Below are positions 1 to 64,000 of a stretch of DNA of 64,000 bases, piece after piece. A program made the translations under genes and the position numbers. The stretch spans positions 310,001 to 374,000 of the forward strand of contig JAQWTL010000020.1 of NCBI GenBank assembly GCA_029242715.1, read 5' to 3'. The notes under the pieces are model-generated. The model saw only the letters and a program-made list of their open reading frames with translations. It made no database searches and was not told where the DNA came from. How positions within the stretch are numbered: the first letter of the stretch is position 1; each line of letters begins with the position of its first letter. This DNA comes from Phycisphaerales bacterium. GTDB taxonomy: Bacteria; Planctomycetota; Phycisphaerae; Phycisphaerales; SM1A02.

Positions 1-600
1 TATCCAGATGGTTGTTGGAATCATGCGACCCTGGATCTCAAGGTCCTCCTCACCGATTCTCGTGTAGGTCACGGTGATGATCTGTGGACCGATTTCCGGC
101 GTCATCATCTTGATCATGATTTCCTCGGCACCTGCCTTGGCACGCTCAGTGAAATACTGCTGCGCGTCATAGGGCAACAACCACCGTTCCTCTGGAAGAG
201 GTACTTGGCTGGTGACCGGTGGCCCCCCGCTTGTCTCGAGGATGTGGATGCCATCAGGCTTGAATGTCCACTTTGAGATGGTCTTGGCCATGCTCATGTC
301 CTGGACCATCTTGGCCGAGATGGGCTTGCCGGAAGTCGTGGATTTCCAAGTCGATTGAATGGCAACCTCGATTTTCATCTGGCCGCGTTTGAAGACCATT
401 TCCATGTCGGTCTTGCTCGTCCTCTGATCGCCTTCGACCGTGAAGGTGGAATGCTGCCACCCAACACGTCCCCCAGCGATCTCGATGCCATACCAGAGAT
501 CCTCAAGGACCTCTTCGGCCTGGACGGCCGTGCCACCAAACAAGGACAAAAGGAGAAAAAACGAAGCAAAGAAAGTGTGCATGTATCTAGTTTGCGTCAT
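1..600 (-). CDS. Secreted protein of unknown function, C-terminus off the window
   Basis: Reading the minus strand from an ATG at 600-598 gives 200 codons without a stop, running off the left edge. An AAGGAGG sits eight bases upstream (about 609-615), a very good ribosome binding site. The N-terminus is a typical signal peptide: Arg near the start, a Phe/Leu-rich core, then cleavage near Val-Gln-Ala, so the product is probably exported. The mature part is beta-rich and polar, resembling the N-terminal region of planctomycete transglutaminase-like proteins, but no catalytic domain is in view and I do not assign a function. The start lies inside the lysS 3' end (14-base overlap), so the two are probably co-transcribed. 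Confidence 0.8.
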   Translation of the reverse strand, partial: MTQTRYMHTFFASFFLLLSLFGGTAVQAEEVLEDLWYGIEIAGGRVGWQHSTFTVEGDQRTSKTDMEMVFKRGQMKIEVAIQSTWKSTTSGKPISAKMVQDMSMAKTISKWTFKPDGIHILETSGGPPVTSQVPLPEERWLLPYDAQQYFTERAKAGAEEIMIKMMTPEIGPQIITVTYTRIGEEDLEIQGRMIPTTIWI

Positions 601-2173
601 CACTTTCGCCTCCTTCAGGCTTCAAGAGCGGGAACAGAATGACATCCCGGATGCTTGTGCAACCAGTCATCAACATGACAACTCTGTCAATGCCGACACC
701 AAGACCACCTGCCGGCGGCATGCCGACTCGGAGGGCATTGATGAAATCCTCATCAAGCGACCGGAACGTGCTGGCCTCATCATCGGAACCATCCAATTGC
801 TCAGTAAATCGTGCGAGCTGGATATCCGGATCATTGAGTTCCGTGTAGCCGTTGCTCAACTCCATTCCGCCGATGAACAGTTCCCCACGCAACGCAAGTT
901 CAGGATCTTCAGGATCGGGTCGAGTCAATGGAGAAAGCTCAGCAGGAAAATGGGTGACGAACGTGGGTCGTGCAGGATCAATCGCTGGCTCGCCATGAGC
1001 CTCGAACAGGGCATCAACCAGCAACCAGTGATCCTGCTTCTCCACATCCTGAATTCCCGCAGCCACCGCCGCTGCTTTCACGCCTTCACGATCCGTCATT
1101 TCAAGGCCGGTTCCCTGCCGGAAAAGATCTCCGTAACGAACCCGTTCAAAGGGACGGCCATAGTCAATCTCGAGATCACCCCAGGCAACAACGGTGCCAC
1201 CTGAAGGCGTCACCTCTTGTGCGAGTGTCTTGAAGAGATCCTCCTGGAGTTCCATTACACCCTCGAGATCACTGAAGGCCTCGTAGAGTTCCATCATCGT
1301 GAACTCGGGATTGTGCTGACGATCGATTCCCTCGTTTCGGAAATTGCGATTGATCTCATAGACGCGTCGCATGCCGCCGACGAGAAGCCGCTTGAGATAC
1401 AGCTCTGGAGCGATACGCATGTACAGATCGATGTCCAGAGCGTTGTGATGCGTCATGAACGGACGAGCCGCCGCTCCTCCCGCCAGTGGTTGCATCATGG
1501 GCGTCTCGACCTCGATGAAACCCCGGCCATCCATGAACTGTCGAATAACAGACAACACCTTTGAACGCCTGCAGAAGATCTCCATCACTTCCGGGTTCAT
1601 GTACATGTCCACGTATCGCTGCCGATACCTGGTCTCGACATCAGTCAGGCCGTGATACTTTTCCGGTGGCGGAACCAGCGATTTGCAATGAAGTTCAAAG
1701 CGATCCGCCCAAATGCAGATCTCGCCACGCTTCGTTCGGCCGATGGGGCCTTCAGCCACCACGATGTCTCCGTAGTCAAGCTTGGAAGCAACCTTGAACT
1801 CGGTTGCGTCAACAGCCTTCTTGGAAACACTGACCTGAAGATCACCCGAATCATCCCGGAGTACGGCAAACACAAGTTTGCCCATTGCCCGGTGCTGGAC
1901 ACAGCGACCAGCAACACGTGCACGTGGTCTGGGGTCCTCCGGTACAGAATCTTCCTCAGCAGCTTCACTGCGTTCCTGCCACAGATCATCCGCTGACTCG
2001 TCAAACCGCGCTCGGGCCTTGGCGAGGGACTCCACGTCATCAACACGGTGCCCGAAGGGCTGAAGGTCAAACTCTTCCCGCCATCGCCGGAGCTTCTCCC
2101 TCCTTGCCTTGACTAGCACTGAAGGATCGGTCGTCTCCGCGGTCATATCGCTCTTCGTCTTTGACTCGGCCAT
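587..2173 (-). CDS. lysS: Lysyl-tRNA synthetase, class II
   Basis: Charges tRNA-Lys with lysine in the cytoplasm. The 528-residue product has the usual order: N-terminal OB-fold anticodon domain (about residues 70-160), then the class II core with motif 2 around FRNEGIDRQHNPEF and motif 3 near GLGVGIDRVVML close to the C-terminus. Length fits the family. The open frame extends further upstream to 2320, but the added residues look unlike LysS and would run into the divergent reductase gene, so I chose the ATG at 2173; a second ATG at 2146 is possible. It ends with TAG inside the next gene on the same strand. Confidence 0.97.
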   Translation of the reverse strand: MAESKTKSDMTAETTDPSVLVKARREKLRRWREEFDLQPFGHRVDDVESLAKARARFDESADDLWQERSEAAEEDSVPEDPRPRARVAGRCVQHRAMGKLVFAVLRDDSGDLQVSVSKKAVDATEFKVASKLDYGDIVVAEGPIGRTKRGEICIWADRFELHCKSLVPPPEKYHGLTDVETRYRQRYVDMYMNPEVMEIFCRRSKVLSVIRQFMDGRGFIEVETPMMQPLAGGAAARPFMTHHNALDIDLYMRIAPELYLKRLLVGGMRRVYEINRNFRNEGIDRQHNPEFTMMELYEAFSDLEGVMELQEDLFKTLAQEVTPSGGTVVAWGDLEIDYGRPFERVRYGDLFRQGTGLEMTDREGVKAAAVAAGIQDVEKQDHWLLVDALFEAHGEPAIDPARPTFVTHFPAELSPLTRPDPEDPELALRGELFIGGMELSNGYTELNDPDIQLARFTEQLDGSDDEASTFRSLDEDFINALRVGMPPAGGLGVGIDRVVMLMTGCTSIRDVILFPLLKPEGGESDDAN

Positions 2174-2218
2174 CCGGGTACGATACCCGCCGGCAAGCGG
2201 GGAAAGGGTGGATTGACC

Positions 2219-3013
2219 ATGGACCCAGCATCCATGTCGAATGATTGTGACAACAAGAGCGAACAAGGCGTCGCCCTGATCACGGGTGCCAGCGCGGGTA
2301 TCGGGTCTGCAACGGCTCACCGGCTGGCTCGGGCCGGCTATTCAGTAGTCCTGACCGGAAGGCGTGCTGACAGGCTGGAATCCATTGCGGAGGACATCCA
2401 GAATGCCGGTGGCACCGCCAGGGCCCTGGCCGGAGATGTCACCAGCGATGAGGACATGATTCGTGCCGTGGGGGCCGCCGGCGAACTGGGTGAGATCACC
2501 GCCCTGGTTGCCAATGCCGGGATCATTCCCATCGAACCGCTTGAAGACTCCGATCTCGCTCGATGGCACCGGACCGTTGACACCAACCTCTCGGGCATTC
2601 TGAGATGCGTGCACGCCGTACTACCCACCATGTTCCAGCAGAAGCGGGGCGACATCGTGCTGCTGTCCTCCGTGGCCGGTCGCCAGACCTTCCCGGAAGC
2701 TTCCGTCTATTGCGCGACCAAGGCTGCCATCAATCACTTCGCAGACTGCCTCCGTGGCGATCTGGCAAAGCGATGTGCCAAGGATGGTGGACATCTTCGA
2801 GTCTGTGTCGTCCAACCTGGAATCGTTCAAACGGAATTATTCGAATCCATTGACCATGAGCCGACCCGCGAGGCTACGAAGGCCTACATCAATGCACTTG
2901 ATGAACCCCTCCTCCCGGAGGACATCGCGGAGATCATCGCCTGGGTCCTCCAGTCACCCCGACATGTTTCCATCAACGACATCGTCGTGCGCCCAACGGC
3001 CATGACCCGTTGA
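2219..3013 (+). CDS. Short-chain dehydrogenase/reductase
   Basis: NAD(P)-dependent oxidoreductase of the classical SDR family, substrate unknown. The Rossmann signature TGASAGIG follows the first strand near residue 22, NAG lies near residue 100, the catalytic Ser is in LLSSVAG, and the YxxxK pair is in VYCATK. Length of about 265 residues is typical. The ATG at 2219 has a GGTGGA just upstream; an in-frame TTG at 2213 and ATG at 2234 are alternatives. It is divergent from lysS with about 45 bases between the starts and is followed 18 bases later by the GmhB-like gene, so it may head that gene group. A metabolic role cannot be read from the sequence. Confidence 0.9.
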   Translation: MDPASMSNDCDNKSEQGVALITGASAGIGSATAHRLARAGYSVVLTGRRADRLESIAEDIQNAGGTARALAGDVTSDEDMIRAVGAAGELGEITALVANAGIIPIEPLEDSDLARWHRTVDTNLSGILRCVHAVLPTMFQQKRGDIVLLSSVAGRQTFPEASVYCATKAAINHFADCLRGDLAKRCAKDGGHLRVCVVQPGIVQTELFESIDHEPTREATKAYINALDEPLLPEDIAEIIAWVLQSPRHVSINDIVVRPTAMTR

Positions 3014-3031
3014 CCATCCGGAGAGATGATC

Positions 3032-3586
3032 ATGCAACGCTGCATCTTCCTGGATCGCGACAATACGATCATTCATAATGATGGCGATCTCGGCGATCCA
3101 TCAGCAGTCCGCCTGATGGATGGTGCAGCGGATTCCATGGTGAGACTCAGGAATGCCGGCTTCATCCTGGTGATCGTGACCAATCAGAGCGGTGTGGCAC
3201 GAGGCGTCTTCACCGAACAGGATGTTGCGGATGTCCATGACGCCATCGAGCAGTCCCTGGCATCAACTACTGGCCGAAAGGATCTCGTCCAGGCGTGGTA
3301 TTACAGCCCTTGGCACCCCGAAGGTGTCATTGAGGCCTTTCGAGGCAACCACCCGACACGCAAGCCCAGGCCCGGGATGCTTCTGCAAGCGGCTGAAGAC
3401 CACGACATCGAACTGGAACGATCCTGGATGATTGGTGACCAGGAGCGTGATATCGAAGCTGGCAACGCCGCAGGCTGTCAGTCCATTCGACTTGCCGTTC
3501 CTGGAACAGAAACATGCGCTGGTCATCTCTGTGAAACGATCTCGCAAGCAGTCGACTGGATCATGAATACGGAGAAGATCACATGA
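3032..3586 (+). CDS. HAD-family phosphatase, GmhB/HisB-N type
   Basis: Resembles D-glycero-D-manno-heptose 1,7-bisphosphate 7-phosphatase, which acts in making the ADP-heptose precursor for the LPS core. HAD motif 1 is FLDRDNT (nucleophile pair DxD near residues 8-10), motif 2 is VTNQSG, a Lys is in TRKPRPGM, and motif 4 is IGDQERDIEAG. The ATG at 3032 is preferred because GGAG lies eight bases before it; an ATG at 3026 is too close to that site. The zinc-binding Cys/His residues normally found in this subfamily's loop are absent. It overlaps the heptosyltransferase gene by ATGA, supporting a heptose role, though histidinol phosphatase or another sugar phosphatase cannot be excluded. Confidence 0.85.
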   Translation: MQRCIFLDRDNTIIHNDGDLGDPSAVRLMDGAADSMVRLRNAGFILVIVTNQSGVARGVFTEQDVADVHDAIEQSLASTTGRKDLVQAWYYSPWHPEGVIEAFRGNHPTRKPRPGMLLQAAEDHDIELERSWMIGDQERDIEAGNAAGCQSIRLAVPGTETCAGHLCETISQAVDWIMNTEKIT

Positions 3587-4638
3587 TCCTCCCTCATGAT
3601 CCCGCTCGTCTCATGGTCATCATGCCTTCATGGGTAGGTGACATCGTCATGGCGACACCGGCTCTGCGGCTGCTTCACAAGAAGTTTCCGGACTGCGAGA
3701 TCACAACGGCACTCCGTCCAGGACTCGCCCCGCTCCTGAGCGGGCTCAATGAAATCCATGCATGCCTGGACATTCAACCCAAGGGACTGCTTGGCCCCTG
3801 GCGTGCTGGCCGATCTATTGCCAGTCTGCGACCAGACGCGATCATCCTGCTCCCGAATTCAATGCGTTCTGCGTTGACTGCCCGGCTGGGTGGCGCCTCC
3901 AATCGCATCGGATTCAGTCGACAGGGGCGTTCCAGACTCCTGACCCATTCCGTTACACCCCCCTCTTCATCCAGCATTCACACGACGCTTGATGATTACA
4001 TCGAACTGGCATCTGAGATCACAGGCATAACAAATGTCACGGATCGCCAACCACGTCTCGAACTGACAGATGCTGATAGAGAGGCTGCAGAAAAAGCCAT
4101 GCCTTTGGATGAGGGACCCTTCATCGTCCTGGTTCCAGGGGCCAATCGTCTGGACAAACGGTGGCCGGCTTCCCACTTCACTCGCATCGCAGAGCAACTG
4201 GCTCACGATCACGGCCTGCGCATCGCGGTTGCCGGTGCACCCACTGAGAAACCGCTGGTAGAGAGCATCATTGAGAACGCCAGTTGCAGCATGATCGATC
4301 TTGCCGCAGCCAACCCCGGCCTTGGTGGACTGAAAGCCATCTTGAAAGCAGCTTCCCTGGTGATCACCAATGACACCGGTCCAAGGCATATCGCCGCAGC
4401 CCTCGGGACTCCGATCGTGAGCCTCTTTGGACCCACCGATCATCGTTGGACGGTATTGCCAGACATTATTGAAAGCCGGCTTCTTGCTGAGCCGTTTCTT
4501 CCAGAGTCAATGGTTGCCAACAAGTGCGGCGGAGTCTGTCGAATCGATCGCATCACGATCGAGGATGTCTACGCAGCCTCTGTAAAACTGCTCGACGCAG
4601 CATCTGAGGGGACCGACTCAACGCTGACCTCAGCATGA
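3583..4638 (+). CDS. waaF: Glycosyltransferase family 9 heptosyltransferase
   Basis: Predicted to transfer L-glycero-D-manno-heptose from ADP-heptose to the LPS inner core on the cytoplasmic face of the membrane. The 351-residue product starts with the family N-terminus (MPSWVGDIVMATPAL) and has the C-terminal nucleotide-sugar domain with VPGANRLDKRWP and NDTGPRHIAAALGTP, then SLFGPTDH. It overlaps the upstream phosphatase gene by ATGA, so the two are translationally coupled. The 3' end overlaps the opposite-strand kinase gene by 86 bases. The symbol is by family; WaaC or another GT9 enzyme is possible. Confidence 0.88.
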   Translation: MILPHDPARLMVIMPSWVGDIVMATPALRLLHKKFPDCEITTALRPGLAPLLSGLNEIHACLDIQPKGLLGPWRAGRSIASLRPDAIILLPNSMRSALTARLGGASNRIGFSRQGRSRLLTHSVTPPSSSSIHTTLDDYIELASEITGITNVTDRQPRLELTDADREAAEKAMPLDEGPFIVLVPGANRLDKRWPASHFTRIAEQLAHDHGLRIAVAGAPTEKPLVESIIENASCSMIDLAAANPGLGGLKAILKAASLVITNDTGPRHIAAALGTPIVSLFGPTDHRWTVLPDIIESRLLAEPFLPESMVANKCGGVCRIDRITIEDVYAASVKLLDAASEGTDSTLTSA

Positions 4639-5221
4639 TCCTGCGAAGCCTCGCTGCATCCGGCACAGTTCCAGCATGTCCTTCTCGCACCTCGACATCA
4701 AGGCGATCAAGCATCATGGCCAAGGCAGCCACTCGGTCACGATCCCGTACCACACCGACTGGATCAATCAGCCAGGGATGATCCGATCCCTGTTCAACTA
4801 CCACGTTGCTGAGTTTGAAGTCGCGATGGCGAAAACCGGCATTCGCCAAAGTGGCCACGATGAGGCCCAGTTGTTCCGCCAGCAAACTGGCTTGAGAATC
4901 ATCATTGGCCTGTAACTGCGACAAAGCCGTATGGCCTTCTATGTAAGGCATGACCAGGAGCAGAACCGGTCGATTTCGATGCCATCCAGGTCGAATGGTC
5001 CGGACCTTGGGCGTCTTGATTCCGGCTCGGCTGAGCCTGCCTGCACCTCTGGCATGTCGCCAGGGCTGCGCAATTCCCATGAGGCATTTGCAGGCAAACC
5101 AGGGCGTCAGTGTCCAGGACTTGTACGTCAAGGGTGGTTGCCCCTGAGCGCGCAAGAGCCAGACGGCCCGCCCGCCATCCTCCTTGAGCATGTGCTTGGT
5201 CAGCTCTTGATGCCGCATCAC
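4553..5221 (-). CDS. LPS core kinase-like protein (KdkA/WaaP family)
   Basis: Looks like a small protein-kinase-fold enzyme of the Kdo/heptose kinase (InaA/WaaP) group, which phosphorylates LPS core sugars. The catalytic loop HRDFKLSN is at residues 132-139, and a candidate ATP-binding Lys is in LTYKSW near residue 34. The metal-binding segment reads LIDPVG rather than the usual D-F-x, so the Asp is kept but the Phe is lost. The protein starts at GTG 5221 or ATG 5218, with GGAG upstream. It is the only minus-strand gene in this LPS group and overlaps the heptosyltransferase tail to tail. The product is 222 residues, slightly short for the family. Confidence 0.72.
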   Translation of the reverse strand: MMRHQELTKHMLKEDGGRAVWLLRAQGQPPLTYKSWTLTPWFACKCLMGIAQPWRHARGAGRLSRAGIKTPKVRTIRPGWHRNRPVLLLVMPYIEGHTALSQLQANDDSQASLLAEQLGLIVATLANAGFRHRDFKLSNVVVEQGSDHPWLIDPVGVVRDRDRVAALAMMLDRLDVEVREGHAGTVPDAARLRRIMLRSALSRSPQMLRRAVLQRLRRHPRS

Positions 5222-5417
5222 TGGACACCATAGCTCCGGGCGAGGTTCTCGGCATGTCTGCGATCACATCGGGCCTGAGGCGTATACTTGCAGCCCGGGA
5301 GACCCCCCCATCACCACTGATATTGAAAGCGTACCTGCATCCCCGGCTCCACCCGTCACGGCACGGGAATCGGCTGCTTTCGCACATGCAGTTGATCCGC
5401 TTGGACACCGAATCCAT

Positions 5418-6674
5418 GTGGCCATCGCCGGCGGCTTTGCTTTCGTCCTGCCTCTTGGCATGGTGCCCGGCGCCAAGGACGTGCTGCTCATCGCACTTCT
5501 GGTGTACACCGTGCTGCGACTGCCAAAGATCCACGCATGCTTTGGCCCATTTGTGCGAGATCCTCTTATGTGGTGGATCCTGGCCTGGCCTGTCTGGCTG
5601 GCAATCAGCCTGGCCTGGAGCCCTTCACCAATCTTCGGTGGTGAAGAACTTCGTGCCTGGCGAATGCTTCTGGTCCCCATTCTGCTCTGGCCCGTGATGC
5701 ATCGTTATCGCCTGCTGGTGATGGCCTTCCTGCTGGGTTGCCTCGTCGTGGTTCTTGTCCAGCTTGGACAGATCATTGGTGTCCCCGGATTCGAACTCGA
5801 TATCCAGGGACGTGCGGACGCCTGGATGCATCCGATTCTGGCTGGGGCCATGTTGGCAACAGCAGCCATGTGGATGCTGACCGGTGTTCTCCAATGGCAA
5901 GGAAACCGTGCTGTCGCCATGGCGGCCGGCTTGATCATTGTCGTCATCGGATTGGTGCTGACTGGAAGTCGTGGGCCCTGGGTGAGCATGGCCATTGCCG
6001 GAAGCATGCTCGTGATCGGAACACTGGCACTCTGCCCCGCCGCTCGGAAACGTACATGCACCATGGGCGCCCTTGGGATTGTGGCCATCTGCGGCCTGGT
6101 ACTTCTGGACGTCTACGTCCTTTCAGGCAAACTGACCGGACCGGTCAGGAATCGCCTTGAAACAGCTCTCCTCGAAACGGATTCTTCATCCGGTGATGAT
6201 CATTATGAAATCGCCCTTGGTGGCTGGCACCGAACCCCGATTGGATACCGACTTCTTGTCTGGCAAGGCGCTCGAGATGTTTTCCTGGACCATCCCCTGA
6301 TTGGTGTCGGCGCTGGTGGCCTTTCCGCCAACCTTGAAGATGCCTGGTGGCTCAGTGATCCCGCTGCTCAGGCAGAGGGCATTCCACTTCGTTCACAACA
6401 TCTCAACCCACACTCGATGTACCTGCAGGTCCTGGCAAGTACCGGAATCATCGGCTGCCTCTTGCTGATAATCCCCATGATCCTTGCCGCCAGTCGGCTC
6501 GTGGGACGGGCCAGTGACCCGATCTTCTTCGGTTCAGCCTTCGTACTTGTCGCGTGGGCAGCCGGCGCCGCATTTGATGGTTACCAGATGATGACGGCCC
6601 AGATCGGCATGCTCATGTTTGTATATGCAGCGGCATTGTTGTCCAGGAACACCAACCGGGAGTCCGCAACATGA
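5418..6674 (+). CDS. O-antigen ligase/polymerase (WaaL/Wzy-like) membrane protein
   Basis: A roughly 418-residue polytopic inner-membrane protein with about ten hydrophobic segments. Near the C-terminal third it has a large periplasmic loop and the segment QHLNPHSMYLQVLASTG, whose His is characteristic of the O-antigen ligase superfamily; DHPLIGVGAGG precedes it. Members join or polymerise O-antigen or other glycans on undecaprenyl carriers. Sequence alone does not separate ligase from polymerase. The start is uncertain: GTG 5418 gives a membrane-first N-terminus without a clear ribosome binding site, and the frame stays open upstream. It overlaps plsY by ATGA. Confidence 0.85.
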   Translation: MAIAGGFAFVLPLGMVPGAKDVLLIALLVYTVLRLPKIHACFGPFVRDPLMWWILAWPVWLAISLAWSPSPIFGGEELRAWRMLLVPILLWPVMHRYRLLVMAFLLGCLVVVLVQLGQIIGVPGFELDIQGRADAWMHPILAGAMLATAAMWMLTGVLQWQGNRAVAMAAGLIIVVIGLVLTGSRGPWVSMAIAGSMLVIGTLALCPAARKRTCTMGALGIVAICGLVLLDVYVLSGKLTGPVRNRLETALLETDSSSGDDHYEIALGGWHRTPIGYRLLVWQGARDVFLDHPLIGVGAGGLSANLEDAWWLSDPAAQAEGIPLRSQHLNPHSMYLQVLASTGIIGCLLLIIPMILAASRLVGRASDPIFFGSAFVLVAWAAGAAFDGYQMMTAQIGMLMFVYAAALLSRNTNRESAT

Positions 6675-7384
6675 TTTGGACCTGGATTGGATGCATCATT
6701 GGCGCCTACGTGTTGGGCTCGATCCCCTTCGGTGTCTTCATTGGCAAGGCACATGGAATCAACATCCGTGAGCAGGGATCCAAGAACATTGGCGCAACCA
6801 ATGTGGGCCGAGTACTTGGTCGACGCTGGGGACTACTGTGCTTTTTTCTGGACATGGCAAAGGGTGCTGTCCCGGTAGTCATTGCCGGCATTCTGACCGG
6901 ACTCTATACCCGCGACATCTTTGTCGTTCCGGGCCAATGGTGGCTTTGGCTGGCCGTGGGATTGGCCGCTTTGCTGGGGCACATGTATTCGATCTTTCTA
7001 CGTGGCGGCGGCGGCAAGGGAGTCGCCACAACCTTTGGTGCCCTGCTGGCGATGTGGCCCGTGATGACCATCGCAGTCGGCACCGCTTTCATCATCTGGG
7101 GCATTCTCCTGGCGTTGTTCCGAATGATCTCCCTGGCCAGCATGATCGCCGCCATCTGCATTCCCATCGTGGTGGTCGTTGTGCTGCAGTACATGCATTT
7201 TCAACGTGAAAAAGCAACATTGGGATTGATCGATGACACCGGTCTGCCATTGGGGCCAATCATCATTGCAATTCTGCTTGCGGCACTGGTGCTCTGGAAA
7301 CATCGCAGCAACATCGCGAGAATCCGTGCTGGAACCGAGCCACGCATTGGCCAGTCACGGCGAGAGCCCGGCATCGGCAACTGA
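6671..7384 (+). CDS. plsY: Acyl-phosphate:glycerol-3-phosphate acyltransferase
   Basis: Catalyses the first acylation of glycerol-3-phosphate in phospholipid synthesis using acyl-phosphate, in the inner membrane. The 237-residue product has the family motifs in order: GSIPFG near residue 16, GSKNIGATNVGR near residues 36-47, and the glycine-rich LRGGGGKGVATTFG around residues 112-126. Several transmembrane segments are evident. PlsX, its usual donor-forming partner, is not in the window. It overlaps the upstream O-antigen ligase by ATGA and the downstream opposite-strand gene tail to tail by 30 bases. Confidence 0.95.
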   Translation: MIWTWIGCIIGAYVLGSIPFGVFIGKAHGINIREQGSKNIGATNVGRVLGRRWGLLCFFLDMAKGAVPVVIAGILTGLYTRDIFVVPGQWWLWLAVGLAALLGHMYSIFLRGGGGKGVATTFGALLAMWPVMTIAVGTAFIIWGILLALFRMISLASMIAAICIPIVVVVVLQYMHFQREKATLGLIDDTGLPLGPIIIAILLAALVLWKHRSNIARIRAGTEPRIGQSRREPGIGN

Positions 7385-8260
7385 AATCAGAAGCCAGGCA
7401 AGAGCCGCCGCCAAAGGTAGTTTCAAGTCGACCAGGTCCTTGATCCGTGCGACACGAACGGACCGAAGTGCCACCGTCATGAACAAGAACACCGTGCCCA
7501 GCAGCAATGCAGGCAACCATGCGATTTGCCCCATGGCTGCAGAAATGACCAGGATCATGAAGCCCATGCACTGAAGCACAATGGCCAGCTTCCATGTTTC
7601 GGAAATGCCCAGGGTGTTGGCAATGGTCCGAGTGCCGAATCTGGCATCGGCATGACGATCATCAATGTCACAGAGCATCGCATCCGCAAAGACGTTGAGC
7701 ATCAGAAAGATGCCCACGGCAAGCAATGTCATGGTTTGAGATCCCGAGCCTTCCAGCAAGAGGACCAGGGCCGTGATGCTGATGGCCACGAAGAGGTTCT
7801 TCAATGTCATCCTGTCCTTGGGCCGCGGCAGACGTCCACGATGGCTGTAGACCCAGACTCCAATCGGTGCACCGATGACCGCTACCGTCGCAGCAGGTAT
7901 CAGCAGCCATGATGCCAATGCCGCCAACACTATGAGCGTAATGGCCACCAGGCGTACAGGAACATCAAGCCTCAGTAAAACCGCTGCCCGTTCCGGATGG
8001 GCCATCTTGTCGGCAGGATCGGAGAGGCCCGGCCAGGGCTTCACCCGGTCAATCAGATATGTGCCAACAGTCGTCGGGATCGCAATGCACAAGGCTGCCA
8101 GAGACACCTCGCCATGGAGCAACAAGCCCGCGATGACAACACAACCACCCACGTAAAGCCCCACCCAGGCGGCCAGATGACCAAACAAGTCACTTGTCGC
8201 ATGCAAACCGGACCGACTGGCAACCAGTGATACCGAGGGGGATGAGAATCTTGCGGCCAT
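7355..8260 (-). CDS. UbiA-family prenyltransferase-like membrane protein
   Basis: A 301-residue polytopic membrane protein with about eight hydrophobic segments. The pattern resembles UbiA prenyltransferases: a first acidic cluster around LIDRVKPWPGLSDPADK and a second in MLCDIDDRHADARFGTRT, which keeps the Asp-rich motif and the FGTRT that often follows it. The first motif lacks the standard NxxxDxxxD layout, so the prenyl substrate and even activity are uncertain. It is convergent with plsY and divergent from purB. It differs clearly from the more canonical UbiA gene at 14691. Confidence 0.72.
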   Translation of the reverse strand: MAARFSSPSVSLVASRSGLHATSDLFGHLAAWVGLYVGGCVVIAGLLLHGEVSLAALCIAIPTTVGTYLIDRVKPWPGLSDPADKMAHPERAAVLLRLDVPVRLVAITLIVLAALASWLLIPAATVAVIGAPIGVWVYSHRGRLPRPKDRMTLKNLFVAISITALVLLLEGSGSQTMTLLAVGIFLMLNVFADAMLCDIDDRHADARFGTRTIANTLGISETWKLAIVLQCMGFMILVISAAMGQIAWLPALLLGTVFLFMTVALRSVRVARIKDLVDLKLPLAAALAWLLISVADAGLSP

Positions 8261-8396
8261 GGGGCCATCCTAAGTCCATCACGGGCAATTCACCGGGCCC
8301 GATCCACGGCGCGGTAACATGCCCTCCTGTCGGCCCTGCTTTCTGCCAACTGGGTCACGCTCATCACACCACGGCAAATGGAGTTTTCTCTTTCCC

Positions 8397-9836
8397 GTGT
8401 CAGGCGAATTCGACCGCTACCGTTCACCTCTTGAAACGCGCTACGCGTCAGAGGCGATGCAGCGCCTATGGTCAGATGGGCATCGCTTCAGAACATGGCG
8501 TCGACTTTGGCTCGCGCTTGCTGAATCAGAGAAGGCCCTCGGGCTCGACATCACTGACAGCCAGATCCAGGCGATGCGTGAACACCTGGATGACATCGAC
8601 TACGAATCTGCTGCCAAGCATGAGCAGCGACTTCGTCATGACGTGATGGCCCATGTTCATACCTTCGGTGAAGCTGCTCCGGAAGCCCGCGGCATCATTC
8701 ACCTTGGCGCCACGAGTCAATTCGTAAACTGCAATGCCGAGTTGTTGATCCTTCGTGACGCCATGCAACTGCTCGCCACGAAAGCGGCGTCAGTGATTGC
8801 AGCCCTTGGTCAATTCGCTACACAGTGGAAGGATCTGCCAACGCTGGGATTTACCCATTACCAGCCGGCCCAACCTGTCACTGTGGGGCGGAGGGCCATT
8901 ACCTGGGCACAGGACTTCTGGCTGGGCCTTGAAGACCTGGAATTTCGAATCGAATCTCTTCGGTTCCGTGGCGTCCGGGGTGCCACCGGGACACAAGCCT
9001 CGTTCCTGGCACTCTTTGACGGAGATGAGTCAAAGGTCGACGAACTTGACCGCCTGGTCACAAGGCAAATGGGCTGGTCAGAAGATCGCCGTCTGCCCGT
9101 CACTGGCCAGACCTACCCCAGGATTGTGGATGCCCAAATCACCTCATGCCTGGCAGCCATGTCAGCGGCTGTACACAAGTGTGCAACGGATATTCGTCTG
9201 TTGGCAAACCGCAAAGAGATCGAGGAGCCCTTTGGGAAGAAACAGATCGGCTCCTCCGCGATGCCCTACAAACGAAACCCGATGAGATGCGAACGAGCTT
9301 GTGGCATGGCCCGATTCGTCATGACCCTGGCCTCCAGCCCTCTGCAGACAGCATCCACCCAATGGTTTGAACGAACCCTCGATGATTCAGCCAACCGACG
9401 ACTGGTTCTACCAGAGGCCTTTCTGGCCCTGGATGGCTGCCTGGACATCATGCGTGATGTTCTGGCTGGCTTGGTGGTCTACCCGGAAACGATCCGCCGC
9501 AATCTCGAGGCAGAATTGCCATTCATGGCCAGTGAGGAACTCCTCATGGAAGCTGTTCGGCGAGGCGGTGACCGCCAGGAGGTCCATGAGGCCATCAGGC
9601 AGCATGCCCAGGATGCTGCCAATCGGGTGAAGAGTGAAGGGGCAGACAATGACCTCATTGAACGGCTGCGAAAAGAGCCTCTCATGGATGGGATTGACCT
9701 GGAGGCCCTGCTTGATCCAGCCCGCTACATCGGCCGCAGCAGCAGCCAGGTAGATCAGTTCAATGACAAGATCGTCGGCCCGATCAGCCAGCGATATGCT
9801 CCTGAAGCCCTGGATGAAGCAGCTCTGAAGGTCTGA
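8397..9836 (+). CDS. purB: Adenylosuccinate lyase
   Basis: Releases fumarate in two steps of purine synthesis: SAICAR to AICAR and adenylosuccinate to AMP. The fumarase/aspartase superfamily signature SSAMPYKRNPMRCE is clear, and the catalytic-His segments HLGATS and GFTHYQPAQP are present. The GTG at 8397 gives 479 residues, beginning with the family-like FDRYRSPLETRYAS; an ATG at 8319 would add 26 unlikely residues. A GGAG lies 13 bases before the GTG. A hairpin with a six-T run directly follows the stop codon. The gene appears to be its own transcription unit. Confidence 0.95.
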   Translation: MSGEFDRYRSPLETRYASEAMQRLWSDGHRFRTWRRLWLALAESEKALGLDITDSQIQAMREHLDDIDYESAAKHEQRLRHDVMAHVHTFGEAAPEARGIIHLGATSQFVNCNAELLILRDAMQLLATKAASVIAALGQFATQWKDLPTLGFTHYQPAQPVTVGRRAITWAQDFWLGLEDLEFRIESLRFRGVRGATGTQASFLALFDGDESKVDELDRLVTRQMGWSEDRRLPVTGQTYPRIVDAQITSCLAAMSAAVHKCATDIRLLANRKEIEEPFGKKQIGSSAMPYKRNPMRCERACGMARFVMTLASSPLQTASTQWFERTLDDSANRRLVLPEAFLALDGCLDIMRDVLAGLVVYPETIRRNLEAELPFMASEELLMEAVRRGGDRQEVHEAIRQHAQDAANRVKSEGADNDLIERLRKEPLMDGIDLEALLDPARYIGRSSSQVDQFNDKIVGPISQRYAPEALDEAALKV

Positions 9837-9849
9837 ATAGGCATAAAAT

Positions 9850-9871
9850 GGTGCTGAAAGGCGCCTTTTTT
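9850..9871 (+). terminator. Intrinsic terminator after purB
   Basis: A five-base-pair stem (9850-9854 with 9861-9865, one G-U pair), a six-base loop and six consecutive T residues at 9866-9871 begin 13 bases after the purB stop. This is a standard Rho-independent terminator layout on the plus strand. Confidence 0.8.
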
Positions 9872-9930
9872 CGAAGCTACTGACTAAACCGCATTTACAG
9901 CACACCCAGGCTGGCGAGCATGCGTTTATT

Positions 9931-10078
9931 GCCCTTTAAAGGGCTATTGAATCTAACAAATCAGGCACCTGATCATGCGATTTTCGTACTGAAATCGCAG
10001 TATTAGCCCCTGCTGGCCGATAAGGAGAGGCAAGAGCCGTAAGGTAGCGGCTGTTGTACCCCTCGTAAGGGTGCACAA
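9931..10078 (+). promoter_or_regulatory. Hairpin-rich leader upstream of the histone-like gene
   Basis: The 9837-10115 gap carries, after the purB terminator, five inverted repeats in a row: 9931-9944 (GCCCTTTAAAGGGC), 9960-9973, 9976-9999 (eight base pairs), 10035-10052 (five base pairs) and 10054-10078 (eight base pairs with a two-base bulge). The last two each display a CGTAAGG element (10038-10044 and 10064-10070). The strand is assigned from the downstream gene. No known riboswitch consensus was recognised. It could be a structured 5' leader, an independent RNA or protein-binding sites. Confidence 0.45.
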
Positions 10079-10115
10079 CATGTACCCGATGCTGGCATGG
10101 GCCGGAGAGGCACAG

Positions 10116-10295
10116 ATGGAATCCTACGAAAAGATGAAGCGAGTCCTGGCAGAGATTCAAGACGATGTGGACAAGTGCCGCGGTGGCAATAAAGCCGCTG
10201 GTACTCGCGTCCGCAAAGCGATGCAAGAGATCAAAAGCATCGCTCAGGATGTCCGCAAGGAGGTCCTGGACGTACGAGACAGCCCAACGCCCTGA
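10116..10295 (+). CDS. Histone H1-like DNA-binding protein (Hc1 family)
   Basis: A 59-residue basic, helical protein resembling the N-terminal region of chlamydial histone-like Hc1, which compacts the nucleoid. The shared pattern is KMKRVLAEIQDDVDKC followed by GNKAAGTRVRKAMQEIK. It lacks the Lys/Ala-rich tail of longer Hc1 proteins. The ATG at 10116 is chosen because GGAGAGG lies just upstream; the longer open frame from 10071 adds 15 residues over hairpin DNA. The hairpin 10280-10302 (CAGCCCA with TGGGCTG) spans its stop codon. It is flanked on both sides by about 230 bases of strongly structured non-coding DNA. Confidence 0.75.
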   Translation: MESYEKMKRVLAEIQDDVDKCRGGNKAAGTRVRKAMQEIKSIAQDVRKEVLDVRDSPTP

Positions 10296-10310
10296 TGGGC
10301 TGAGGAGCTA

Positions 10311-10402
10311 GCGGTTTCGCCAAAGATCCTGACCCTGCTTACAGCATGGTTGAGGATGTATTGATGGCAGGCCATAATCCTGCTCTGATTTGGCGAAACT
10401 GC
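10311..10402 (+). ncRNA. Candidate structured RNA, predicted three-way junction
   Basis: A 14-base-pair closing stem pairs 10311-10324 (GCGGTTTCGCCAAA) with 10389-10402 (TTTGGCGAAACTGC), with one G-U pair. Inside it lie two hairpins: 10326-10357 (ATCCT...AGGAT, extended inward) and 10367-10383 (GCAGG...CCTGC, seven-base loop). Linkers are one, nine and five bases. This gives a compact three-way junction in the 236-base gap between the histone gene and the FabZ-like gene. I recognise no known family. Strand is inferred from the neighbouring genes; the stem would also form from the other strand. Confidence 0.5.
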
Positions 10403-10423
10403 AACTCTCGCCAGTACGTATCC

Positions 10424-10527
10424 AACGCACCCATACGACATGGGCGTTGTTATGCTTCGCACCTACGCCATCGGCATCTCACCTGATGTGACCGATGGCT
10501 GGTTCACCATTCCAGACAACTCTGGAA
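10424..10527 (+). promoter_or_regulatory. Three further hairpins before the FabZ-like gene
   Basis: Following the candidate RNA, hairpins occur at 10424-10448 (AACGC/GCGTT plus CCA/TGG), 10467-10499 (GCCATCGG/CCGATGGC) and 10510-10527 (TTCCAG/CTGGAA). The last ends four bases before the ATG at 10532 and covers the GGAA that would serve as ribosome binding site, so it could limit translation. No matching regulator is visible. Confidence 0.4.
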
Positions 10528-10531
10528 CACA

Positions 10532-11005
10532 ATGTCTACCGATCAACTATTCGACATTTCTTCAATTGACCTAGATGATGTCTTCCTGACTCCTGACAAG
10601 GTTGCCGAATGTAATCCTCAGCGAGGTGATATGCGGCATCTTGACCATGTGATCTACATGGATGATGGCGCATCCAAGGCCCTTGGGGTCAAGATGGTCA
10701 AGGACGATGAATTCTGGGTGCCCGGCCATATCCCTGGTCGGCCCCTGTTGCCAGCTGTTCTGATGATTGAAGCGGCCGCCCAGCTTTCGAGCATTCTTTA
10801 TCAGTACAGGACCAAGGAAGCCGCCTTCCTCGGTTTCACCCGCTGTGACAAGGCCGTCTTCCGAGGCCAAGTGGTTCCTGGAGACAAACTGCTCCTGCTG
10901 GCCAAGGAACACAAGTTCCAACGTCGACGTTTCTCCTGCGATGCTCAGGGAGTCGTTGAAGGCAAGGTGGTCTTCCAGGTGAAGATCACTGGGATGCAGA
11001 TGTAA
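10532..11005 (+). CDS. 3-hydroxyacyl-ACP dehydratase-like protein (FabZ family)
   Basis: A 157-residue single hotdog-fold protein. The active-site helix region reads FWVPGHIPGRPLLPAVLMIEA, keeping the catalytic His (66) and Glu (80) of FabZ in the H-x-P-G-x-P context, though Ala replaces the usual Gly in the P-G-V segment. It probably dehydrates 3-hydroxyacyl chains in fatty acid or lipid A synthesis, but planctomycetes encode several such paralogues and the substrate is not certain. It is preceded by a long hairpin-rich leader (10296-10531) and followed by an opposite-strand gene. Confidence 0.82.
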   Translation: MSTDQLFDISSIDLDDVFLTPDKVAECNPQRGDMRHLDHVIYMDDGASKALGVKMVKDDEFWVPGHIPGRPLLPAVLMIEAAAQLSSILYQYRTKEAAFLGFTRCDKAVFRGQVVPGDKLLLLAKEHKFQRRRFSCDAQGVVEGKVVFQVKITGMQM

Positions 11006-11049
11006 AGCCGGGGTTTCCCCTGGCCGGACCGCCAGATTGAACCGACTGT

Positions 11050-11571
11050 TCAGTAGACGGCCAAGCCGACAAATGAAGTTCGATACGTATTGAGAGGAAC
11101 TCCTCCGTGCCTGCCATGGGCGGTCGGACAGTAATTGTTGACGATGATCGGCGGTCCCCACCAGCCCCAGTTGCCCCCGCCACCCCAGCCCCAAGGCTGG
11201 TAGCCGTAGTTGTTGGCATAGCCATACATCGGCAATGCGATGCCACTTTGGAACTGGGAAGCTGAAACGGATCTGCCATGAAGATGGTGATCACGAGTCC
11301 GTCCCTCACGAGCGGAATATCTTTCCAGGGAATCAACGCCTTCCAAGAACAATGAGGATTCCATGCTTGCCATCGCTGCCGGTGCCTGGGGGGCCTTCCC
11401 TGAGATACTGGCTGTCATGCTTGTCGCCAACTCCGATATCTCATCGGAACTGAGCTGAGGCGTTCCAAACCCAGGGGGCAATGGCATTGAGATCACATCC
11501 GAGGCTGCCGCTGGAATCGCCATGGCAAGCCCAAGAACGGTCATCAATACTGCCTGAATCAATCGATGCAT
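11050..11571 (-). CDS. Secreted Gly/Trp/Tyr-rich protein of unknown function
   Basis: A 173-residue product with a clear signal peptide (hydrophobic core, cleavage after AIPAAA). The mature chain has an Ala/Ser-rich first half and a C-terminal region rich in Gly, Trp, Tyr and Asn around residues 115-150 (YGYANNYGYQPWGWGGGG). The start is supported by GGAGAG five bases upstream. No known domain was recognised. Composition suggests a surface or matrix protein, but that is inference. It is convergent with the FabZ-like gene and divergent from manA. Confidence 0.72.
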   Translation of the reverse strand: MHRLIQAVLMTVLGLAMAIPAAASDVISMPLPPGFGTPQLSSDEISELATSMTASISGKAPQAPAAMASMESSLFLEGVDSLERYSAREGRTRDHHLHGRSVSASQFQSGIALPMYGYANNYGYQPWGWGGGGNWGWWGPPIIVNNYCPTAHGRHGGVPLNTYRTSFVGLAVY

Positions 11572-11672
11572 GGTTCTCTCCAGTCGCCTGAAACCGATGT
11601 CTTTATGCTATCACCTAGAAGAGGTGTGCCAAACACACTTTTCCCTTCTCCATCAAGCACCTGGACCTAACC

Positions 11673-12656
11673 ATGCCCCTGGCCCCACTTCGATTCAAGC
11701 CCATCCTCAAACCCAAGGTCTGGGGCGGCCACCTCCTGGCTGAAATGGGCAAGCCCGCCCCGCCAGATGAAAGCATTGGTGAGTCCTGGGAACTTGCCGA
11801 TCTGCCTGATTCGATCAGTGAAGGGCGATCCCGTATCGATGGTGGGCCATGCGATGGGCAATTGCTTCAGACAGTACTGGCTGAGAATGGCAAGGCCCTG
11901 CTCGGGCGAGCCAATCTCTCACCGGAAGGTGGTTTTCCTCTTCTCCTGAAGTTCCTTGATGCCAACGAGAATCTTTCTGTCCAGGTTCATCCTGATGAAG
12001 CCTATGTCGCCAAGCACCCGGAAGCACACTTGAAATCCGAAGCCTGGTACATCCTGGAAGCCAAGCCTGGAAGCGTGATCTACGCAGGCGTGCAACCCGG
12101 TGTCGATGCCGCGCAATTCAAGACTGCTATCGAGAAAGGTGATCTTGTTGATCTACTGGTGTCCATCCCCGCTGTTCCAGGAGACTGTCATTACCTGCCC
12201 AGTGGAACCTGCCATGCACTTGGAGAAGGCGTACTCGTTGCCGAAGTCCAGACACCAAGCGACACCACCTTTCGCGTATGGGACTGGGGCCGAACAGATC
12301 GGGAGATCCATGTGGAAGCCGCCATGGCCTGCATTGACTTCTCGGGCCGCAAAGTGACTGCCCCTCCACCTCCGGCCATGACATCCGCCGACCGAATCAC
12401 GACGAGATTTGTCGAAGTCCCGTTCTTCACCATTGATCGATTGCAATCCAACGGCACCACCTCGATGGACATGCCGACGAAGGATCTCCCAGAGGCCATC
12501 ATGGTTCTCGATGGCAACGGTCATTTGAACTTTGACAATGACAACATGTCGCTGGAACGAGGGGACACCGTCCTGCTTCCAGCTGATCGACCGACTTGCA
12601 CGATCGTGCCCCAGCAATCACTGGATCTGCTGCACGTGACGCTTGGTACTGGTTGA
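11673..12656 (+). CDS. manA: Mannose-6-phosphate isomerase, class I
   Basis: Interconverts fructose-6-phosphate and mannose-6-phosphate, supplying GDP-mannose and related sugars. The 327-residue protein contains the zinc-site segments SVQVHPDE near residues 105-112 and KSEAWYILEA, then PSGTCHALGEG near 177-187, and the C-terminal cupin with VQTPSDTTFRVWDWGR. The length fits the short bacterial form. It may supply mannose units for the exopolysaccharide or O-antigen genes in the window, but this is inference. It ends one base before the opposite-strand small gene. Confidence 0.93.
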   Translation: MPLAPLRFKPILKPKVWGGHLLAEMGKPAPPDESIGESWELADLPDSISEGRSRIDGGPCDGQLLQTVLAENGKALLGRANLSPEGGFPLLLKFLDANENLSVQVHPDEAYVAKHPEAHLKSEAWYILEAKPGSVIYAGVQPGVDAAQFKTAIEKGDLVDLLVSIPAVPGDCHYLPSGTCHALGEGVLVAEVQTPSDTTFRVWDWGRTDREIHVEAAMACIDFSGRKVTAPPPPAMTSADRITTRFVEVPFFTIDRLQSNGTTSMDMPTKDLPEAIMVLDGNGHLNFDNDNMSLERGDTVLLPADRPTCTIVPQQSLDLLHVTLGTG

Positions 12657-12657
12657 C

Positions 12658-12987
12658 TCAACCCTTCAAGTCGATGATGCGACCACGTTCTACACCCGTT
12701 GCCGCCTCAAGTCGATCGGCATCACGTGTATACAACTGGAAGGCACCTGGCTGCCGAACCGGCGAGTTGGATGCCAGTTCGAAATCCATGCCGCCAGCAA
12801 CACGACCGGCAACCAGTCGATCAATCGCGTTTGGTGCACTGACTTGAGCAGGCGCACTTGTCCGTACCGGTGCAACGACAGATGGCGCCTGCACCGGACT
12901 CGTCCTGGTGAGGTTCGGCTGCCGAGCCGATTGCATACTCTGGTATGCAACCGCCGCCCGGAACGGGTATGGACCGCCAATCTCCAT
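12658..12987 (-). CDS. Small protein of unknown function, lineage-specific
   Basis: A 109-residue product, basic and Pro/Ala/Val-rich in the middle (residues 20-50), ending with an ordered segment AFQLYTRDADRLEAATGVER and a short GRIIDLKG tail. The C-terminal pattern recalls short proteins seen in other planctomycetes, from memory only. A GAGGAG lies 13 bases upstream of the ATG, a somewhat long spacing. It lies downstream of proS on the same strand with about 145 bases between, and is tail to tail with manA. No signal peptide or membrane segment is seen. Confidence 0.6.
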   Translation of the reverse strand: MEIGGPYPFRAAVAYQSMQSARQPNLTRTSPVQAPSVVAPVRTSAPAQVSAPNAIDRLVAGRVAGGMDFELASNSPVRQPGAFQLYTRDADRLEAATGVERGRIIDLKG

Positions 12988-13079
12988 GATTTCAGACTAG
13001 CTCCTCAACGACACATTGCTAGCCATTCACGTCGATTTCCCAGCCGACGTCATGGCCCCTTCGAGAGATCACTATCGGA

Positions 13080-13117
13080 GGGACCATACATGCTTCTTGA
13101 AGGAAGCCTGAGGTCCC
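13080..13117 (-). terminator. Hairpin downstream of proS
   Basis: GGGACC (13080-13085) pairs with GGTCCC (13112-13117), with an inner GCTTC/GAAGC pairing. It lies about 16 bases past the proS stop on the minus strand. There is no T run after it, so termination is only a possibility. The rest of the 12988-13133 gap shows nothing else I can name. Confidence 0.4.
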
Positions 13118-13133
13118 ATAATGAGAGACTGGA

Positions 13134-14654
13134 CTAGTAGGACTTGGCCCATACGAGTCTTTGCTCGCTTGGTTGGCCGGTAAATGGACATGTGCCCGGC
13201 TCGCCACCCTCCAGGGGTATGCAGCGAACCGTGACGCCAAGTTCATCCTTGATCTTCTTCTCGAGTTCGGAATCCCCACAGAAATGCGTCAGGGCAAAGC
13301 CGCCGTGAATCGGCGTAGGCTCTCCTGCGGGTGATGTGAAGAAATCACGGAAGTCTGTTTCGCTGTCAATGGTGTGCGTGTTCTCTTCACGGAAACTGAG
13401 GGCGCGATCATGCAGACCCTGCTGAATTTCTTCCAGCATGCTGGTCAAGTTGGCAATGAACTCCGATCGTGGAATCCCCTGCTTTTCCTTGGGCGAGAGA
13501 TCTCGTCTGGCAACGAAAACGGAATCGGCCGCCATGTCACGAGGTCCGACTTCTACTCGAACCGGAACACCTTTCTTGACCCAGGACCAGCTCTTTTCGC
13601 CACCACGCATATCCCGGTCATCGATTTCAACCTCGATGTGCCGTCCATGGAATGCCTGGACTCGCAGATCATCAGCCAACTTGTGGCAGTAATTGATGAT
13701 CTTGTCAGGCTCATCCGACTTGAAGGTGATGGGCATGATCACGACATGTACAGGTGCCAGACGTGGCGGCAGAACCAATCCGTCATCATCGGCATGTGTC
13801 ATGATCAAGCCGCCAATGAGTCGGGTTGAAACGCCCCATGATGTCGTCCAGGCATGCAGGCGATCGCCATTCTCATCGATGTAAACGATGTCCTGGGCCT
13901 TGGAAAAATTCTGGCCGAGAAAATGGGAGGTCCCTGCTTGAAGCGCCTTGCGATCCTGCATCATGCCTTCGATGCAGTAGGTCTTGACCGCCCCGGGGAA
14001 TCGTTCCGCTGCTGTTTTCTCGCCAGTGAGCACCGGCATTGCCATGGTGTCGCGTGCAAAGTCTGCATAGACGTTGAGCATGCGAATCGTGTGTTCACGC
14101 GCTTCTTCTTCAGTGGCATGAGCCGTATGGCCTTCTTGCCAGAGAAACTCGGAGGTCCGAAGGAACAATCGTGTACGCATTTCCCATCGCACGACATTGG
14201 CCCATTGATTGATCAACAGTGGCAGATCACGGTAGGACTCGATCCAGCGGGAAAAGGCATCCCCGATGATCATTTCGGATGTCGGTCTGACAATCAATGG
14301 CTCTTCAAGTTCACCGGCAGGCACCAACCCGCCATCAGGGCCCGCCTCAAGGCGATGGTGGGTGACAACCGCACATTCCTTCGCGAAGCCCTCAACGTGC
14401 TCCGCTTCCTTCTCAAGGAAACGCTTGGGAATGAACAACGGGAAGTATGCATTCTTGTGCCCGGTGGCCTTGAACATGCCATCCAGGACATGCTGCATGT
14501 TTTCCCAGAGTGCGCATCCCCAGGGCTTGATGACCATGCAGCCACGAACCGGGGAATTCTCCGCCAGGTCGGCTGCCCGGACCACCTGCTGGTACCACTC
14601 CGGGTAGTTCTCTGTCCGCGTGGGTGTGATTGCCGTCTTTGCTGCCTTTGCCAT
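13134..14654 (-). CDS. proS: Prolyl-tRNA synthetase, archaeal/eukaryotic type
   Basis: Charges tRNA-Pro. The 506-residue protein begins with the type-3 ProRS N-terminus (ENYPEWYQQVVRAADLAE) and has class II motif 2 around RWEMRTRLFLRTSEFLWQEG, the AHATEEEA segment, and motif 3 near SWGVSTRLIGGLIMTH. The anticodon-binding domain follows from about residue 300, and a C-terminal zinc-domain-like region ends in VWAKSY. It lacks the editing insertion of the standard bacterial enzyme. The ATG at 14654 has no strong ribosome binding site. It is divergent from the UbiA gene with 36 bases between. Confidence 0.95.
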   Translation of the reverse strand: MAKAAKTAITPTRTENYPEWYQQVVRAADLAENSPVRGCMVIKPWGCALWENMQHVLDGMFKATGHKNAYFPLFIPKRFLEKEAEHVEGFAKECAVVTHHRLEAGPDGGLVPAGELEEPLIVRPTSEMIIGDAFSRWIESYRDLPLLINQWANVVRWEMRTRLFLRTSEFLWQEGHTAHATEEEAREHTIRMLNVYADFARDTMAMPVLTGEKTAAERFPGAVKTYCIEGMMQDRKALQAGTSHFLGQNFSKAQDIVYIDENGDRLHAWTTSWGVSTRLIGGLIMTHADDDGLVLPPRLAPVHVVIMPITFKSDEPDKIINYCHKLADDLRVQAFHGRHIEVEIDDRDMRGGEKSWSWVKKGVPVRVEVGPRDMAADSVFVARRDLSPKEKQGIPRSEFIANLTSMLEEIQQGLHDRALSFREENTHTIDSETDFRDFFTSPAGEPTPIHGGFALTHFCGDSELEKKIKDELGVTVRCIPLEGGEPGTCPFTGQPSEQRLVWAKSY

Positions 14655-14690
14655 GGGATGGGCAGGGTACCCGCTGGTTAGGATGCACGC

Positions 14691-15629
14691 GTGACCACGA
14701 CCCCAGCCACAGCTCAGAGAGGCCTTCTAGGCACGACGGCCGTCCTGGCCAGAGACATCAAACTGGCCCACAGTGTCTTTGCCCTGCCCTTCGCGTTGCT
14801 TGGTCTTTTCCTGGCAGCGTGGCCCGCCGATCCAACTCTCCGGATCGGGGGACAGCAGTTGTTCATCAATATTCTTCTGGTGATAGCAGCCATGGTGACG
14901 GCACGGACAGCCGCGATGCTGGCCAATCGATGGTTGGACCGCGACATCGATGCTCGAAATCCGAGGACCGCCGGAAGAGCCTTGCCTGCCGGTGCGACGT
15001 CCAGCCAGGCTGTTCTGCTTGGACTTGTGTTCTCCAGCATGATCTTCATGCTGATCTGCCTTCTGTTTCTTCTCCTGGACGGCAACTGGTGGCCTCTGGT
15101 TCTGGGCCTGCCCGTTCTTGCCTGGCTCTGCCTGTATCCGGTGATGAAACGAGTCACCTGGGGCTGCCATCTCTGGCTGGGAGCATCCCTTGCATGGAGC
15201 CCATTAGCTGCTGCCATCGCCGTTCGTCCCGATGCGCTGGTTGAACAAGGCGCACTGTGGTTGCTGGCTGCCATGGTCCTGTTCTGGGTATCAGGGTTCG
15301 ACATCATCTATGCACTGCAGGACATTGATGTCGACCGTCGAGAAAGACTCCACAGCATTCCGGCCCGATTCGGGATCAATGGTGCTCTCTGGATCAGCCG
15401 CCTGCTTCATATGCTTGCTGGCAGTGCCTTGATCCTGGCCTGGGTTGTCGATCAAAGACTTGGCGCCGTCTTCCTGGGCGCATCCATTGCGGCCTGCCTG
15501 CTGCTCTTGATCGAGCAGGCGACTGTTCGCCGCTGGGGAACGACCAGAATGGCGCTGACATTCTTCACCCTCAATGGCATCGTTTCATGCGTGATCGGGC
15601 TGGCTGGAATCCTGGACCTTGCATACTGA
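14691..15629 (+). CDS. 4-hydroxybenzoate prenyltransferase-like protein (UbiA/MqnP)
   Basis: Polytopic membrane prenyltransferase of the UbiA family, 312 residues. Both Asp-rich motifs are intact: NRWLDRDIDARNPRT near residues 83-97 and DIIYALQDIDVDR near 204-216, which bind the Mg-prenyl diphosphate. The substrate is probably an aromatic acid in ubiquinone or futalosine-route menaquinone synthesis; in this group MqnP-like use is plausible, but no other pathway gene is present. The start is a GTG at 14691 with AGGA eight bases upstream. It ends in a hairpin shared with the convergent oxidoreductase gene. Confidence 0.88.
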   Translation: MTTTPATAQRGLLGTTAVLARDIKLAHSVFALPFALLGLFLAAWPADPTLRIGGQQLFINILLVIAAMVTARTAAMLANRWLDRDIDARNPRTAGRALPAGATSSQAVLLGLVFSSMIFMLICLLFLLLDGNWWPLVLGLPVLAWLCLYPVMKRVTWGCHLWLGASLAWSPLAAAIAVRPDALVEQGALWLLAAMVLFWVSGFDIIYALQDIDVDRRERLHSIPARFGINGALWISRLLHMLAGSALILAWVVDQRLGAVFLGASIAACLLLLIEQATVRRWGTTRMALTFFTLNGIVSCVIGLAGILDLAY

Positions 15630-15644
15630 GCATGATGTGCTCAG
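15626..15644. terminator. Hairpin between two convergent genes
   Basis: CTGAGCA (15626-15632) pairs with TGCTCAG (15638-15644) around a five-base loop, covering the stop codons of both the UbiA gene and the oxidoreductase gene. It may end transcription from both sides, although T runs are missing. Confidence 0.45.
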
Positions 15645-16936
15645 GAAGAAGGAATACCCCAGTCCCCACGGTCCGCACGTGACACCTTGGCGTTGGCGGC
15701 CTTTGCATTGGCCCCTGTGAACTGCTCGGCCTTGGGATCCCAGGCAAGTGGTTCACCCACCTCATAACCGATCACAGCCAGTTGATTGACTGAAGCAGTC
15801 CGGTGTCCGACCTCTTCATGGCATATCGGTTTTTCACGCGAACGCATGCACTCGACCCAGTTCTTCATATGGCCGCCTGTCTCAGGCAACTTGAGATCCC
15901 CATCTGAAGCAGGATCCTTCAGGATCGCTTCACTGGACGCTTCAAGCACACCGCGATCCACGTAGATCATGCCATCACTGCCGTGGAACGTGCATCCATT
16001 GCGACCACCATGGATCACCTTGACGCCATTGTCGTACTCAAGGACAAGGCCACGTTGAGGCATCTCACCCTCAACAAGATCAGGCGGAATGATTCGAACA
16101 GGCCCAGTGTGATCTGCATCCATGGCCCACTGGGCGATGTCGTAATGATGTGCGCCCATGTCAGCAAAGAAACCATTGCCATACTCGCGATACTGCCGCC
16201 AGCGTGGATAGTGCCCATGCACACCGATTGGGCACAACTCGGCGCTGAAACCACGCTGAGGTGCTGCACCAAGCCAACGCTCCCAGTCATAGCCTGCGGG
16301 CGTCTCTTCATCAGGCAATTCACAGGGCGTGGGCGGATCCCCAACGCCGATCTCGATCGTCTCGATCTTTCCGATCCGGCCATTACGAATATGTTCGCAG
16401 GCGACTCTGAAACGACCGCCATACTCGCTTCGTTGCTGTGAACCGGTCTGGAAGACAGCTTTGCCTTGACGAACTGCATCGCGGATCGCCTGCCCTTCGG
16501 CAATGGTCAAGGTCAATGGCTTCTCGCAATAGACATCTATGCCATTGCGTGCCGCAAGCACGGCCGGCCTGGCGTGGCCATGGTCCTGTGTCGCGATCAC
16601 GACGGCATCGATATCGGGACGTGCCAGCAATGCTTCATAGTCGACGTAGCTTGCACAAGGCTGCCCTTGCTTGACCTTGACGGCTTCAACCGCAGCCAGG
16701 GATCTTGGTTCAGCAATTTCACTGACTCCGACGATGCGAACATCATCGCGTTGCATCAACTGATCCATGAGACGTCGGCCGCGAATCCCCATGCCGATGA
16801 CGCCGATTCCAATCGTTTCATTGACGCTCGTAGAGGGCCCGGCCAGACCTGAACGGGTCATCAACCAGGGTGATGTGACAGCAGCAACCGCTCCAGCTGC
16901 GAGCACACTACGACGGTCAAGCGATTGATCAGGCAT
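15641..16936 (-). CDS. TAT-exported Gfo/Idh/MocA-family oxidoreductase
   Basis: NAD(P)-binding sugar or polyol dehydrogenase-like protein, 431 residues. The N-terminus has a twin-arginine signal (LDRRSVLAAGAVAAVTS), so it is exported folded. The Rossmann signature GIGVIGMGIRGR follows near residue 42, then the family EKPLT motif with the catalytic Lys near residue 130, and the C-terminal domain with FFADMGAHHYDIAQWAM, which carries the usual His. ATG 16936 is chosen because GAGGAG lies seven bases upstream; an upstream TTG has none. It lies 49 bases after the M14 peptidase gene on the same strand. The substrate is not known. Confidence 0.92.
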   Translation of the reverse strand: MPDQSLDRRSVLAAGAVAAVTSPWLMTRSGLAGPSTSVNETIGIGVIGMGIRGRRLMDQLMQRDDVRIVGVSEIAEPRSLAAVEAVKVKQGQPCASYVDYEALLARPDIDAVVIATQDHGHARPAVLAARNGIDVYCEKPLTLTIAEGQAIRDAVRQGKAVFQTGSQQRSEYGGRFRVACEHIRNGRIGKIETIEIGVGDPPTPCELPDEETPAGYDWERWLGAAPQRGFSAELCPIGVHGHYPRWRQYREYGNGFFADMGAHHYDIAQWAMDADHTGPVRIIPPDLVEGEMPQRGLVLEYDNGVKVIHGGRNGCTFHGSDGMIYVDRGVLEASSEAILKDPASDGDLKLPETGGHMKNWVECMRSREKPICHEEVGHRTASVNQLAVIGYEVGEPLAWDPKAEQFTGANAKAANAKVSRADRGDWGIPSS

Positions 16937-16985
16937 GGATGAACTCCTCGCCCGAGTGTACGCCGAATTCAATCAACCGGGGAAC

Positions 16986-19301
16986 TCAGCAATCACCCCA
17001 GGAGGCAATGACAATCAGGATGTCAGCGACATCAACAAACCCGCTTCCATCCAGGTCGAAGTCCGCATTGGCATTGCCGAACTCTGCCAGGATGGCGAGG
17101 ACATCTGCAACATCTACGACTCCATTGGGAACAACGTCTGCGACGCAATCATTGTCCTCAACACAATCGCTCCTTGAGAGATTGACGCCATCAACGGCGG
17201 CTTCCACGACTGAACCACTGAGAACATCCTCGACGATGAACCGAACGCGGAAGTTGCTGCTGGGTTCAAGGCCAGCCACTGAATCAAGATCATGCTCAAT
17301 GCCGTTCCAGCCACCATTGGTACCTGTACCGGTTGGGCCGACAATTTCCAGCACGACCCAGTTGAGGCCGCCATTGTCTGAAGCCTCGACGACCATGGTG
17401 TCCTCACCAGGGGCCGCACCACTCGAATTCGAGAACCATCGCGAGTATGAAAGGATGTTGCCGTCACCGGTAGCGTCCATCGTGGGCGACGTCAGGATGA
17501 CCTCGCCGTTATCCACATCCGAGTTTCCATCCACATTGTCGGTCTGCCAGCAGGATCCACTGCCATCGGCATCATTCGGGGCATCACCTCGGTCACCACC
17601 ACCGACTGGAATACCGATGTCCCAGAAACCATCTGTCGCGCTTCCGGCGATCTCCCAACCCAGATCGGTTTCGCAATCATCATCGAAGCTCACGACGAGA
17701 TCCGAGACGGGGGAAGCAGAGAAGGTATCTGTTGGCGCCGTTCCAGGAAGACTGACTTCAGAACCACTGAGTCCTTCAGCGACCAGGAAGAATTCCGGTT
17801 CGGAATCACAACTGAATGCCGGAAGCGTTGCCGAATACTCTTCACCACCAAGGTAGTTCAGGCTGGTATCGGTATAGGAACCACCATCACCTCGCCATGC
17901 GATCCTGGCAGTTCCGGGAACGGGATCTTCACTACGGGCGGTAATCCGCACCGGAAACGTGGTGGTGTCATTCGACCAGACGAGACTTGGTGGACCGCTT
18001 GGAAGCTCGATCGTGAATGGCGAGCCAACCCACTCCATCATGGTCAGAACAGCCTGGTAGTTCTCTTCTGCACAAGGCTGAATTTCACTTGGAGGAGGTG
18101 CGAATCCACCAGGGTCACCGGAACCTGGTCGCAGCTCAATGCAGTACGCCCTGGATCCATAGGTGTCATAAGGCCAGTCAATCAGCGTGCCACTGGCGCA
18201 GTACAGAATGTTGCATGGGTTGTCGTGTACATATGACTTGCCATGAACTGCTGCGATCGCATCTGACATGTCGCCACCAAGCTCATGCAGTTCATCGAAA
18301 TCCGACGGAGGCACCGTGGTGTAACCACGAGGCTCCAGGATCAACTGTGAATAGGCATGGAAGTCGACTTGAGCCTTGATGTTGCCATGGGCCAACATGT
18401 AATTGGCCAAGGCATCAACCTCAGGCTCTGACATCGATGATGGACCGACGTAGATGTCGCTGCAAGGATCGTTGCTGGTGCTCTGGCCGCCATTCCAGTC
18501 TGAACCCCAGTTGCGGTTGAGATCTACACCAGCACACGAGCTGCCGTTCACCCGACGATTCTTTCGCCAGTAACGATCACCACCAGGTGCATACGTGTAG
18601 TAGTACCCATCGGGATTACTCACAGGAATGACGACGACTTCCATTTTCTGAAGCATCGAGGTCACAGCGGGATCATTTCCATACGCGTCCAGCAACGTAT
18701 CCGCGAGATAGATGGTGGTCATGGGCGAGATCCACTCGCGTGCATGCTGACACCCGTTGAAGAAGACTGCGGGACGGCCGTCATCCGCACCGGAACGAAT
18801 TACAAGACCCCGGATAGGACGATTTTCGTGACTGGTACCGATAGTGATTTCGGTCACGAGATCAGGGTGATCTGCAGCCATTTGATCCAGCCGGTCATTG
18901 AGTTCGGCGAGCGTACGGAAATCGGCATAGAAATCGCCACCACGTTCTGCACGAGCTGCGCGGCGTTCCGCGTTCTGGCGTGAGATGAAAGCCGGGAGGT
19001 CGGCGACGATGTCCTCATGATCCAAACCGAGTGATTCGAGAAGCAATTCACCATCAGCATCAAGCAACCATGGACCTTCTCCAGGCGTCGGCGTACAAGC
19101 CAGACCCCTCATGCCCTCATTCTGAAGCAGCTTGAGAACAGCTTCATCCGGAACATCGATTTCCACGACGCGAAGCCCCTCGTAGTCAGAGGGCGTGGGC
19201 ATGGGAACCTCTGCAGAAGCAAAGGCTCCGATGGCAAACATGGTGGTTGCTACACAGAGGCCAGGAAGACTCCTGGCATGGTGAATACTGCTTGATTTCA
19301 C
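16986..19301 (-). CDS. Secreted M14 zinc carboxypeptidase with dockerin-like tail
   Basis: A 771-residue exported peptidase. A signal peptide is followed by a short propeptide-like region and the M14 domain: zinc ligands in NGCQHAREW (HxxE), Asn/Arg in VDLNRNWGSDW, the third His in QVDFHAYSQ, and the catalytic Glu in YCIELRPGSG. Beta-sandwich regions follow, then a C-terminal pair of calcium-loop-like repeats (NGVVDVADVLAILAEFG and DGSGFVDVADILIVIASWG) ending in Asp-Cys, typical of planctomycete 'GC-type' dockerin tails. The GTG at 19301 has GAGGAG upstream; the frame stays open to 19367 but those residues look spurious. It probably digests external protein. Confidence 0.92.
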   Translation of the reverse strand: MKSSSIHHARSLPGLCVATTMFAIGAFASAEVPMPTPSDYEGLRVVEIDVPDEAVLKLLQNEGMRGLACTPTPGEGPWLLDADGELLLESLGLDHEDIVADLPAFISRQNAERRAARAERGGDFYADFRTLAELNDRLDQMAADHPDLVTEITIGTSHENRPIRGLVIRSGADDGRPAVFFNGCQHAREWISPMTTIYLADTLLDAYGNDPAVTSMLQKMEVVVIPVSNPDGYYYTYAPGGDRYWRKNRRVNGSSCAGVDLNRNWGSDWNGGQSTSNDPCSDIYVGPSSMSEPEVDALANYMLAHGNIKAQVDFHAYSQLILEPRGYTTVPPSDFDELHELGGDMSDAIAAVHGKSYVHDNPCNILYCASGTLIDWPYDTYGSRAYCIELRPGSGDPGGFAPPPSEIQPCAEENYQAVLTMMEWVGSPFTIELPSGPPSLVWSNDTTTFPVRITARSEDPVPGTARIAWRGDGGSYTDTSLNYLGGEEYSATLPAFSCDSEPEFFLVAEGLSGSEVSLPGTAPTDTFSASPVSDLVVSFDDDCETDLGWEIAGSATDGFWDIGIPVGGGDRGDAPNDADGSGSCWQTDNVDGNSDVDNGEVILTSPTMDATGDGNILSYSRWFSNSSGAAPGEDTMVVEASDNGGLNWVVLEIVGPTGTGTNGGWNGIEHDLDSVAGLEPSSNFRVRFIVEDVLSGSVVEAAVDGVNLSRSDCVEDNDCVADVVPNGVVDVADVLAILAEFGNANADFDLDGSGFVDVADILIVIASWGDC

Positions 19302-19435
19302 GATTCTCTCCTCGTTCAATCCCGATGCAGGAACATCCGAACATTTGGGGCTTCCGGATCCACCCAATCTCTCCAGTATGGGGGATTCACTGGCTATCGC
19401 AAGCCCTAGCAGGCCATTCTGAGCGTATTCGCAGC

Positions 19436-20809
19436 TCAGGCAAGTGATCCCATGGGATCCCAGGCCGGCAGGACGATGGGATCCTCCGCCGCAGCTGATT
19501 TGAGATCAGCTGAGAGCCGATCCTGATGAGCTGCGATTTCGAGAACGTATTCATCAAACCAGTTGTCATTCATGACCTGGAAGCCCTTGCGCCCAACTCG
19601 ATCTTCACCCCAGGAATTCTCGACACGCCATCGCTGAACACACTTGTCACGAATGTCTACCCCGGTAAAGAGCATCGCATGTGTCATCAGTGATTGGTGA
19701 TAGAGCAATCGATCAGATTTGGACAGAGCCAAAGGTGAACCGAACAGGCCTTCATAGTCATAGAGATCGGTATCCCAGATACCGATGTCACGCTTGAACA
19801 TCTTGCCTACATCACAACCAAACCAGACAGGCTCACCATCCTGCAGGACGGATGCCGAGGTGGATTTGATGACATCCATGTCGACATTGAGATACTTGAC
19901 GGGGTCCCCACCGACGATATTTCCAAGGTACTCGACCGTAAAGGTTCTACCGGTCGGGCTCGTTGGACGAGGATCATTTACAAGGCAGACATACTTGTCC
20001 AGATCAATGGTCACGTACTTCTTGGCAAATGCCTGCGGGGTCATCATTCCGTCACGATGAAATTCACGGTCTTTGTCATTCCATTGCCAGTTGAATTCCG
20101 TCGGCGGCGTCCCCAGATGCATGCAGAGAATTCGCCAGATTACGGCCAGTTGCTCATCCTTCATCGAGCGAGCCGATTCGATTGAAGCACCATCGGAGAG
20201 CTTCTCCCGCAACTGCCGGGCAAACCCCCGCAGGTACCAGACGAGAACACTGTTCATGCGAGCCGTTCCGGACGATGATTTGCTCTCGGGCATGACGGCC
20301 TTGGGAACCAGACCATGCTTCTGAACAATGTTCACGAACATGTTCCACTGGCCACCATCATCAACCGGACGGTCCAGCAAGAAGCCGACTGTCCGGTCGT
20401 CGATATCCCGTTCAGCAGTCTCGATGATCGCTTCGAGGAACCAGTTGGATCGCTCGAACTTGTCCCAGAAAAGGGTGTAGTTCTGACTGAACTCGAAGTT
20501 CTTCAAGTTCATCATCTTCATCGCGCCAGCCCGGAACAGGTTCAGTGCGGCAAACATCCAACAACGACCGGATTGCTTCTGATTCGTCACCTTCCAGTCA
20601 TCAAGGAGTGTCGAGAAGGTGAAATCTGTAGATGTCACGATTTCACGGTTGATCGCAACATCATCAAGCCCGACCTGCGTGATCGCGTTCTGGCTCAATC
20701 TCCAACTGGGATTGGACTGGAAATTCTGCCGGAGATTTTGAATCTGATCCGGACAGATCGCTGCTTCCGTCGGAAAACTTGAGATGGGTCGACTTGGGGC
20801 CGTAGTCAT
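19436..20809 (-). CDS. C1 cysteine aminopeptidase, bleomycin hydrolase/PepC type
   Basis: A 457-residue cytosolic papain-family peptidase. Catalytic Cys83 is in QKQSGRCWMFAALN with the oxyanion Gln just before it; the His is in SLMTHAMLF and the Asn in RVENSWGED. The length and the lack of a signal peptide fit bleomycin hydrolase/PepC, a hexameric aminopeptidase of the cytoplasm. ATG 20809 is chosen because GGAG lies seven bases upstream; the frame extends to 20881 with unlikely residues. It lies downstream of dnaK on the same strand, separated by two strong hairpins. Confidence 0.92.
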   Translation of the reverse strand: MTTAPSRPISSFPTEAAICPDQIQNLRQNFQSNPSWRLSQNAITQVGLDDVAINREIVTSTDFTFSTLLDDWKVTNQKQSGRCWMFAALNLFRAGAMKMMNLKNFEFSQNYTLFWDKFERSNWFLEAIIETAERDIDDRTVGFLLDRPVDDGGQWNMFVNIVQKHGLVPKAVMPESKSSSGTARMNSVLVWYLRGFARQLREKLSDGASIESARSMKDEQLAVIWRILCMHLGTPPTEFNWQWNDKDREFHRDGMMTPQAFAKKYVTIDLDKYVCLVNDPRPTSPTGRTFTVEYLGNIVGGDPVKYLNVDMDVIKSTSASVLQDGEPVWFGCDVGKMFKRDIGIWDTDLYDYEGLFGSPLALSKSDRLLYHQSLMTHAMLFTGVDIRDKCVQRWRVENSWGEDRVGRKGFQVMNDNWFDEYVLEIAAHQDRLSADLKSAAAEDPIVLPAWDPMGSLA

Positions 20810-20887
20810 GGTGAGCTCCTGTTCATACTGGGAAGATTGGATTGTAGACAGCAAACAGCCCTTGGGAAACAAAGACCTCATGAAACA

Positions 20888-20953
20888 CCACGCCCCACAA
20901 CAAATGTCGTGGGGCGTGGCATTAGGAGAGAGTGGCCACCCCTATGGGGTGGC
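20888..20953 (-). terminator. Two hairpins between dnaK and the C1 peptidase gene
   Basis: An eight-base-pair stem at 20935-20953 (three-base loop) starts ten bases past the dnaK stop. It is followed by an 11-base-pair stem pairing 20888-20898 with 20909-20919. Both are GC-rich. T runs are weak, so this could be a terminator, an attenuator or a stabiliser of the dnaK mRNA 3' end. Confidence 0.55.
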
Positions 20954-20962
20954 GGGAGAGTT

Positions 20963-22867
20963 TCAGTTGGTGTCGTCCTTGACCTCGTACTCGGCATCGA
21001 TCACATCGTCGTTGCCATCCTCAACAGTTGGCTCATCGCCCTTTGCACCATCAGGCGCCTCTGCTGCTGCAGCTTCGTAGACGGCTTTGCCAAGTTCTGT
21101 CGCACTGTCGTTGAGCTGCTTCACTGCAGCCTCGATGGCATCCTTGTCATCACCCTTGAGCTTGTCCTCGAGGTTGGCGACATTGGATTCGATGGTTGAG
21201 CGAATCTCTGCATCCACCTTGCCGCCATGCTCTTCAAGCTGCTTGCGGGTGGCATAGACGATCTGCTCAGCCTGGTTCTTGATCTCGATGAGTTCACGTC
21301 GGGTCTTGTCTTCGCCAGCATGCGATTCGGCATCCTGCTTCATCTGCTCGATTTCATCCTTGGACAGGCCACTTGAACCTGTGATCTGGATGTTCTGAGT
21401 CTTGCCGGTTGCCTTGTCCGTTGCCGAAACATTGATGATGCCGTTGGCATCAATTGCGAATTCGACTTCGATCTGTGGCATTCCGCGTGGAGCTGATGGA
21501 ATATCGGTCAGATCGAACTGTCCGAGTGTCCGGTTGTCCTTGGCGAACTCGCGTTCACCCTGCAGAACGTGGATTGTCACAGAAGTCTGATTGTCAGCAG
21601 CTGTCGAGAAGGTTTCCTTCTTGGAAGTCGGTATGGTCGTGTTCTTCTCGATGAGCCTGGTCAGCAAGCCACCGAGTGTCTCAACGCCGAGGCTCAATGG
21701 AGTCACGTCCAGCAGCAGCACATCCTTGACATCACCCTGCAGGACGCCACCCTGGATCGCTGCACCGATGGCCACGACTTCATCAGGGTTGATGGACTTG
21801 TCCAGTTCCGCAGTCCCGAAGGTCTCTTTCGCGATCTCCTGAACCTTGGGGATACGAGTGGAACCACCCACCATGACCACGTCGGAGACGCCTGAGGTGG
21901 AAAGTTTCGCATCCGTAAGCGCTGTCTTGCAGGGCTCCATGAGCCGCTGGAAGAGTGGTGCCGCCAGTTCTTCGAAGCGAGCCCGGGTCACCTTGACCTG
22001 AAGGTGCTTTGGCCCGGTGGCATCGGCGGTAATGAAGGGCAGGTTGACGTTTGTCTCCAGTTGCTGGGACAACTCGCACTTGGCTTTTTCTGCAGCTTCC
22101 TTCAGACGCTGCAGGGCCATCTGATCCTGACGAACATCGATGCCGTCGGTCTTGCGGAACTCATCAGCAATGTAGTCAATGAGGACTTGGTCGAAATCGT
22201 CACCACCGAGGTGGCCGTCACCATTGGTGGCGAGTACCTCAAAGACACCGTCACCGATGTCCAGGATGGAAATATCAAACGTACCACCACCAAGGTCGAA
22301 TACGGCGATCTTGGAATTGGTCTTCTTCTCAAGGCCATAGGCCAGAGCAGCCGCCGTCGGCTCATTGATGATGCGCTCGACGGTCAACCCGGCGATTTCA
22401 CCGGCATCCTTTGTGGCCTGTCGCTGGGCGTCATTGAAGTAGGCGGGAACCGTGATGACGGCCTTGTCTACCTGCTCGCCCAGATACTCCTCCGCGATCT
22501 GCTTGAGGTCACGGAGAATCACCGCGGAAATCTCCGGCGGTGTTGATTCATTCTCGCCGGCCTTGACCTTGACGAGATCATCGCCACTGCCAAGAACGGT
22601 GTAGGGAACCTGCGTCTCCTCGGACTGCACCTCGTTGTGGCGACGTCCAATGAAACGCTTGATGGAATAGATGGTGTTGGTCGGGTTGGTGACCTGCTGA
22701 TGGCGGGCCGGCTGGCCTACAAGGCGATCACCCTTATCGGTAAAGGCCACGACCGATGGCGTGGTCCGGTTTCCGGACGAATTGATCAGGACCTTGGGCT
22801 GGTCGCCTTCCATGACGGCAACTACGGAGTTGGTGGTACCCAAGTCGATTCCAATGATCTTTGACAT
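20963..22867 (-). CDS. dnaK: Chaperone DnaK (Hsp70)
   Basis: ATP-driven Hsp70 chaperone, 634 residues. The N-terminal ATPase domain begins with [15 protein letters not shown] and includes [20 protein letters not shown] and [17 protein letters not shown]; the substrate-binding domain begins near residue 390 ([17 protein letters not shown]), and an Ala/Glu-rich lid and acidic tail end in EVKDDTN. ATG 22867 has AAGGAG seven bases upstream; an upstream ATG at 22927 would add 20 unlikely residues. GrpE and DnaJ are not adjacent. A long hairpin lies between it and the divergent dus gene. Confidence 0.98.
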
Positions 22868-23007
22868 AAACGGTCTCCTTACTCCGGCCAGGGACCTCGT
22901 GGGCTCATCCAGGCCGGCTTGATTCATTCAAAGTGGCCCAGTTGGCCACGACTACTTAATAAGGAGCAAGCGTAATGCCAGGGTGCCAGACTCAAAACCC
23001 TCTTTCA

Positions 23008-23068
23008 GAGTGCTTTAAACGGCCTTCGGCCTGAATCAATCAGCCTTGAAGGCCACTGGAAAGCACTC
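23008..23068. promoter_or_regulatory. 61-base imperfect inverted repeat in the dnaK-dus divergent region
   Basis: GAGTGCTTT (23008-23016) pairs with AAAGCACTC (23060-23068). Inside, GGCCTTC plus GG and CTGA (23021-23034) pair with TCAG, CC and GAAGGCC (23040-23054), leaving a five-base loop. The element lies 140 bases upstream of dnaK and 49 bases upstream of dus. The GAGTGC/GCACTC arms recall half-sites of the HrcA operator CIRCE, but order and spacing are wrong. The rest of the 22868-23116 gap shows nothing else I can call. Confidence 0.5.
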
Positions 23069-23116
23069 ATTCTGCCAGTTTGGCGGGCCATGACCTCGCC
23101 TCGCTAGACTTTGAGG

Positions 23117-24139
23117 ATGCTTCGGATCGGCAACGTTCATCTCGACTCCCCTGTTCTCCTGGCCCCCATGGCGGGTCATACGGATCTTCCCTTCCGGCTC
23201 CTTTGCCGAGAACTGGGCGGCGTTGGTCTGGCAAGTACGGATCTGCTGAACTGCCGCTCGATCCTGCGGGAATGTCCCAAGGCCATGCAGTTGGCTGCGA
23301 CCTGTGAAACCGATTCGCCATTGTGTATGCAGCTTTATGGCAACTCACAAGATCCTCTACCGGAAGCAGCGTTATGGGCCGTTGATCATGGCGCCGTGAT
23401 CGTCGATATCAACATGGGTTGTCCCGTGGACAAGATTGCCAAGAAGAATGGCGGAAGTTTGCTTCTGTGTGATCCGGATTCAACCATTCGCCTGGCTGAA
23501 AAGATTGTTGAAACAATCACACCTCGAACGGGTGTACCTGTCACAGCCAAGATCCGTCTCGGTTGGGATGATGACTGCATTGTTGGCCCGGAACTCGCTC
23601 GCGGTCTTGAACAAGTTGGCATCGCTGCCATCACGGTCCATGGTCGCACAACCAAGATGTTCTTCAAGGGCGAAGTCCGACACGAAGGCATCGCTGATGT
23701 CGTAGATGCGGTTGATTCCATTCCCGTGATCGGCAATGGCGATATCAAGACTGCTCAGGATGCGCAGGACATGGTGGACCTGACTGGATGTGATGGTGTC
23801 ATGATTGCCCGCGCTGCGCTACGAACACCCTGGATGTTCCGGGCGATCAAGGCCAGGCTCGTGGATGACATGGATCTGCCCGAACCCACCATGCTGCAGA
23901 AGCTTCAGATCATTGAGCGGCACCTGGACCTCGTGCTGGAACACCAGAACGAGCGAATGGCACTCCATCGTCTGCGCAGCGGCATCGCCCGGTATGCCAA
24001 GACCATGGGCCATGTGAAGCCTCTGAAGGAAGCCGTTCGACTCTCGGAATCCTCGGATCAGATCCGTATCGCGCTACGCAAATGGATGGACTTCCATAAT
24101 TCAAGAAAGTCTCAATCATCGCTTCAATACGTCGCCTGA
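23117..24139 (+). CDS. dus: tRNA-dihydrouridine synthase
   Basis: FMN-dependent enzyme reducing uridine to dihydrouridine in tRNA D-loops. The 340-residue product has the TIM barrel with [14 protein letters not shown] at the N-terminus, the catalytic Cys102 in [17 protein letters not shown], the FMN-phosphate loops ITVHGRT and PVIGNGDI, and a C-terminal helical domain. It is of the general bacterial DusB-like class by length. The ATG at 23117 follows a GAGG closely; an in-frame TTG lies at 23111. It is divergent from dnaK. Confidence 0.94.
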
Positions 24140-24204
24140 CTCTTTTTCAGAATGGCTCTTGTCCTGCTCGTCGCTGCTGATCATAATCATTCTGGAGTTG
24201 CAGC

Positions 24205-24888
24205 ATGAAACAGCCAGCAATCATCCTTGCGATTCATGTGTTGTCCAGTGTCGTCATGGCCGATTACATCGGCATGAGTGCTGAACTTGTCGGCACGAAC
24301 CTGCTGCAGGATTCGAGCATTCCCAACTACACGATCCGGGTCTACGCAGAGGTTGATGAAGGCGATCGAATTGATGGCATCTATGGGATTTCCGACCAAC
24401 CCATGTTCCTGACGCCTGGAAGTGGCACCAATTTTTATCAGAGCCTCTACGGAGGACCGACCTCCAAATCGATCAACCCAAAATTCTTCTCGCTTATTCC
24501 TGATCTGCAATGGGACAGCTACGTGACTATCGGCGCACTTGATCAGACCGGCAACCCATTTGAAAACAACGCCTTGATCGACGCCGGGATTGACTGGGAT
24601 GAATTCGAAAATGGCGGCGGTGGCATCGATGTGAATGATGGCATCTGGTTTGTCACGCCGGATGATCCTCAGGGCGAATCCATGAATGGCCGTGTGTTGA
24701 TTGCACAGTTGACCATCATGAGCCTGGATGGCCAGTTCGAACTGCCAAGTTTCGGCGCCAACTTCATCGGACATGATGCGGACTTCAATACCTGGCAGGC
24801 CTGGGGTGAACTCAACTGGATCCCTGCACCGGCCACCCTGGCCCTGGTGCCCGCACTGCTATTGGTTGGAACCAGGCGACGGTCCTGA
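24205..24888 (+). CDS. Exported protein with PEP-CTERM-like sorting tail
   Basis: A 227-residue exported protein: a signal peptide (cleavage near VVMA), a beta-rich acidic middle without a recognised domain, and a C-terminal sorting signal. The tail reads WIPAPATLALVPALLLVG followed by TRRRS, that is a short Pro-containing motif, a hydrophobic helix and an Arg cluster. This is the layout recognised by exosortases, with PAPAT instead of Pro-Glu-Pro. The exosortase at 54774 is the obvious candidate enzyme. It stands alone between dus and the pilus operon and ends at a nine-base-pair hairpin. Confidence 0.78.
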   Translation: MKQPAIILAIHVLSSVVMADYIGMSAELVGTNLLQDSSIPNYTIRVYAEVDEGDRIDGIYGISDQPMFLTPGSGTNFYQSLYGGPTSKSINPKFFSLIPDLQWDSYVTIGALDQTGNPFENNALIDAGIDWDEFENGGGGIDVNDGIWFVTPDDPQGESMNGRVLIAQLTIMSLDGQFELPSFGANFIGHDADFNTWQAWGELNWIPAPATLALVPALLLVGTRRRS

Positions 24889-24896
24889 ACGAACCA

Positions 24897-24922
24897 CCCC
24901 CGCGTCCAGATGAACGCGGGGG
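24897..24922. terminator. Strong hairpin between convergent genes
   Basis: CCCCCGCGT (24897-24905) pairs perfectly with ACGCGGGGG (24914-24922) around an eight-base loop. It lies just past the sorting-tail protein stop and 40 bases past the gspF stop on the other strand, so it may serve both. No T run follows on either strand. Confidence 0.6.
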
Positions 24923-24961
24923 CGGGAATCAATCCTTTATCTATCTATACGCATGCCAGAC

Positions 24962-26203
24962 TCATCCGGCAACGACTCCGCTCATCTTGAAGATCGGCAG
25001 CAGTAGTGCCAATGCAACGGCACCGACCAGCAGGCCCATGCCGATGATCATGATCGGTTCGATCATCGTCGTGGCTTTCTTGACGGAGGCTTCCAGTCGG
25101 TCCTGCGAGAATGTCGCCACCTTCTCCATGACTTCCGGCAATCGACCACTGCGTTCTCCCGCGGTCACCATGGAAGACACATTCGGTGGCATTTCTGCGG
25201 ACTCGGTGAAGGCAGTGCTCAAAGGCAGGCCATCACGAACGCGCGTTTCCATGTCCAACCACACTTGGTTGAAGACCTGGTTGCCAGTAATGCTTCGACA
25301 GATCGCGATTACATCCAGGAGGTTTACACCCGCCGCCAGCAAGGTCGACATCGTTCGCGAAGCACGCGTCAGGTAGAGATTCTTGAATACATCACGAAGC
25401 CCTGGAACATGCAACTTGAGCCAGTCCCGTACCCAGGTACCGTGTGAACCTCGCTGCCAAAGCAACAGAATGATGGTGCTGAGCAGAATCGCTGGCAAGT
25501 AGTACATCCACTGAGTGCTGACGAATTCACCAAGACCCATCAGGATGCGAGTCGGGCCAGGCAGACTGGCGGACCGCATCTCGTAGATCTTTGCAAACCG
25601 AGGCAGGATGAAAATCATCATGAACAGCACGACGACAGCTCCCGTCCCGAACATGAACGCCGGATAGATCAGGGCGCCACGGACCTGGCGAGCTGTCTTT
25701 TCCTCATCGCCGAGATACTCGGCGATCCGAAGCAGCATCTCTGCCATCGTGCCTGAAGCTTCAGAGGCCCGCACAAGGCTCACCATGACCGGTGGAAAGA
25801 TTCTGCCGCGACGGGCAAGTGCCTCGGAAAACGGCATGCCACCACAGACTTCATCCGTGACACTTGCCATGACAGATTTGAATTCAGGACGCTTGGCCTG
25901 CGCAGTCACTGCCAACAAGGCCTCCGAGAGCGTCACACCCGATTCGATCATCACACCCAGTTCCTGGCACATGGATACGACATCCCCTCGACGCACACGT
26001 CGAGCACGCTGTCGTGCCTGCACCAATAACACATCTGCCTGCACCTGTGCACTTGCAGAAGCGTCGCGCAGACCGGTCAGAACCAGACCATCAACACGGA
26101 GCTGGGAGGCCACCTTCTCAGGTGATTCAGCGCTCAGTGTTCCAGTCACGGGCTGGCCGTGCTGGTCGCGAGCGCGATAGGCATAAGTACTAGCTGCGTT
26201 CAT
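24962..26203 (-). CDS. gspF: Type II secretion/type IV pilus inner-membrane platform protein
   Basis: The 413-residue GspF/PilC-family platform protein of the cytoplasmic membrane. It has two repeated T2SSF domains (about residues 75-195 and 280-400), each beginning with the pattern seen in LGVMIESGVTLSEALLAV and STLLAAGVNLLDVI, and three hydrophobic segments. The platform couples the assembly ATPase to pseudopilin polymerisation. The ATG at 26203 overlaps the gspE stop by one base (TGATG). It is the last gene of the minus-strand operon that begins with gspG at 39718. Confidence 0.93.
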   Translation of the reverse strand: MNAASTYAYRARDQHGQPVTGTLSAESPEKVASQLRVDGLVLTGLRDASASAQVQADVLLVQARQRARRVRRGDVVSMCQELGVMIESGVTLSEALLAVTAQAKRPEFKSVMASVTDEVCGGMPFSEALARRGRIFPPVMVSLVRASEASGTMAEMLLRIAEYLGDEEKTARQVRGALIYPAFMFGTGAVVVLFMMIFILPRFAKIYEMRSASLPGPTRILMGLGEFVSTQWMYYLPAILLSTIILLLWQRGSHGTWVRDWLKLHVPGLRDVFKNLYLTRASRTMSTLLAAGVNLLDVIAICRSITGNQVFNQVWLDMETRVRDGLPLSTAFTESAEMPPNVSSMVTAGERSGRLPEVMEKVATFSQDRLEASVKKATTMIEPIMIIGMGLLVGAVALALLLPIFKMSGVVAG

Positions 26204-27930
26204 CACATACTCGTCGCTGAGAGGACTTCCTCGGGGGTTGTCAGACCATTACAGACTTTCTCAAGACCATCCTGTCGCAGGTTCCGGAACCCTCGTCCCT
26301 CCACGAGGGTTCGGAGATCCTGCAAAGTCGCGCCCGTCGCAATGGCGTCAAGCACAATGGGATCGGGAACCAGAAGTTCAAAGATGCCGATTCGACCCGC
26401 GAAACCGGTCTGTCGACAACGACCGCAACCTGTGCCTCGATACAGCGTGTCCCATTGACAGCCGGATCGCGTCAAGGCTTCGGCAATACGTTCATCAGGT
26501 GTCCATGTGTCCTTGCAATGCGGACAGATCTTCCGGACAAGGCGCTGGGCCAGCACACCACGAATCGTAGCTGCGATGAGATAGGGCTCCAGGCCAAGGT
26601 TACCCAACCGGGTAACAGCACTGACTGAATCATTCGTATGCAGCGTCGAGAAGACCAGGTGGCCTGTCAAAGCTGCCTGCGTCACGATGCCTGCCGTTTC
26701 ACCATCACGAACCTCACCCACCATCAGGACATCAGGATCCTGACGAAGCATGGATCGAAGTGCACGTGCAAATGTGAAACCGGCACGATCATTGATCTGT
26801 GCCTGATTGATTCCAGGAATCTTGGCCTCAATGGGATCCTCGATCGTGGAGATGTTCATCTCCTGGGAATTGATCATCGAGAGTACCGAGTAGAGCGTTG
26901 TCGATTTACCCGAACCGGTTGGACCGGTCACGAGCACCACACCATTGGGCTGGGCAACAACCTGCTGCCAGTCGTCGAGAATCTCGCCACTGAAACCAAG
27001 CTGGTCCATCGAGAGACGATTGTTGTGACTGTCGATGATTCGGATGACGATCGTCTCGCCATACTTGCCGGGCATCGTGGAGACACGAAGATCGATCGGC
27101 CGACCCTCGAGCATCACGTTGAAATCGCCATCCTGGGGAACCCGACGTTCCGAGATGTCGAGGTTGCTCATGATCTTGACGCGGCTGGCGATTGCAGCAT
27201 GCATCTTGTACGGCGGAGAAAGTTTCTCATAGAGCCTGCCATCAACGCGGTATCGAACACGCAGTCTCTGGTGATCCGGCTCGATATGAATATCGGAAGC
27301 ACGCTCCTGAACCGCATTGAAGATGATGTAATTGACGAGCTTCACGACCGGGCCATGGCCCGCAACTTCCTCGAGGTCGGCGATCTCCGTGACCTGCCGC
27401 TCGATGATGCTGAAATCCTGTTCGTCGATGTCCTCGTAGATGTCATCAATCACGAACACATTGGCCGCCGGCAGATAGGACTGCAGAGCGGACTCGATAT
27501 CCGTGCGTGTTGCAGCAGCAATCTTGATGTCGTATCCGGAGATACGTGCAATCTCCTCGACCAGATAGAGATTGGCTGGTTCGGAAACGGCAACGGTCAA
27601 CGTGTCACGAACGAGAAACAGGGGTAACACCCTGTGCTCCTCGATGAAATCTCGTGGCAAAGCATCCAGAGCGCGAGGATCGGCGACCCGAGCCACCTGA
27701 GCGACGAATGGAACACCATAGCCTTCGGCGATGACCTCAAGAACAGATGCCTCGGATACGAATCCCAACTGCTCCAGAATCTCGCCAAGCAGTTTCTTGT
27801 GACCACTCTGAGCCTGGTGCTCAAGCGCCTGCTCAAGATCTTCCTTGCTGATGAGATCACGTTGCAGCAACATCTCACCTAAAGGAAGTCGGGGCATGGC
27901 TTCAACGGCACTGAATCGTGTACTGGTCAT
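26203..27930 (-). CDS. gspE: Type II secretion/pilus assembly ATPase
   Basis: The 575-residue GspE/PilB-family ATPase that powers pilus or pseudopilus extension at the cytoplasmic side. An N-terminal MshEN-like domain (about 15-150; LGEMLLQRDLISKEDLEQAL) is followed by the ATPase with Walker A GPTGSGKS near residues 336-343, Asp box ISTIEDPIE, Walker B DPDVLMVGEVRD, and the zinc-binding Cys pairs CPHC and CGRC. MshEN-type domains often bind c-di-GMP, which fits the HD-GYP gene nearby. The ATG at 27930 overlaps the STAS gene stop by ATGA; the frame extends to 27948. Confidence 0.95.
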   Translation of the reverse strand: MTSTRFSAVEAMPRLPLGEMLLQRDLISKEDLEQALEHQAQSGHKKLLGEILEQLGFVSEASVLEVIAEGYGVPFVAQVARVADPRALDALPRDFIEEHRVLPLFLVRDTLTVAVSEPANLYLVEEIARISGYDIKIAAATRTDIESALQSYLPAANVFVIDDIYEDIDEQDFSIIERQVTEIADLEEVAGHGPVVKLVNYIIFNAVQERASDIHIEPDHQRLRVRYRVDGRLYEKLSPPYKMHAAIASRVKIMSNLDISERRVPQDGDFNVMLEGRPIDLRVSTMPGKYGETIVIRIIDSHNNRLSMDQLGFSGEILDDWQQVVAQPNGVVLVTGPTGSGKSTTLYSVLSMINSQEMNISTIEDPIEAKIPGINQAQINDRAGFTFARALRSMLRQDPDVLMVGEVRDGETAGIVTQAALTGHLVFSTLHTNDSVSAVTRLGNLGLEPYLIAATIRGVLAQRLVRKICPHCKDTWTPDERIAEALTRSGCQWDTLYRGTGCGRCRQTGFAGRIGIFELLVPDPIVLDAIATGATLQDLRTLVEGRGFRNLRQDGLEKVCNGLTTPEEVLSATSM

Positions 27931-28289
27931 GCTGCCTGCCCTCCCCATCGAGCCCCGCCCATCTGACGGGCAGCCAACTCGACGGTCTCGTTCATCTGGA
28001 ACCGGCGATCCAGACGGGTCACCGACATCGCGATGTCTGGTTGTCCGCCCAGGGCGACGATACGCATCGCCAACCCACGCCGATCCAGTTCCTCCTGGAG
28101 CCAGAGCAAGGCATCAAGCCCGGCCGAATCGAGTCGGTCAAGGGTGCCGCAGTCGACGATCAAGCCGGTGTTCGCTTCATCGAGCCATTGTCGGCAACGA
28201 CGGCGCATCGACTCGGTGTCATCAATAGTGAATTCACCGGCCAGATGCAGGACGGCACCGCGTTTGTGCTGTTCCCATTCCATTTTCAT
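27927..28289 (-). CDS. STAS-domain protein (anti-sigma-factor-antagonist type)
   Basis: A 120-residue single STAS domain. The phosphorylatable Ser of the SpoIIAA-type loop is present as Ser55 in RLDSAGLDALL, so it may be switched by a Ser kinase. It has no membrane segment. No anti-sigma kinase is nearby, so the partner is unknown. It overlaps the HD-GYP gene upstream and the gspE gene downstream by ATGA on each side, which argues for tight co-expression with the pilus machine. Confidence 0.85.
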   Translation of the reverse strand: MKMEWEQHKRGAVLHLAGEFTIDDTESMRRRCRQWLDEANTGLIVDCGTLDRLDSAGLDALLWLQEELDRRGLAMRIVALGGQPDIAMSVTRLDRRFQMNETVELAARQMGGARWGGQAA

Positions 28290-29938
28290 GCCATTGGCTC
28301 CTCGGGCAAACTGGGCGTTTCCATGCCTTGACTTGCTGCGACCTGGTGTCCGTCCACCATGCGTTGGTAGGCGGTGAAATCAAGCTCCAGAAAGAGTGGT
28401 ACGAGCGTTGGATCAAACTGGCCACCTGCACTCGAGGACAACTCGGCCAGCACCTGGTCACAGTTCATTGCCGAGCGATACGTGCGCGTAGAGCACATCG
28501 CGTCAAAGGCGTCCGCAAGGGCGATCAATCTTGCAACCAGTGGAATATCCTCGCCAGCAATGCCATCCGGATAGCCCGCCCCATCCCACCGCTCATGGTG
28601 ATACAGAACGCCATCGAGAATGTCTTCGAATCGCGGGATGTCCCTGAGGATTCGATAGCCGATGCGAGGATGTTCACGGATCGCTGCGTATTCGATCTCG
28701 GTCAGCTCGCCTGGTTTGCAGAGCAGCTGCTCGGGAACACCTATCTTGCCGACATCATGGACCAGGCCTGCAATGTGCATTCTGGCAACGGTTGCCTCAT
28801 CCAGTCCAGCAGCATGAGCCAACTGTCGAGTCAGCAAAGCGACACGGCGTGAATGACCACAGGTGTAACGGTCCTTGGCATCGATGGATGCCGTCAGGGC
28901 TTCCAGCGTTCCAAGGAACATTGCGTTGAGATCCTCATAGAGGCCTGCATTCTCAAGGAAGATGGCCATGTGACTTGCTGCTGCACCAAGCAGTTTCATA
29001 TCGACCGATGAGGCCGCTGAATCGGTGCCTTCCTTGTCCCCTGCCAGGAGCATGCCATGGATTCGTCCATCACGACAGATCGGATGAGCCATTGCGGCTG
29101 TACCCAGATCTGACATGATCGATCCAGCAACCGGATGCCCCGCAACGACACAGGTCGTGTTGTCGTCCATCATGCTTGCCAGCATTTCAGCCGCGGACTC
29201 GATGTTCGACTTTGATCGACCCGGAGCTCCAGCAACAATCAGTTCAGGCGAACCGTTTGATCCCCTGGGATGGACCCAGGCGGCAATCCAGCGATACGGC
29301 AGAGTGTGAAGCAGTTCCTCGCAAGCAAAGGCGATGAAGCGGTCTGGGCGTTCCACGACCGTCATTCCCTGAATGACCGTGTACAGGAGATTGATTTCCT
29401 CGTAGGACTCACCTAGTTCACGACCGACTTCTTCCAAGGTGCCGGTGTGGGAATCAATGACCTGCTGATCATGCCAGCTGAAACGGAACATGGCAGCAAG
29501 CCTGGGCACCTCGCTGCATGCAGGTGGCTCAATGCCTTCCAGCATGCGGACTGCCATACGCGTATCCAGTCGAGCAGACTGGCACATGGCGACGAACTGT
29601 TCGGATTGCATCAACTCACAGGTCGGAATGGCTGCAATCACGTAACCGGTTCGTTCTCGTCGTTCCTGTACAGGAACAGCAGCCAGCCAGAGACCTGGCA
29701 CGGCCTCGAATGGCAACGGCTGCTCTTCGTTGTTCCATTGGGCAGCAGCTTCCGGGAGCATGCGTGTCACGATGGGCGATCGATTGATCAGATCTCTGAG
29801 CCAGTCACGGCGAGCGGAACGACGAGGTCCACACTGACCATTTCGATCACATTGCATCAGCACCAGGCCAATCTCCCGAAGCCTTTGCTCCAGAGTCGAC
29901 ACCTGTGTACGCGTTCGAATGGTTGAAAGAATGCTCAT
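28286..29938 (-). CDS. GAF and HD-GYP domain protein, probable c-di-GMP phosphodiesterase
   Basis: A 550-residue protein without clear membrane segments. The N-terminal 170 residues are unassigned, a GAF-like sensor domain spans about 180-335, and the C-terminal HD-GYP domain spans about 340-520. The metal-binding HD pair is His394-Asp395 in VHDVGKIGVP, followed by the double His in LYHHERWDGAGYPDG, with GYP at 455-457. All main catalytic residues seem present, so it should cleave c-di-GMP. It overlaps the receiver gene upstream and the STAS gene downstream by ATGA. Confidence 0.93.
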   Translation of the reverse strand: MSILSTIRTRTQVSTLEQRLREIGLVLMQCDRNGQCGPRRSARRDWLRDLINRSPIVTRMLPEAAAQWNNEEQPLPFEAVPGLWLAAVPVQERRERTGYVIAAIPTCELMQSEQFVAMCQSARLDTRMAVRMLEGIEPPACSEVPRLAAMFRFSWHDQQVIDSHTGTLEEVGRELGESYEEINLLYTVIQGMTVVERPDRFIAFACEELLHTLPYRWIAAWVHPRGSNGSPELIVAGAPGRSKSNIESAAEMLASMMDDNTTCVVAGHPVAGSIMSDLGTAAMAHPICRDGRIHGMLLAGDKEGTDSAASSVDMKLLGAAASHMAIFLENAGLYEDLNAMFLGTLEALTASIDAKDRYTCGHSRRVALLTRQLAHAAGLDEATVARMHIAGLVHDVGKIGVPEQLLCKPGELTEIEYAAIREHPRIGYRILRDIPRFEDILDGVLYHHERWDGAGYPDGIAGEDIPLVARLIALADAFDAMCSTRTYRSAMNCDQVLAELSSSAGGQFDPTLVPLFLELDFTAYQRMVDGHQVAASQGMETPSLPEEPMA

Positions 29939-30333
29939 GCTGCGTTCGCCCTTCCAGCCATGACTTTCGAGCTCAACAGCGACTGGACCATCTGGATCAG
30001 CAACCGGGGGCTGAAGGGCTTGCTCACGACTTCCTTGATGTTGCCGATTGCGAGGTCTTCATCCGAAAGGGCATACCCTCGCGCAGTGAGGATGATCACC
30101 GGGATATCCTTGGTCATCTGACGATCCCCTAACGCTCTGCACAAGTCGACACCCGTCATGTAGGGCATCTGCAGATCCGTGATCACCAGATCAGGCGACT
30201 CGGCACTGGCAACGTGCAGACCTTCTTCGCCATCAGCTGCAGTGATGACGTCATAGCCGGCATTCCTCAGCTTGAGGGATAGCACGTGGAGAATGTGGGC
30301 CTCATCGTCTACGACGAGAATGCGTGCGGACAT
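29935..30333 (-). CDS. Stand-alone response regulator receiver (CheY-like)
   Basis: A 132-residue single receiver domain. Acidic Asp9-Asp10, the phospho-acceptor Asp53 in LVITDLQMP and the conserved Lys in VVSKPFSP are present. There is no output domain, so it must act on a partner. The histidine kinase directly upstream is the likely phosphodonor, and the HD-GYP protein, whose gene it overlaps by ATGA, is a likely target. Confidence 0.95.
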   Translation of the reverse strand: MSARILVVDDEAHILHVLSLKLRNAGYDVITAADGEEGLHVASAESPDLVITDLQMPYMTGVDLCRALGDRQMTKDIPVIILTARGYALSDEDLAIGNIKEVVSKPFSPRLLIQMVQSLLSSKVMAGRANAA

Positions 30334-30342
30334 GGGGGACTC

Positions 30343-31806
30343 CTAGGCGGCAACCGCCCTGTGTTCTCTCTCGTGCTCGGATTCAAGACTCATGGGAACG
30401 GTGAACCAGAACCGTGAACCGAGTCCCAATCTGGACTCCAATCCAATCTGGCCACCATGCAGTGTTTCAATAATCTGGCGGCAGAGATTCAGGCCCAGGC
30501 CCGTACCCTTTGCCACTCGCTTGTAATTCTCAACGCGGTAGAACTTCTCAAATACCCTCTCGATGTCCCCGGGAGGAACACCAAGGCCCGTGTCGGCAAC
30601 GGATACATGAATGCATCGTTCCAGGTGATCAGAATCCGCTGAGATCGTGATGCGTCCACCTTCGGGCGTGTACTTGATCGCATTGGATACCAGATTGACA
30701 ACGACCTGATAGAGCATGTCGCCATCACCCAGTGCGTGCAGATCAACTGGCGCCAGTTCACGATGAACAGTGATTCGCTTGCCGCGAGCCTGTGGCTCCA
30801 GTGTCTGCAGGGCTCGATCTATGAGGCTCTCGAAGTTCACCGAGTCGCGTTCGACGCGGACAATGCCTGCCTCGATACGACTGATGTTGAGCATGTTGTC
30901 GACCAGTCGACTGAGACGATCTGTCTCTGACTGGATGATGCCATAGAACTCCTGACGGGATGCCTCATCGGCGGCTTCACCATCAACGAGCATTTCGACG
31001 TATGCCTGGACGGACGACAAAGGCGTACGGAGTTCATGACTGGCCTTGGAGACGAATTCACTCTTGAGCTGTGCGACTTCACGCTCACGCGTCATATCGT
31101 GAAGAACCGTGACAACCGAGGAAACCTCGGCATTGGCATCCTGCAAGGTGGACAGCATGGCCACGCAACTGACCGGCTCGTCACCATTCTCGATGACATG
31201 ATCAATCTGGCGAGGATTGCCGGATGATTCCCGCATCTCCCTGATGACCTTGCACAAGGCTGCATCCTTGACGACTTCATGAAGTGGACGACGTACTGAC
31301 GTTTCGATATCGAAACCAAGCAACTGCCCTGCTGCCCAGTTCGCGTAAAGAATCTCATCAAAGGCATTGGTGACGATGACGGACTCACGCATGACCCCGA
31401 GAACGGATTCAGCACGAGCTCGATCTGCATCAGCAATTCGCTCACGAATTTCCAGGTCTTGAACACGAGTGGCCCAGAAGGACTCTCTCTGCATGACGGA
31501 CTGCTGCACCCCTGCCAGGGAACGCATCAGTGGCCGCATCCAGATTGGTGTACGAGGAATCGTGCAGGGCTCTGCATCTCCAAGTCGGTCGGAGAATGAA
31601 ACGACTGCATCACAGACTCGAGCCGTGAACAAACAGGCAACCAGCAGCAGAGCCCAGATGGATGCACCGAGCCCTAAGGCGAGCATCGTCCAGTCTGCTC
31701 GGTCGATCGGGAGACTACCCCACCCAGAGACCATCAATGTCGCCATGGTGGCAACAAGGGCCGCGAGGAGGAGGCTCCCGAGTGCCATGGTGAGGAGGGT
31801 CTTCAT
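30343..31806 (-). CDS. Sensor histidine kinase with PAS domain
   Basis: A 487-residue kinase. Two N-terminal membrane segments (about 5-27 and 41-63) with a short loop between them are followed by a linker and a PAS domain (about 130-245). HisKA then carries the phosphorylated His257 in SKASHELRTPLSS, and HATPase_c has N, G1 and G2 boxes (NLVSNAIKYTPEGG, ADTGLGVP, GTGLGLNL). It ends nine bases before the receiver gene, a clear two-component pair. It is inside the pilus operon, 33 bases downstream of the TPR lipoprotein gene. Confidence 0.95.
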   Translation of the reverse strand: MKTLLTMALGSLLLAALVATMATLMVSGWGSLPIDRADWTMLALGLGASIWALLLVACLFTARVCDAVVSFSDRLGDAEPCTIPRTPIWMRPLMRSLAGVQQSVMQRESFWATRVQDLEIRERIADADRARAESVLGVMRESVIVTNAFDEILYANWAAGQLLGFDIETSVRRPLHEVVKDAALCKVIREMRESSGNPRQIDHVIENGDEPVSCVAMLSTLQDANAEVSSVVTVLHDMTREREVAQLKSEFVSKASHELRTPLSSVQAYVEMLVDGEAADEASRQEFYGIIQSETDRLSRLVDNMLNISRIEAGIVRVERDSVNFESLIDRALQTLEPQARGKRITVHRELAPVDLHALGDGDMLYQVVVNLVSNAIKYTPEGGRITISADSDHLERCIHVSVADTGLGVPPGDIERVFEKFYRVENYKRVAKGTGLGLNLCRQIIETLHGGQIGLESRLGLGSRFWFTVPMSLESEHEREHRAVAA

Positions 31807-31839
31807 GGGTCGCTCGGAAACGGAATGACGAGGAGGGTT

Positions 31840-33048
31840 TTATGGGCCGTTGCCCAGGATTCCCGTCACTCGCGTCTCATCGGCGCCCATGGGGGCCGAC
31901 TTAACCGCGACTTGCATTGCTTTTTGTGCTTCTGCAGTATTGCCCTGGCGCAGGCAGACCCCTGCCAGCAGGGCATTGGTCATGGCATGCTCTGGAGCGT
32001 CCTTGAGGACCCCTCTGAGGATTTTCTGGGACTCATCAAGATCGCCCTCTTCTCGGGCCATTACGGCCAGGAAGAGCCTTGCCTGGACACTGCTGTCACC
32101 TGCCTTCTGCAGACGATTGCCACAACGTTCCAAAGAACGCCAATCCTCGGCATCCCAGGCGAATAATCCGAACTCGTGCCAGATGGACAGGCGATCGGGA
32201 TATGTCTTGGTGAGCTCCAGATAGAGACCACGAGCATCGGCATGGCGGCCCATCGTCGCCAGGGACCGTGCTTCTGCCATTTGAAGATCAAGAGGAGGAT
32301 TGACTTTGTGCAGTTTGCGAAGCTCATCCAGGTTCACGAGAACACCCACATGATCCCCCTGTCGATGTCGAAGCCTGGTCCATTCACTGAGGATGTCCGT
32401 GTCTTCAGGCGACAGCAGGCTTGCCATCTCATAGGACGAAGAAGCCTCATCACCCCTGTCCTGCATGATCATCAGTTGAGCATGCAGATGGTGCAATGCA
32501 GCGTTGTGCTCGAAAGCAGAGAATCGCTCGGTCAGCAAGGCGTCTGCTTCATCAAGACGATCCTGAGCCATCAGGGATTCAACAGAAGCCATCAGGAACT
32601 GGAGCTTTTTCGGCTCCATGTCACAGGCTTTTATGAAATGGCTGTGCGCCAAATCATCTCTTGAAAGACGTTCGTAGACGATGCCAAGGAAATACATGGC
32701 ATCGGCCTCTTCTTCATTGAGTTCAACCGCTTTTTTGAGAGTCTTTTCGGCTTCCGCCAAGCGATCCATTTCCATCAGAATCCGACCACGCAGGACATAG
32801 TGGGTTGAACCCTTGGGAAAACGCCCCACTGCCTGATCCGCAAGACTGATTGCCTTGTTGAGTTGACCTGTTTCAAATGCGGTCGTGGCTTGCTCATTGA
32901 GCATTCCAGCATTGACTTCGTCCATGCGCGAGTATGCCTGCTCTCGCATCTCCTTGCCCCGTTGTGATGAACAGGAGGCCGAGACGAGAATGATTAACAC
33001 GAGGCATGTCCTGGAAATCAACTTGCTATGCATGTGCCTACCCTTCAT
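31840..33048 (-). CDS. TPR-repeat lipoprotein
   Basis: A 402-residue protein with a lipoprotein signal ending in LIILVSASC (lipid-modified Cys near residue 26). About eight TPR helix pairs follow; the clearest is AEKTLKKAVELNEEEADAMY. It is probably outer-membrane-anchored and may act as a pilotin or PilF-like factor for the secretin, because its ATG overlaps the secretin gene stop by ATGA. PilF proteins are shorter, so this is an analogy. The stop codon is TAA at 31840. Confidence 0.87.
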   Translation of the reverse strand: MKGRHMHSKLISRTCLVLIILVSASCSSQRGKEMREQAYSRMDEVNAGMLNEQATTAFETGQLNKAISLADQAVGRFPKGSTHYVLRGRILMEMDRLAEAEKTLKKAVELNEEEADAMYFLGIVYERLSRDDLAHSHFIKACDMEPKKLQFLMASVESLMAQDRLDEADALLTERFSAFEHNAALHHLHAQLMIMQDRGDEASSSYEMASLLSPEDTDILSEWTRLRHRQGDHVGVLVNLDELRKLHKVNPPLDLQMAEARSLATMGRHADARGLYLELTKTYPDRLSIWHEFGLFAWDAEDWRSLERCGNRLQKAGDSSVQARLFLAVMAREEGDLDESQKILRGVLKDAPEHAMTNALLAGVCLRQGNTAEAQKAMQVAVKSAPMGADETRVTGILGNGP

Positions 33049-35135
33049 TCCTCTCCAGCGCCTGTTTCAACTGCAGCGACCGTTTCATCAGATTTCGATG
33101 TCTGGACAACTGGTTCTTTCGAAGATCCAAAGGATGCTCCTGCCAGGCTGGCGTTCAAACCGAGCACGATGTCATCATGCCCTTGTTGTACTGGCGCCGC
33201 AGTTTGCTTCTCGGGACCTGGATCTTCAGGCAACTCGTGAGAGGGCGCCTCTTCCGTATCAAAGTCCGGTGTTGGTTCTGGATTGAGCGTGTTGGGTGGA
33301 ATAAATTCCATCTCTCGCATCAGGATGCGTTGATGAAGTGAATGCTCCCACACCTTATCCGTCGCCTCAGATGCAAACGTCGAACGCAGGCGATGCATTT
33401 CAGGCTGAGCCGCATCGATTCGCAGAGAATTGTTGGCATAAAACAAGGCCAGATCCAACTCGCCATTGCGATAGGCCTCCAGCGCATCGCGGTTGTAATT
33501 GGAGGTCATGCGAGTCTGACTGAAAGGCAGCAGACCCGATCTCGCGCCTACTCGTACCGCATCCATAATCTCAAGGCCATCTTTGCCTGCTTCCCAGAGT
33601 CGTTCATCACGAACGATCGAAGGAGTCAGCATGAAGATGATTTCTTCACGTACAACCGTGTCATCCTGGCCAGTGAACGCTGCACCAGCAATGGGAATAT
33701 CACCAAGTATTGGAACCTGTTCTCGTTTGATCGATGTGCTTTCTTTGAATAGCCCACCAAGCACCAGGGTTTCTCCATCACGAACACGGACATTCGCGAA
33801 GATCTCAGAGGTCCTCTCATCAGGCACATCCACGACATTGCCATTGATATCGGAAATGGGTCGTGGCAAGGCTTCAGAGAGTCGGGGATACAGTTCCATG
33901 CGGATCATGTTGTCAGGTGCAATGAACGGACGGAATACGAGGTGAACACCTGTATCCAGGTACTCGACTGTCTGCGTAGTCGTTGTCTCGGTCTGTGTAG
34001 TGGACAGATAGGCAACGCGAGTACCAACAAGAATCTCCGCCTTCTGCCTGTTCAGGCACATGACCTTTGGCCGTGCAATCACCGTGACATCTGTCACTTC
34101 ATCCAGTGCACGAAGGAAGAGTGCGAAGTGATCCTTGATCACACCAAACTTGAAGCCACCTTCTGAAGCCGTCTTGCCGACATTGCTCACACCACCAAGT
34201 GCATTGGTAGTCGGTGGCGTCATGGCGCCGCCAATCAGGTTGTTGACCGTCTGAAGCGGACCGCCAATGATGTCCGAGAAGTTGATGCTGCTGATGATGC
34301 TCCAATCAACGCCCCAGGCATTGCTCTCGTCGACCTTGGTCGTGAGAATGGTGCCTTCCACCAGGACTTGCGTCGGAGGAATATCAAGCGACTCGATGAT
34401 GCCGGCAATTTTTTCGAGGATCTCCGGGTAGTCCGTCACGATAAGCCGCGCCGAGTATGCCCACGAATCCGAACCGTTGTTGGCAGAGTCGGGGTCAAAG
34501 GTATTGTCGACGACCCCCATGGGCACTGTCTGACCAACACCACTGAGAACCGGAGCTACAACGGCATCAGCGTCCGTTGCAGAGATGTAGTAGAGATCAA
34601 AGATTCTCGTTTCCACACGCTTTGCAGCCGCCTTGATCCGATCAATTTCATCGATGGGATGCACATAGATGAAGTTGCCTTCCTCTATGTATCCGTAGCC
34701 ATTCACTCGAAGAATGGAATCGAGGGCTTCGTGGAAAGAGACGTCATACAAGTTGGCCGAGACAGTGGCAGCCACGTCTCTGCCGGCAATGATGTTCTTG
34801 CGGGATTGAATGGCAAGCATCTCGAGGATCTTTGAGAGATCCCCATCCTGGACAGCGAGATCCACTGTTCCGAAACGTGACATGCTCACATCGGCTTGAT
34901 CAGCATCAACAGGGCTGGACTGCTCATCTCTTGCAGCCTCCGCATCGCCAACCATGTCGATCTCATCTGCAGGCGGCACGAGCGTGGCATCCGGAGGCTG
35001 AAGCTGGTCAGCTGGACGATTCGGATCGTCCTGGATTTCCTGCGCACGGGCAAACATGGTGACAAGCACCATTCCTGCAACTGCAAATAATACGATTTTA
35101 GACATCAGGGGCAACGCTCGAACATCCGCGGTCAT
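33045..35135 (-). CDS. gspD: Secretin (GspD/PilQ family)
   Basis: Forms the outer-membrane channel for the pilus or secretion machine. The 696-residue product has a signal peptide (alternative ATG at 35105 directly before it) and an acidic linker, a short N-domain/STN-like region (about 100-180), an NHR-like domain, and the secretin domain (about 260-530) with the VPILGDIPIAGAAF signature and EEIIFMLTPSIV. A long C-terminal extension of about 150 residues, acidic and Pro/Ser-rich, goes beyond the usual secretin end. It sits between the PilP-like gene and the TPR lipoprotein gene. Confidence 0.93.
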   Translation of the reverse strand: MTADVRALPLMSKIVLFAVAGMVLVTMFARAQEIQDDPNRPADQLQPPDATLVPPADEIDMVGDAEAARDEQSSPVDADQADVSMSRFGTVDLAVQDGDLSKILEMLAIQSRKNIIAGRDVAATVSANLYDVSFHEALDSILRVNGYGYIEEGNFIYVHPIDEIDRIKAAAKRVETRIFDLYYISATDADAVVAPVLSGVGQTVPMGVVDNTFDPDSANNGSDSWAYSARLIVTDYPEILEKIAGIIESLDIPPTQVLVEGTILTTKVDESNAWGVDWSIISSINFSDIIGGPLQTVNNLIGGAMTPPTTNALGGVSNVGKTASEGGFKFGVIKDHFALFLRALDEVTDVTVIARPKVMCLNRQKAEILVGTRVAYLSTTQTETTTTQTVEYLDTGVHLVFRPFIAPDNMIRMELYPRLSEALPRPISDINGNVVDVPDERTSEIFANVRVRDGETLVLGGLFKESTSIKREQVPILGDIPIAGAAFTGQDDTVVREEIIFMLTPSIVRDERLWEAGKDGLEIMDAVRVGARSGLLPFSQTRMTSNYNRDALEAYRNGELDLALFYANNSLRIDAAQPEMHRLRSTFASEATDKVWEHSLHQRILMREMEFIPPNTLNPEPTPDFDTEEAPSHELPEDPGPEKQTAAPVQQGHDDIVLGLNASLAGASFGSSKEPVVQTSKSDETVAAVETGAGEE

Positions 35136-35174
35136 AGACCGTCTCCCGCCTCCCATCCTGGGGCCAGTCGGGGC

Positions 35175-35726
35175 TTAATCGAGGCGCAGTACGCACTGCA
35201 CATCCCCGCACCGGATCACCACCGAACGATCCCGCACTTCTGCGAGTTCGATCCGATGTCCCCCCCCAGTCACATCCCGTACATTCGCACCCGCTCGGCA
35301 AGTCTGGCCGCTTATGACGACGACCGTTCCCATGACTGCCTCAAGCCTGTGCGAATGAAGGGCACTCCGTACGATGTCGGTCGGCAGGACCTCTGACTTT
35401 GAGTCTTCGTCAAGACTTTCTTCGATGTCTTCCAGAAGTGGGTAATAGTTCGGATTGACCTGAAAGGGATTGCGTATCGGACCTTCAGGCAGCAGAACAA
35501 CGCGCTTCGCAATCGTGGTATTTGAAACCGGATTGTTCTCGGACGTTTCTGCTGAATTTTCCGATGGATCCGCCATCGCGACCCTCGGCATGTCCTGAAT
35601 CACGATCAAACGTGTCCAGAAAAGCATTCCAAGAGCGAGCAGCCCGCAGAAGATGGCGAAACGACGGCGGTCAGCCGTCAGCTGAAGCGACAGGCGGCGT
35701 ATCGATAACCATGCACGTGACATCAT
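35175..35726 (-). CDS. PilP/GspC-like periplasmic linker protein
   Basis: A 183-residue protein with one N-terminal membrane segment (about 23-42), an acidic periplasmic stretch, an RNPFQVNPNYYPLLED segment and a C-terminal small beta domain ending in GDVQCVLRLD. The size, topology and position between the PilO-like gene and the secretin gene fit PilP or the GspC HR domain, which links the inner-membrane complex to the secretin. Sequence similarity is weak, so the assignment is mainly by position. The ATG at 35726 overlaps the PilO-like stop by ATGA. Confidence 0.72.
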   Translation of the reverse strand: MMSRAWLSIRRLSLQLTADRRRFAIFCGLLALGMLFWTRLIVIQDMPRVAMADPSENSAETSENNPVSNTTIAKRVVLLPEGPIRNPFQVNPNYYPLLEDIEESLDEDSKSEVLPTDIVRSALHSHRLEAVMGTVVVISGQTCRAGANVRDVTGGGHRIELAEVRDRSVVIRCGDVQCVLRLD

Positions 35727-36286
35727 TCCGAACCTCCCTCACCAGACTGATAGATCGCATCAATGGAGACACTGGCCTGGAGGCGATTGGAGACTTCCTT
35801 GCCTCGTGTGATGCCGATATCCAGTCCTGTGACGCGGACCAGGTCCGCATAACTTGCACATCGATCAATAACTGAACAGATGTGGTCAAAGTCAGCTTCC
35901 AGATCTACGACCATGGACAGGCCCTCGTATCGGCCTTCGCCATCCACGTTCTCGCGCCGTCCGCTGACCGTAAAAGTCTGATCAGAAACATGAACGCCAT
36001 CCACTTCAAGTGACAGGGCCCTGACCAGTTCCGCAACCTGGGCATTCCTGGGCACCTCGCGACAACGAGCGACGCGGATGGCATCCAGTTCGCGGATGGC
36101 TCTTGTTTGGTTTTCGAGCATTGCGCGAGCGTCCTCAAGCCGCCCAATCTTGCTTTCGAGTGATTCAATCTGCCCCGCCACCTCTGCCGATCGACTGTAA
36201 TTCGGCCAGATGAAACCTGCGATTGCAACAATGACAACCAACGCAACCAACGCCAAGTAGCCATGTTCAAGCTTGCGTCTGGTCAT
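35723..36286 (-). CDS. PilO/GspM-like inner-membrane assembly protein
   Basis: A 187-residue bitopic protein: membrane segment near residues 10-28, a coiled coil (about 32-70) rich in Glu, Leu and Arg, and a C-terminal ferredoxin-like domain. This is the PilO layout. It pairs with the PilN-like protein, whose gene it overlaps by ATGA upstream, and it overlaps the PilP-like gene downstream. Identity is low and the call relies on topology and gene order. Confidence 0.8.
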   Translation of the reverse strand: MTRRKLEHGYLALVALVVIVAIAGFIWPNYSRSAEVAGQIESLESKIGRLEDARAMLENQTRAIRELDAIRVARCREVPRNAQVAELVRALSLEVDGVHVSDQTFTVSGRRENVDGEGRYEGLSMVVDLEADFDHICSVIDRCASYADLVRVTGLDIGITRGKEVSNRLQASVSIDAIYQSGEGGSE

Positions 36287-36936
36287 GGTGAAATCCCCTC
36301 TGCTATTGCCAGGTCAGGTTCCTTGATTTCCCAAGAGCCCTCGAGATTGACGGTGAAAGTCATCTGGAATTCTCGAGCATTCGTGCCCCGAACGTCACGG
36401 GATCGAGTGAACTCAAGACGGACATCCTCAAACGGCTCATGCTGATCAAGTCGTTGAACAAGCCGGGCGACATCATCATCAGAGGCAGCAAAGCCACTGA
36501 TGCCGCCGACGATCCGTCGTTCGACTTCGTCGCCATCCTGTTCCCTGCGATTTCGGTTGCGATCGTCTTCGTATTCCAGCAGCAGGTGCTCCAGAGTGGC
36601 ACTGGGTGGAAGGGACGCCACGATATGACCCATCATCCTGTCCATTCTGATTGGCAGGGCAACACGATCATAGGCGTTCATGGCTGCTTCAATTTCAGTA
36701 CGGACGACACTCAGATCTTCAGCCTGTCGCTCCAGTTGAAGCGCCTGTGCTGCACGTGATTCAGAAACGATGAGTGCTTCCTCGAGTCGATCCCGACGCA
36801 ATTGGGAGTGCGTCGAGAAAGTCACCAGAAGCCCCAACGTGATTACACCGATGGCAATCAGGCGACGGAGCCGCTGCCCTGCCTGAGCTTTGTGGCGAAT
36901 GGCCAGAGGCATGAGATCGAGCATTACTCCACTCAT
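36283..36936 (-). CDS. PilN/GspL-C-like inner-membrane assembly protein
   Basis: A 217-residue bitopic protein with a short cytoplasmic N-terminus (MSGVMLDLMP), which in PilN binds PilM, then a membrane segment near residues 26-42, a coiled coil and a ferredoxin-like periplasmic domain. The ATG at 36936 overlaps the PilM-like stop by ATGA; the open frame extends to 37020, but those residues lie inside the pilM gene. Position and topology support the call. Confidence 0.83.
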   Translation of the reverse strand: MSGVMLDLMPLAIRHKAQAGQRLRRLIAIGVITLGLLVTFSTHSQLRRDRLEEALIVSESRAAQALQLERQAEDLSVVRTEIEAAMNAYDRVALPIRMDRMMGHIVASLPPSATLEHLLLEYEDDRNRNRREQDGDEVERRIVGGISGFAASDDDVARLVQRLDQHEPFEDVRLEFTRSRDVRGTNAREFQMTFTVNLEGSWEIKEPDLAIAEGISP

Positions 36937-38075
36937 GCTGCCCGCTCCAGTTTGGAAGGTGTACGACGAGAACGCCTGGCAGCAAGACTGCGAAGGCTCA
37001 GCCCTGAAGCCACGGACCATGCAGAAGCCGGGCCGCAGTTCACCGCACGATTTCCAGTAAGACTGGAATCAAGCCGCTGCAGTGTGCCTTGCTCATCATC
37101 CATGTCTACATTCATGGAACATCGCTGAGCTATTGCAGCAGCAAGGCCAGGCTCACATGCTTCTGCCCCCGTCAGCATGAGTCTACTTGGACGTTGTCCC
37201 TTGAAGGTGACTCCGTAGTAACGAAGACACATCAGAACATCACGTGCAAGTTCCTCAAGCAATGGGCGAAGTGATTCATGTACTGCCCGGTCTGTTGATG
37301 GATCAATACCGGACAAACCGGTTTTCATTCCAGATTGAAGCCGAACACTGCGAAGATCCGCTGCCGCATCAAGTTCCAGCCCCAGATGTTCTGATACCCG
37401 TGCATCCATGTGGTATCCGCCGATATCGAGATTTCGACAAAGGGCGATGCGATCACCATGAAGGACCATGAGCGTGGTTGATGTATCACCAACTTCGATG
37501 ACTGCTCGAATACTGGACTGATCTGCCTCACGACGATGATGACGGCTGAAAAGCCTGGCCACCGCACCAAAGTGCGTATCAACCGCCATGGGGCGAAGAC
37601 CCGCTGACATCACGGCATCGAGACGTCGTTCGATGACTTCTGTCGGCGTGGCCACGATCAATACTTCATTCCGACCGCCTTCAGCTACGGCACCAGTGCG
37701 AATGCAATCAGCCTCTACGGATTGACGATCCAATCCAAGGCGATCAGCCGCCTCCCACCGAACCGCTTCAGCAAGCTCTTCATCAGGCATGTCAGGCAAA
37801 CGTGTGACGTACAACTGGACATCGCTTCGAGGAAGCGAAACTGCACAACGTCTGCCGACGAAGCCACCGGCGACAACAGCAGATCGAAGGCGTGCTGAGA
37901 GGACATCCAGCTCCGAGCCCTGCTCAGTTGATCGAGGGATCTGCTGGATGGAAACGCCCGTAACGTCCAGTTGCTCACGCCAGGAACGAACCTGAAGCAA
38001 TCGAACGATACGGTCCGTGAACTCAACGCCCACGCACCCGGCACCATCTCTGAATCGATCTAACAACATCCGCAT
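36933..38075 (-). CDS. pilM: PilM-like actin-fold assembly protein
   Basis: A 380-residue cytoplasmic protein of the PilM/GspL-N actin-like fold. The N-terminus GVEFTDRIVRLLQV fits the first nucleotide-binding strand, SLPRSDVQLYVTRLP is a PilM-like segment, IEVGDTSTTLMVLHGDRI is the phosphate-2 region, and LMLTGAEACEPGLAAAI is the adenosine-type loop. It binds the N-terminal peptide of PilN under the inner membrane. It lies 23 bases after the pseudopilin gene and overlaps the PilN-like gene. Confidence 0.87.
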   Translation of the reverse strand: MRMLLDRFRDGAGCVGVEFTDRIVRLLQVRSWREQLDVTGVSIQQIPRSTEQGSELDVLSARLRSAVVAGGFVGRRCAVSLPRSDVQLYVTRLPDMPDEELAEAVRWEAADRLGLDRQSVEADCIRTGAVAEGGRNEVLIVATPTEVIERRLDAVMSAGLRPMAVDTHFGAVARLFSRHHRREADQSSIRAVIEVGDTSTTLMVLHGDRIALCRNLDIGGYHMDARVSEHLGLELDAAADLRSVRLQSGMKTGLSGIDPSTDRAVHESLRPLLEELARDVLMCLRYYGVTFKGQRPSRLMLTGAEACEPGLAAAIAQRCSMNVDMDDEQGTLQRLDSSLTGNRAVNCGPASAWSVASGLSLRSLAARRSRRTPSKLERAA

Positions 38076-38098
38076 CTTGCTCGGTTTCCTTGAGTGTT

Positions 38099-38677
38099 CT
38101 ATCCATCGACCCTGAGCACCGAAACCTTGCCGGTAACAGGCGCAATTGTGATCTCGTATTCCGCATCTTCACCCGTCAGCACAATGCGACCTTCGCCAGC
38201 TGGTGTTCCTGGAGATTCGATCGTTCCGCCAAGTGAATCAAAGGTCACTGAACGACCTCCGTCATTCATTTCAAGATCCGATACCGTGACCGTGTTGAAA
38301 CGCTGATCAGTCACGAAGTTGACGATGTAGTGACCCAGGCCTCGTACGGTTCCCGCAGGGTCTGCCACGTAATCAGCAGTTGCCGGGTTGTACGGATCAT
38401 TGAAATCCGCGTCCGTGATATTCAAGAGGCAATAACCAGAACCATCATCGAAGAAATGGATTCGACGGTATGACTGACCTGCAAGCGCCTCAGATTGCGC
38501 AAAGGTGATATCTGCAATCAGTCGACGGACGGCCGAAGAGGTTTCCAGCCGGCCCATGTTCGTAAGCGGTGGCCCAAGCAGCGCCGCGGCGATGCCAAGC
38601 AGCGCAACGACCATCAGCAACTCGATGAGCGTGTAGGCGTGCCGGATTGTTCTGATTGAACGCAACATGTGCATCAC
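38099..38677 (-). CDS. Pseudopilin (GspH-like)
   Basis: A 192-residue minor pseudopilin. The prepilin signal reads RHAYTLIELLMVVALLG: cleavage would be after Ala, Tyr is the first mature residue, and Glu5 is present. The C-terminal part is a beta-rich globular domain, consistent with GspH or another minor pilin. The usual Gly before the cleavage site is replaced by Ala. No prepilin peptidase is in the window. It overlaps the small membrane protein gene by ATGA. Confidence 0.87.
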   Translation of the reverse strand: MMHMLRSIRTIRHAYTLIELLMVVALLGIAAALLGPPLTNMGRLETSSAVRRLIADITFAQSEALAGQSYRRIHFFDDGSGYCLLNITDADFNDPYNPATADYVADPAGTVRGLGHYIVNFVTDQRFNTVTVSDLEMNDGGRSVTFDSLGGTIESPGTPAGEGRIVLTGEDAEYEITIAPVTGKVSVLRVDG

Positions 38678-39018
38678 CGTCGAATGGTTGCCTTTCCTCG
38701 TCCATCAGCAGCCTTGTCGGATACCTGGACCTTGATACCGCCACTCTCCAACAACCCACGAAGACCCCCGACCTGCTCACGAATTCCGGCCAACAACTCA
38801 ATCATTTGGGTCCGCTGATCAATTGCCTCGGTTCCAATGGCTGAAACGCCTTTTTGGACGATGGTCTTCCGAGGTGCCATGCGATTGGGTTGGCTTCGAC
38901 TCTGCGCCAGGGCGATTTCACCAGGCAAAGGCTGTTCAGCTACCCGGGTCCAGACGTCCACGGTCAAGAGCACTGCGATCACTGTCAAAACGATGTTGAG
39001 GTAGGTGTCCTTGCTCAT
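38674..39018 (-). CDS. Small membrane-anchored protein of unknown function in the pilus operon
   Basis: A 114-residue protein with one N-terminal membrane segment (about 8-24, LNIVLTVIAVLLTVDVW) and a polar tail with a helical stretch (about 65-95) that may form a coiled coil. ATG 39018 has GGAG seven bases upstream; the open frame extends to 39078. It overlaps the GspH-like gene by ATGA. I recognise no family. Its place among assembly genes suggests a role in the machine, but this is only context. Confidence 0.7.
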   Translation of the reverse strand: MSKDTYLNIVLTVIAVLLTVDVWTRVAEQPLPGEIALAQSRSQPNRMAPRKTIVQKGVSAIGTEAIDQRTQMIELLAGIREQVGGLRGLLESGGIKVQVSDKAADGRGKATIRR

Positions 39019-39283
39019 GGCTTGGCTCCGTGGGGTCAGGGATTCCAGTGCTGCGGATGATTCCGCACGAGAGACCATCGGCCTGATCCACCCGTCTCCT
39101 CAGACAGATCCTGATGTTGACCAGGATCTTCCTTGGAAGGTCCGAGAACTCGATGAAATCGATATTGCTGGTACCGATAATGAGCAAGGCGACGGTGATT
39201 CCTTCACCGCCGCCCGCTTGATTCAGCCGATTCGGGAGCTGTTCAATCCATTGCGCCTTACCCGAAGCCGGTCACATTGTCTG
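39019..39283. other. Gap inside the pilus operon without a supportable gene
   Basis: This 265-base stretch between gspG and the small membrane protein gene is the longest break in an otherwise tightly packed operon. A minus-strand frame is open through most of it (Trp-Ile-Glu-Gln-Leu near its start, Gly-Ile-Thr-Val-Ala-Leu-Leu further on) but has no ATG and runs into the downstream gene. I see no clear hairpin or promoter. Confidence 0.4.
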
Positions 39284-39718
39284 TCAAGGCGTGTCATAGT
39301 CGTGATACGTGGTGCCGTCAGGACTGTTGGCGATAAGCACGTTGTTCGTGCCGCCTGCAGCCCACTGGTCGTTGCCATCGACCTGGAAAGCACCAAAGCG
39401 CCATCCATCACCAGCAGCAGCGCCAAAGTTGTTTGTTCCTGTGAGAGGATTCTTTGGAGGGCCAGGAAGGTATCCACCACTGATCATGTCGGTCCAGCCG
39501 GTATTGGCAAGGTCTGGATCACTGCCGTTCTCGGCACGGTAGAGCTCAATCTGGCTGCGAAGTGTCTGCAACTGTGTTCGGACACTTGCACTGTTGGCAT
39601 CATCTGCGGCATTGGTGAACTGAGGAATCACGACCGCAGCGAGGATTCCAAGAATCACTACGACGATCAGGATTTCTATCAGCGTGAATGCCTTACGAGT
39701 TCTGTTTCGAATGTTCAT
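39284..39718 (-). CDS. gspG: Major pseudopilin
   Basis: A 144-residue GspG-type major pseudopilin. The prepilin signal is RKAFTLIEILIVVVILGILA, with Phe as the first mature residue and Glu5 present, then the long N-terminal helix. The globular domain has the GspG-like pattern GWTDMISGGYLPGPPKNPLTG, and Asp-rich residues near the end may bind calcium. As in the GspH-like gene, Ala precedes the cleavage site. It is the first gene of the 15-gene minus-strand operon. Confidence 0.95.
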   Translation of the reverse strand: MNIRNRTRKAFTLIEILIVVVILGILAAVVIPQFTNAADDANSASVRTQLQTLRSQIELYRAENGSDPDLANTGWTDMISGGYLPGPPKNPLTGTNNFGAAAGDGWRFGAFQVDGNDQWAAGGTNNVLIANSPDGTTYHDYDTP

Positions 39719-40031
39719 TTCAATGTGACTCCATTACGGGATGACTTGAGGCTTGTCCAAGGGGAAAAGAAGTGCCGCTTCACGGCCGGTGGAAATTCTT
39801 CCCGCCTGGCTATCGTCAACAACCCCTGGGACCCTCAGCCTCTCTCATGAAAGGGACGGAAGACGTAAGAAAGTGCAGTCCGCATGACTCCAATCCCCCG
39901 CATAACCCCTACAGCCTGCCCTGGTTCCAACTGCCGGAGGAATAGGCCTGAGGCACTTCTCCCCCCTCTGTCCTGCTAGAATCCCCGCTTTGGCCCTCCA
40001 TGCCTGGCCAGGGCCTCGGGAGAGTTACCCA
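39719..40031. other. Divergent intergenic region between gspG and the DUF1015 gene
   Basis: Must hold the promoters of the pilus operon (leftward) and of the DUF1015-serA-serC operon (rightward). I see a short palindromic GAAGTGCCGCTTC near 39770-39782, but no convincing -35/-10 pair and no c-di-GMP riboswitch consensus on either strand. Confidence 0.5.
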
Positions 40032-41300
40032 ATGTTGAAAATCAAGGCTTTCGAGGCTGTACACCCTCCTTTCAACAGAGCTGCCTCCGTCTCATCCCCT
40101 CCGTATGACGTCATGAATACGGATGAAGCAAAAGAGATGGTCAGCGACAACACCAACAGCTTTCTGCATGTGATCAGGCCGGAAATCGATCTGCCTGATG
40201 GAACAGATCCCCATGCAGACGCCGTCTATGAAATGGCCTCCAGGAACTTCAAACGACTCCTTGAAGATGGCACGCTCATTCGTGACAACGAACCTCGTCT
40301 GTTCCTGTACCGACAATCGATGGGCGGAAGCAGCCAGATCGGACTCGTCTGCTGCTGCCGTGTGCAGGATTATCTTGATGACATCATCCGAAAGCACGAA
40401 CGGACACGCCCGGACAAGGAAGATGATCGAACAAGGCATGTCCGCGCGGTCGATGCCAATACCGGGCCAGTTTTCCTGACCTATCGTGACCACAAATCCC
40501 TTGAACACCTGACTGCTGTTGACTCATCAACACGCCCACTGTTCCATTTCCGATCCCCTGACGGAGTCACCCACACCGGCTGGGGCATTACGGACCCCGC
40601 TCCCTATATCAAGGCCTTTGAAGAAGTTCCCCATGTATACGTAGCGGACGGACATCACCGCAGCGCCTCAGCATCACGGGCTGCCAGGGATATTGCCAAC
40701 GAACAAGCACGGGATTCCATTGATGGCGAAGCGGAATCTGACTGGTTTCTCAGTGTGTTGTTTCCGGCCAGCCAACTCACCATCCTGCCATACAACCGGG
40801 TTGTGAAAACCCGTGGATCGCTGACAGGCGATGATGCGATCGACAAGCTTCGGGCCCTTGGAACGCTCCATATGGACGCTGATCCGGAGATGGATCGACC
40901 AGGCAGCTTTGGCATCTATCTTGATGGAAGATGGATGAGGCTTGATCTTGATCACGATTCCATCGATTGGTCCGATCCAATCACTTCTCTGGATGTCTCA
41001 CTGCTGCATGACCGAATCCTGGAACCACTTCTTGGGATCGAGGATGAACGAACTGATCCGAACATCGAGTTTGTCGGCGGCATCCGCGGCACCGACGAAC
41101 TGGCGCAACGGGCGGATACTCATGGCAATGCCATCGCCTTCTCCTTGAAAGCAACTACCATTGAGCAATTGCTGGATGTCGCCGATGCGGGCCTTTGCAT
41201 GCCTCCAAAATCAACCTGGTTCGAACCCAAACTGAGAAGTGGACTGTTTGTTCACGCACTGGATTCCACCAAGACAATCGGAAAAGTCCTGTCCCAGTGA
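40032..41300 (+). CDS. DUF1015-family protein
   Basis: A 422-residue cytosolic protein of unknown function. It starts with the family N-terminus IKAFEAVHPPFNRAASVSSP and has the RHVRAVDANTGPVF region and the conserved HVYVADGHHRSASASRAA segment, whose two His residues with Asp suggest a metal or phosphate site. ATG 40032 has GGGAG upstream. It lies 25 bases before serA, and DUF1015 genes are commonly found beside serA and serC in other bacteria, so a role in serine metabolism is likely but unproven. Confidence 0.9.
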   Translation: MLKIKAFEAVHPPFNRAASVSSPPYDVMNTDEAKEMVSDNTNSFLHVIRPEIDLPDGTDPHADAVYEMASRNFKRLLEDGTLIRDNEPRLFLYRQSMGGSSQIGLVCCCRVQDYLDDIIRKHERTRPDKEDDRTRHVRAVDANTGPVFLTYRDHKSLEHLTAVDSSTRPLFHFRSPDGVTHTGWGITDPAPYIKAFEEVPHVYVADGHHRSASASRAARDIANEQARDSIDGEAESDWFLSVLFPASQLTILPYNRVVKTRGSLTGDDAIDKLRALGTLHMDADPEMDRPGSFGIYLDGRWMRLDLDHDSIDWSDPITSLDVSLLHDRILEPLLGIEDERTDPNIEFVGGIRGTDELAQRADTHGNAIAFSLKATTIEQLLDVADAGLCMPPKSTWFEPKLRSGLFVHALDSTKTIGKVLSQ

Positions 41301-41325
41301 ACATGAGACAAGGGAAGAAAACACA

Positions 41326-42624
41326 ATGAGTTCACCCTCCATGACTACCAGAATTGATTCCGAGCCCAATGCAAGCAATGCTTCCAGTGGCCCATCATTA
41401 CTGATTGCAGATGCCTTTGAACCCTCAGGCATTGCCGCCCTTGAGCAGCTTGGCTGCCATGTTCAAGTGGATCCGACTCTGCAGGGCGATGCACTTGTGA
41501 CGGCAATTCGCGATCAAGACCCTCAAGTTCTGGTCGTGCGATCAACCAAGGTCCAGGAAGCCGCTATTGCAGCAGGCCAGCGATTGAGCCTCATCGTCAG
41601 AGCAGGCGCAGGCTATGACAACATCGATATCAAGACGGCCTCGTCACAGGGCATCTCCGTAGCCAACTGCCCTGGAATGAATGCTCTGGCCGTGGCCGAA
41701 CTGGTCTGGGGCCTGATTCTTTCCTGCGATCGACGCATCCCTGATCAAACTCGTGATCTGCGAGACGGCACCTGGAACAAGAAGGAATATGCGAAGGCAG
41801 CAGGACTGTATGGAAGAACACTCGGAATCGTCGGACTGGGGCGAATTGGCCTGGCCGTTGCCAAACGAGGGCAGGCATTCGGCATGAAGGTTGTTGCCTG
41901 GTCAAGAAGCCTCACAGAGGAAACCGCTGATCAACTTGGCATTGGATGCTGCAAGGAACTGGTCAATCTGGCTCGCATGTCCGACGTGATTTCGGTCAAC
42001 ATCGCAGCCAACGCTCACACCCAGAAACTCATAGATTCATCCTTCTGCGAAGCCCTTCGTCCGGGCGCCATCGTTGTCAATACCAGCAGAGGCAGTGTCA
42101 TCGATCAGGAAGCCTTGGCGGCCGCGATCAAGAAGAAACATGTCAGAGCAGGACTTGATGTGTTTGCCACCGAACCAGGATCCGGGGATCCAACATTCAC
42201 CGACGATATTGTCCAGGCACCAGGCGTGTATGGCACACACCATATTGGAGCCAGCACATCTCAAGCTCAGGAAGCAATCGCCTCTGAAGTCGTTCGGATC
42301 ATCCGAACGTGGCAGGAAAGCGGAGAGGTCACCAACTGCGTGAACCTGGCGACCAGAACCTCTGCCTCTGAACTGCTGGCTGTGCGGCATCTCAACAAGC
42401 CAGGCGTGCTCGCTCACGTCTTCGAAGTTCTTGGCCGAGGCGGCACCAATGTCGAGGAAATGGAAAACGTGATCTACGCTGAAGCCGTTGCTGCATGTGC
42501 AAGGATTCAGGTTGATCGGTCTGTTGACGACGCCTCTCTGGCATCTATTCGAGATCATGAACACGTGATCAGTGTGACCCGAACATCAATACAGGACTCC
42601 ACCTCGAGCGGAGAAGCCCAATGA
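41326..42624 (+). CDS. serA: D-3-phosphoglycerate dehydrogenase
   Basis: First enzyme of serine synthesis: 3-phosphoglycerate to 3-phosphohydroxypyruvate with NAD. The 432-residue protein has the D-isomer 2-hydroxyacid dehydrogenase fold: VVRSTKV near the start, the NAD-binding GIVGLGRIGLAVAKRG near residues 165-180, the catalytic Arg in VNTSRGSVID, Glu near ATEPGSGD, and the His in THHIGAST. A C-terminal ACT-like domain (about 345-425) would sense serine. An ATG at 41341 is an alternative start. It overlaps serC by ATGA. Confidence 0.95.
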   Translation: MSSPSMTTRIDSEPNASNASSGPSLLIADAFEPSGIAALEQLGCHVQVDPTLQGDALVTAIRDQDPQVLVVRSTKVQEAAIAAGQRLSLIVRAGAGYDNIDIKTASSQGISVANCPGMNALAVAELVWGLILSCDRRIPDQTRDLRDGTWNKKEYAKAAGLYGRTLGIVGLGRIGLAVAKRGQAFGMKVVAWSRSLTEETADQLGIGCCKELVNLARMSDVISVNIAANAHTQKLIDSSFCEALRPGAIVVNTSRGSVIDQEALAAAIKKKHVRAGLDVFATEPGSGDPTFTDDIVQAPGVYGTHHIGASTSQAQEAIASEVVRIIRTWQESGEVTNCVNLATRTSASELLAVRHLNKPGVLAHVFEVLGRGGTNVEEMENVIYAEAVAACARIQVDRSVDDASLASIRDHEHVISVTRTSIQDSTSSGEAQ

Positions 42625-43718
42625 ATTCAACGACAACCACACGAAAACTGAATTTCTCTGCCGGGCCTGCAGTCCTTCCAGAGTCCGTGGTCCGACAGGC
42701 CCAGGAAGATCTCTGGGATCTTGATGGGACCGGGATTGGCCTGCTTGAACACAGCCACCGAGGCAAAGCCATCAGCGACGTCTTTGACAAGGCTGATGCA
42801 CTTTGTCGCAAGGTCGGCAACATTCCAGAGGACTTCGAGATTCTCTACCTCCAGGGGGGCGCCTCTCTGCAGTTCTCAATGATCCCAATGGCATTGCTCA
42901 CCAAAGATCGCCAGGCGGATTACATCAATACCGGATCATGGACCAAGAAGGCCATTGAAGAAGCCCAGCGATTCGGCCAGATCAATGTGATCTGGGATGG
43001 AAAGGAAGGCAGCTATCGAGACCTTCCTGATATCAACGAACTCAAATGGAATAGTGATGCCACTTATGGGTACTACTGTTCAAACAACACGATCTACGGC
43101 ACACGCTGGGCCCAGACTCCGAAGGCCCCGACACCACTGATCTCCGACATGAGCAGTGAGATGTACTCACGTCCAATTGACTGGGATGCCCATGACATGA
43201 TCTATGCGGGCGCCCAGAAGAATCTTGGACCAGCAGGCGTGACCCTGGTGGCGATTCGCCGCGGTCTGCTGGAGCAAGCCTCAAAGGATCTGCCTGCGAT
43301 GCTTCGCTACGACATACATGCATCAAAGGGATCCCGTTACAACACCCCGCCTGTTTTCGCGGTGTACTTCCTTGCCCAGGTCTTCGAGTGGATCCAGTCC
43401 AACGGTGGCCTCAAAGGCATTGAAGAACTCAATGAGCGGAAAGCGGCCTACATCTATGACGTCATCGATGGATCCGGCGGATTCTATACCGGCCATGCTG
43501 CTCCCCGTGACCGTTCCCGAATGAACATCACCTTCCGTTGTCCCAGCGAAGAGCTCGAAAGCGCCTTCATCGAAGAAGCCTCGAATCATGACATGGCGAA
43601 TCTGAAAGGTCATCGCAGTGTCGGTGGCTTGCGAGCTTCGATCTACAACGCCTTCCCGGAGGCAGGTTGCCGGCAGTTCGCCGAGTTCATGTCAGAGTTT
43701 GCAAGAACTCATGGATGA
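42621..43718 (+). CDS. serC: Phosphoserine aminotransferase
   Basis: PLP enzyme of the second step of serine synthesis, converting 3-phosphohydroxypyruvate to phosphoserine with glutamate. The 365-residue product starts with the family hallmark LNFSAGPAVLPESV; the PLP Lys is in YAGAQKNLGPAG near residue 202, and FGxGGAS-type phosphate binding appears as LYLQGGASLQFSM. The length is typical. Together with serA and the DUF1015 gene it makes a compact serine operon; serB is not seen. Only three bases separate it from the convergent kinase gene. Confidence 0.96.
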   Translation: MNSTTTTRKLNFSAGPAVLPESVVRQAQEDLWDLDGTGIGLLEHSHRGKAISDVFDKADALCRKVGNIPEDFEILYLQGGASLQFSMIPMALLTKDRQADYINTGSWTKKAIEEAQRFGQINVIWDGKEGSYRDLPDINELKWNSDATYGYYCSNNTIYGTRWAQTPKAPTPLISDMSSEMYSRPIDWDAHDMIYAGAQKNLGPAGVTLVAIRRGLLEQASKDLPAMLRYDIHASKGSRYNTPPVFAVYFLAQVFEWIQSNGGLKGIEELNERKAAYIYDVIDGSGGFYTGHAAPRDRSRMNITFRCPSEELESAFIEEASNHDMANLKGHRSVGGLRASIYNAFPEAGCRQFAEFMSEFARTHG

Positions 43719-43721
43719 TGC

Positions 43722-44615
43722 TCATGGCTTCGTCACGGCTTCGAACAGTCGCATGACCTGAGCAAGATACGACTGACCAAACAGGTTCAGGTGATTGAGG
43801 ACGTGGTACAGCTGGTAGACCGCCAACCTCTCTGGCGGAATAGCTGAATCACCTGTCCTGGCATCGGCATAAGCCTTGATGCACGTGTCCGGCACTCCGC
43901 CAAACAACTGCATCATTGCAATGTCAGCCCAGCCATCCCCGATGGAACACGCAGGATCAATGATCGCCATTCCCCCATCTTCCAAAGACATGATGTTTCC
44001 TGACCACAGATCGCCGTGAAGCAGAGCAGGCTCGGGGCGAACAGGAAGGTACTCCCCAAGTCGGTCAAGCAAGCCATCGAGGGAGGACGTCTGGTCGCCG
44101 GACAGATGCCCCGCATCACGGGCCATGCGAATCTGTGGTCCGAATCGGCATGACCGGTTGAATTCAACCCAGTCATCCTGCCATGTATTGATCTGTGGAG
44201 TTCCACCGATGAAGTTGTCGTGCTCGAACCCATATTGAGCGCCGATGTTGCTTTCATGCATTTGAGCAAGAGCTCGACCAAGAGTCTTCCAGCCCTCATG
44301 GGATGCCGCGCCCGGAGCCAGCCATTCCATCAGGAGAACATTCCCATGATCAGACTCATACAAGCCGATCACTTCAGGTATCTGCAGGTCATCACCTGCC
44401 TTCGCTGACAGCGCGTTCAGCCCAACCGCCTCGGTTCGAAGCTGAACCAGACCCACTTGCCCAGCGGACGATTTTGCAACCAGCGGTTTGTGGTTCTCGA
44501 ATTCAATACGTTGCACATCATGAATGCATCCACCTGCAAGAGCCCGGCACGTCTTGGCGGCATCCGTCATGCCCATGGCGGACAGGGCATCTTGTATCTG
44601 AGCTGGAACTGTCAC
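43722..44615 (-). CDS. Fructosamine/ketosamine-3-kinase family protein
   Basis: A 297-residue kinase-fold protein of the FN3K family, which phosphorylates sugar adducts on protein lysines so they break down (protein deglycation). It has the catalytic loop LLHGDLWSGNI and metal-binding IIDPACSIGDG, plus the FN3K-like segments LLMEWLAPGAA and HDNFIGGTPQIN. The GTG at 44615 overlaps the phosphatase stop as GTGA and gives the proper N-terminus; longer frames reach 44657. It is the last gene of the exopolysaccharide operon. Confidence 0.88.
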   Translation of the reverse strand: MTVPAQIQDALSAMGMTDAAKTCRALAGGCIHDVQRIEFENHKPLVAKSSAGQVGLVQLRTEAVGLNALSAKAGDDLQIPEVIGLYESDHGNVLLMEWLAPGAASHEGWKTLGRALAQMHESNIGAQYGFEHDNFIGGTPQINTWQDDWVEFNRSCRFGPQIRMARDAGHLSGDQTSSLDGLLDRLGEYLPVRPEPALLHGDLWSGNIMSLEDGGMAIIDPACSIGDGWADIAMMQLFGGVPDTCIKAYADARTGDSAIPPERLAVYQLYHVLNHLNLFGQSYLAQVMRLFEAVTKP

Positions 44616-45085
44616 GATTGACGGCCGGAGGCAATACTCTCGACGAGCGAACGACATGCCTCATCGAGCATGTGGAACACGTCCTTGAATCCATCCGCTC
44701 CACCGTAATAAGGATCTGGAACATCCTGTCCTTCCAGTTCCGGGTGGTAGTCAAGCATGAGCTTCGTACGATCCTCATCCCCTCCCAAGGCAAGAACCTG
44801 CTCCAGGATGTCGACATCCGAGCAGAGAATCAGATCAAAGTGGAGCAGATCTTTCTTTCGTATCTTTCTGGCCTCACCTTCGACCACGACACCAAACTGC
44901 TGTGCCGTTTGTCGCATGCGGTGATCTGGCGATTCCCCCGCATGCCAGGCCCCAACTCCTGCAGAATCAACATCCACATCATCAAGGCCTTGCAGAATTG
45001 AATGGTGCCGGAACAAAGCTTCGCCCATGGGGCTTCTGCAGATATTGCCCATGCACACGAACAGAACACGTTGAATTGGTGGCAT
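44612..45085 (-). CDS. Low-molecular-weight protein-tyrosine-phosphatase-fold enzyme
   Basis: A 157-residue phosphatase. The P-loop VCMGNICRSPMGE has catalytic Cys11 and Arg17, and the general-acid Asp is in VPDPYYGG near residue 130. In exopolysaccharide loci such enzymes dephosphorylate the Wzc tyrosine kinase. However, LMW-PTP homologues beside FN3K genes have been reported to act on ribulosamine-5-phosphates. The gene starts at an ATG sharing one base with the wecA-like stop (TGATG) and is coupled to the FN3K gene by GTGA, so both readings are open. Confidence 0.92.
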   Translation of the reverse strand: MPPIQRVLFVCMGNICRSPMGEALFRHHSILQGLDDVDVDSAGVGAWHAGESPDHRMRQTAQQFGVVVEGEARKIRKKDLLHFDLILCSDVDILEQVLALGGDEDRTKLMLDYHPELEGQDVPDPYYGGADGFKDVFHMLDEACRSLVESIASGRQS

Positions 45086-46368
45086 CAGGAAATCTTCCCT
45101 GAGATTGCCCTGGCCCGTTTCTGTATCAAACCCATACGAATGCCAATCAGGCACACCGCCCCATACACCACGATGAATACCACATATGCCCACAGGACTC
45201 TGAGATCCCCACGCAGAACCAATGAACCAAGAACAACGCCAATGGTCGCAATGCAGAATTCAAGTCCATAGATGGCAAGCACAGCTTGCTTGACTCCACC
45301 CAGCTTGTTTTTCAAGACATGGTGCAGATGGCTTGCATCTGGAGCGGACATCTGAAGGCCCTGCACCTTCCTCCTGCATATGGCCAGGATGGTGTCCACG
45401 ATGGGAATGCCGAAAATCAATAACCCGGCAAGAACCAGATGCGTCTGTCCTTGTTCTCCAAGCATCAGGATGATGACGACACAGCAATAACCCAACAACA
45501 ATGAACCACAGTCCCCAAGGAAAATGGTCGCAGGATTGAAGTTGTGCGGCAGGAAGCCCAGAACCGAACCCAGCAGGGCCATGCACAGGATGATCCTGGC
45601 ACCTGACAATGTCACGCCTTCAGCTGTCGCGATGCTCTCGGGAATGCCCTTGGCTATGATCTCGACGTCTGTGGACGTCAGGGAAGCAGCCATGATCAAC
45701 GAAAGGGCAAGAAGGCCCATCGCAATGATGGCCATCGTCCCGCTGAGCAAACCATCCAGGCCATCAATCAAGTTGGATGCATTGCAGCCACCCAGTACGA
45801 AAATCGCAATGATGGCTGTTCCAACCCACTCCGTGACGTTGACTGGAATGACGCCGAAAGGCAATGGGACACTGAACTCGATCATTGATGTCCCGAAGAA
45901 GTAACCCAGAAAACCACCTGCCACCTGGGTACCAATGTCATTCAATGCCAGAAGAGCTGCTGCAACCAGTTGCCCCGCGACCTTCAGCCGCGGATCCCAG
46001 CCCCAGACGTCATCGGCCAGTCCCGTGAAGACGATTGCAATCATCCCACCCACGATGGACAGTGGAAGTGGACGATATTCCGAAGGCTCCCCTGCCACCA
46101 GGACATAACTCACGGCAATACCAATCAGGATTCCAGTAAAGACAGCGAGGCCTCCGAGATAAGGCGTCGCTTTCTTATGCACCTTGCGATCTGAATCAGG
46201 CTTGTCGACAACATCCGCAGTAATCGCCAGATATCGAAACAACGGCGTTACGAACAGGACGGCCAAAAAGGAGAACACGAATACTGGAAGATAATCAACA
46301 ACAAGAACCCATGGCGTGACATCGCCAACGATGGCTTCCACTGCCTCTCCAGAAATGCCGGGAGTCAC
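45085..46368 (-). CDS. Undecaprenyl-phosphate sugar-1-phosphate transferase (WecA/MraY family)
   Basis: A 427-residue polytopic membrane enzyme that starts glycan assembly by moving a sugar-1-phosphate, probably GlcNAc-1-P, onto undecaprenyl phosphate. Family motifs: KVHKKATPYLGGLAV, the catalytic Asp pair in TGLADDVWGWDPRLK, NLIDGLDGLLSG, IFLGDCGSLLLGY, and the sugar-binding His cluster ASHLHHVLKNK near residue 345. The start is a GTG at 46368 overlapping the epimerase stop as GTGA. It is part of the exopolysaccharide operon. Confidence 0.92.
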   Translation of the reverse strand: MTPGISGEAVEAIVGDVTPWVLVVDYLPVFVFSFLAVLFVTPLFRYLAITADVVDKPDSDRKVHKKATPYLGGLAVFTGILIGIAVSYVLVAGEPSEYRPLPLSIVGGMIAIVFTGLADDVWGWDPRLKVAGQLVAAALLALNDIGTQVAGGFLGYFFGTSMIEFSVPLPFGVIPVNVTEWVGTAIIAIFVLGGCNASNLIDGLDGLLSGTMAIIAMGLLALSLIMAASLTSTDVEIIAKGIPESIATAEGVTLSGARIILCMALLGSVLGFLPHNFNPATIFLGDCGSLLLGYCCVVIILMLGEQGQTHLVLAGLLIFGIPIVDTILAICRRKVQGLQMSAPDASHLHHVLKNKLGGVKQAVLAIYGLEFCIATIGVVLGSLVLRGDLRVLWAYVVFIVVYGAVCLIGIRMGLIQKRARAISGKIS

Positions 46369-47372
46369 GCCGCGCCCTCCCCGCCTTGAGTTGATGATCC
46401 TGACTGTCGTTCAGAGGCAAGATCCGCAATGGTCTGCTCAAGTGAAATGGCGGGATTGAAGTCGAAGAGCGACTGGATCCGTGACACATCCGGACGCCGA
46501 TGAACCATGTCCTCGATTGGCCGACCGTAGGCCTTCTCGTAGGAAATCTGTTCTATTGACGACTTGCTGCCAAGAACATCCACAACCAACTGGGCCAATT
46601 CTCCAATTGAAATGGACACATCCCGACCGATGTTCAGAACGCTTCCGATCGCAACGGGTTCCTGAAGTAGCCGCGGAAGAAGTCCGACAACATCTCTTAC
46701 ATCACAGAAGCAGCGAGTCTGCTCACCGGTGCCGTACACCTTCAACGGCTCACCAGCCAGAGCAGCTTCGACAAACCGTGGAAGAACCATGCCCCAGATA
46801 CCCACCTGCCGCGGCCCTACCGTGTTGAAGAATCTCGCAATCACAACGGGTAGATCTGTATCACGGTGCCAGGCGAGACCCAGAAATTCATCGATTGCCT
46901 TTGAACATGCATAGGCCCATCGCGGCTCGGTTGTCGGGCCAAGAACAAGGTCGTCATTTTCGCCAAAGGGAACACGATCCGATTTGCCGTATACCTCGGA
47001 TGTCGATGCGAGCAATGTAGGGACATTTGCCGCCGAAGCGAATCGGAGAAGGGCCAGCGTTTCCAGTACGTTGGTTTCAATCACTCGAACGGGCTGATCG
47101 ACCACCAGCCTTACCCCGACTGCGGCAGCAAGGTGATAGATTTCATTGAACTGTTCGGCATCAAGATCCGGCAGCACCGCAGAAAGTTCACCTTCGATGA
47201 AACTGAGATTCGCAGGCTCTACTGCGTCGAGGTTGCACATTCGCCCCGTAGATAAATCATCCACAACGGTGACATGTGAACCCGCTGAAACAAATTGTTC
47301 CACCAGGTGCGAACCGATGAACCCCGCTCCACCAGTCACAAGAATATGGCGAGAGTGGTCCGATCTGGCCAT
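46365..47372 (-). CDS. NAD-dependent nucleotide-sugar epimerase/dehydratase
   Basis: A 335-residue extended SDR enzyme acting on a UDP- or dTDP-sugar. It has the Rossmann motif LVTGGAGFIGSHLVEQ at the N-terminus, HLAAAVGV, the Ser/Thr of STSEVYG and the catalytic YACSK. The pattern is nearest to UDP-glucuronate decarboxylase or UDP-glucose 4-epimerase, and the reaction cannot be fixed from sequence. AGGA lies four bases before the ATG. It supplies a sugar for the polysaccharide made by this operon. Confidence 0.9.
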   Translation of the reverse strand: MARSDHSRHILVTGGAGFIGSHLVEQFVSAGSHVTVVDDLSTGRMCNLDAVEPANLSFIEGELSAVLPDLDAEQFNEIYHLAAAVGVRLVVDQPVRVIETNVLETLALLRFASAANVPTLLASTSEVYGKSDRVPFGENDDLVLGPTTEPRWAYACSKAIDEFLGLAWHRDTDLPVVIARFFNTVGPRQVGIWGMVLPRFVEAALAGEPLKVYGTGEQTRCFCDVRDVVGLLPRLLQEPVAIGSVLNIGRDVSISIGELAQLVVDVLGSKSSIEQISYEKAYGRPIEDMVHRRPDVSRIQSLFDFNPAISLEQTIADLASERQSGSSTQGGEGAA

Positions 47373-47399
47373 GGGGTCCTGTTCCGGGTCTGCTTACCC

Positions 47400-49604
47400 T
47401 CAGTCCCTGATTTCGGTGTACTTCGCCATCAGGCGGTAATTCTTCTTGAAATAACCACCAGCAGTCTGTCGTGGACGGTTGAGTATGACACCAAGCATAT
47501 CGGCACTCGTGTCACCAAGTTGGCCGACCAATCGAGCGATAAGACCTCGCTGTTCCTGGCCAGCACGCACGACAAGAGCGACTGCATCCACTCGGTTGGA
47601 CAGAATCATCGCGTCACCGGCAGCTACTACAGGCGCCGTATCAACCATGACACAGTCATACCTGTTACGGAGATCCGCCATCAATGAATAGAGAGATGGA
47701 TCATTGAATCTCTCATAGATCCTGCTGGCTGGAACACCCGCTGGGATGATGTCGATGCCGTCAATTGACTGGGCCACCGCTTCTGGAGTTGTGGATCCAC
47801 CAAGGATGTCTCCAAGACCCGCAGACGTGTCCTCATCAATATCAAAGATCGATCCGAGCCTCGGACGCCGGAAGTTGGCATCCACTAGAAGCACTCGCAG
47901 CCCACTGGCCGAAGCAGAAAGCGCAAGATTGGAGAGGATCGTTGAGGTTCCCGATCCAGGCATGCCACTGGCAAGCATCAGGCTGGTATGCCCCTGGCGT
48001 GACATGTTGCGCCAAATCGCATTCCATGTCTGGCGATACGTCTCGGCAAGAACGCTGTCCGGGTGTTGTTTCTGAATGAGTTCTGCTGACTCGGGAGTCG
48101 TCGGATCTTCATCTGTATCCGGAATGACTCCCAGCAGCCTCGTACCAGGAACGACGAGAAGATCGCTTGGCGTATGGATTCTCTGATCCGTAAAGGCCCT
48201 GAGGAAGATGTACATGAGGTACAAGCCCGTGAACAAGACCACGCACAAGGGGACAACAATTTCAGGCTTAGGGAATGAAACGGCGCGAGGCAGTTCCGAA
48301 ACACTGACCTGACGGACGCGTGAGGCGTCTGCACGCAGCTTCATCAAGCTGACGCTGTTCATCAACTGGAGGTTCTCATCACGCTGACGTTCGAGAAGTT
48401 CTCTCTGCGAAACATAGGAAGAGAACAGTGAGGCGTCCGATGCGAGGGCTCGCATTCGTTCGTCCTTCTCCACCAGATCGCTTTCAATACGGTCGATCAG
48501 GCTCTTGAGCCGAGTGACCTCTGAAGACCACTGGCGAAGTCTTGCGTTCAGGTTCCGCTTGAGCAGTTCCTTTGTCTTGGCCTCGATCTGCTGTTCCGTA
48601 CCGCTGATGCTCGCCTCAATCTGGCGTATTGGATTTGCAGTGGCATGAAAACGTTCACGCAGAGCACGCTCTTCAGCACGCAATGATTCCAGTATTGAGA
48701 TCTGAGCCTGAATCGATGAATCATTCTCAGCTTCCACGATGTCTTCGGAAGTCGGCTCAATGGTTCCTTCAAGCTTTGCAGCCGTCTGCATGTACTGAGA
48801 TTCCGCACTTGTCAGATCATTGAGCCCGGTGGTCAGGGAATTGGTCAGGTTGTCAACTTCGCTGGCCGTCTGGGAGAAACGGGGATCGTCAAGTGTCGTA
48901 ATACCCTTCTGAACAATGAAGCCCTGGATTTCATCTCTAAGATCCTGAAGTGCATGCCTAGTGCGACGCAACTGGTCTTCGAAGAGAGATTCATTATCCG
49001 TGAACTGACGATCATCCAATCGCTTCAGTTTCGAGTTGTATGCTCGTGCAATTGCATCCAGAACCTTGGGTACATCCGATGGAACATGCGCAGCCCAGTT
49101 CAGGCTGAACAGATTCGTGTCACCATAGATCGGGGTTTTCAAGGTCTCGAGAAGCTTGTCTGCCGCCAACTGGACCATTGGCTGGCCTGATTCCGGATCG
49201 ATGAAATTGGACTGCATCCAAACAGTTGTTCGAACAGCCGGATCCAGCATTGCTGATTCAAGAACATCACGCTCAATGATGAACTTGGTCTGAGTCTTGA
49301 CCTGCCGTTCAACATCATCGCCACCCATTTGTTCACGGGTACCAATCTGAGTCGCATCATCCAGACCAGGCCGAACTTCAAAGAGGATTTCTGATGAATA
49401 GAGCGGGTAATAGAACAGCAGGCCAAAGTAGGCCCCGACCCCAACCACTCCGCCAAGAACAAACGAAACCAGAATGCCCAAGACGTGCTGACGAAGGACC
49501 CGAATTGGGTCAATCGTCACTTTCGCAGCCTGAGAAGGAGACGTCCGCGGACGTGTGGCTGACTGAGGGGGCTTTCCGCCGGTATTGGTCGCAGGCCTGG
49601 ACAT
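47400..49604 (-). CDS. Wzc-like chain-length/tyrosine-autokinase fusion with altered Walker A
   Basis: A 734-residue inner-membrane protein: N-terminal Wzz domain (about 30-460) with two membrane segments (about 41-66 and 450-470) and coiled coils between, then a cytoplasmic P-loop domain (about 515-715). The Walker A reads SGMPGSGTST, with Thr553 (codon ACC at 47946-47948) in place of the catalytic Lys. Walker A' VLLVDANFRRP and Walker B CVMVDTAP are near normal. A tail with Tyr718, Tyr723 and Tyr729 resembles the autophosphorylation cluster. It controls polysaccharide length and export; kinase activity is doubtful. Confidence 0.9.
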   Translation of the reverse strand: MSRPATNTGGKPPQSATRPRTSPSQAAKVTIDPIRVLRQHVLGILVSFVLGGVVGVGAYFGLLFYYPLYSSEILFEVRPGLDDATQIGTREQMGGDDVERQVKTQTKFIIERDVLESAMLDPAVRTTVWMQSNFIDPESGQPMVQLAADKLLETLKTPIYGDTNLFSLNWAAHVPSDVPKVLDAIARAYNSKLKRLDDRQFTDNESLFEDQLRRTRHALQDLRDEIQGFIVQKGITTLDDPRFSQTASEVDNLTNSLTTGLNDLTSAESQYMQTAAKLEGTIEPTSEDIVEAENDSSIQAQISILESLRAEERALRERFHATANPIRQIEASISGTEQQIEAKTKELLKRNLNARLRQWSSEVTRLKSLIDRIESDLVEKDERMRALASDASLFSSYVSQRELLERQRDENLQLMNSVSLMKLRADASRVRQVSVSELPRAVSFPKPEIVVPLCVVLFTGLYLMYIFLRAFTDQRIHTPSDLLVVPGTRLLGVIPDTDEDPTTPESAELIQKQHPDSVLAETYRQTWNAIWRNMSRQGHTSLMLASGMPGSGTSTILSNLALSASASGLRVLLVDANFRRPRLGSIFDIDEDTSAGLGDILGGSTTPEAVAQSIDGIDIIPAGVPASRIYERFNDPSLYSLMADLRNRYDCVMVDTAPVVAAGDAMILSNRVDAVALVVRAGQEQRGLIARLVGQLGDTSADMLGVILNRPRQTAGGYFKKNYRLMAKYTEIRD

Positions 49605-49660
49605 TGTCTATTCGTAGCCTCCTGAGTCCTCGGAATGGGGCCTAAACCCTTTCATTCCAT

Positions 49661-52600
49661 TCATTTACTGGCAGAAATTCGGTCCTGTATCTGTTCTACC
49701 TGGGTCTTGATGGCATCATCATCGGCAATATCGAGCGCCAGACGCAGTTGCTCCCTTGCCTTTTCTACGCGGTTCTGAGTCAAATAGATCTCTGCAAGGT
49801 GCAAATGGGCTATTGCGGTGGGCTGACGGCGTATTGACTGGAGAACCAGATCCTCACCCTTGGCAACCCGGCCGCTCTTGAAGGCAGCCCAACCCTCGAC
49901 ATCCAGGAGGATGGGGTCACGTGGCCTCAATTTAGACGCCTGCTCCGCAAATCCAAGCGCTTTTTCAGGGGTTGGGGAATGATCCAGGTAAAGCATGGCA
50001 ATCTGGCCCATGAGTTCAGGATTCTTGGGCTGGTACTCCAACTGCTTCAAGCGCCCCGTCAAGGCAGCGTCATAGTTGCCAAGCATGGACTGGATTGTTG
50101 CCATCGTATCGATGATGGCAGGATTTTCTGGTGACAGCCGAATGGCCTTCTTGGCATAGGGCAGTGCCTCTGCAGGCTGGCCTCTCAAAGTGGACAAGAG
50201 GTATGCGTAGTTGTTCAAGGCCATGGTGTCATCCGGCCTCAATTCCACAATACGCCCGAATGTTTTTTCCGCTTCGTCATCTCTGCCGGCAGACAACTCG
50301 ATTGATCCCAGTCGAGACAACATCTCGACCAATCGATCAGAGTTTGTCATCTCCGCCAGTTTCACCCCTTCCTTCTGACGAGCAATGGACTTTTCCCATG
50401 TTTCGGGTGAATTCCAACGTGCCCAATACATCGCCATTCCTGAATAATCATCAAGCGTAGGTTCACCTTCGATGAGGTCGAGCGCAAAGGCCTCGCCGGC
50501 CATTGGATCTTCCTCGGCGAAGACAACTTGAAGATCTTCGTACCAGACCGGCAAAACAGCAGGAGGCAGCGACTCCTGCCTGACTGCAATGAGGTAGTTC
50601 TGGCGTGACTCTCTGATCCTGTTGCGTGCCTGGGAGTTTGCACGAATTCTCGCCAGCGCCTTGGCATGAATCGTCTGAAGCAGTGGACTTACCTCCAGCA
50701 TGCGCTGGTGCTTCTGAATCATGGCAAGAACTGCCTCGTGATCCCATTTCTCAGCTGAGCGTGTCACGTCATTGAGCCGACCAAGAAGTCGCCTGGTTGG
50801 TTCAAGATTGAAGGCCGCGATATAGGCACTCGTTGCACCATCGACATCGCCTTCATTTTCAAGAAACTCGCCCAGCAGAGTGTGCCATTGGGAATCCTCC
50901 GGATACAGGACGATGGCCGTCTTGATCGTATCCATCGCCTTGTCCGAGTTCCCCATGTCATTATGCACGACGATTAATCGTTCACGAATGGATCTTGCTG
51001 CGGGATTGGCGCGAAGAAATTCTTCCATGGCCAGCACGGCTTGGCGAGACTTGTTCTCCGCCTGATTCAACTCCACCTGGGCAAGCATGAGCAGCTCGCT
51101 CTTCTTGACGATTGGACTTGCCGTGTCGATGACACGATTAGCCTCCTCCAGAAGAGCCGCCTGTCCGGACTTGAGGTACTCGGACAACAGACTGTTTACC
51201 AGTAGTTCGTAAGGCCGGGCGATATCCGGATTGATTCCTATCGCTGCCTTGAGATGATCACGGTACTGCTGTGTCGCCGCCTGCTCCATAGAGGCGTCGC
51301 CCTCTGCTCCTGCCAGTATGGATTCTCGATTCGATAGAAATGCATCAAGCATGGCCACTTCGTATGGCGACCCTCCCATTTCTCTCAGCAATTGGAGTTG
51401 ACGCCGGCCTTCTTCGAATTGCTGTGTACGCAGATAGGATTCAATCAGTCGGTAACGTGTGGACAGTCGTGGCTCAGGTGAGTCCAGTGCCTGGGTCAGA
51501 TGTTTGATGGCCTCGATATAGAGCCCGCGTGCGTAGTACATTGAACCCAACGCTTCATCGATCTCCTTTGATTTCGACTGCGTATCGATTGCTTCACTCA
51601 GCAACTGGGCGGCCTCGATGTGACGTTCCGAATCGATCAAGAACTGAGCTGCTGCGATCGCCTGATAGGCCTGATTGTCCTGGTCTGATTGAGTCCGCAA
51701 GAAACGTCTGAGAGTGGCAACAGCCTTGTCAACTTGTTGACGATCAACATAGACACGGGCATGGAGAACTGCCTGTGAGAAATCTGCGTCCTCCTGATTC
51801 TCAATCTGGACCAAAATCTGATCCATGATTTTGTCCCACCTGGCCTGAAGCTTTCCAAGCAGTTCTGACTGACCTGATGCCGTCAAACCAAGCCACTGTC
51901 GTGAATTGATTGTGCGACGCCCGTCATCTGTGAGGATCAAATCAACAGATGGTTCCACCGTTGCAAGAAACGCCGCAAGGCGCAGAGCATTGTTTCGATC
52001 CTCGGGATTTTCGTCCCAGATCTGCTTCCGCTTAACGTAGGCAATAGCAGGTTCGCCGTAGCGGGCCTCAACCTCAAGCCAAAGATCCTGTATCAGATTG
52101 TCATCCTCGAAACTCGGTGCATGTTCACGCAGAGCACCCAACGCTCTTCCTGAATCACCCTCAGGCCGAAGCATGAGCATGACATATTTTTGGAAGGTCG
52201 CTGCATTCTTGGGATTGCGTCTGAAGGATTCGCCATAGGCGCGTTCCGACTCGGCCATGTTGCCCTTTAACTCATTACCCCATCCAAGCGTACGCCAAGC
52301 AAGATCGGACCAAGGCGCCAACTCGGCTGCGCGTTGCGATGCCGCGATGCCCCGATTGACCTGCTCCATGTTGTCCTTGCCCTCGTCGGCAAGTAATTTT
52401 GCAATGGACATTTCCAACCGCGCCTCGGCAAGGTTGCCTTCAGCACCGTCAAAATTATTCTCTCTGGCCATGGGAAGCATTGCCCGGGCTTCGTCGTATT
52501 TGCCCGCAATAAGCAGTTCCTCAAAGCGGCCGATATAGGCCCCCGCTACGGTATCAACTGCCTCATCAGCAGATGTCCGGTAGTCCACCATGACCTTCTC

Positions 52601-54754
52601 TGCAGCTTCGATGACTGCCAAGTGCGTCTCCGCTGCTTCCAGATCCTCTTCTGCGTTGGCTTCTATTACCAATCTATTGCGCAAACGAACCAACGATCGC
52701 AGGTTCTCATAGATCATGGCATCGCGTTCGAGAGGATCAGCGTATCGGTCTTCGCAATAAAGCTTGATCCCTTCAATAGGATCGCCATAACGAACCCTGA
52801 GCAACTTGAGCCTGGAGTTCGTCGGCTGCCGATCAATGGCTTGCTCTATCAATTCGACCGACTTTTTCTCATCGCCAGCAAGCGAAGAAACATGGGCTAA
52901 CGCGACAAGGATTCTCACATCATTCTCGCCTGTCTCTACATTCTGCAAGGCGGCATACGCGGCCTCAGTATCTTCATTCTTCAAGGCCGCATCTGCCTTT
53001 GAGAGCGCAATGAGAATCGGGTCATTGACGTTCGCCGGCAATTCGCCTCCATCTGCAGCCAGGACCCTCAGCGACTGAAATGCACTACTCAGGATCGGAT
53101 TGCGTTCAATGACTTTTGACGGAAGTCGCTCAAACAATTCAACACCCTTTTCGGGCTGACGATTCCTGCCGTACATCTCGGCAAGCGCGAGGTAGTTCCG
53201 AAGGTCGTTTGGATACTCCGCGATGGCCGATTTGAGTCTTTCCTCGGCAAGCCCCTGCTGGCCGTTTTCTTCAAGCGCAAGAGCACCTAGACGAATGATC
53301 ATCGCATCCGGTGTCTTTGCAGCCATGACCCGTTCAAATAGCGGCGCTGCTTCAGACCATCTGCGATCTGCAACAGCTATTTTTCCTTTGCTCTCAAGGA
53401 TGAAGGGATGCGTTTCATCAGCAAGGATGTCTTCAAGCAGCACCTTGGCTTCAATCATCTTCTCATAGGCTGCTTCGCGATCCTCATAATCAGCCGTGTT
53501 ATAAAGTTGATAGAGGTTGTCGAATGCAAGCTTTGCCGCCAGGATCCGGTAACTCCACTGCGTTCGTGCCTCCAGCGAAACTGGCTTGGAAGACGCGTTA
53601 AGAAGATCCATTGCTGCAGCAAGAGATTCCTCGTACCCACCTTCCATGTGACGACTTCGAGCCAGGCCGTACATAAGCCTGTCATTGTCAGGATTACGTT
53701 CGAGCGCTGCTTCCAGCAAGGTCGCCGCACGGGCGTCGCCCTCAAACGCATCAACCAGCCTGAGATACCGAACCAGATCCATGACAACATGAATGTCATC
53801 TAGAGAATTCTCATTGATGATTGTTTCAGCATCCGCAAGTGCTTCGATGACAGCATCACGCAAACGATCCAGTTCCTCTTTGGAAACAGCCCCGGGGTCC
53901 CTGAGGTTCTTGCCCAGATGCCAGAGCTGATCGACATACGTATCCCGAAGCACCTCAAGAACCGTCCAGACTCCCTGTGGATTGGTCTCAATCGCCTTGG
54001 CAAAGGTTTCCTTGGCAAGCTTGAGATTCTTTTCTTCTTGTGCGTATCTGCTCTCGAGCCCAAGACGCCTTGCGACAGCCATACGACCAAAGGCCAGTTT
54101 GGCCCACCCGACATCACTGTCAGGCACAAGCTCGACATGTTTCTCAAGATCATCCTCGCCAGGGAACCGGATATTGCCCAGTCCGTCGATGTTGTCGGTC
54201 AATTGCTCGTCCTGAAGCCGAAGCGTGCTGATACCTCTCAGGAAATAGGCACGGGCAACCAACTCATTCTCGACGGTTGATTGCTGGATCAGAATGTCCG
54301 AAAGTTCACCAAGCAATCTCCAGAACATGACTTCATTCGTCAGAGTTGCCGCGAGGTAATGCTCCTCGAGAACCTGACTTGCCCGAGCCTCCTCCTCGCC
54401 AACAGGCGCATGCAGGGCAGCCTGCTTCATCAAAGCCAACTGTCGCTGGTACATGATGCGAGCCTGTTCAGGTGTTTCCGGAACTCGCTTGCTCCAGACT
54501 TCAAGAAGCCTGGTGATCGCCTCATTGTTACCCGGCTGCTTTGTCAATACTCGACCGTAGTAACCAGCCGCCTTCTTCCAGTCCTGTGCAGCGTAATACT
54601 CGTTCGCCGTTCGAAGATTGCGTTCTACGCTTCCTCGCAGACGAAGGAATAGAAGCCCTCCAACAATCACGCAGGCAATGAGTGCCAGGAGACCGATGAT
54701 TGACAGGAGACGGAAGTTAACCTTTGTTTTCGATTTCGCCTTGCCGTATGCCAT
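49661..54754 (-). CDS. Very large membrane-anchored TPR protein of the exosortase locus
   Basis: A 1697-residue protein. A short basic N-terminus and one membrane segment (about 18-40, LLSIIGLLALIACVIVGG) are followed almost entirely by TPR-like helix pairs, for example ALNNYAYLLSTLRGQPAEAL near the C-terminus. It resembles in position PrsT, the TPR protein of PEP-CTERM exopolysaccharide loci, but is about twice that size and has a membrane anchor rather than a lipobox. ATG 54754 gives a sensible N-terminus; the frame extends to 54835 inside the exosortase gene. It probably scaffolds the polysaccharide synthesis or export complex. Confidence 0.88.
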   Translation of the reverse strand: MAYGKAKSKTKVNFRLLSIIGLLALIACVIVGGLLFLRLRGSVERNLRTANEYYAAQDWKKAAGYYGRVLTKQPGNNEAITRLLEVWSKRVPETPEQARIMYQRQLALMKQAALHAPVGEEEARASQVLEEHYLAATLTNEVMFWRLLGELSDILIQQSTVENELVARAYFLRGISTLRLQDEQLTDNIDGLGNIRFPGEDDLEKHVELVPDSDVGWAKLAFGRMAVARRLGLESRYAQEEKNLKLAKETFAKAIETNPQGVWTVLEVLRDTYVDQLWHLGKNLRDPGAVSKEELDRLRDAVIEALADAETIINENSLDDIHVVMDLVRYLRLVDAFEGDARAATLLEAALERNPDNDRLMYGLARSRHMEGGYEESLAAAMDLLNASSKPVSLEARTQWSYRILAAKLAFDNLYQLYNTADYEDREAAYEKMIEAKVLLEDILADETHPFILESKGKIAVADRRWSEAAPLFERVMAAKTPDAMIIRLGALALEENGQQGLAEERLKSAIAEYPNDLRNYLALAEMYGRNRQPEKGVELFERLPSKVIERNPILSSAFQSLRVLAADGGELPANVNDPILIALSKADAALKNEDTEAAYAALQNVETGENDVRILVALAHVSSLAGDEKKSVELIEQAIDRQPTNSRLKLLRVRYGDPIEGIKLYCEDRYADPLERDAMIYENLRSLVRLRNRLVIEANAEEDLEAAETHLAVIEAAEKVMVDYRTSADEAVDTVAGAYIGRFEELLIAGKYDEARAMLPMARENNFDGAEGNLAEARLEMSIAKLLADEGKDNMEQVNRGIAASQRAAELAPWSDLAWRTLGWGNELKGNMAESERAYGESFRRNPKNAATFQKYVMLMLRPEGDSGRALGALREHAPSFEDDNLIQDLWLEVEARYGEPAIAYVKRKQIWDENPEDRNNALRLAAFLATVEPSVDLILTDDGRRTINSRQWLGLTASGQSELLGKLQARWDKIMDQILVQIENQEDADFSQAVLHARVYVDRQQVDKAVATLRRFLRTQSDQDNQAYQAIAAAQFLIDSERHIEAAQLLSEAIDTQSKSKEIDEALGSMYYARGLYIEAIKHLTQALDSPEPRLSTRYRLIESYLRTQQFEEGRRQLQLLREMGGSPYEVAMLDAFLSNRESILAGAEGDASMEQAATQQYRDHLKAAIGINPDIARPYELLVNSLLSEYLKSGQAALLEEANRVIDTASPIVKKSELLMLAQVELNQAENKSRQAVLAMEEFLRANPAARSIRERLIVVHNDMGNSDKAMDTIKTAIVLYPEDSQWHTLLGEFLENEGDVDGATSAYIAAFNLEPTRRLLGRLNDVTRSAEKWDHEAVLAMIQKHQRMLEVSPLLQTIHAKALARIRANSQARNRIRESRQNYLIAVRQESLPPAVLPVWYEDLQVVFAEEDPMAGEAFALDLIEGEPTLDDYSGMAMYWARWNSPETWEKSIARQKEGVKLAEMTNSDRLVEMLSRLGSIELSAGRDDEAEKTFGRIVELRPDDTMALNNYAYLLSTLRGQPAEALPYAKKAIRLSPENPAIIDTMATIQSMLGNYDAALTGRLKQLEYQPKNPELMGQIAMLYLDHSPTPEKALGFAEQASKLRPRDPILLDVEGWAAFKSGRVAKGEDLVLQSIRRQPTAIAHLHLAEIYLTQNRVEKAREQLRLALDIADDDAIKTQVEQIQDRISASK

Positions 54755-54773
54755 GTTCTTCTCTCTTGAAACG

Positions 54774-56720
54774 TCAGGCTGAATCTTTCTCAGACTCGGC
54801 CGACACTTCGACCCAGTCCGGAAGGACTCTTGCAATCTCGGGAATCATAGGTTCCAGGAAGGATGTCGCCACTTCAATGAACTCCTCCAGAGAGAGGGGT
54901 TCATTTGTGACTGCCAGAATCTGCACCTTACAGAAATAGGCCTTCTTGTCCTCGGGCTTAAAAGCGAGCAATTTGACCCCCCAGGGGTCCGGGGTCACAC
55001 GCCCATTGGCAATGAAAAAATACCCGGCAAATACGGACAAGTTCGGATTAGTTGGATCACCAAACTCAGTTGTTCGAAGCTTGAAATCACCGACGGGGAG
55101 TCTGGCCTGCTCTGCCTTGCCCTGGGGCCTCTTAACGGTCGCCATACGATAGGGCTCACCATCAAGCATGTTTTCTTCGTCCAGGAACCATTCTTCCTCA
55201 TTGATTTCCAGCAGACAGTTGAGAGGCTCAGGTTGTTCTTGAGTCAATCCACCCGCCACAAGGCATCTGTCAGGAACATGCGGAATGGTGTCTATGTGAC
55301 CTGTGTAATAAGCGATATGTAATTGCAATGAAGGAAGCGTGGAATCATCGACATTGTCATAACGTCGAGTGAGATAGAGTTCTGTTCCAAGTTCCTCAAC
55401 ACCTGATTCGTCCATTCGTTGTTCGCTTAACCGCGATGCACTCCAGGATCCCACCGTATAAGGAATGGAATCCAGTGAATATCTGGGCGCCACTGGCTCC
55501 TTCTCAAGGTGGACGCCCAGAGCCTGGGCAGCCAACTGAAAAGCGGCTCCTCCCACAACCAATACGATTACTGAGACTACAAATGCCAGTCGTGTACGGG
55601 ATCCGAACCGGATCTCGCACCTTTCCTCGACAACGGCAACTTCACCATCTTCCTCATCTGTGATGATGCTGTTGAGAACCCACATGATTCCGAGATACAC
55701 GAAAAAAGCAGGAATCAACCAAAGCAGACCGACCATGGTGTGGAAATCGCCTGCTGCAAAATCCGTATCCCTTGTCGAGAGAACTCCCAGCGTCATGACG
55801 CGAAGAATATTGACGAAGACCGCTGTCGGAATCGCCAACAAGACAAGCAATGACCGCTGGATCATCACCCAGATCACAAGCATTGCTCGTCGCCTAGTAC
55901 TGGCGCCGATCGATTGACGCCTGCCAACAACTCTGGCAAACATGCGACGGAAGAAGACTCGCAGTGTCAGAAAAGGGTATTGCGTCCGGTAGGAGAAGCC
56001 GGCATAGGCCATTGCGACACCCAGAGCCAGGAAGGCCACGAGCATTCGCATCCCGGAACAGGCCTCGGCAATGTTCACGGGGATCATCTCTCCCTGATGG
56101 AAGATCTGCAGGGTGTTCCCCGATCGCTCTACATCAAAACCAATCAATGAAAGTCCGTAGTAGGAGCCAACAGCTGCAATGTCCTGCAGGCGATACGTGA
56201 TGACTTCCAGAAAAACATCTGAGACTGTCTGCCCGAAGACGATGAGATACAGCGTGGGAAACCACAGCCATCGCATGGCGCGCCAGCCACAGAAGAAGAG
56301 AACCAACCCGAACAAAGTCACGCCCACACCAAATCCCATGATGTTGTGGTGACGAAGCATCATTGGCCCAAGGCCACTGATGCTATAGATTCCCATGCCT
56401 GCAATGATGAGCAGCAAGCCGGTCCAGGCGGTTCGGAATGGTTCAGCAAAGATCTTCTGACGATTCAGGTAAACAAACCAGCCCGCAATAAACGGGATGA
56501 CAAGCGTATGTCCCCAGTCTGCCTGCTCCTGAAGCGCCCACCTGAACTGCCTGTTCAGAAAAGACCAGAAGAGCCAGATGAAAATCGCCAACACTGCCAG
56601 GAACGCACCAGCCATAACCGGATTGAATCCCGGCCGTTCCTGGGTCGTATTGGATGATCCGGGCATTGGTGCTGTCGAAGTACTCATGTGCTTATCATGT
56701 GCAAGTGGCGACGGGAACAT
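54774..56720 (-). CDS. Exosortase fused to an EpsI-type domain
   Basis: A 648-residue membrane protein. The N-terminal exosortase part (about 35-350) has eight or more membrane segments and the catalytic residues Cys221 (IAEACSGMRML), Arg307 (VNILRVMTLG) and His327 (DFHTMVGLLWL). The C-terminal part (about 375-640) has one membrane segment and an EpsI domain with HVPDRCLVAGG. Exosortases cut PEP-CTERM proteins at the outer face of the membrane and move them on; EpsI accompanies polysaccharide export. ATG 56720 or 56687 may be the start. A candidate substrate is at 24205. Confidence 0.92.
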   Translation of the reverse strand: MFPSPLAHDKHMSTSTAPMPGSSNTTQERPGFNPVMAGAFLAVLAIFIWLFWSFLNRQFRWALQEQADWGHTLVIPFIAGWFVYLNRQKIFAEPFRTAWTGLLLIIAGMGIYSISGLGPMMLRHHNIMGFGVGVTLFGLVLFFCGWRAMRWLWFPTLYLIVFGQTVSDVFLEVITYRLQDIAAVGSYYGLSLIGFDVERSGNTLQIFHQGEMIPVNIAEACSGMRMLVAFLALGVAMAYAGFSYRTQYPFLTLRVFFRRMFARVVGRRQSIGASTRRRAMLVIWVMIQRSLLVLLAIPTAVFVNILRVMTLGVLSTRDTDFAAGDFHTMVGLLWLIPAFFVYLGIMWVLNSIITDEEDGEVAVVEERCEIRFGSRTRLAFVVSVIVLVVGGAAFQLAAQALGVHLEKEPVAPRYSLDSIPYTVGSWSASRLSEQRMDESGVEELGTELYLTRRYDNVDDSTLPSLQLHIAYYTGHIDTIPHVPDRCLVAGGLTQEQPEPLNCLLEINEEEWFLDEENMLDGEPYRMATVKRPQGKAEQARLPVGDFKLRTTEFGDPTNPNLSVFAGYFFIANGRVTPDPWGVKLLAFKPEDKKAYFCKVQILAVTNEPLSLEEFIEVATSFLEPMIPEIARVLPDWVEVSAESEKDSA

Positions 56721-56769
56721 GTAGATTCCGTCGGTAAGCCGAACGATCGCATGTGTTCCAGCCTAGAAA

Positions 56770-58308
56770 TCACCGGTTGCCGACGTTCGAAGGTGGTGCC
56801 CCGAATACATCGTTTCCGAAATTCCGATCCAACAGGAATGCGAAGCCGTAGTTGGCACGCAGTCCATTACGAAGGATGGCCAGTGGGTAGGCCAGGAAAT
56901 TGGTTCCGATGATGATGTGGTCATTGGGTTTCAGGTAGATGTCCGGCTCTGTACGACGCCGGATGGCTGCCAGGTTCAGTCGAATTGTTGCTTCGCGGTG
57001 TTCGCCGACCTCCCTGACGAGGTCAACCCGCTCAGGAATAGCCAGGGCACTCAAACCACCGGCTGCTGCAATCAGACGACTGAGGGTCAACTCATCTGTA
57101 GCAGGCAGGTTGTAGACACCCGGCCGGAGAATTTCACCATCGATGTAAACAATGCCAACTGGTGGACCATCAACGTAAATCTGGTCACCAGGTCGAATCA
57201 CGATGTTGTAGCTGTTGTCCCCATGGCTCAGACGCTTGTAGGGGATCTCGATCACGCGTTCCAGGACCAGGTCCAGGGGCTGCTTGGCGGCATTGGCAAC
57301 TGCCTGCTTGCCTTGCTTGGTAGCAGTGCTGCGAACACGAACCCATTCCTTGCGTTCTGGAATGTAGATGTAGGCATTATCTGAATCAGGGATCTCCACC
57401 TGTTCATCATTGACGTCATCAACGTCAACGGCCTGGGGCTTCTGCACCGAAGGCGAAAGTACATCATCAATGTCGACAATCGGCTCATCCTGAGGCATCC
57501 ATGCCGCTGGGCTTGATGACCTGTTGTTGTTCAGCTGATTGATCAAGGTCTCGATATCAACTGCAGGCTGAGCACTGCTGGATGTGGACTGCGTGGTACT
57601 CCTACCCGAATCTGGAGCAGCAATCATCTCACGTTCGTAATGAGGCTTGTATTCATCCGCCAGGTGAACCTGTCGGATGACATAGATCTTGTCGGTGCTC
57701 AAAGGAGGGCCACCAGCCATGGCCAAAGCATCAAGCAACCTGAGGCCGGGATCCTGCAATGTAAAACGGCCGGGCTGACCAATGTGCCCATACATCGTGT
57801 AGGTCAATGATCCCGCCTCGACAATGTCGACCGAGGCAGTGGGATTGGGCATGTGGTTTTTCGCCAGACCCGCAAGCAGACTATCTTGGAACTGCTTCAC
57901 GGTCATGCCTGCAGCCCGAAGCGTGCCTACCTCAGGAATACTGACATCACCCGAGGGATCCACTCGCCTTGAGAACGGGAAGAATGCGCCTCGTTGGTAG
58001 AGCTCGTAGATTTCGATCTGAAGCGTATCTCCTGGCACGATCGTGTAGGAGAGATTGCCAGGCATGAGATCTTCCGGCGTCACACCAGTGGTCTGTCCCC
58101 AAAGATCACCACCTGGCTCGATGGCATCAATCCGTGTCAGGATTGGCATCGTGGTGGGAGCCGTCGTGAATCGGCCAGTCCTTGATGGGTCAAACCAGGA
58201 GTTGATCTCGCATCCTGTTGAAAGAATGACAAACGCAAGAATTGCGCTCAGGGGCAGGCCCCTGGCGATGATCTTGGCACTTGTTCTGCCGTCTCTCCGA
58301 CGCAGCAC
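56770..58308 (-). CDS. Polysaccharide export lipoprotein (Wza family)
   Basis: A 512-residue outer-membrane export protein. The lipobox is FVILSTGC (Cys near residue 33). The Poly_export domain follows (about 85-170; YTIVPGDTLQIEIYELY), with SLBB domains around 175-215 and 370-470. A 100-residue acidic, Ser/Asp-rich insertion (about 230-330) separates them, which is unusual for Wza. The start is a GTG at 58308 with GGAGGAG upstream. It is the first gene of the exopolysaccharide operon. Confidence 0.92.
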   Translation of the reverse strand: MLRRRDGRTSAKIIARGLPLSAILAFVILSTGCEINSWFDPSRTGRFTTAPTTMPILTRIDAIEPGGDLWGQTTGVTPEDLMPGNLSYTIVPGDTLQIEIYELYQRGAFFPFSRRVDPSGDVSIPEVGTLRAAGMTVKQFQDSLLAGLAKNHMPNPTASVDIVEAGSLTYTMYGHIGQPGRFTLQDPGLRLLDALAMAGGPPLSTDKIYVIRQVHLADEYKPHYEREMIAAPDSGRSTTQSTSSSAQPAVDIETLINQLNNNRSSSPAAWMPQDEPIVDIDDVLSPSVQKPQAVDVDDVNDEQVEIPDSDNAYIYIPERKEWVRVRSTATKQGKQAVANAAKQPLDLVLERVIEIPYKRLSHGDNSYNIVIRPGDQIYVDGPPVGIVYIDGEILRPGVYNLPATDELTLSRLIAAAGGLSALAIPERVDLVREVGEHREATIRLNLAAIRRRTEPDIYLKPNDHIIIGTNFLAYPLAILRNGLRANYGFAFLLDRNFGNDVFGAPPSNVGNR

Positions 58309-58476
58309 TCGCGAACTCCTCCTAGGCCAACTATCTGGCCCATTGACACCTACTCAGTTTCCACTTCTCCAGAGCCGGAGAGTGGACCCGGATGCCAAAT
58401 GTACTCTACGCAGCCCATTCAGGCCGGTTCAAGGGTTTCCATCATCGACCTGATCTAATAAGGATGTTGATAATCA

Positions 58477-58506
58477 AACCCGCCAATCATTCAGAAAAGG
58501 CGGGTT
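58477..58506. promoter_or_regulatory. Hairpin in the wza-lipA divergent region
   Basis: AACCCGCC (58477-58484) pairs with GGCGGGTT (58499-58506) around a 14-base loop, about 35 bases upstream of lipA. No T run follows on either strand. It may be a leader hairpin or a protein-binding site. The rest of the 58309-58540 gap shows nothing else I can call. Confidence 0.4.
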
Positions 58507-58540
58507 CTCTCCAGCTTCCCACCCAGATAAACTCTGTCAG

Positions 58541-59614
58541 ATGACTACCGCCTCCTCCAACCCGGCCGAAGCCCGTCATCCACGCCCTCTGGGCGGGGAT
58601 ACCGCCAGGCAACATGCGAGAGACCAGGTGGTCAGCCTGAGTGGAATGGTCCTTAATAATGAGCCGGATACCCCCCACCAGCTCTCGATTGGCAAAAAAC
58701 CAGCCTGGATTCGAGCCAAAGCCCCGGGAGGAGAAGCCTTCCGTGAAACAAAGGCCTTGATCGAGGCCCATGGGCTTCACACCGTCTGCCAGGAAGCTTC
58801 ATGCCCCAATATCGGGGAATGCTGGAGCCGCGGAACGGCCACAATCATGATTCTGGGTGATACATGCACCAGATCCTGTGGCTTCTGCAACATCAAGACG
58901 GGGCGGCCTGCAGAAACTGATCTTGATGAGCCCAGGCGAGTAGCCGAGTTGCTCTCCCGCATTCCTCTTAAGCATGTAGTGATCACATCAGTTGACCGTG
59001 ATGATCTCCCGGATGGAGGTGCGGCCATCTGGGCCGAGACGATCCACCGGGTTCATGAAGCCTGCCCCAACATGTCGGTAGAGGTCCTTGTCGGAGATTT
59101 CAAGGGATCCAAGCAGGACCTGGAGCTTGTCATCGAGGCTCGCCCTGAAATCCTTGCCCACAACATGGAAACCGTCCGACGAATGCACCCCGCCGTGAGG
59201 CCTCAGGCAGATTACGATCGTTCACTGCAGGTGCTGGGTTGGATCAGGGACTCGGGCCTTGTATCCAAGACAAGCATCATGGTCGGGATCGGGGAAACGG
59301 ATGAAGAAGTGGATGGCATCCTGTCTGATATTCGGGCCGTTGCTGGAACCGACATCCTGACGATCGGCCAGTACCTCCAACCGACTCGCAACCACCTCCC
59401 GATTGATCGGTGGGTACACCCGGATCAGTTCAATGCCTATCGACAACAAGGGCTGTCCCTGGGCTTCAAGGTCGTTGAGTCCGGGCCGTTGGTCCGCAGT
59501 TCCTACCATGCCGAAGAACAGGCCAGGCAACTTTCACCGGATGCTCGAGAAACAGCAACGGCCATGGAAGCCATCTTGTCCCATGCACGGGGCGGCCGCA
59601 TCGCTTCGAACTGA
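58541..59614 (+). CDS. lipA: Lipoyl synthase (radical SAM)
   Basis: Inserts two sulfur atoms into octanoyl groups bound to lipoyl domains. The 357-residue protein carries both clusters: the auxiliary one in CQEASCPNIGECW and the radical-SAM CxxxCxxC in CTRSCGFCNI, with the C-terminal RSSYHAEEQ Ser ligand. It has an N-terminal extension of about 35-40 residues; the true start could be ATG 58646. No ribosome binding site is evident before 58541. LipB is not in the window. Confidence 0.95.
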   Translation: MTTASSNPAEARHPRPLGGDTARQHARDQVVSLSGMVLNNEPDTPHQLSIGKKPAWIRAKAPGGEAFRETKALIEAHGLHTVCQEASCPNIGECWSRGTATIMILGDTCTRSCGFCNIKTGRPAETDLDEPRRVAELLSRIPLKHVVITSVDRDDLPDGGAAIWAETIHRVHEACPNMSVEVLVGDFKGSKQDLELVIEARPEILAHNMETVRRMHPAVRPQADYDRSLQVLGWIRDSGLVSKTSIMVGIGETDEEVDGILSDIRAVAGTDILTIGQYLQPTRNHLPIDRWVHPDQFNAYRQQGLSLGFKVVESGPLVRSSYHAEEQARQLSPDARETATAMEAILSHARGGRIASN

Positions 59615-59716
59615 TCACCTCTTACAAACCGCATGAACCCTCCTGAAAGACCTCTGAATGAGGGCTGAGGGCGTATGGCCGCTTGACCCGACAGCAGTTG
59701 GAATCGACGTTGCGGC

Positions 59717-60034
59717 ATGATCCATGACCAATCGATGTCCAGGGTGCCAAGAAGCGCCCCGGTAGAAGAACGCCGTGAATGCACTCGACAAGCAACGGAA
59801 CGAGAATTATTGATTACCTGGCACCATGATCCGAGCCAGGGCGTCCGCTACGGGCTTGTCAACGAGAGCCTGGGAGGCTGCCTGATCGTCAGCAGCGTAC
59901 CCCTGATAGACGGAATGACTGGAACCGTGCTCGCACGAATACCCTCCAAGGGGCATCGCTCATCATCTGTTGTTGTTGCCTGGTCCAGGCAAGTGAACGG
60001 GCGGTGGCATGTCGGCTTGCGATTCCTCACCTGA
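59717..60034 (+). CDS. PilZ-domain protein, probable c-di-GMP receptor
   Basis: A 105-residue single-domain protein. The two c-di-GMP binding motifs of PilZ are present: RxxxR in RRECTR near residues 19-24 and [DN]xSxxG in NESLGG near residues 49-54, followed by a beta strand pattern ending in WHVGLRFL. It has no other domain, so it should work through a partner. It lies 100 bases after lipA and is convergent with the sigma factor gene 31 bases away. Confidence 0.82.
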   Translation: MIHDQSMSRVPRSAPVEERRECTRQATERELLITWHHDPSQGVRYGLVNESLGGCLIVSSVPLIDGMTGTVLARIPSKGHRSSSVVVAWSRQVNGRWHVGLRFLT

Positions 60035-60065
60035 GGAAATGGTCATATCCACGGTAGATGTGAAA

Positions 60066-60962
60066 TCAGCTGGCCTGCTTCCGTTGATCCTTGAGCGACT
60101 GGCTAACCACCTGCATCGCCGCACGGTCCCTGAATGCCTCTCGAAGTCTTTCGAGTGCAGCCTGCTCTATCTGCCGGACTCGTTCTCGTGTGAGGCCAAC
60201 CTCGAGACCTGCTTCCTTGAGGGTTAATGGCGTGCGGCCATCCAATCCGAATCGCATCCTGATGACTCGCGCCGCCATGGGATCGAATGCCGAAATGAGT
60301 TTCCTCATCTTCTGCATGTCTTCACATCGCTCTGCGATCGTTGGACCCGACTCGAAGAGATCATCAGCCTGCATATCGATTTCACGGACGCTGCCAACCT
60401 CCTCGGAAGCTGATCCTGTCGGGATGGACTTGGTCATCGCCATGGTTCTCTGGATGATGCGAAGCTTGCTCCTTGGAACATTCATGGCATCAGCCAGTTC
60501 CTCTGCTGTTGGAGATCGATCCAGTTGAATCTCCAGCTCCCGGACCGTCCGATCCCAGGCTGCCATGCGTTGTCGCATGTAACTGGGGACATGAAGGTGC
60601 TGGCCGAATTCAATCACCGCCTGCTTGATCGTCTTGCGGATCCACCAGGTCGCATAGGTCGAGAAACGGTTGCCCAGTGCTGGGTCAAATCGTTCTACCG
60701 CCCTGATCAGGCCGATATTGCCTTCATTGATGAGATCCTGAAGGGCCATTCCCGTCCGAAGATTCTGCTTGGCAATACTGACCACCAAACGAAGATTGGC
60801 CTGAATCATGTTGCGTTTGCACTCGTGGCACTCATCATTGAGCACCCCCCAGGCAAGCACCTTTTCTTCCTCGGCAGTCAGAAGAGGAATTCGGCTGATC
60901 TCATCGAGATACAGTTCAAGATCGCTGCGAACGTGAGTATGTCCCATATGGCAGGTATCCAT
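60066..60962 (-). CDS. RNA polymerase sigma-70 family factor (group 2-like)
   Basis: A 298-residue sigma factor. It has region 1.2 (DLELYLDEISRIPLLTAEEE), region 2 with the core-binding and -10 recognition helices (NLRLVVSIAKQNL; FSTYATWWIRKTIKQAV), region 3 (TAEELADAMNVP) and region 4 with a helix-turn-helix near the C-terminus (EVGLTRERVRQIEQAALERL). It lacks the long region 1.1 and non-conserved insert of the main RpoD, so it is probably an alternative, possibly stress-related, factor. ATG 60962 or ATG 60947 could be the start. An inverted repeat overlaps the first start codon. Confidence 0.93.
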   Translation of the reverse strand: MDTCHMGHTHVRSDLELYLDEISRIPLLTAEEEKVLAWGVLNDECHECKRNMIQANLRLVVSIAKQNLRTGMALQDLINEGNIGLIRAVERFDPALGNRFSTYATWWIRKTIKQAVIEFGQHLHVPSYMRQRMAAWDRTVRELEIQLDRSPTAEELADAMNVPRSKLRIIQRTMAMTKSIPTGSASEEVGSVREIDMQADDLFESGPTIAERCEDMQKMRKLISAFDPMAARVIRMRFGLDGRTPLTLKEAGLEVGLTRERVRQIEQAALERLREAFRDRAAMQVVSQSLKDQRKQAS

Positions 60963-60976
60963 GCACGTGACGTGCA
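60962..60976. promoter_or_regulatory. Perfect inverted repeat at the sigma factor start codon
   Basis: TGCACGT (60962-60968) and ACGTGCA (60970-60976) form a seven-base perfect inverted repeat around one G, and its edge is the first base of the ATG start codon. It could be an operator or, less likely with so short a loop, an mRNA hairpin. No ribosome binding site is seen here. The gap up to 61116 holds nothing else I can call. Confidence 0.45.
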
Positions 60977-61116
60977 GGGTGGCGGTGGTTCGTTTGTGAA
61001 CGAGTGTTTAGAGGCGTGTTGAGAAGTCGCGGATTGGTCGCTCCGCAGCCTTCTTACGCCGGGGGACATCTCGGGTTCGAATGTATCCAACGGATTAACG
61101 AGTGATGGCCAGAACC

Positions 61117-62739
61117 CTAGGTTGCGGGCTCTGCCACAATCCCCTTGTCCTTGGCCCGTTTCTCGATTCCGCCAAGGAATATGTCCGCCAAGGCCTCGTA
61201 AATGGCCTTGCGACAGACAAGGTGGGAGCATTCGTAGGCCAGGATCGCTGAAACCATCAAGGGCAGGGTCACAAACCTGGCATCTGTCATTTCAATCATG
61301 ATGACAAAGACCGTAATAGGGCTTTGTACGACCCCTGCAAAGTACGCCACCATGAAGAGCATGATGCAGAACTGGGGGTCGAGTCCACCGAAGATCTTCT
61401 CGAAGAAGTCCGCCGTCATGTTGCCCAGCCCTGCACCCACAGAAAGGCTTGGATCAAAAAGACCACCTGGAATCCCGCTGACAAGACTGAAATAACTGCC
61501 GCCAGCCTTCATGAATGGATACCACCACGGGTAGCCTTCCGGCCGATGCCACTCGTCATAGAAATCCCGCTCAGCGGTATCGCCCAGAACATGCCACGCG
61601 TTCTCGATTGCCAACTGATCTTCGTTGAGCATGTCCGATTGAGCGATCAGCGGCGACTTGCCTTGCTTGGTTCGATAGGCCTTGTAGATTTCCTCGCGAG
61701 AGGCGTCCTTGGGAACGTCCAGTACACCGTAGTAATCCGTACCGCGGTACATGAGGATGGCCTTGGCCTGCGGATATCCGCTGCCATAACTTGCACCGCC
61801 ACTTGCCAGTCCCAGGCCGGCCAGGGACAGTCCCAGAATGCCTGCTGTCAGATATGGATGCTTTTTGACATTCCTCGTAACGACAGGCGTACCCCAGACC
61901 ACGGATCTGGCGAAGAGGCCGCCAAGGAAACCTCCAATGCAACCGATGACTGGAACCGCAAGCCAGTGCATCGGCTCGAAGCCGAAGTGACGGTTGATAC
62001 TGCCATAGAAGAGGTAATCCCAGCCCAGCATGGCAACGACAACGACCGAAGCAAGCAACACGACACGGACGACCGTACTTGCACAGTTCTTGTCGAAGGA
62101 ACGCCCGATCTCCTCAAACGCAAAGATCATGCCCGCGATAGGCGCGTTGAATGCTGCGGCAATACCCGCACCACCGCCACCCAGAATCAACCCTCGCTGC
62201 ACAAGATGATCCGGGAACCGAGCAATCTTGGTCGTCAGGTACATGAAACATGCGCCTACATGTACTGACGGACCTTCCCGGCCAATGGTCATCCCCGAGA
62301 AGAGACCCAGGCAAAGCAGGATGGTTTTTCCGATGAGAATCCGCCCAGAAAGCATGAAGGATCTGATTGGGCCATCCTTGACGTGCAGTGACGCGATGGC
62401 TTGTGGAATGCCCGTTCCTTCCGTCCCCGGAAAGAACACATCGCGAATACGCATGATGGCAATCATGGACACCGTGATCAGGACCATGCCAAGAACGACA
62501 CCGAGTGTGCCGTCCACTACAAATCCCATCCATTCCTTCTCGCCTGTCAACGCTCGGAAGAACTGCAGCCCCCAGATATCCATCTCACGGAAGAAGAGGG
62601 CAAAGAGACCGGTGAGGCAGGCCGCCAGGATGACAAGACCATGTCGGCCCCAGGCAGACCAGGAGAAAACCGTAGTCCGCCACAAATGAGCGTCTTCCAT
62701 GTCTGCCTGTGGCTGATTGTCCTTTTCAGAACTGTTCAT
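61117..62739 (-). CDS. ClC-family chloride channel/transporter with inserted J-like domain
   Basis: A 540-residue membrane protein of the ClC family, which moves chloride as a channel or H+/Cl- exchanger. The selectivity motifs are in order: GTGIP (108-112), GREGP with the gating Glu (153-157) and GGLFDP (425-430); the internal proton Glu pair is in AFEE (207-210). Between the helix ending in GYPQAKAILMYRG and the one leading to GGLFDP, residues 334-398 form a DnaJ-like domain: DYYGVLDVPKDASREEIYKAY, then IENAWHVLGDTAERDFYDEW. The HPD motif is missing. The reading frame is continuous. Confidence 0.92.
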   Translation of the reverse strand: MNSSEKDNQPQADMEDAHLWRTTVFSWSAWGRHGLVILAACLTGLFALFFREMDIWGLQFFRALTGEKEWMGFVVDGTLGVVLGMVLITVSMIAIMRIRDVFFPGTEGTGIPQAIASLHVKDGPIRSFMLSGRILIGKTILLCLGLFSGMTIGREGPSVHVGACFMYLTTKIARFPDHLVQRGLILGGGGAGIAAAFNAPIAGMIFAFEEIGRSFDKNCASTVVRVVLLASVVVVAMLGWDYLFYGSINRHFGFEPMHWLAVPVIGCIGGFLGGLFARSVVWGTPVVTRNVKKHPYLTAGILGLSLAGLGLASGGASYGSGYPQAKAILMYRGTDYYGVLDVPKDASREEIYKAYRTKQGKSPLIAQSDMLNEDQLAIENAWHVLGDTAERDFYDEWHRPEGYPWWYPFMKAGGSYFSLVSGIPGGLFDPSLSVGAGLGNMTADFFEKIFGGLDPQFCIMLFMVAYFAGVVQSPITVFVIMIEMTDARFVTLPLMVSAILAYECSHLVCRKAIYEALADIFLGGIEKRAKDKGIVAEPAT

Positions 62740-62967
62740 GCTTGCCTGCTACCCACGGGGTCAACCTTCAGAAACTCAGCCCAGAGGGGGCTCATGCGGC
62801 TTTTTATACCGCGCAGAAGGCTGTCGGGGGGCTGCTGGAAGATGCCAACGGGTTTTTCGTGATTCAACGAAAGGCCAGGATGCCCGTGGGATTATCCGTC
62901 ATGGAACACAAGCATCACGTCACCAGAAATGGAAGGCGTGTTAAAAGACTCTCTCCTCTCTCCTCCT

Positions 62968-63003
62968 GGAGTTCCGTGTGGCAACGCGGCACTCCTTTTT
63001 TTT
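62968..63003 (+). terminator. Plus-strand intrinsic terminator without an assigned gene
   Basis: GGAGT (62968-62972) and CCGTG (62974-62978) pair with CGCGG (62985-62989) and ACTCC (62991-62995), with one mismatch and a six-base loop, followed by eight T residues (62996-63003). This is a textbook intrinsic terminator on the plus strand, yet no plus-strand gene precedes it. Confidence 0.8.
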
Positions 63004-63091
63004 GCTCTCTACGTGTCAGAAAACAGTTCAACAGCAAAGGGTGCCCGGCCGAAGCCGGGCACCCTTGTTGCTCGATAGAGCATTCATGATT

Positions 63092-63127
63092 AAAAAAGCC
63101 GGGGCCGCCCCACCGCGGCGACCCCGG
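63092..63127 (-). terminator. Intrinsic terminator after the hsp20 genes
   Basis: On the minus strand a GC-rich stem (CCGGGG with its complement, 63099-63104 and 63122-63127, plus four inner pairs) is followed by six T residues (complement of A at 63092-63097). It begins about 20 bases past the stop of the hsp20 gene at 63147. Confidence 0.8.
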
Positions 63128-63146
63128 TGAGCCGAGGGTCACGCAC

Positions 63147-63566
63147 TCACTCGGCCCTGACCTCTATGGTCCTGGCCTGTACCGACTCCGTCTTAGGAAG
63201 TCGAACGGTCAGGATTCCGTCCTTGCAGGTCGCTGTGATCTGACTGGCATCGATGCCGTCGCCGATCCGGAACCGGCGATGGAAATCGCCAATGCCATAC
63301 TCCTGATGGAGAATGCGACCGAGGTCCTGGTATCTGTTGTACACCTTGCCCCTCACCTCAAGGGTGTTGTCTTCGACGGAGATCTCAATTCCTTCCGCCG
63401 TTGATCCGGGCATGTCCGCAACGATTGTGAACAGTTCATCGTTCTCGTGGACGTCAACAGGTGCTCTGTAGTACTGCGGGCGTTTCGTGGCATGGTCGTG
63501 ATTCATTGAAGCCACTTCCTGGCCTGCTCCGCAACAATCTGTGTAAGTCGTCATGTTGGTATTCAT
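63147..63566 (-). CDS. Small heat shock protein, Hsp20/alpha-crystallin family
   Basis: A 139-residue ATP-independent holdase. The alpha-crystallin domain spans about 35-130: VDVHENDELFTIVADMPG, VEDNTLEVRGKVYN, and the C-terminal DGILTVRLPK with the conserved G-x-L. The N-terminus includes two adjacent Cys (TDCCGAGQE). AGGAG lies seven bases before the ATG. It follows the other hsp20 gene by 43 bases and has a terminator behind it, so the two form an operon. Confidence 0.93.
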   Translation of the reverse strand: MNTNMTTYTDCCGAGQEVASMNHDHATKRPQYYRAPVDVHENDELFTIVADMPGSTAEGIEISVEDNTLEVRGKVYNRYQDLGRILHQEYGIGDFHRRFRIGDGIDASQITATCKDGILTVRLPKTESVQARTIEVRAE

Positions 63567-63609
63567 GGTAAATCTCCTACTTCAGTGCTTTCGTAAGGTT
63601 CGGTTCTTA

Positions 63610-63972
63610 TCAGCCTTCTGTCACAGGAACCTGTCGAGCCCTGGCATTCACTGACTTGGGAAGCTCCAGGGTGAGGATTCCATTCCGAAGCACTGCATTG
63701 GTGCCTTCCATTTCTACGTTGGTTGGCAATGCGATTGATCGCTCGAATTCAAGAACACCGCGTTCACGACGCAGAGTGCTTGCACCTTCTGGAGTTGCCA
63801 CATCGCGGCGGCCACTGAGGGTGAGCATTCCGTCCTGGACGGTCACGTCCAGATCATTCATGCTGACGCCTGGCAACTCTGCCTCGACGTAGATGGTGTT
63901 TTCACCCTCGATCATGTTGAGGGATGGGAAAGTACGCGTGCTGTTTCCATAGGAAAAGACGTTGTCAAACAT
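63610..63972 (-). CDS. Small heat shock protein, Hsp20/alpha-crystallin family
   Basis: A 120-residue Hsp20 with the alpha-crystallin domain at about 20-112: IYVEAELPGVSMNDLDVTVQ, DGMLTLSGRRD, RGVLEFERSIALP and NGILTLELPK. The N-terminal arm is short. It differs clearly from the adjacent hsp20, so this is a divergent tandem pair, which may form mixed oligomers. An AGG lies a few bases upstream of the ATG at 63972; upstream control sequences are off the window. Confidence 0.93.
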   Translation of the reverse strand: MFDNVFSYGNSTRTFPSLNMIEGENTIYVEAELPGVSMNDLDVTVQDGMLTLSGRRDVATPEGASTLRRERGVLEFERSIALPTNVEMEGTNAVLRNGILTLELPKSVNARARQVPVTEG

Positions 63973-64000
63973 ACGCTCAACCTCGTTCCTGACGAGGGTC

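Follow-up and report, generated by a model that had tools for sequence, protein, structure and literature searches.

In Chlamydia, the sRNA IhtA is described as repressing the translation of HctA, an Hc1 homologue (PMC3469542, PMC4355289), and the second of these articles states that it acts by base pairing. As regards gene ends, Gupta and Pal 2021 (PMC8355165) proposed that clusters of hairpins located near stop codons and devoid of U-trails work as intrinsic terminators; the reference list of that article includes a title stating that a mycobacterial polymerase requires a U-tract, so the proposal may not hold generally, and the text of it that was searched makes no mention of planctomycetes. 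Before a fold predicted from a single sequence near a gene end is labelled a riboswitch or an sRNA, the best check is on its position, with other offsets serving as controls.

The locus considered here lies in a window of 64,000 nt, the whole stretch of DNA that was analysed, from a Phycisphaerales bacterium (assembly GCA_029242715.1, contig JAQWTL010000020.1, positions 310,001-374,000 of the forward strand). A sequence-only reading of this DNA had placed a three-way-junction RNA beside a histone-like gene, and that neighbour is confirmed as an Hc1 gene. The features of the region are the following:

10071..10295, + strand: Hc1 histone-like protein gene (Pfam PF07432 Hc1, E 4.4e-22)
10311..10324, + strand: closing stem of the element, 5' arm (folding)
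10326..10357, + strand: first of the two inner hairpins, bulged, 13 pairs (folding)
10366..10384, + strand: second inner hairpin, 6 pairs (folding)
10389..10402, + strand: closing stem, 3' arm, with no U-tract after it (folding, sequence)
10418..10455, + strand: weaker hairpin, second in the gap, -12.3 kcal/mol (folding)
10459..10505, + strand: hairpin, third in the gap, -21.0 kcal/mol (folding)
10510..10527, + strand: fourth, small hairpin of the gap, 7 pairs, -7.9 kcal/mol, right before the next start codon (folding)
10532..11005, + strand: FabA/FabZ-like dehydratase gene, next downstream (Pfam PF07977, E 2.4e-19)

The limits given for the Hc1 gene, which is preceded by purB, are those of the longest ORF, the part that was compared starting at 10119, directly after the ATG at 10116. 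Against NCBIfam HctA the gene scores E 5.2e-8, under the cut-off of that model, and the FabA/FabZ-like gene likewise stays under the cut-off of the fabZ model (E 1.5e-21). An Hc1 match is present in 145 of the 151 genomes of the family, this genome counted. Both genes are on the + strand, and the gap between them had been described as gene-free and 236 bases long, which agrees with the ORFs ending at 10295 and starting at 10532 (gap 10296-10531, 236 nt). The element, at 10311-10402, begins 15 nt past the Hc1 stop, and the FabA-type gene starts 129 nt beyond it. When translated fragments of the gap were compared with the other five congeneric gaps in search of a small ORF, none scored better than E 0.019 (7 residues).

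On the + strand the 92 nt of the element have a minimum free energy of -41.6 kcal/mol (z -5.33), none of 200 dinucleotide shuffles being as stable, and on the - strand of -34.5 kcal/mol (z -3.89), with 2 of 200 shuffles as good. The three-way junction read from the sequence is reproduced by these predictions: a closing stem of 14 pairs (13 Watson-Crick and one G-U) encloses a bulged hairpin of 13 pairs and another of six, and in a context of 130 nt the outer 12 closing pairs have probabilities of 0.978-1.0 and the inner two of 0.866 and 0.408. Further on in the gap, the terminator scan flags 10430-10444, an inner part of the hairpin at 10418..10455, with a poor T-tail.

Within the window, the gap as a whole (z -5.5 on the + strand, -4.3 on the - strand) is among the top three in structure when the 21 spacers that separate called genes and measure 50-500 nt are compared, while 40 coding pieces taken as a control have a mean z of -0.6 and a lowest value of -4.5. 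In a GC-corrected scan of 8520 windows of 92 nt, the element at its exact coordinates would be third (-4.1 sd), after 20876-20967 (-5.6) and 62996-63087 (-4.7); the windows of the scan's own grid, displaced by a few bases from the element, are absent from the best 15, so this third rank owes much to the exact coordinates. The fold of the element exceeds chance, yet it is not unique in the window. The two structures ranking above it both lie within ~110 nt past the stop codons of called genes, and hairpins of -25 kcal/mol or better are found at 3/19 gene ends of the window with a spacer of at least 60 nt and at 0/31 with a shorter one, the medians being alike, so that gene ends here do not as a rule carry strong hairpins. 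Over 1-20000, shuffles give simple terminator patterns about as often as the sequence itself (14.0 vs 15).

As to the individual structures, the top one of the window, at 20882-20962 on the - strand (z -8.55), is made of hairpins of 8 and 18 pairs, directly follows the called gene 20963-22927 and has a broken T-tail after it. The other structure ranking above the element, a perfect hairpin of 13 pairs with a 4-nt loop, is located at 63037-63066 (- strand), ~80 nt past the called gene 63147-63566, and another hairpin, at 24894-24925, sits between two convergent called genes and may serve both ends. In contrast to the element, the terminator-like hairpin that a mere pattern match marks at 9850-9865 (+ strand), after purB, has six T; matches of this kind are the ones that shuffles of 1-20000 yield about as often.

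What kind of RNA, if any, could the element be? Rfam gave no matches at gathering thresholds over the whole window and none at E <= 10 over 10250-10560. A covariance model of the element recovered its own site only, both among the six genomes of the genus (this one and five congeners, E <= 10) and among 151 genomes of the family (145 others; E <= 0.05, stricter filters); this model was built from one sequence entered twice and is thus insensitive to distant homologues, so that its outcome bears on close ones only. When the gap served as a DNA query against 60 relatives, two short matches came out, of 23 and 25 bases, neither of them touching the element, and no sequence core is visible across the six congeneric gaps. 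The resemblance to riboswitches and small ncRNAs that the sequence-only reading had put forward is not borne out: to the lack of Rfam matches, and of covariance-model matches in five congeners and 145 other family genomes, are added a syntenic gap without clear conservation in the nearest relative and junctions no commoner after Hc1 than at other offsets.

Riboswitch ligand cores are normally conserved. The absence of such a core across the six gaps, of Rfam matches and of model matches weighs on the reading of the element as a cis-regulatory leader (a riboswitch or attenuator) of the downstream FabA-type gene, which we consider improbable in spite of the junction fold, of the short distance to a gene on the same strand and of a gene order that is kept in 6/6 loci of the genus and in 39/48 of the family loci examined. 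At eight of the 48 loci (L032, L034, L079, L081, L089, L099, L102 and L103) the FabA-like match is opposite in strand to Hc1, so gene order seems to be rearranged in parts of the family. Stems with z <= -3 after Hc1 persist in 3/8 of these loci, which argues against a leader and indicates that the stem goes with the Hc1 end. A search of the genome contigs with the FabA protein gave two loci, both on congener contigs.

A compact fold adjoining an Hc1 gene, together with the published sRNA control of HctA (PMC3469542, PMC4355289), could also suggest a lineage-specific sRNA, 3'UTR-derived or independent, which would possibly regulate Hc1 as IhtA does in Chlamydia. Nevertheless, in a crude duplex-energy test that ignores internal structure, 166, 65 and 197 of 200 shuffled targets were at least as good as the duplexes of the element with, respectively, two Hc1 starts and the FabA start. 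The covariance model found no matches in relatives, and the sole promoter-like match nearby, at 10350-10378, falls within the element and hence could not account for transcription of its full length. Such an sRNA is, on these grounds, a poor prospect.

The 14-base inverted arms, 64 bases apart and not found in relatives, would likewise fit what is left of a MITE/REP-like repeat, mobile or dispersed, bounded by terminal inverted repeats. This origin is disfavoured, and we give it very little credit: the gap has a single match in its own genome, where the core of the arm occurs three times, two of them being this very stem; no flanking target duplication is seen by eye; and the gap of the nearest relative measures 235 nt vs 236 nt here, which implies no net insertion. 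A dispersed repeat was rejected as a candidate, with one copy in the genome where multiple copies define the class. The riboswitch, sRNA and mobile-element readings are all unsupported, each of them lacking its defining evidence.

The closest comparison is provided by G002, the nearest relative: its Hc1 match, of 58 residues, shows no differences, its FabA protein has 89% identity, and over the element 37/94 aligned columns agree. Of the 33 pairs of the element, 17 are formed in this relative, the top of 25 slides (next 15), and six of these have changed on both sides, a number that is exceeded by one of 24 slides (7) and reached by shuffles in 30/500. The pairs of the element, imposed as they stand on the sequence of the relative, cost +18 kcal/mol. 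In the closing stem, 10/14 pairs are kept (top of 41 slides, next 9), five of them changed on both sides; in the relative's own ensemble, six of the ten have probabilities of 0.12-0.37 and four of <=0.016, and enforcing all ten yields -28.2 vs a free optimum of -37.6 kcal/mol. Compensatory changes in the closing stem had been named beforehand as what would support the RNA, and this alignment gives a hint, not a proof, of a homologous closing stem that may be drifting.

In the other four congeners the gap holds different hairpins or nothing significantly structured. Two sister congeners, G001 and G005, share a hairpin after Hc1 that is identical at 39/42 positions, vs 15/30 just upstream and 40/78 just downstream, and the FabA end of the gap at 50/65. 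This long shared hairpin (L024:1398-1497, - strand; L025:1678-1777, + strand) is at a place similar to that of the element and has a different, unbranched fold.

Position was assessed across the family with 48 Hc1 loci from 43 genera (six congeners plus one locus per other genus), taken from the 145 genomes with an Hc1 match; 12 loci of other families of the order (L029, L033, L036-L038, L043-L045 and L048-L051), which were folded too, were left out of the offset counts. In windows of 80 nt counted from the Hc1 stop, the mean fold z is -1.9 at +0, -2.1 at +20 and -0.9 at +40, and stays between -0.5 and +0.1 from +60 onward, with a shallower dip within the Hc1 gene (-1.0 at -140). Loci with z <= -3 amount to 9/48 at -20, 13/48 at +0, 19/48 at +20 (that is, +20..+100) and 5/48 at +40, the remaining offsets between -240 and +420 having 0-3 each. 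The element of this window is among the 19 (-3.2), while in 28/48 loci, including those of G002 (-1.1) and G003 (-1.4), none of the windows at offsets 0-60 reaches z <= -3. The same picture is given by the best hairpin with a span of <=50 nt, which reaches -25 kcal/mol or better in 23/48 loci after the Hc1 stop vs 3/48, 4/47, 3/47 and 4/47 at four control offsets, a count for which the element is too long to qualify (it scores -15.7). T per 10 is 2.7 after the 32 stronger post-Hc1 hairpins, 2.4 after the weaker ones and 2.1 in the background, a slight enrichment.

Alignments within genera were made for eight groups, with formal counting in g19 alone. In that genus (8 loci, two of them nearly alike), 6/14 hairpin pairs have changed on both sides with pairing kept, a number reached by 0/500 shuffles and compared with 0-1 in slides, and a TTTCTTTG tail after the hairpin is invariant in 8/8 loci; the count of further pair types is not above shuffles (184/500). 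By eye, an aligned hairpin is seen in g8, g5, g53 and g18, and in g52 with more divergence, and in g14 it is common to 2/3 loci. What recurs, then, is the position: strong stems tend to sit immediately past the Hc1 stop even though their sequence is replaced, and this recurrence points to a 3'-end element.

The branched shape does not recur in the same manner. A conserved three-way-junction architecture was rejected, with junctions in 11/48 loci at +0 and 11/48 at +10 vs 2/48, 10/48, 6/48, 8/47 and 12/47 in the controls. Single cases do occur: a junction ~5-95 nt past the Hc1 stop in another genus (L035), similar to the element in size and place and belonging to a class that is not above background, and a further one at about the element's place (L046).

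These counts bear on a serious rival, namely that the stem is a neutral inverted repeat, fortuitous or generated by mutation in a fast-evolving spacer and without any role here. Junctions about as frequent at control offsets as after Hc1, a nearest relative without a strong post-Hc1 stem, other inverted repeats of similar size elsewhere in the window and the failure to find the element as such in the other genomes searched would all be expected from it. It accounts less readily for a fold at z -5.33, unequalled in 200 shuffles, at the very site where many relatives carry strong stems, or for the paired changes hinted at in the closing stem. We hold a neutral repeat to be the less likely reading, though one to be taken seriously.

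On balance, we lean towards the view that the element gives the Hc1 mRNA a structured 3' end, its strong, branched stem terminating or pausing transcription and/or protecting the message. It is most likely this species' own version of the stem that often follows Hc1, and not a new riboswitch or conserved RNA; as such, it is probably one of the ordinary RNA structures of gene ends. The branched stem past the Hc1 stop, with further hairpins after it, would stop or pause the RNA polymerase, alone or jointly with those hairpins, and/or would shield the 3' end of the Hc1 mRNA from exonucleases, and the expression of Hc1 would thereby be kept apart from that of the downstream FabA-type gene. This presumes that the element is transcribed, that it has such a terminating or protecting role and that selection acts on the presence of a stem and not on its shape, all of which we infer from the predicted folds and their position. 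Against this reading count the missing U-tract, the slight T enrichment behind the stronger post-Hc1 hairpins, the 28/48 loci, that of the nearest relative included, that lack a window at z <= -3 at offsets 0-60, the scarcity of strong hairpins at gene ends across the window, terminator patterns at the level of shuffles and a branched shape that is not enriched after Hc1. A more ambitious version, in which the Hc1 genes of the family bear a 3'-end stem selected for strength and not for sequence or shape, tuning the read-through from Hc1 to FabA, and elaborated here into a three-way junction whose closing stem drifts by paired substitutions relative to the nearest relative, seems to us rather doubtful. 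The outcome is a computed picture of the stems after Hc1 genes in this group, for which narrow literature searches found no studies of gene ends.

With regard to known systems, the element shares with IhtA the association of a structured RNA with an Hc1-type gene; unlike IhtA, it has no pairing that stood out in the crude test and no Rfam match. Branched shapes are unusual for terminators. Like canonical intrinsic (Rho-independent) terminators, the element is a stable stem-loop shortly past a stop, at 15 nt, a place at which hairpins followed by T-rich tails occur in some relatives; in contrast to such terminators, it is 92 nt long and branched, and reading of the sequence finds no U-tract straight after 10402, just as the terminator scan flags no site within 10311-10402, so it is not classed among them. 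The proposal of hairpin-cluster terminators (PMC8355165) would be in keeping with the reading favoured here. Such terminators differ in that the largest unit predicted at this locus takes the form of a three-way junction closed by 14 pairs; like them, the gap of the element has several predicted tandem hairpins past a stop codon, in an arrangement for which a U-trail is not required.
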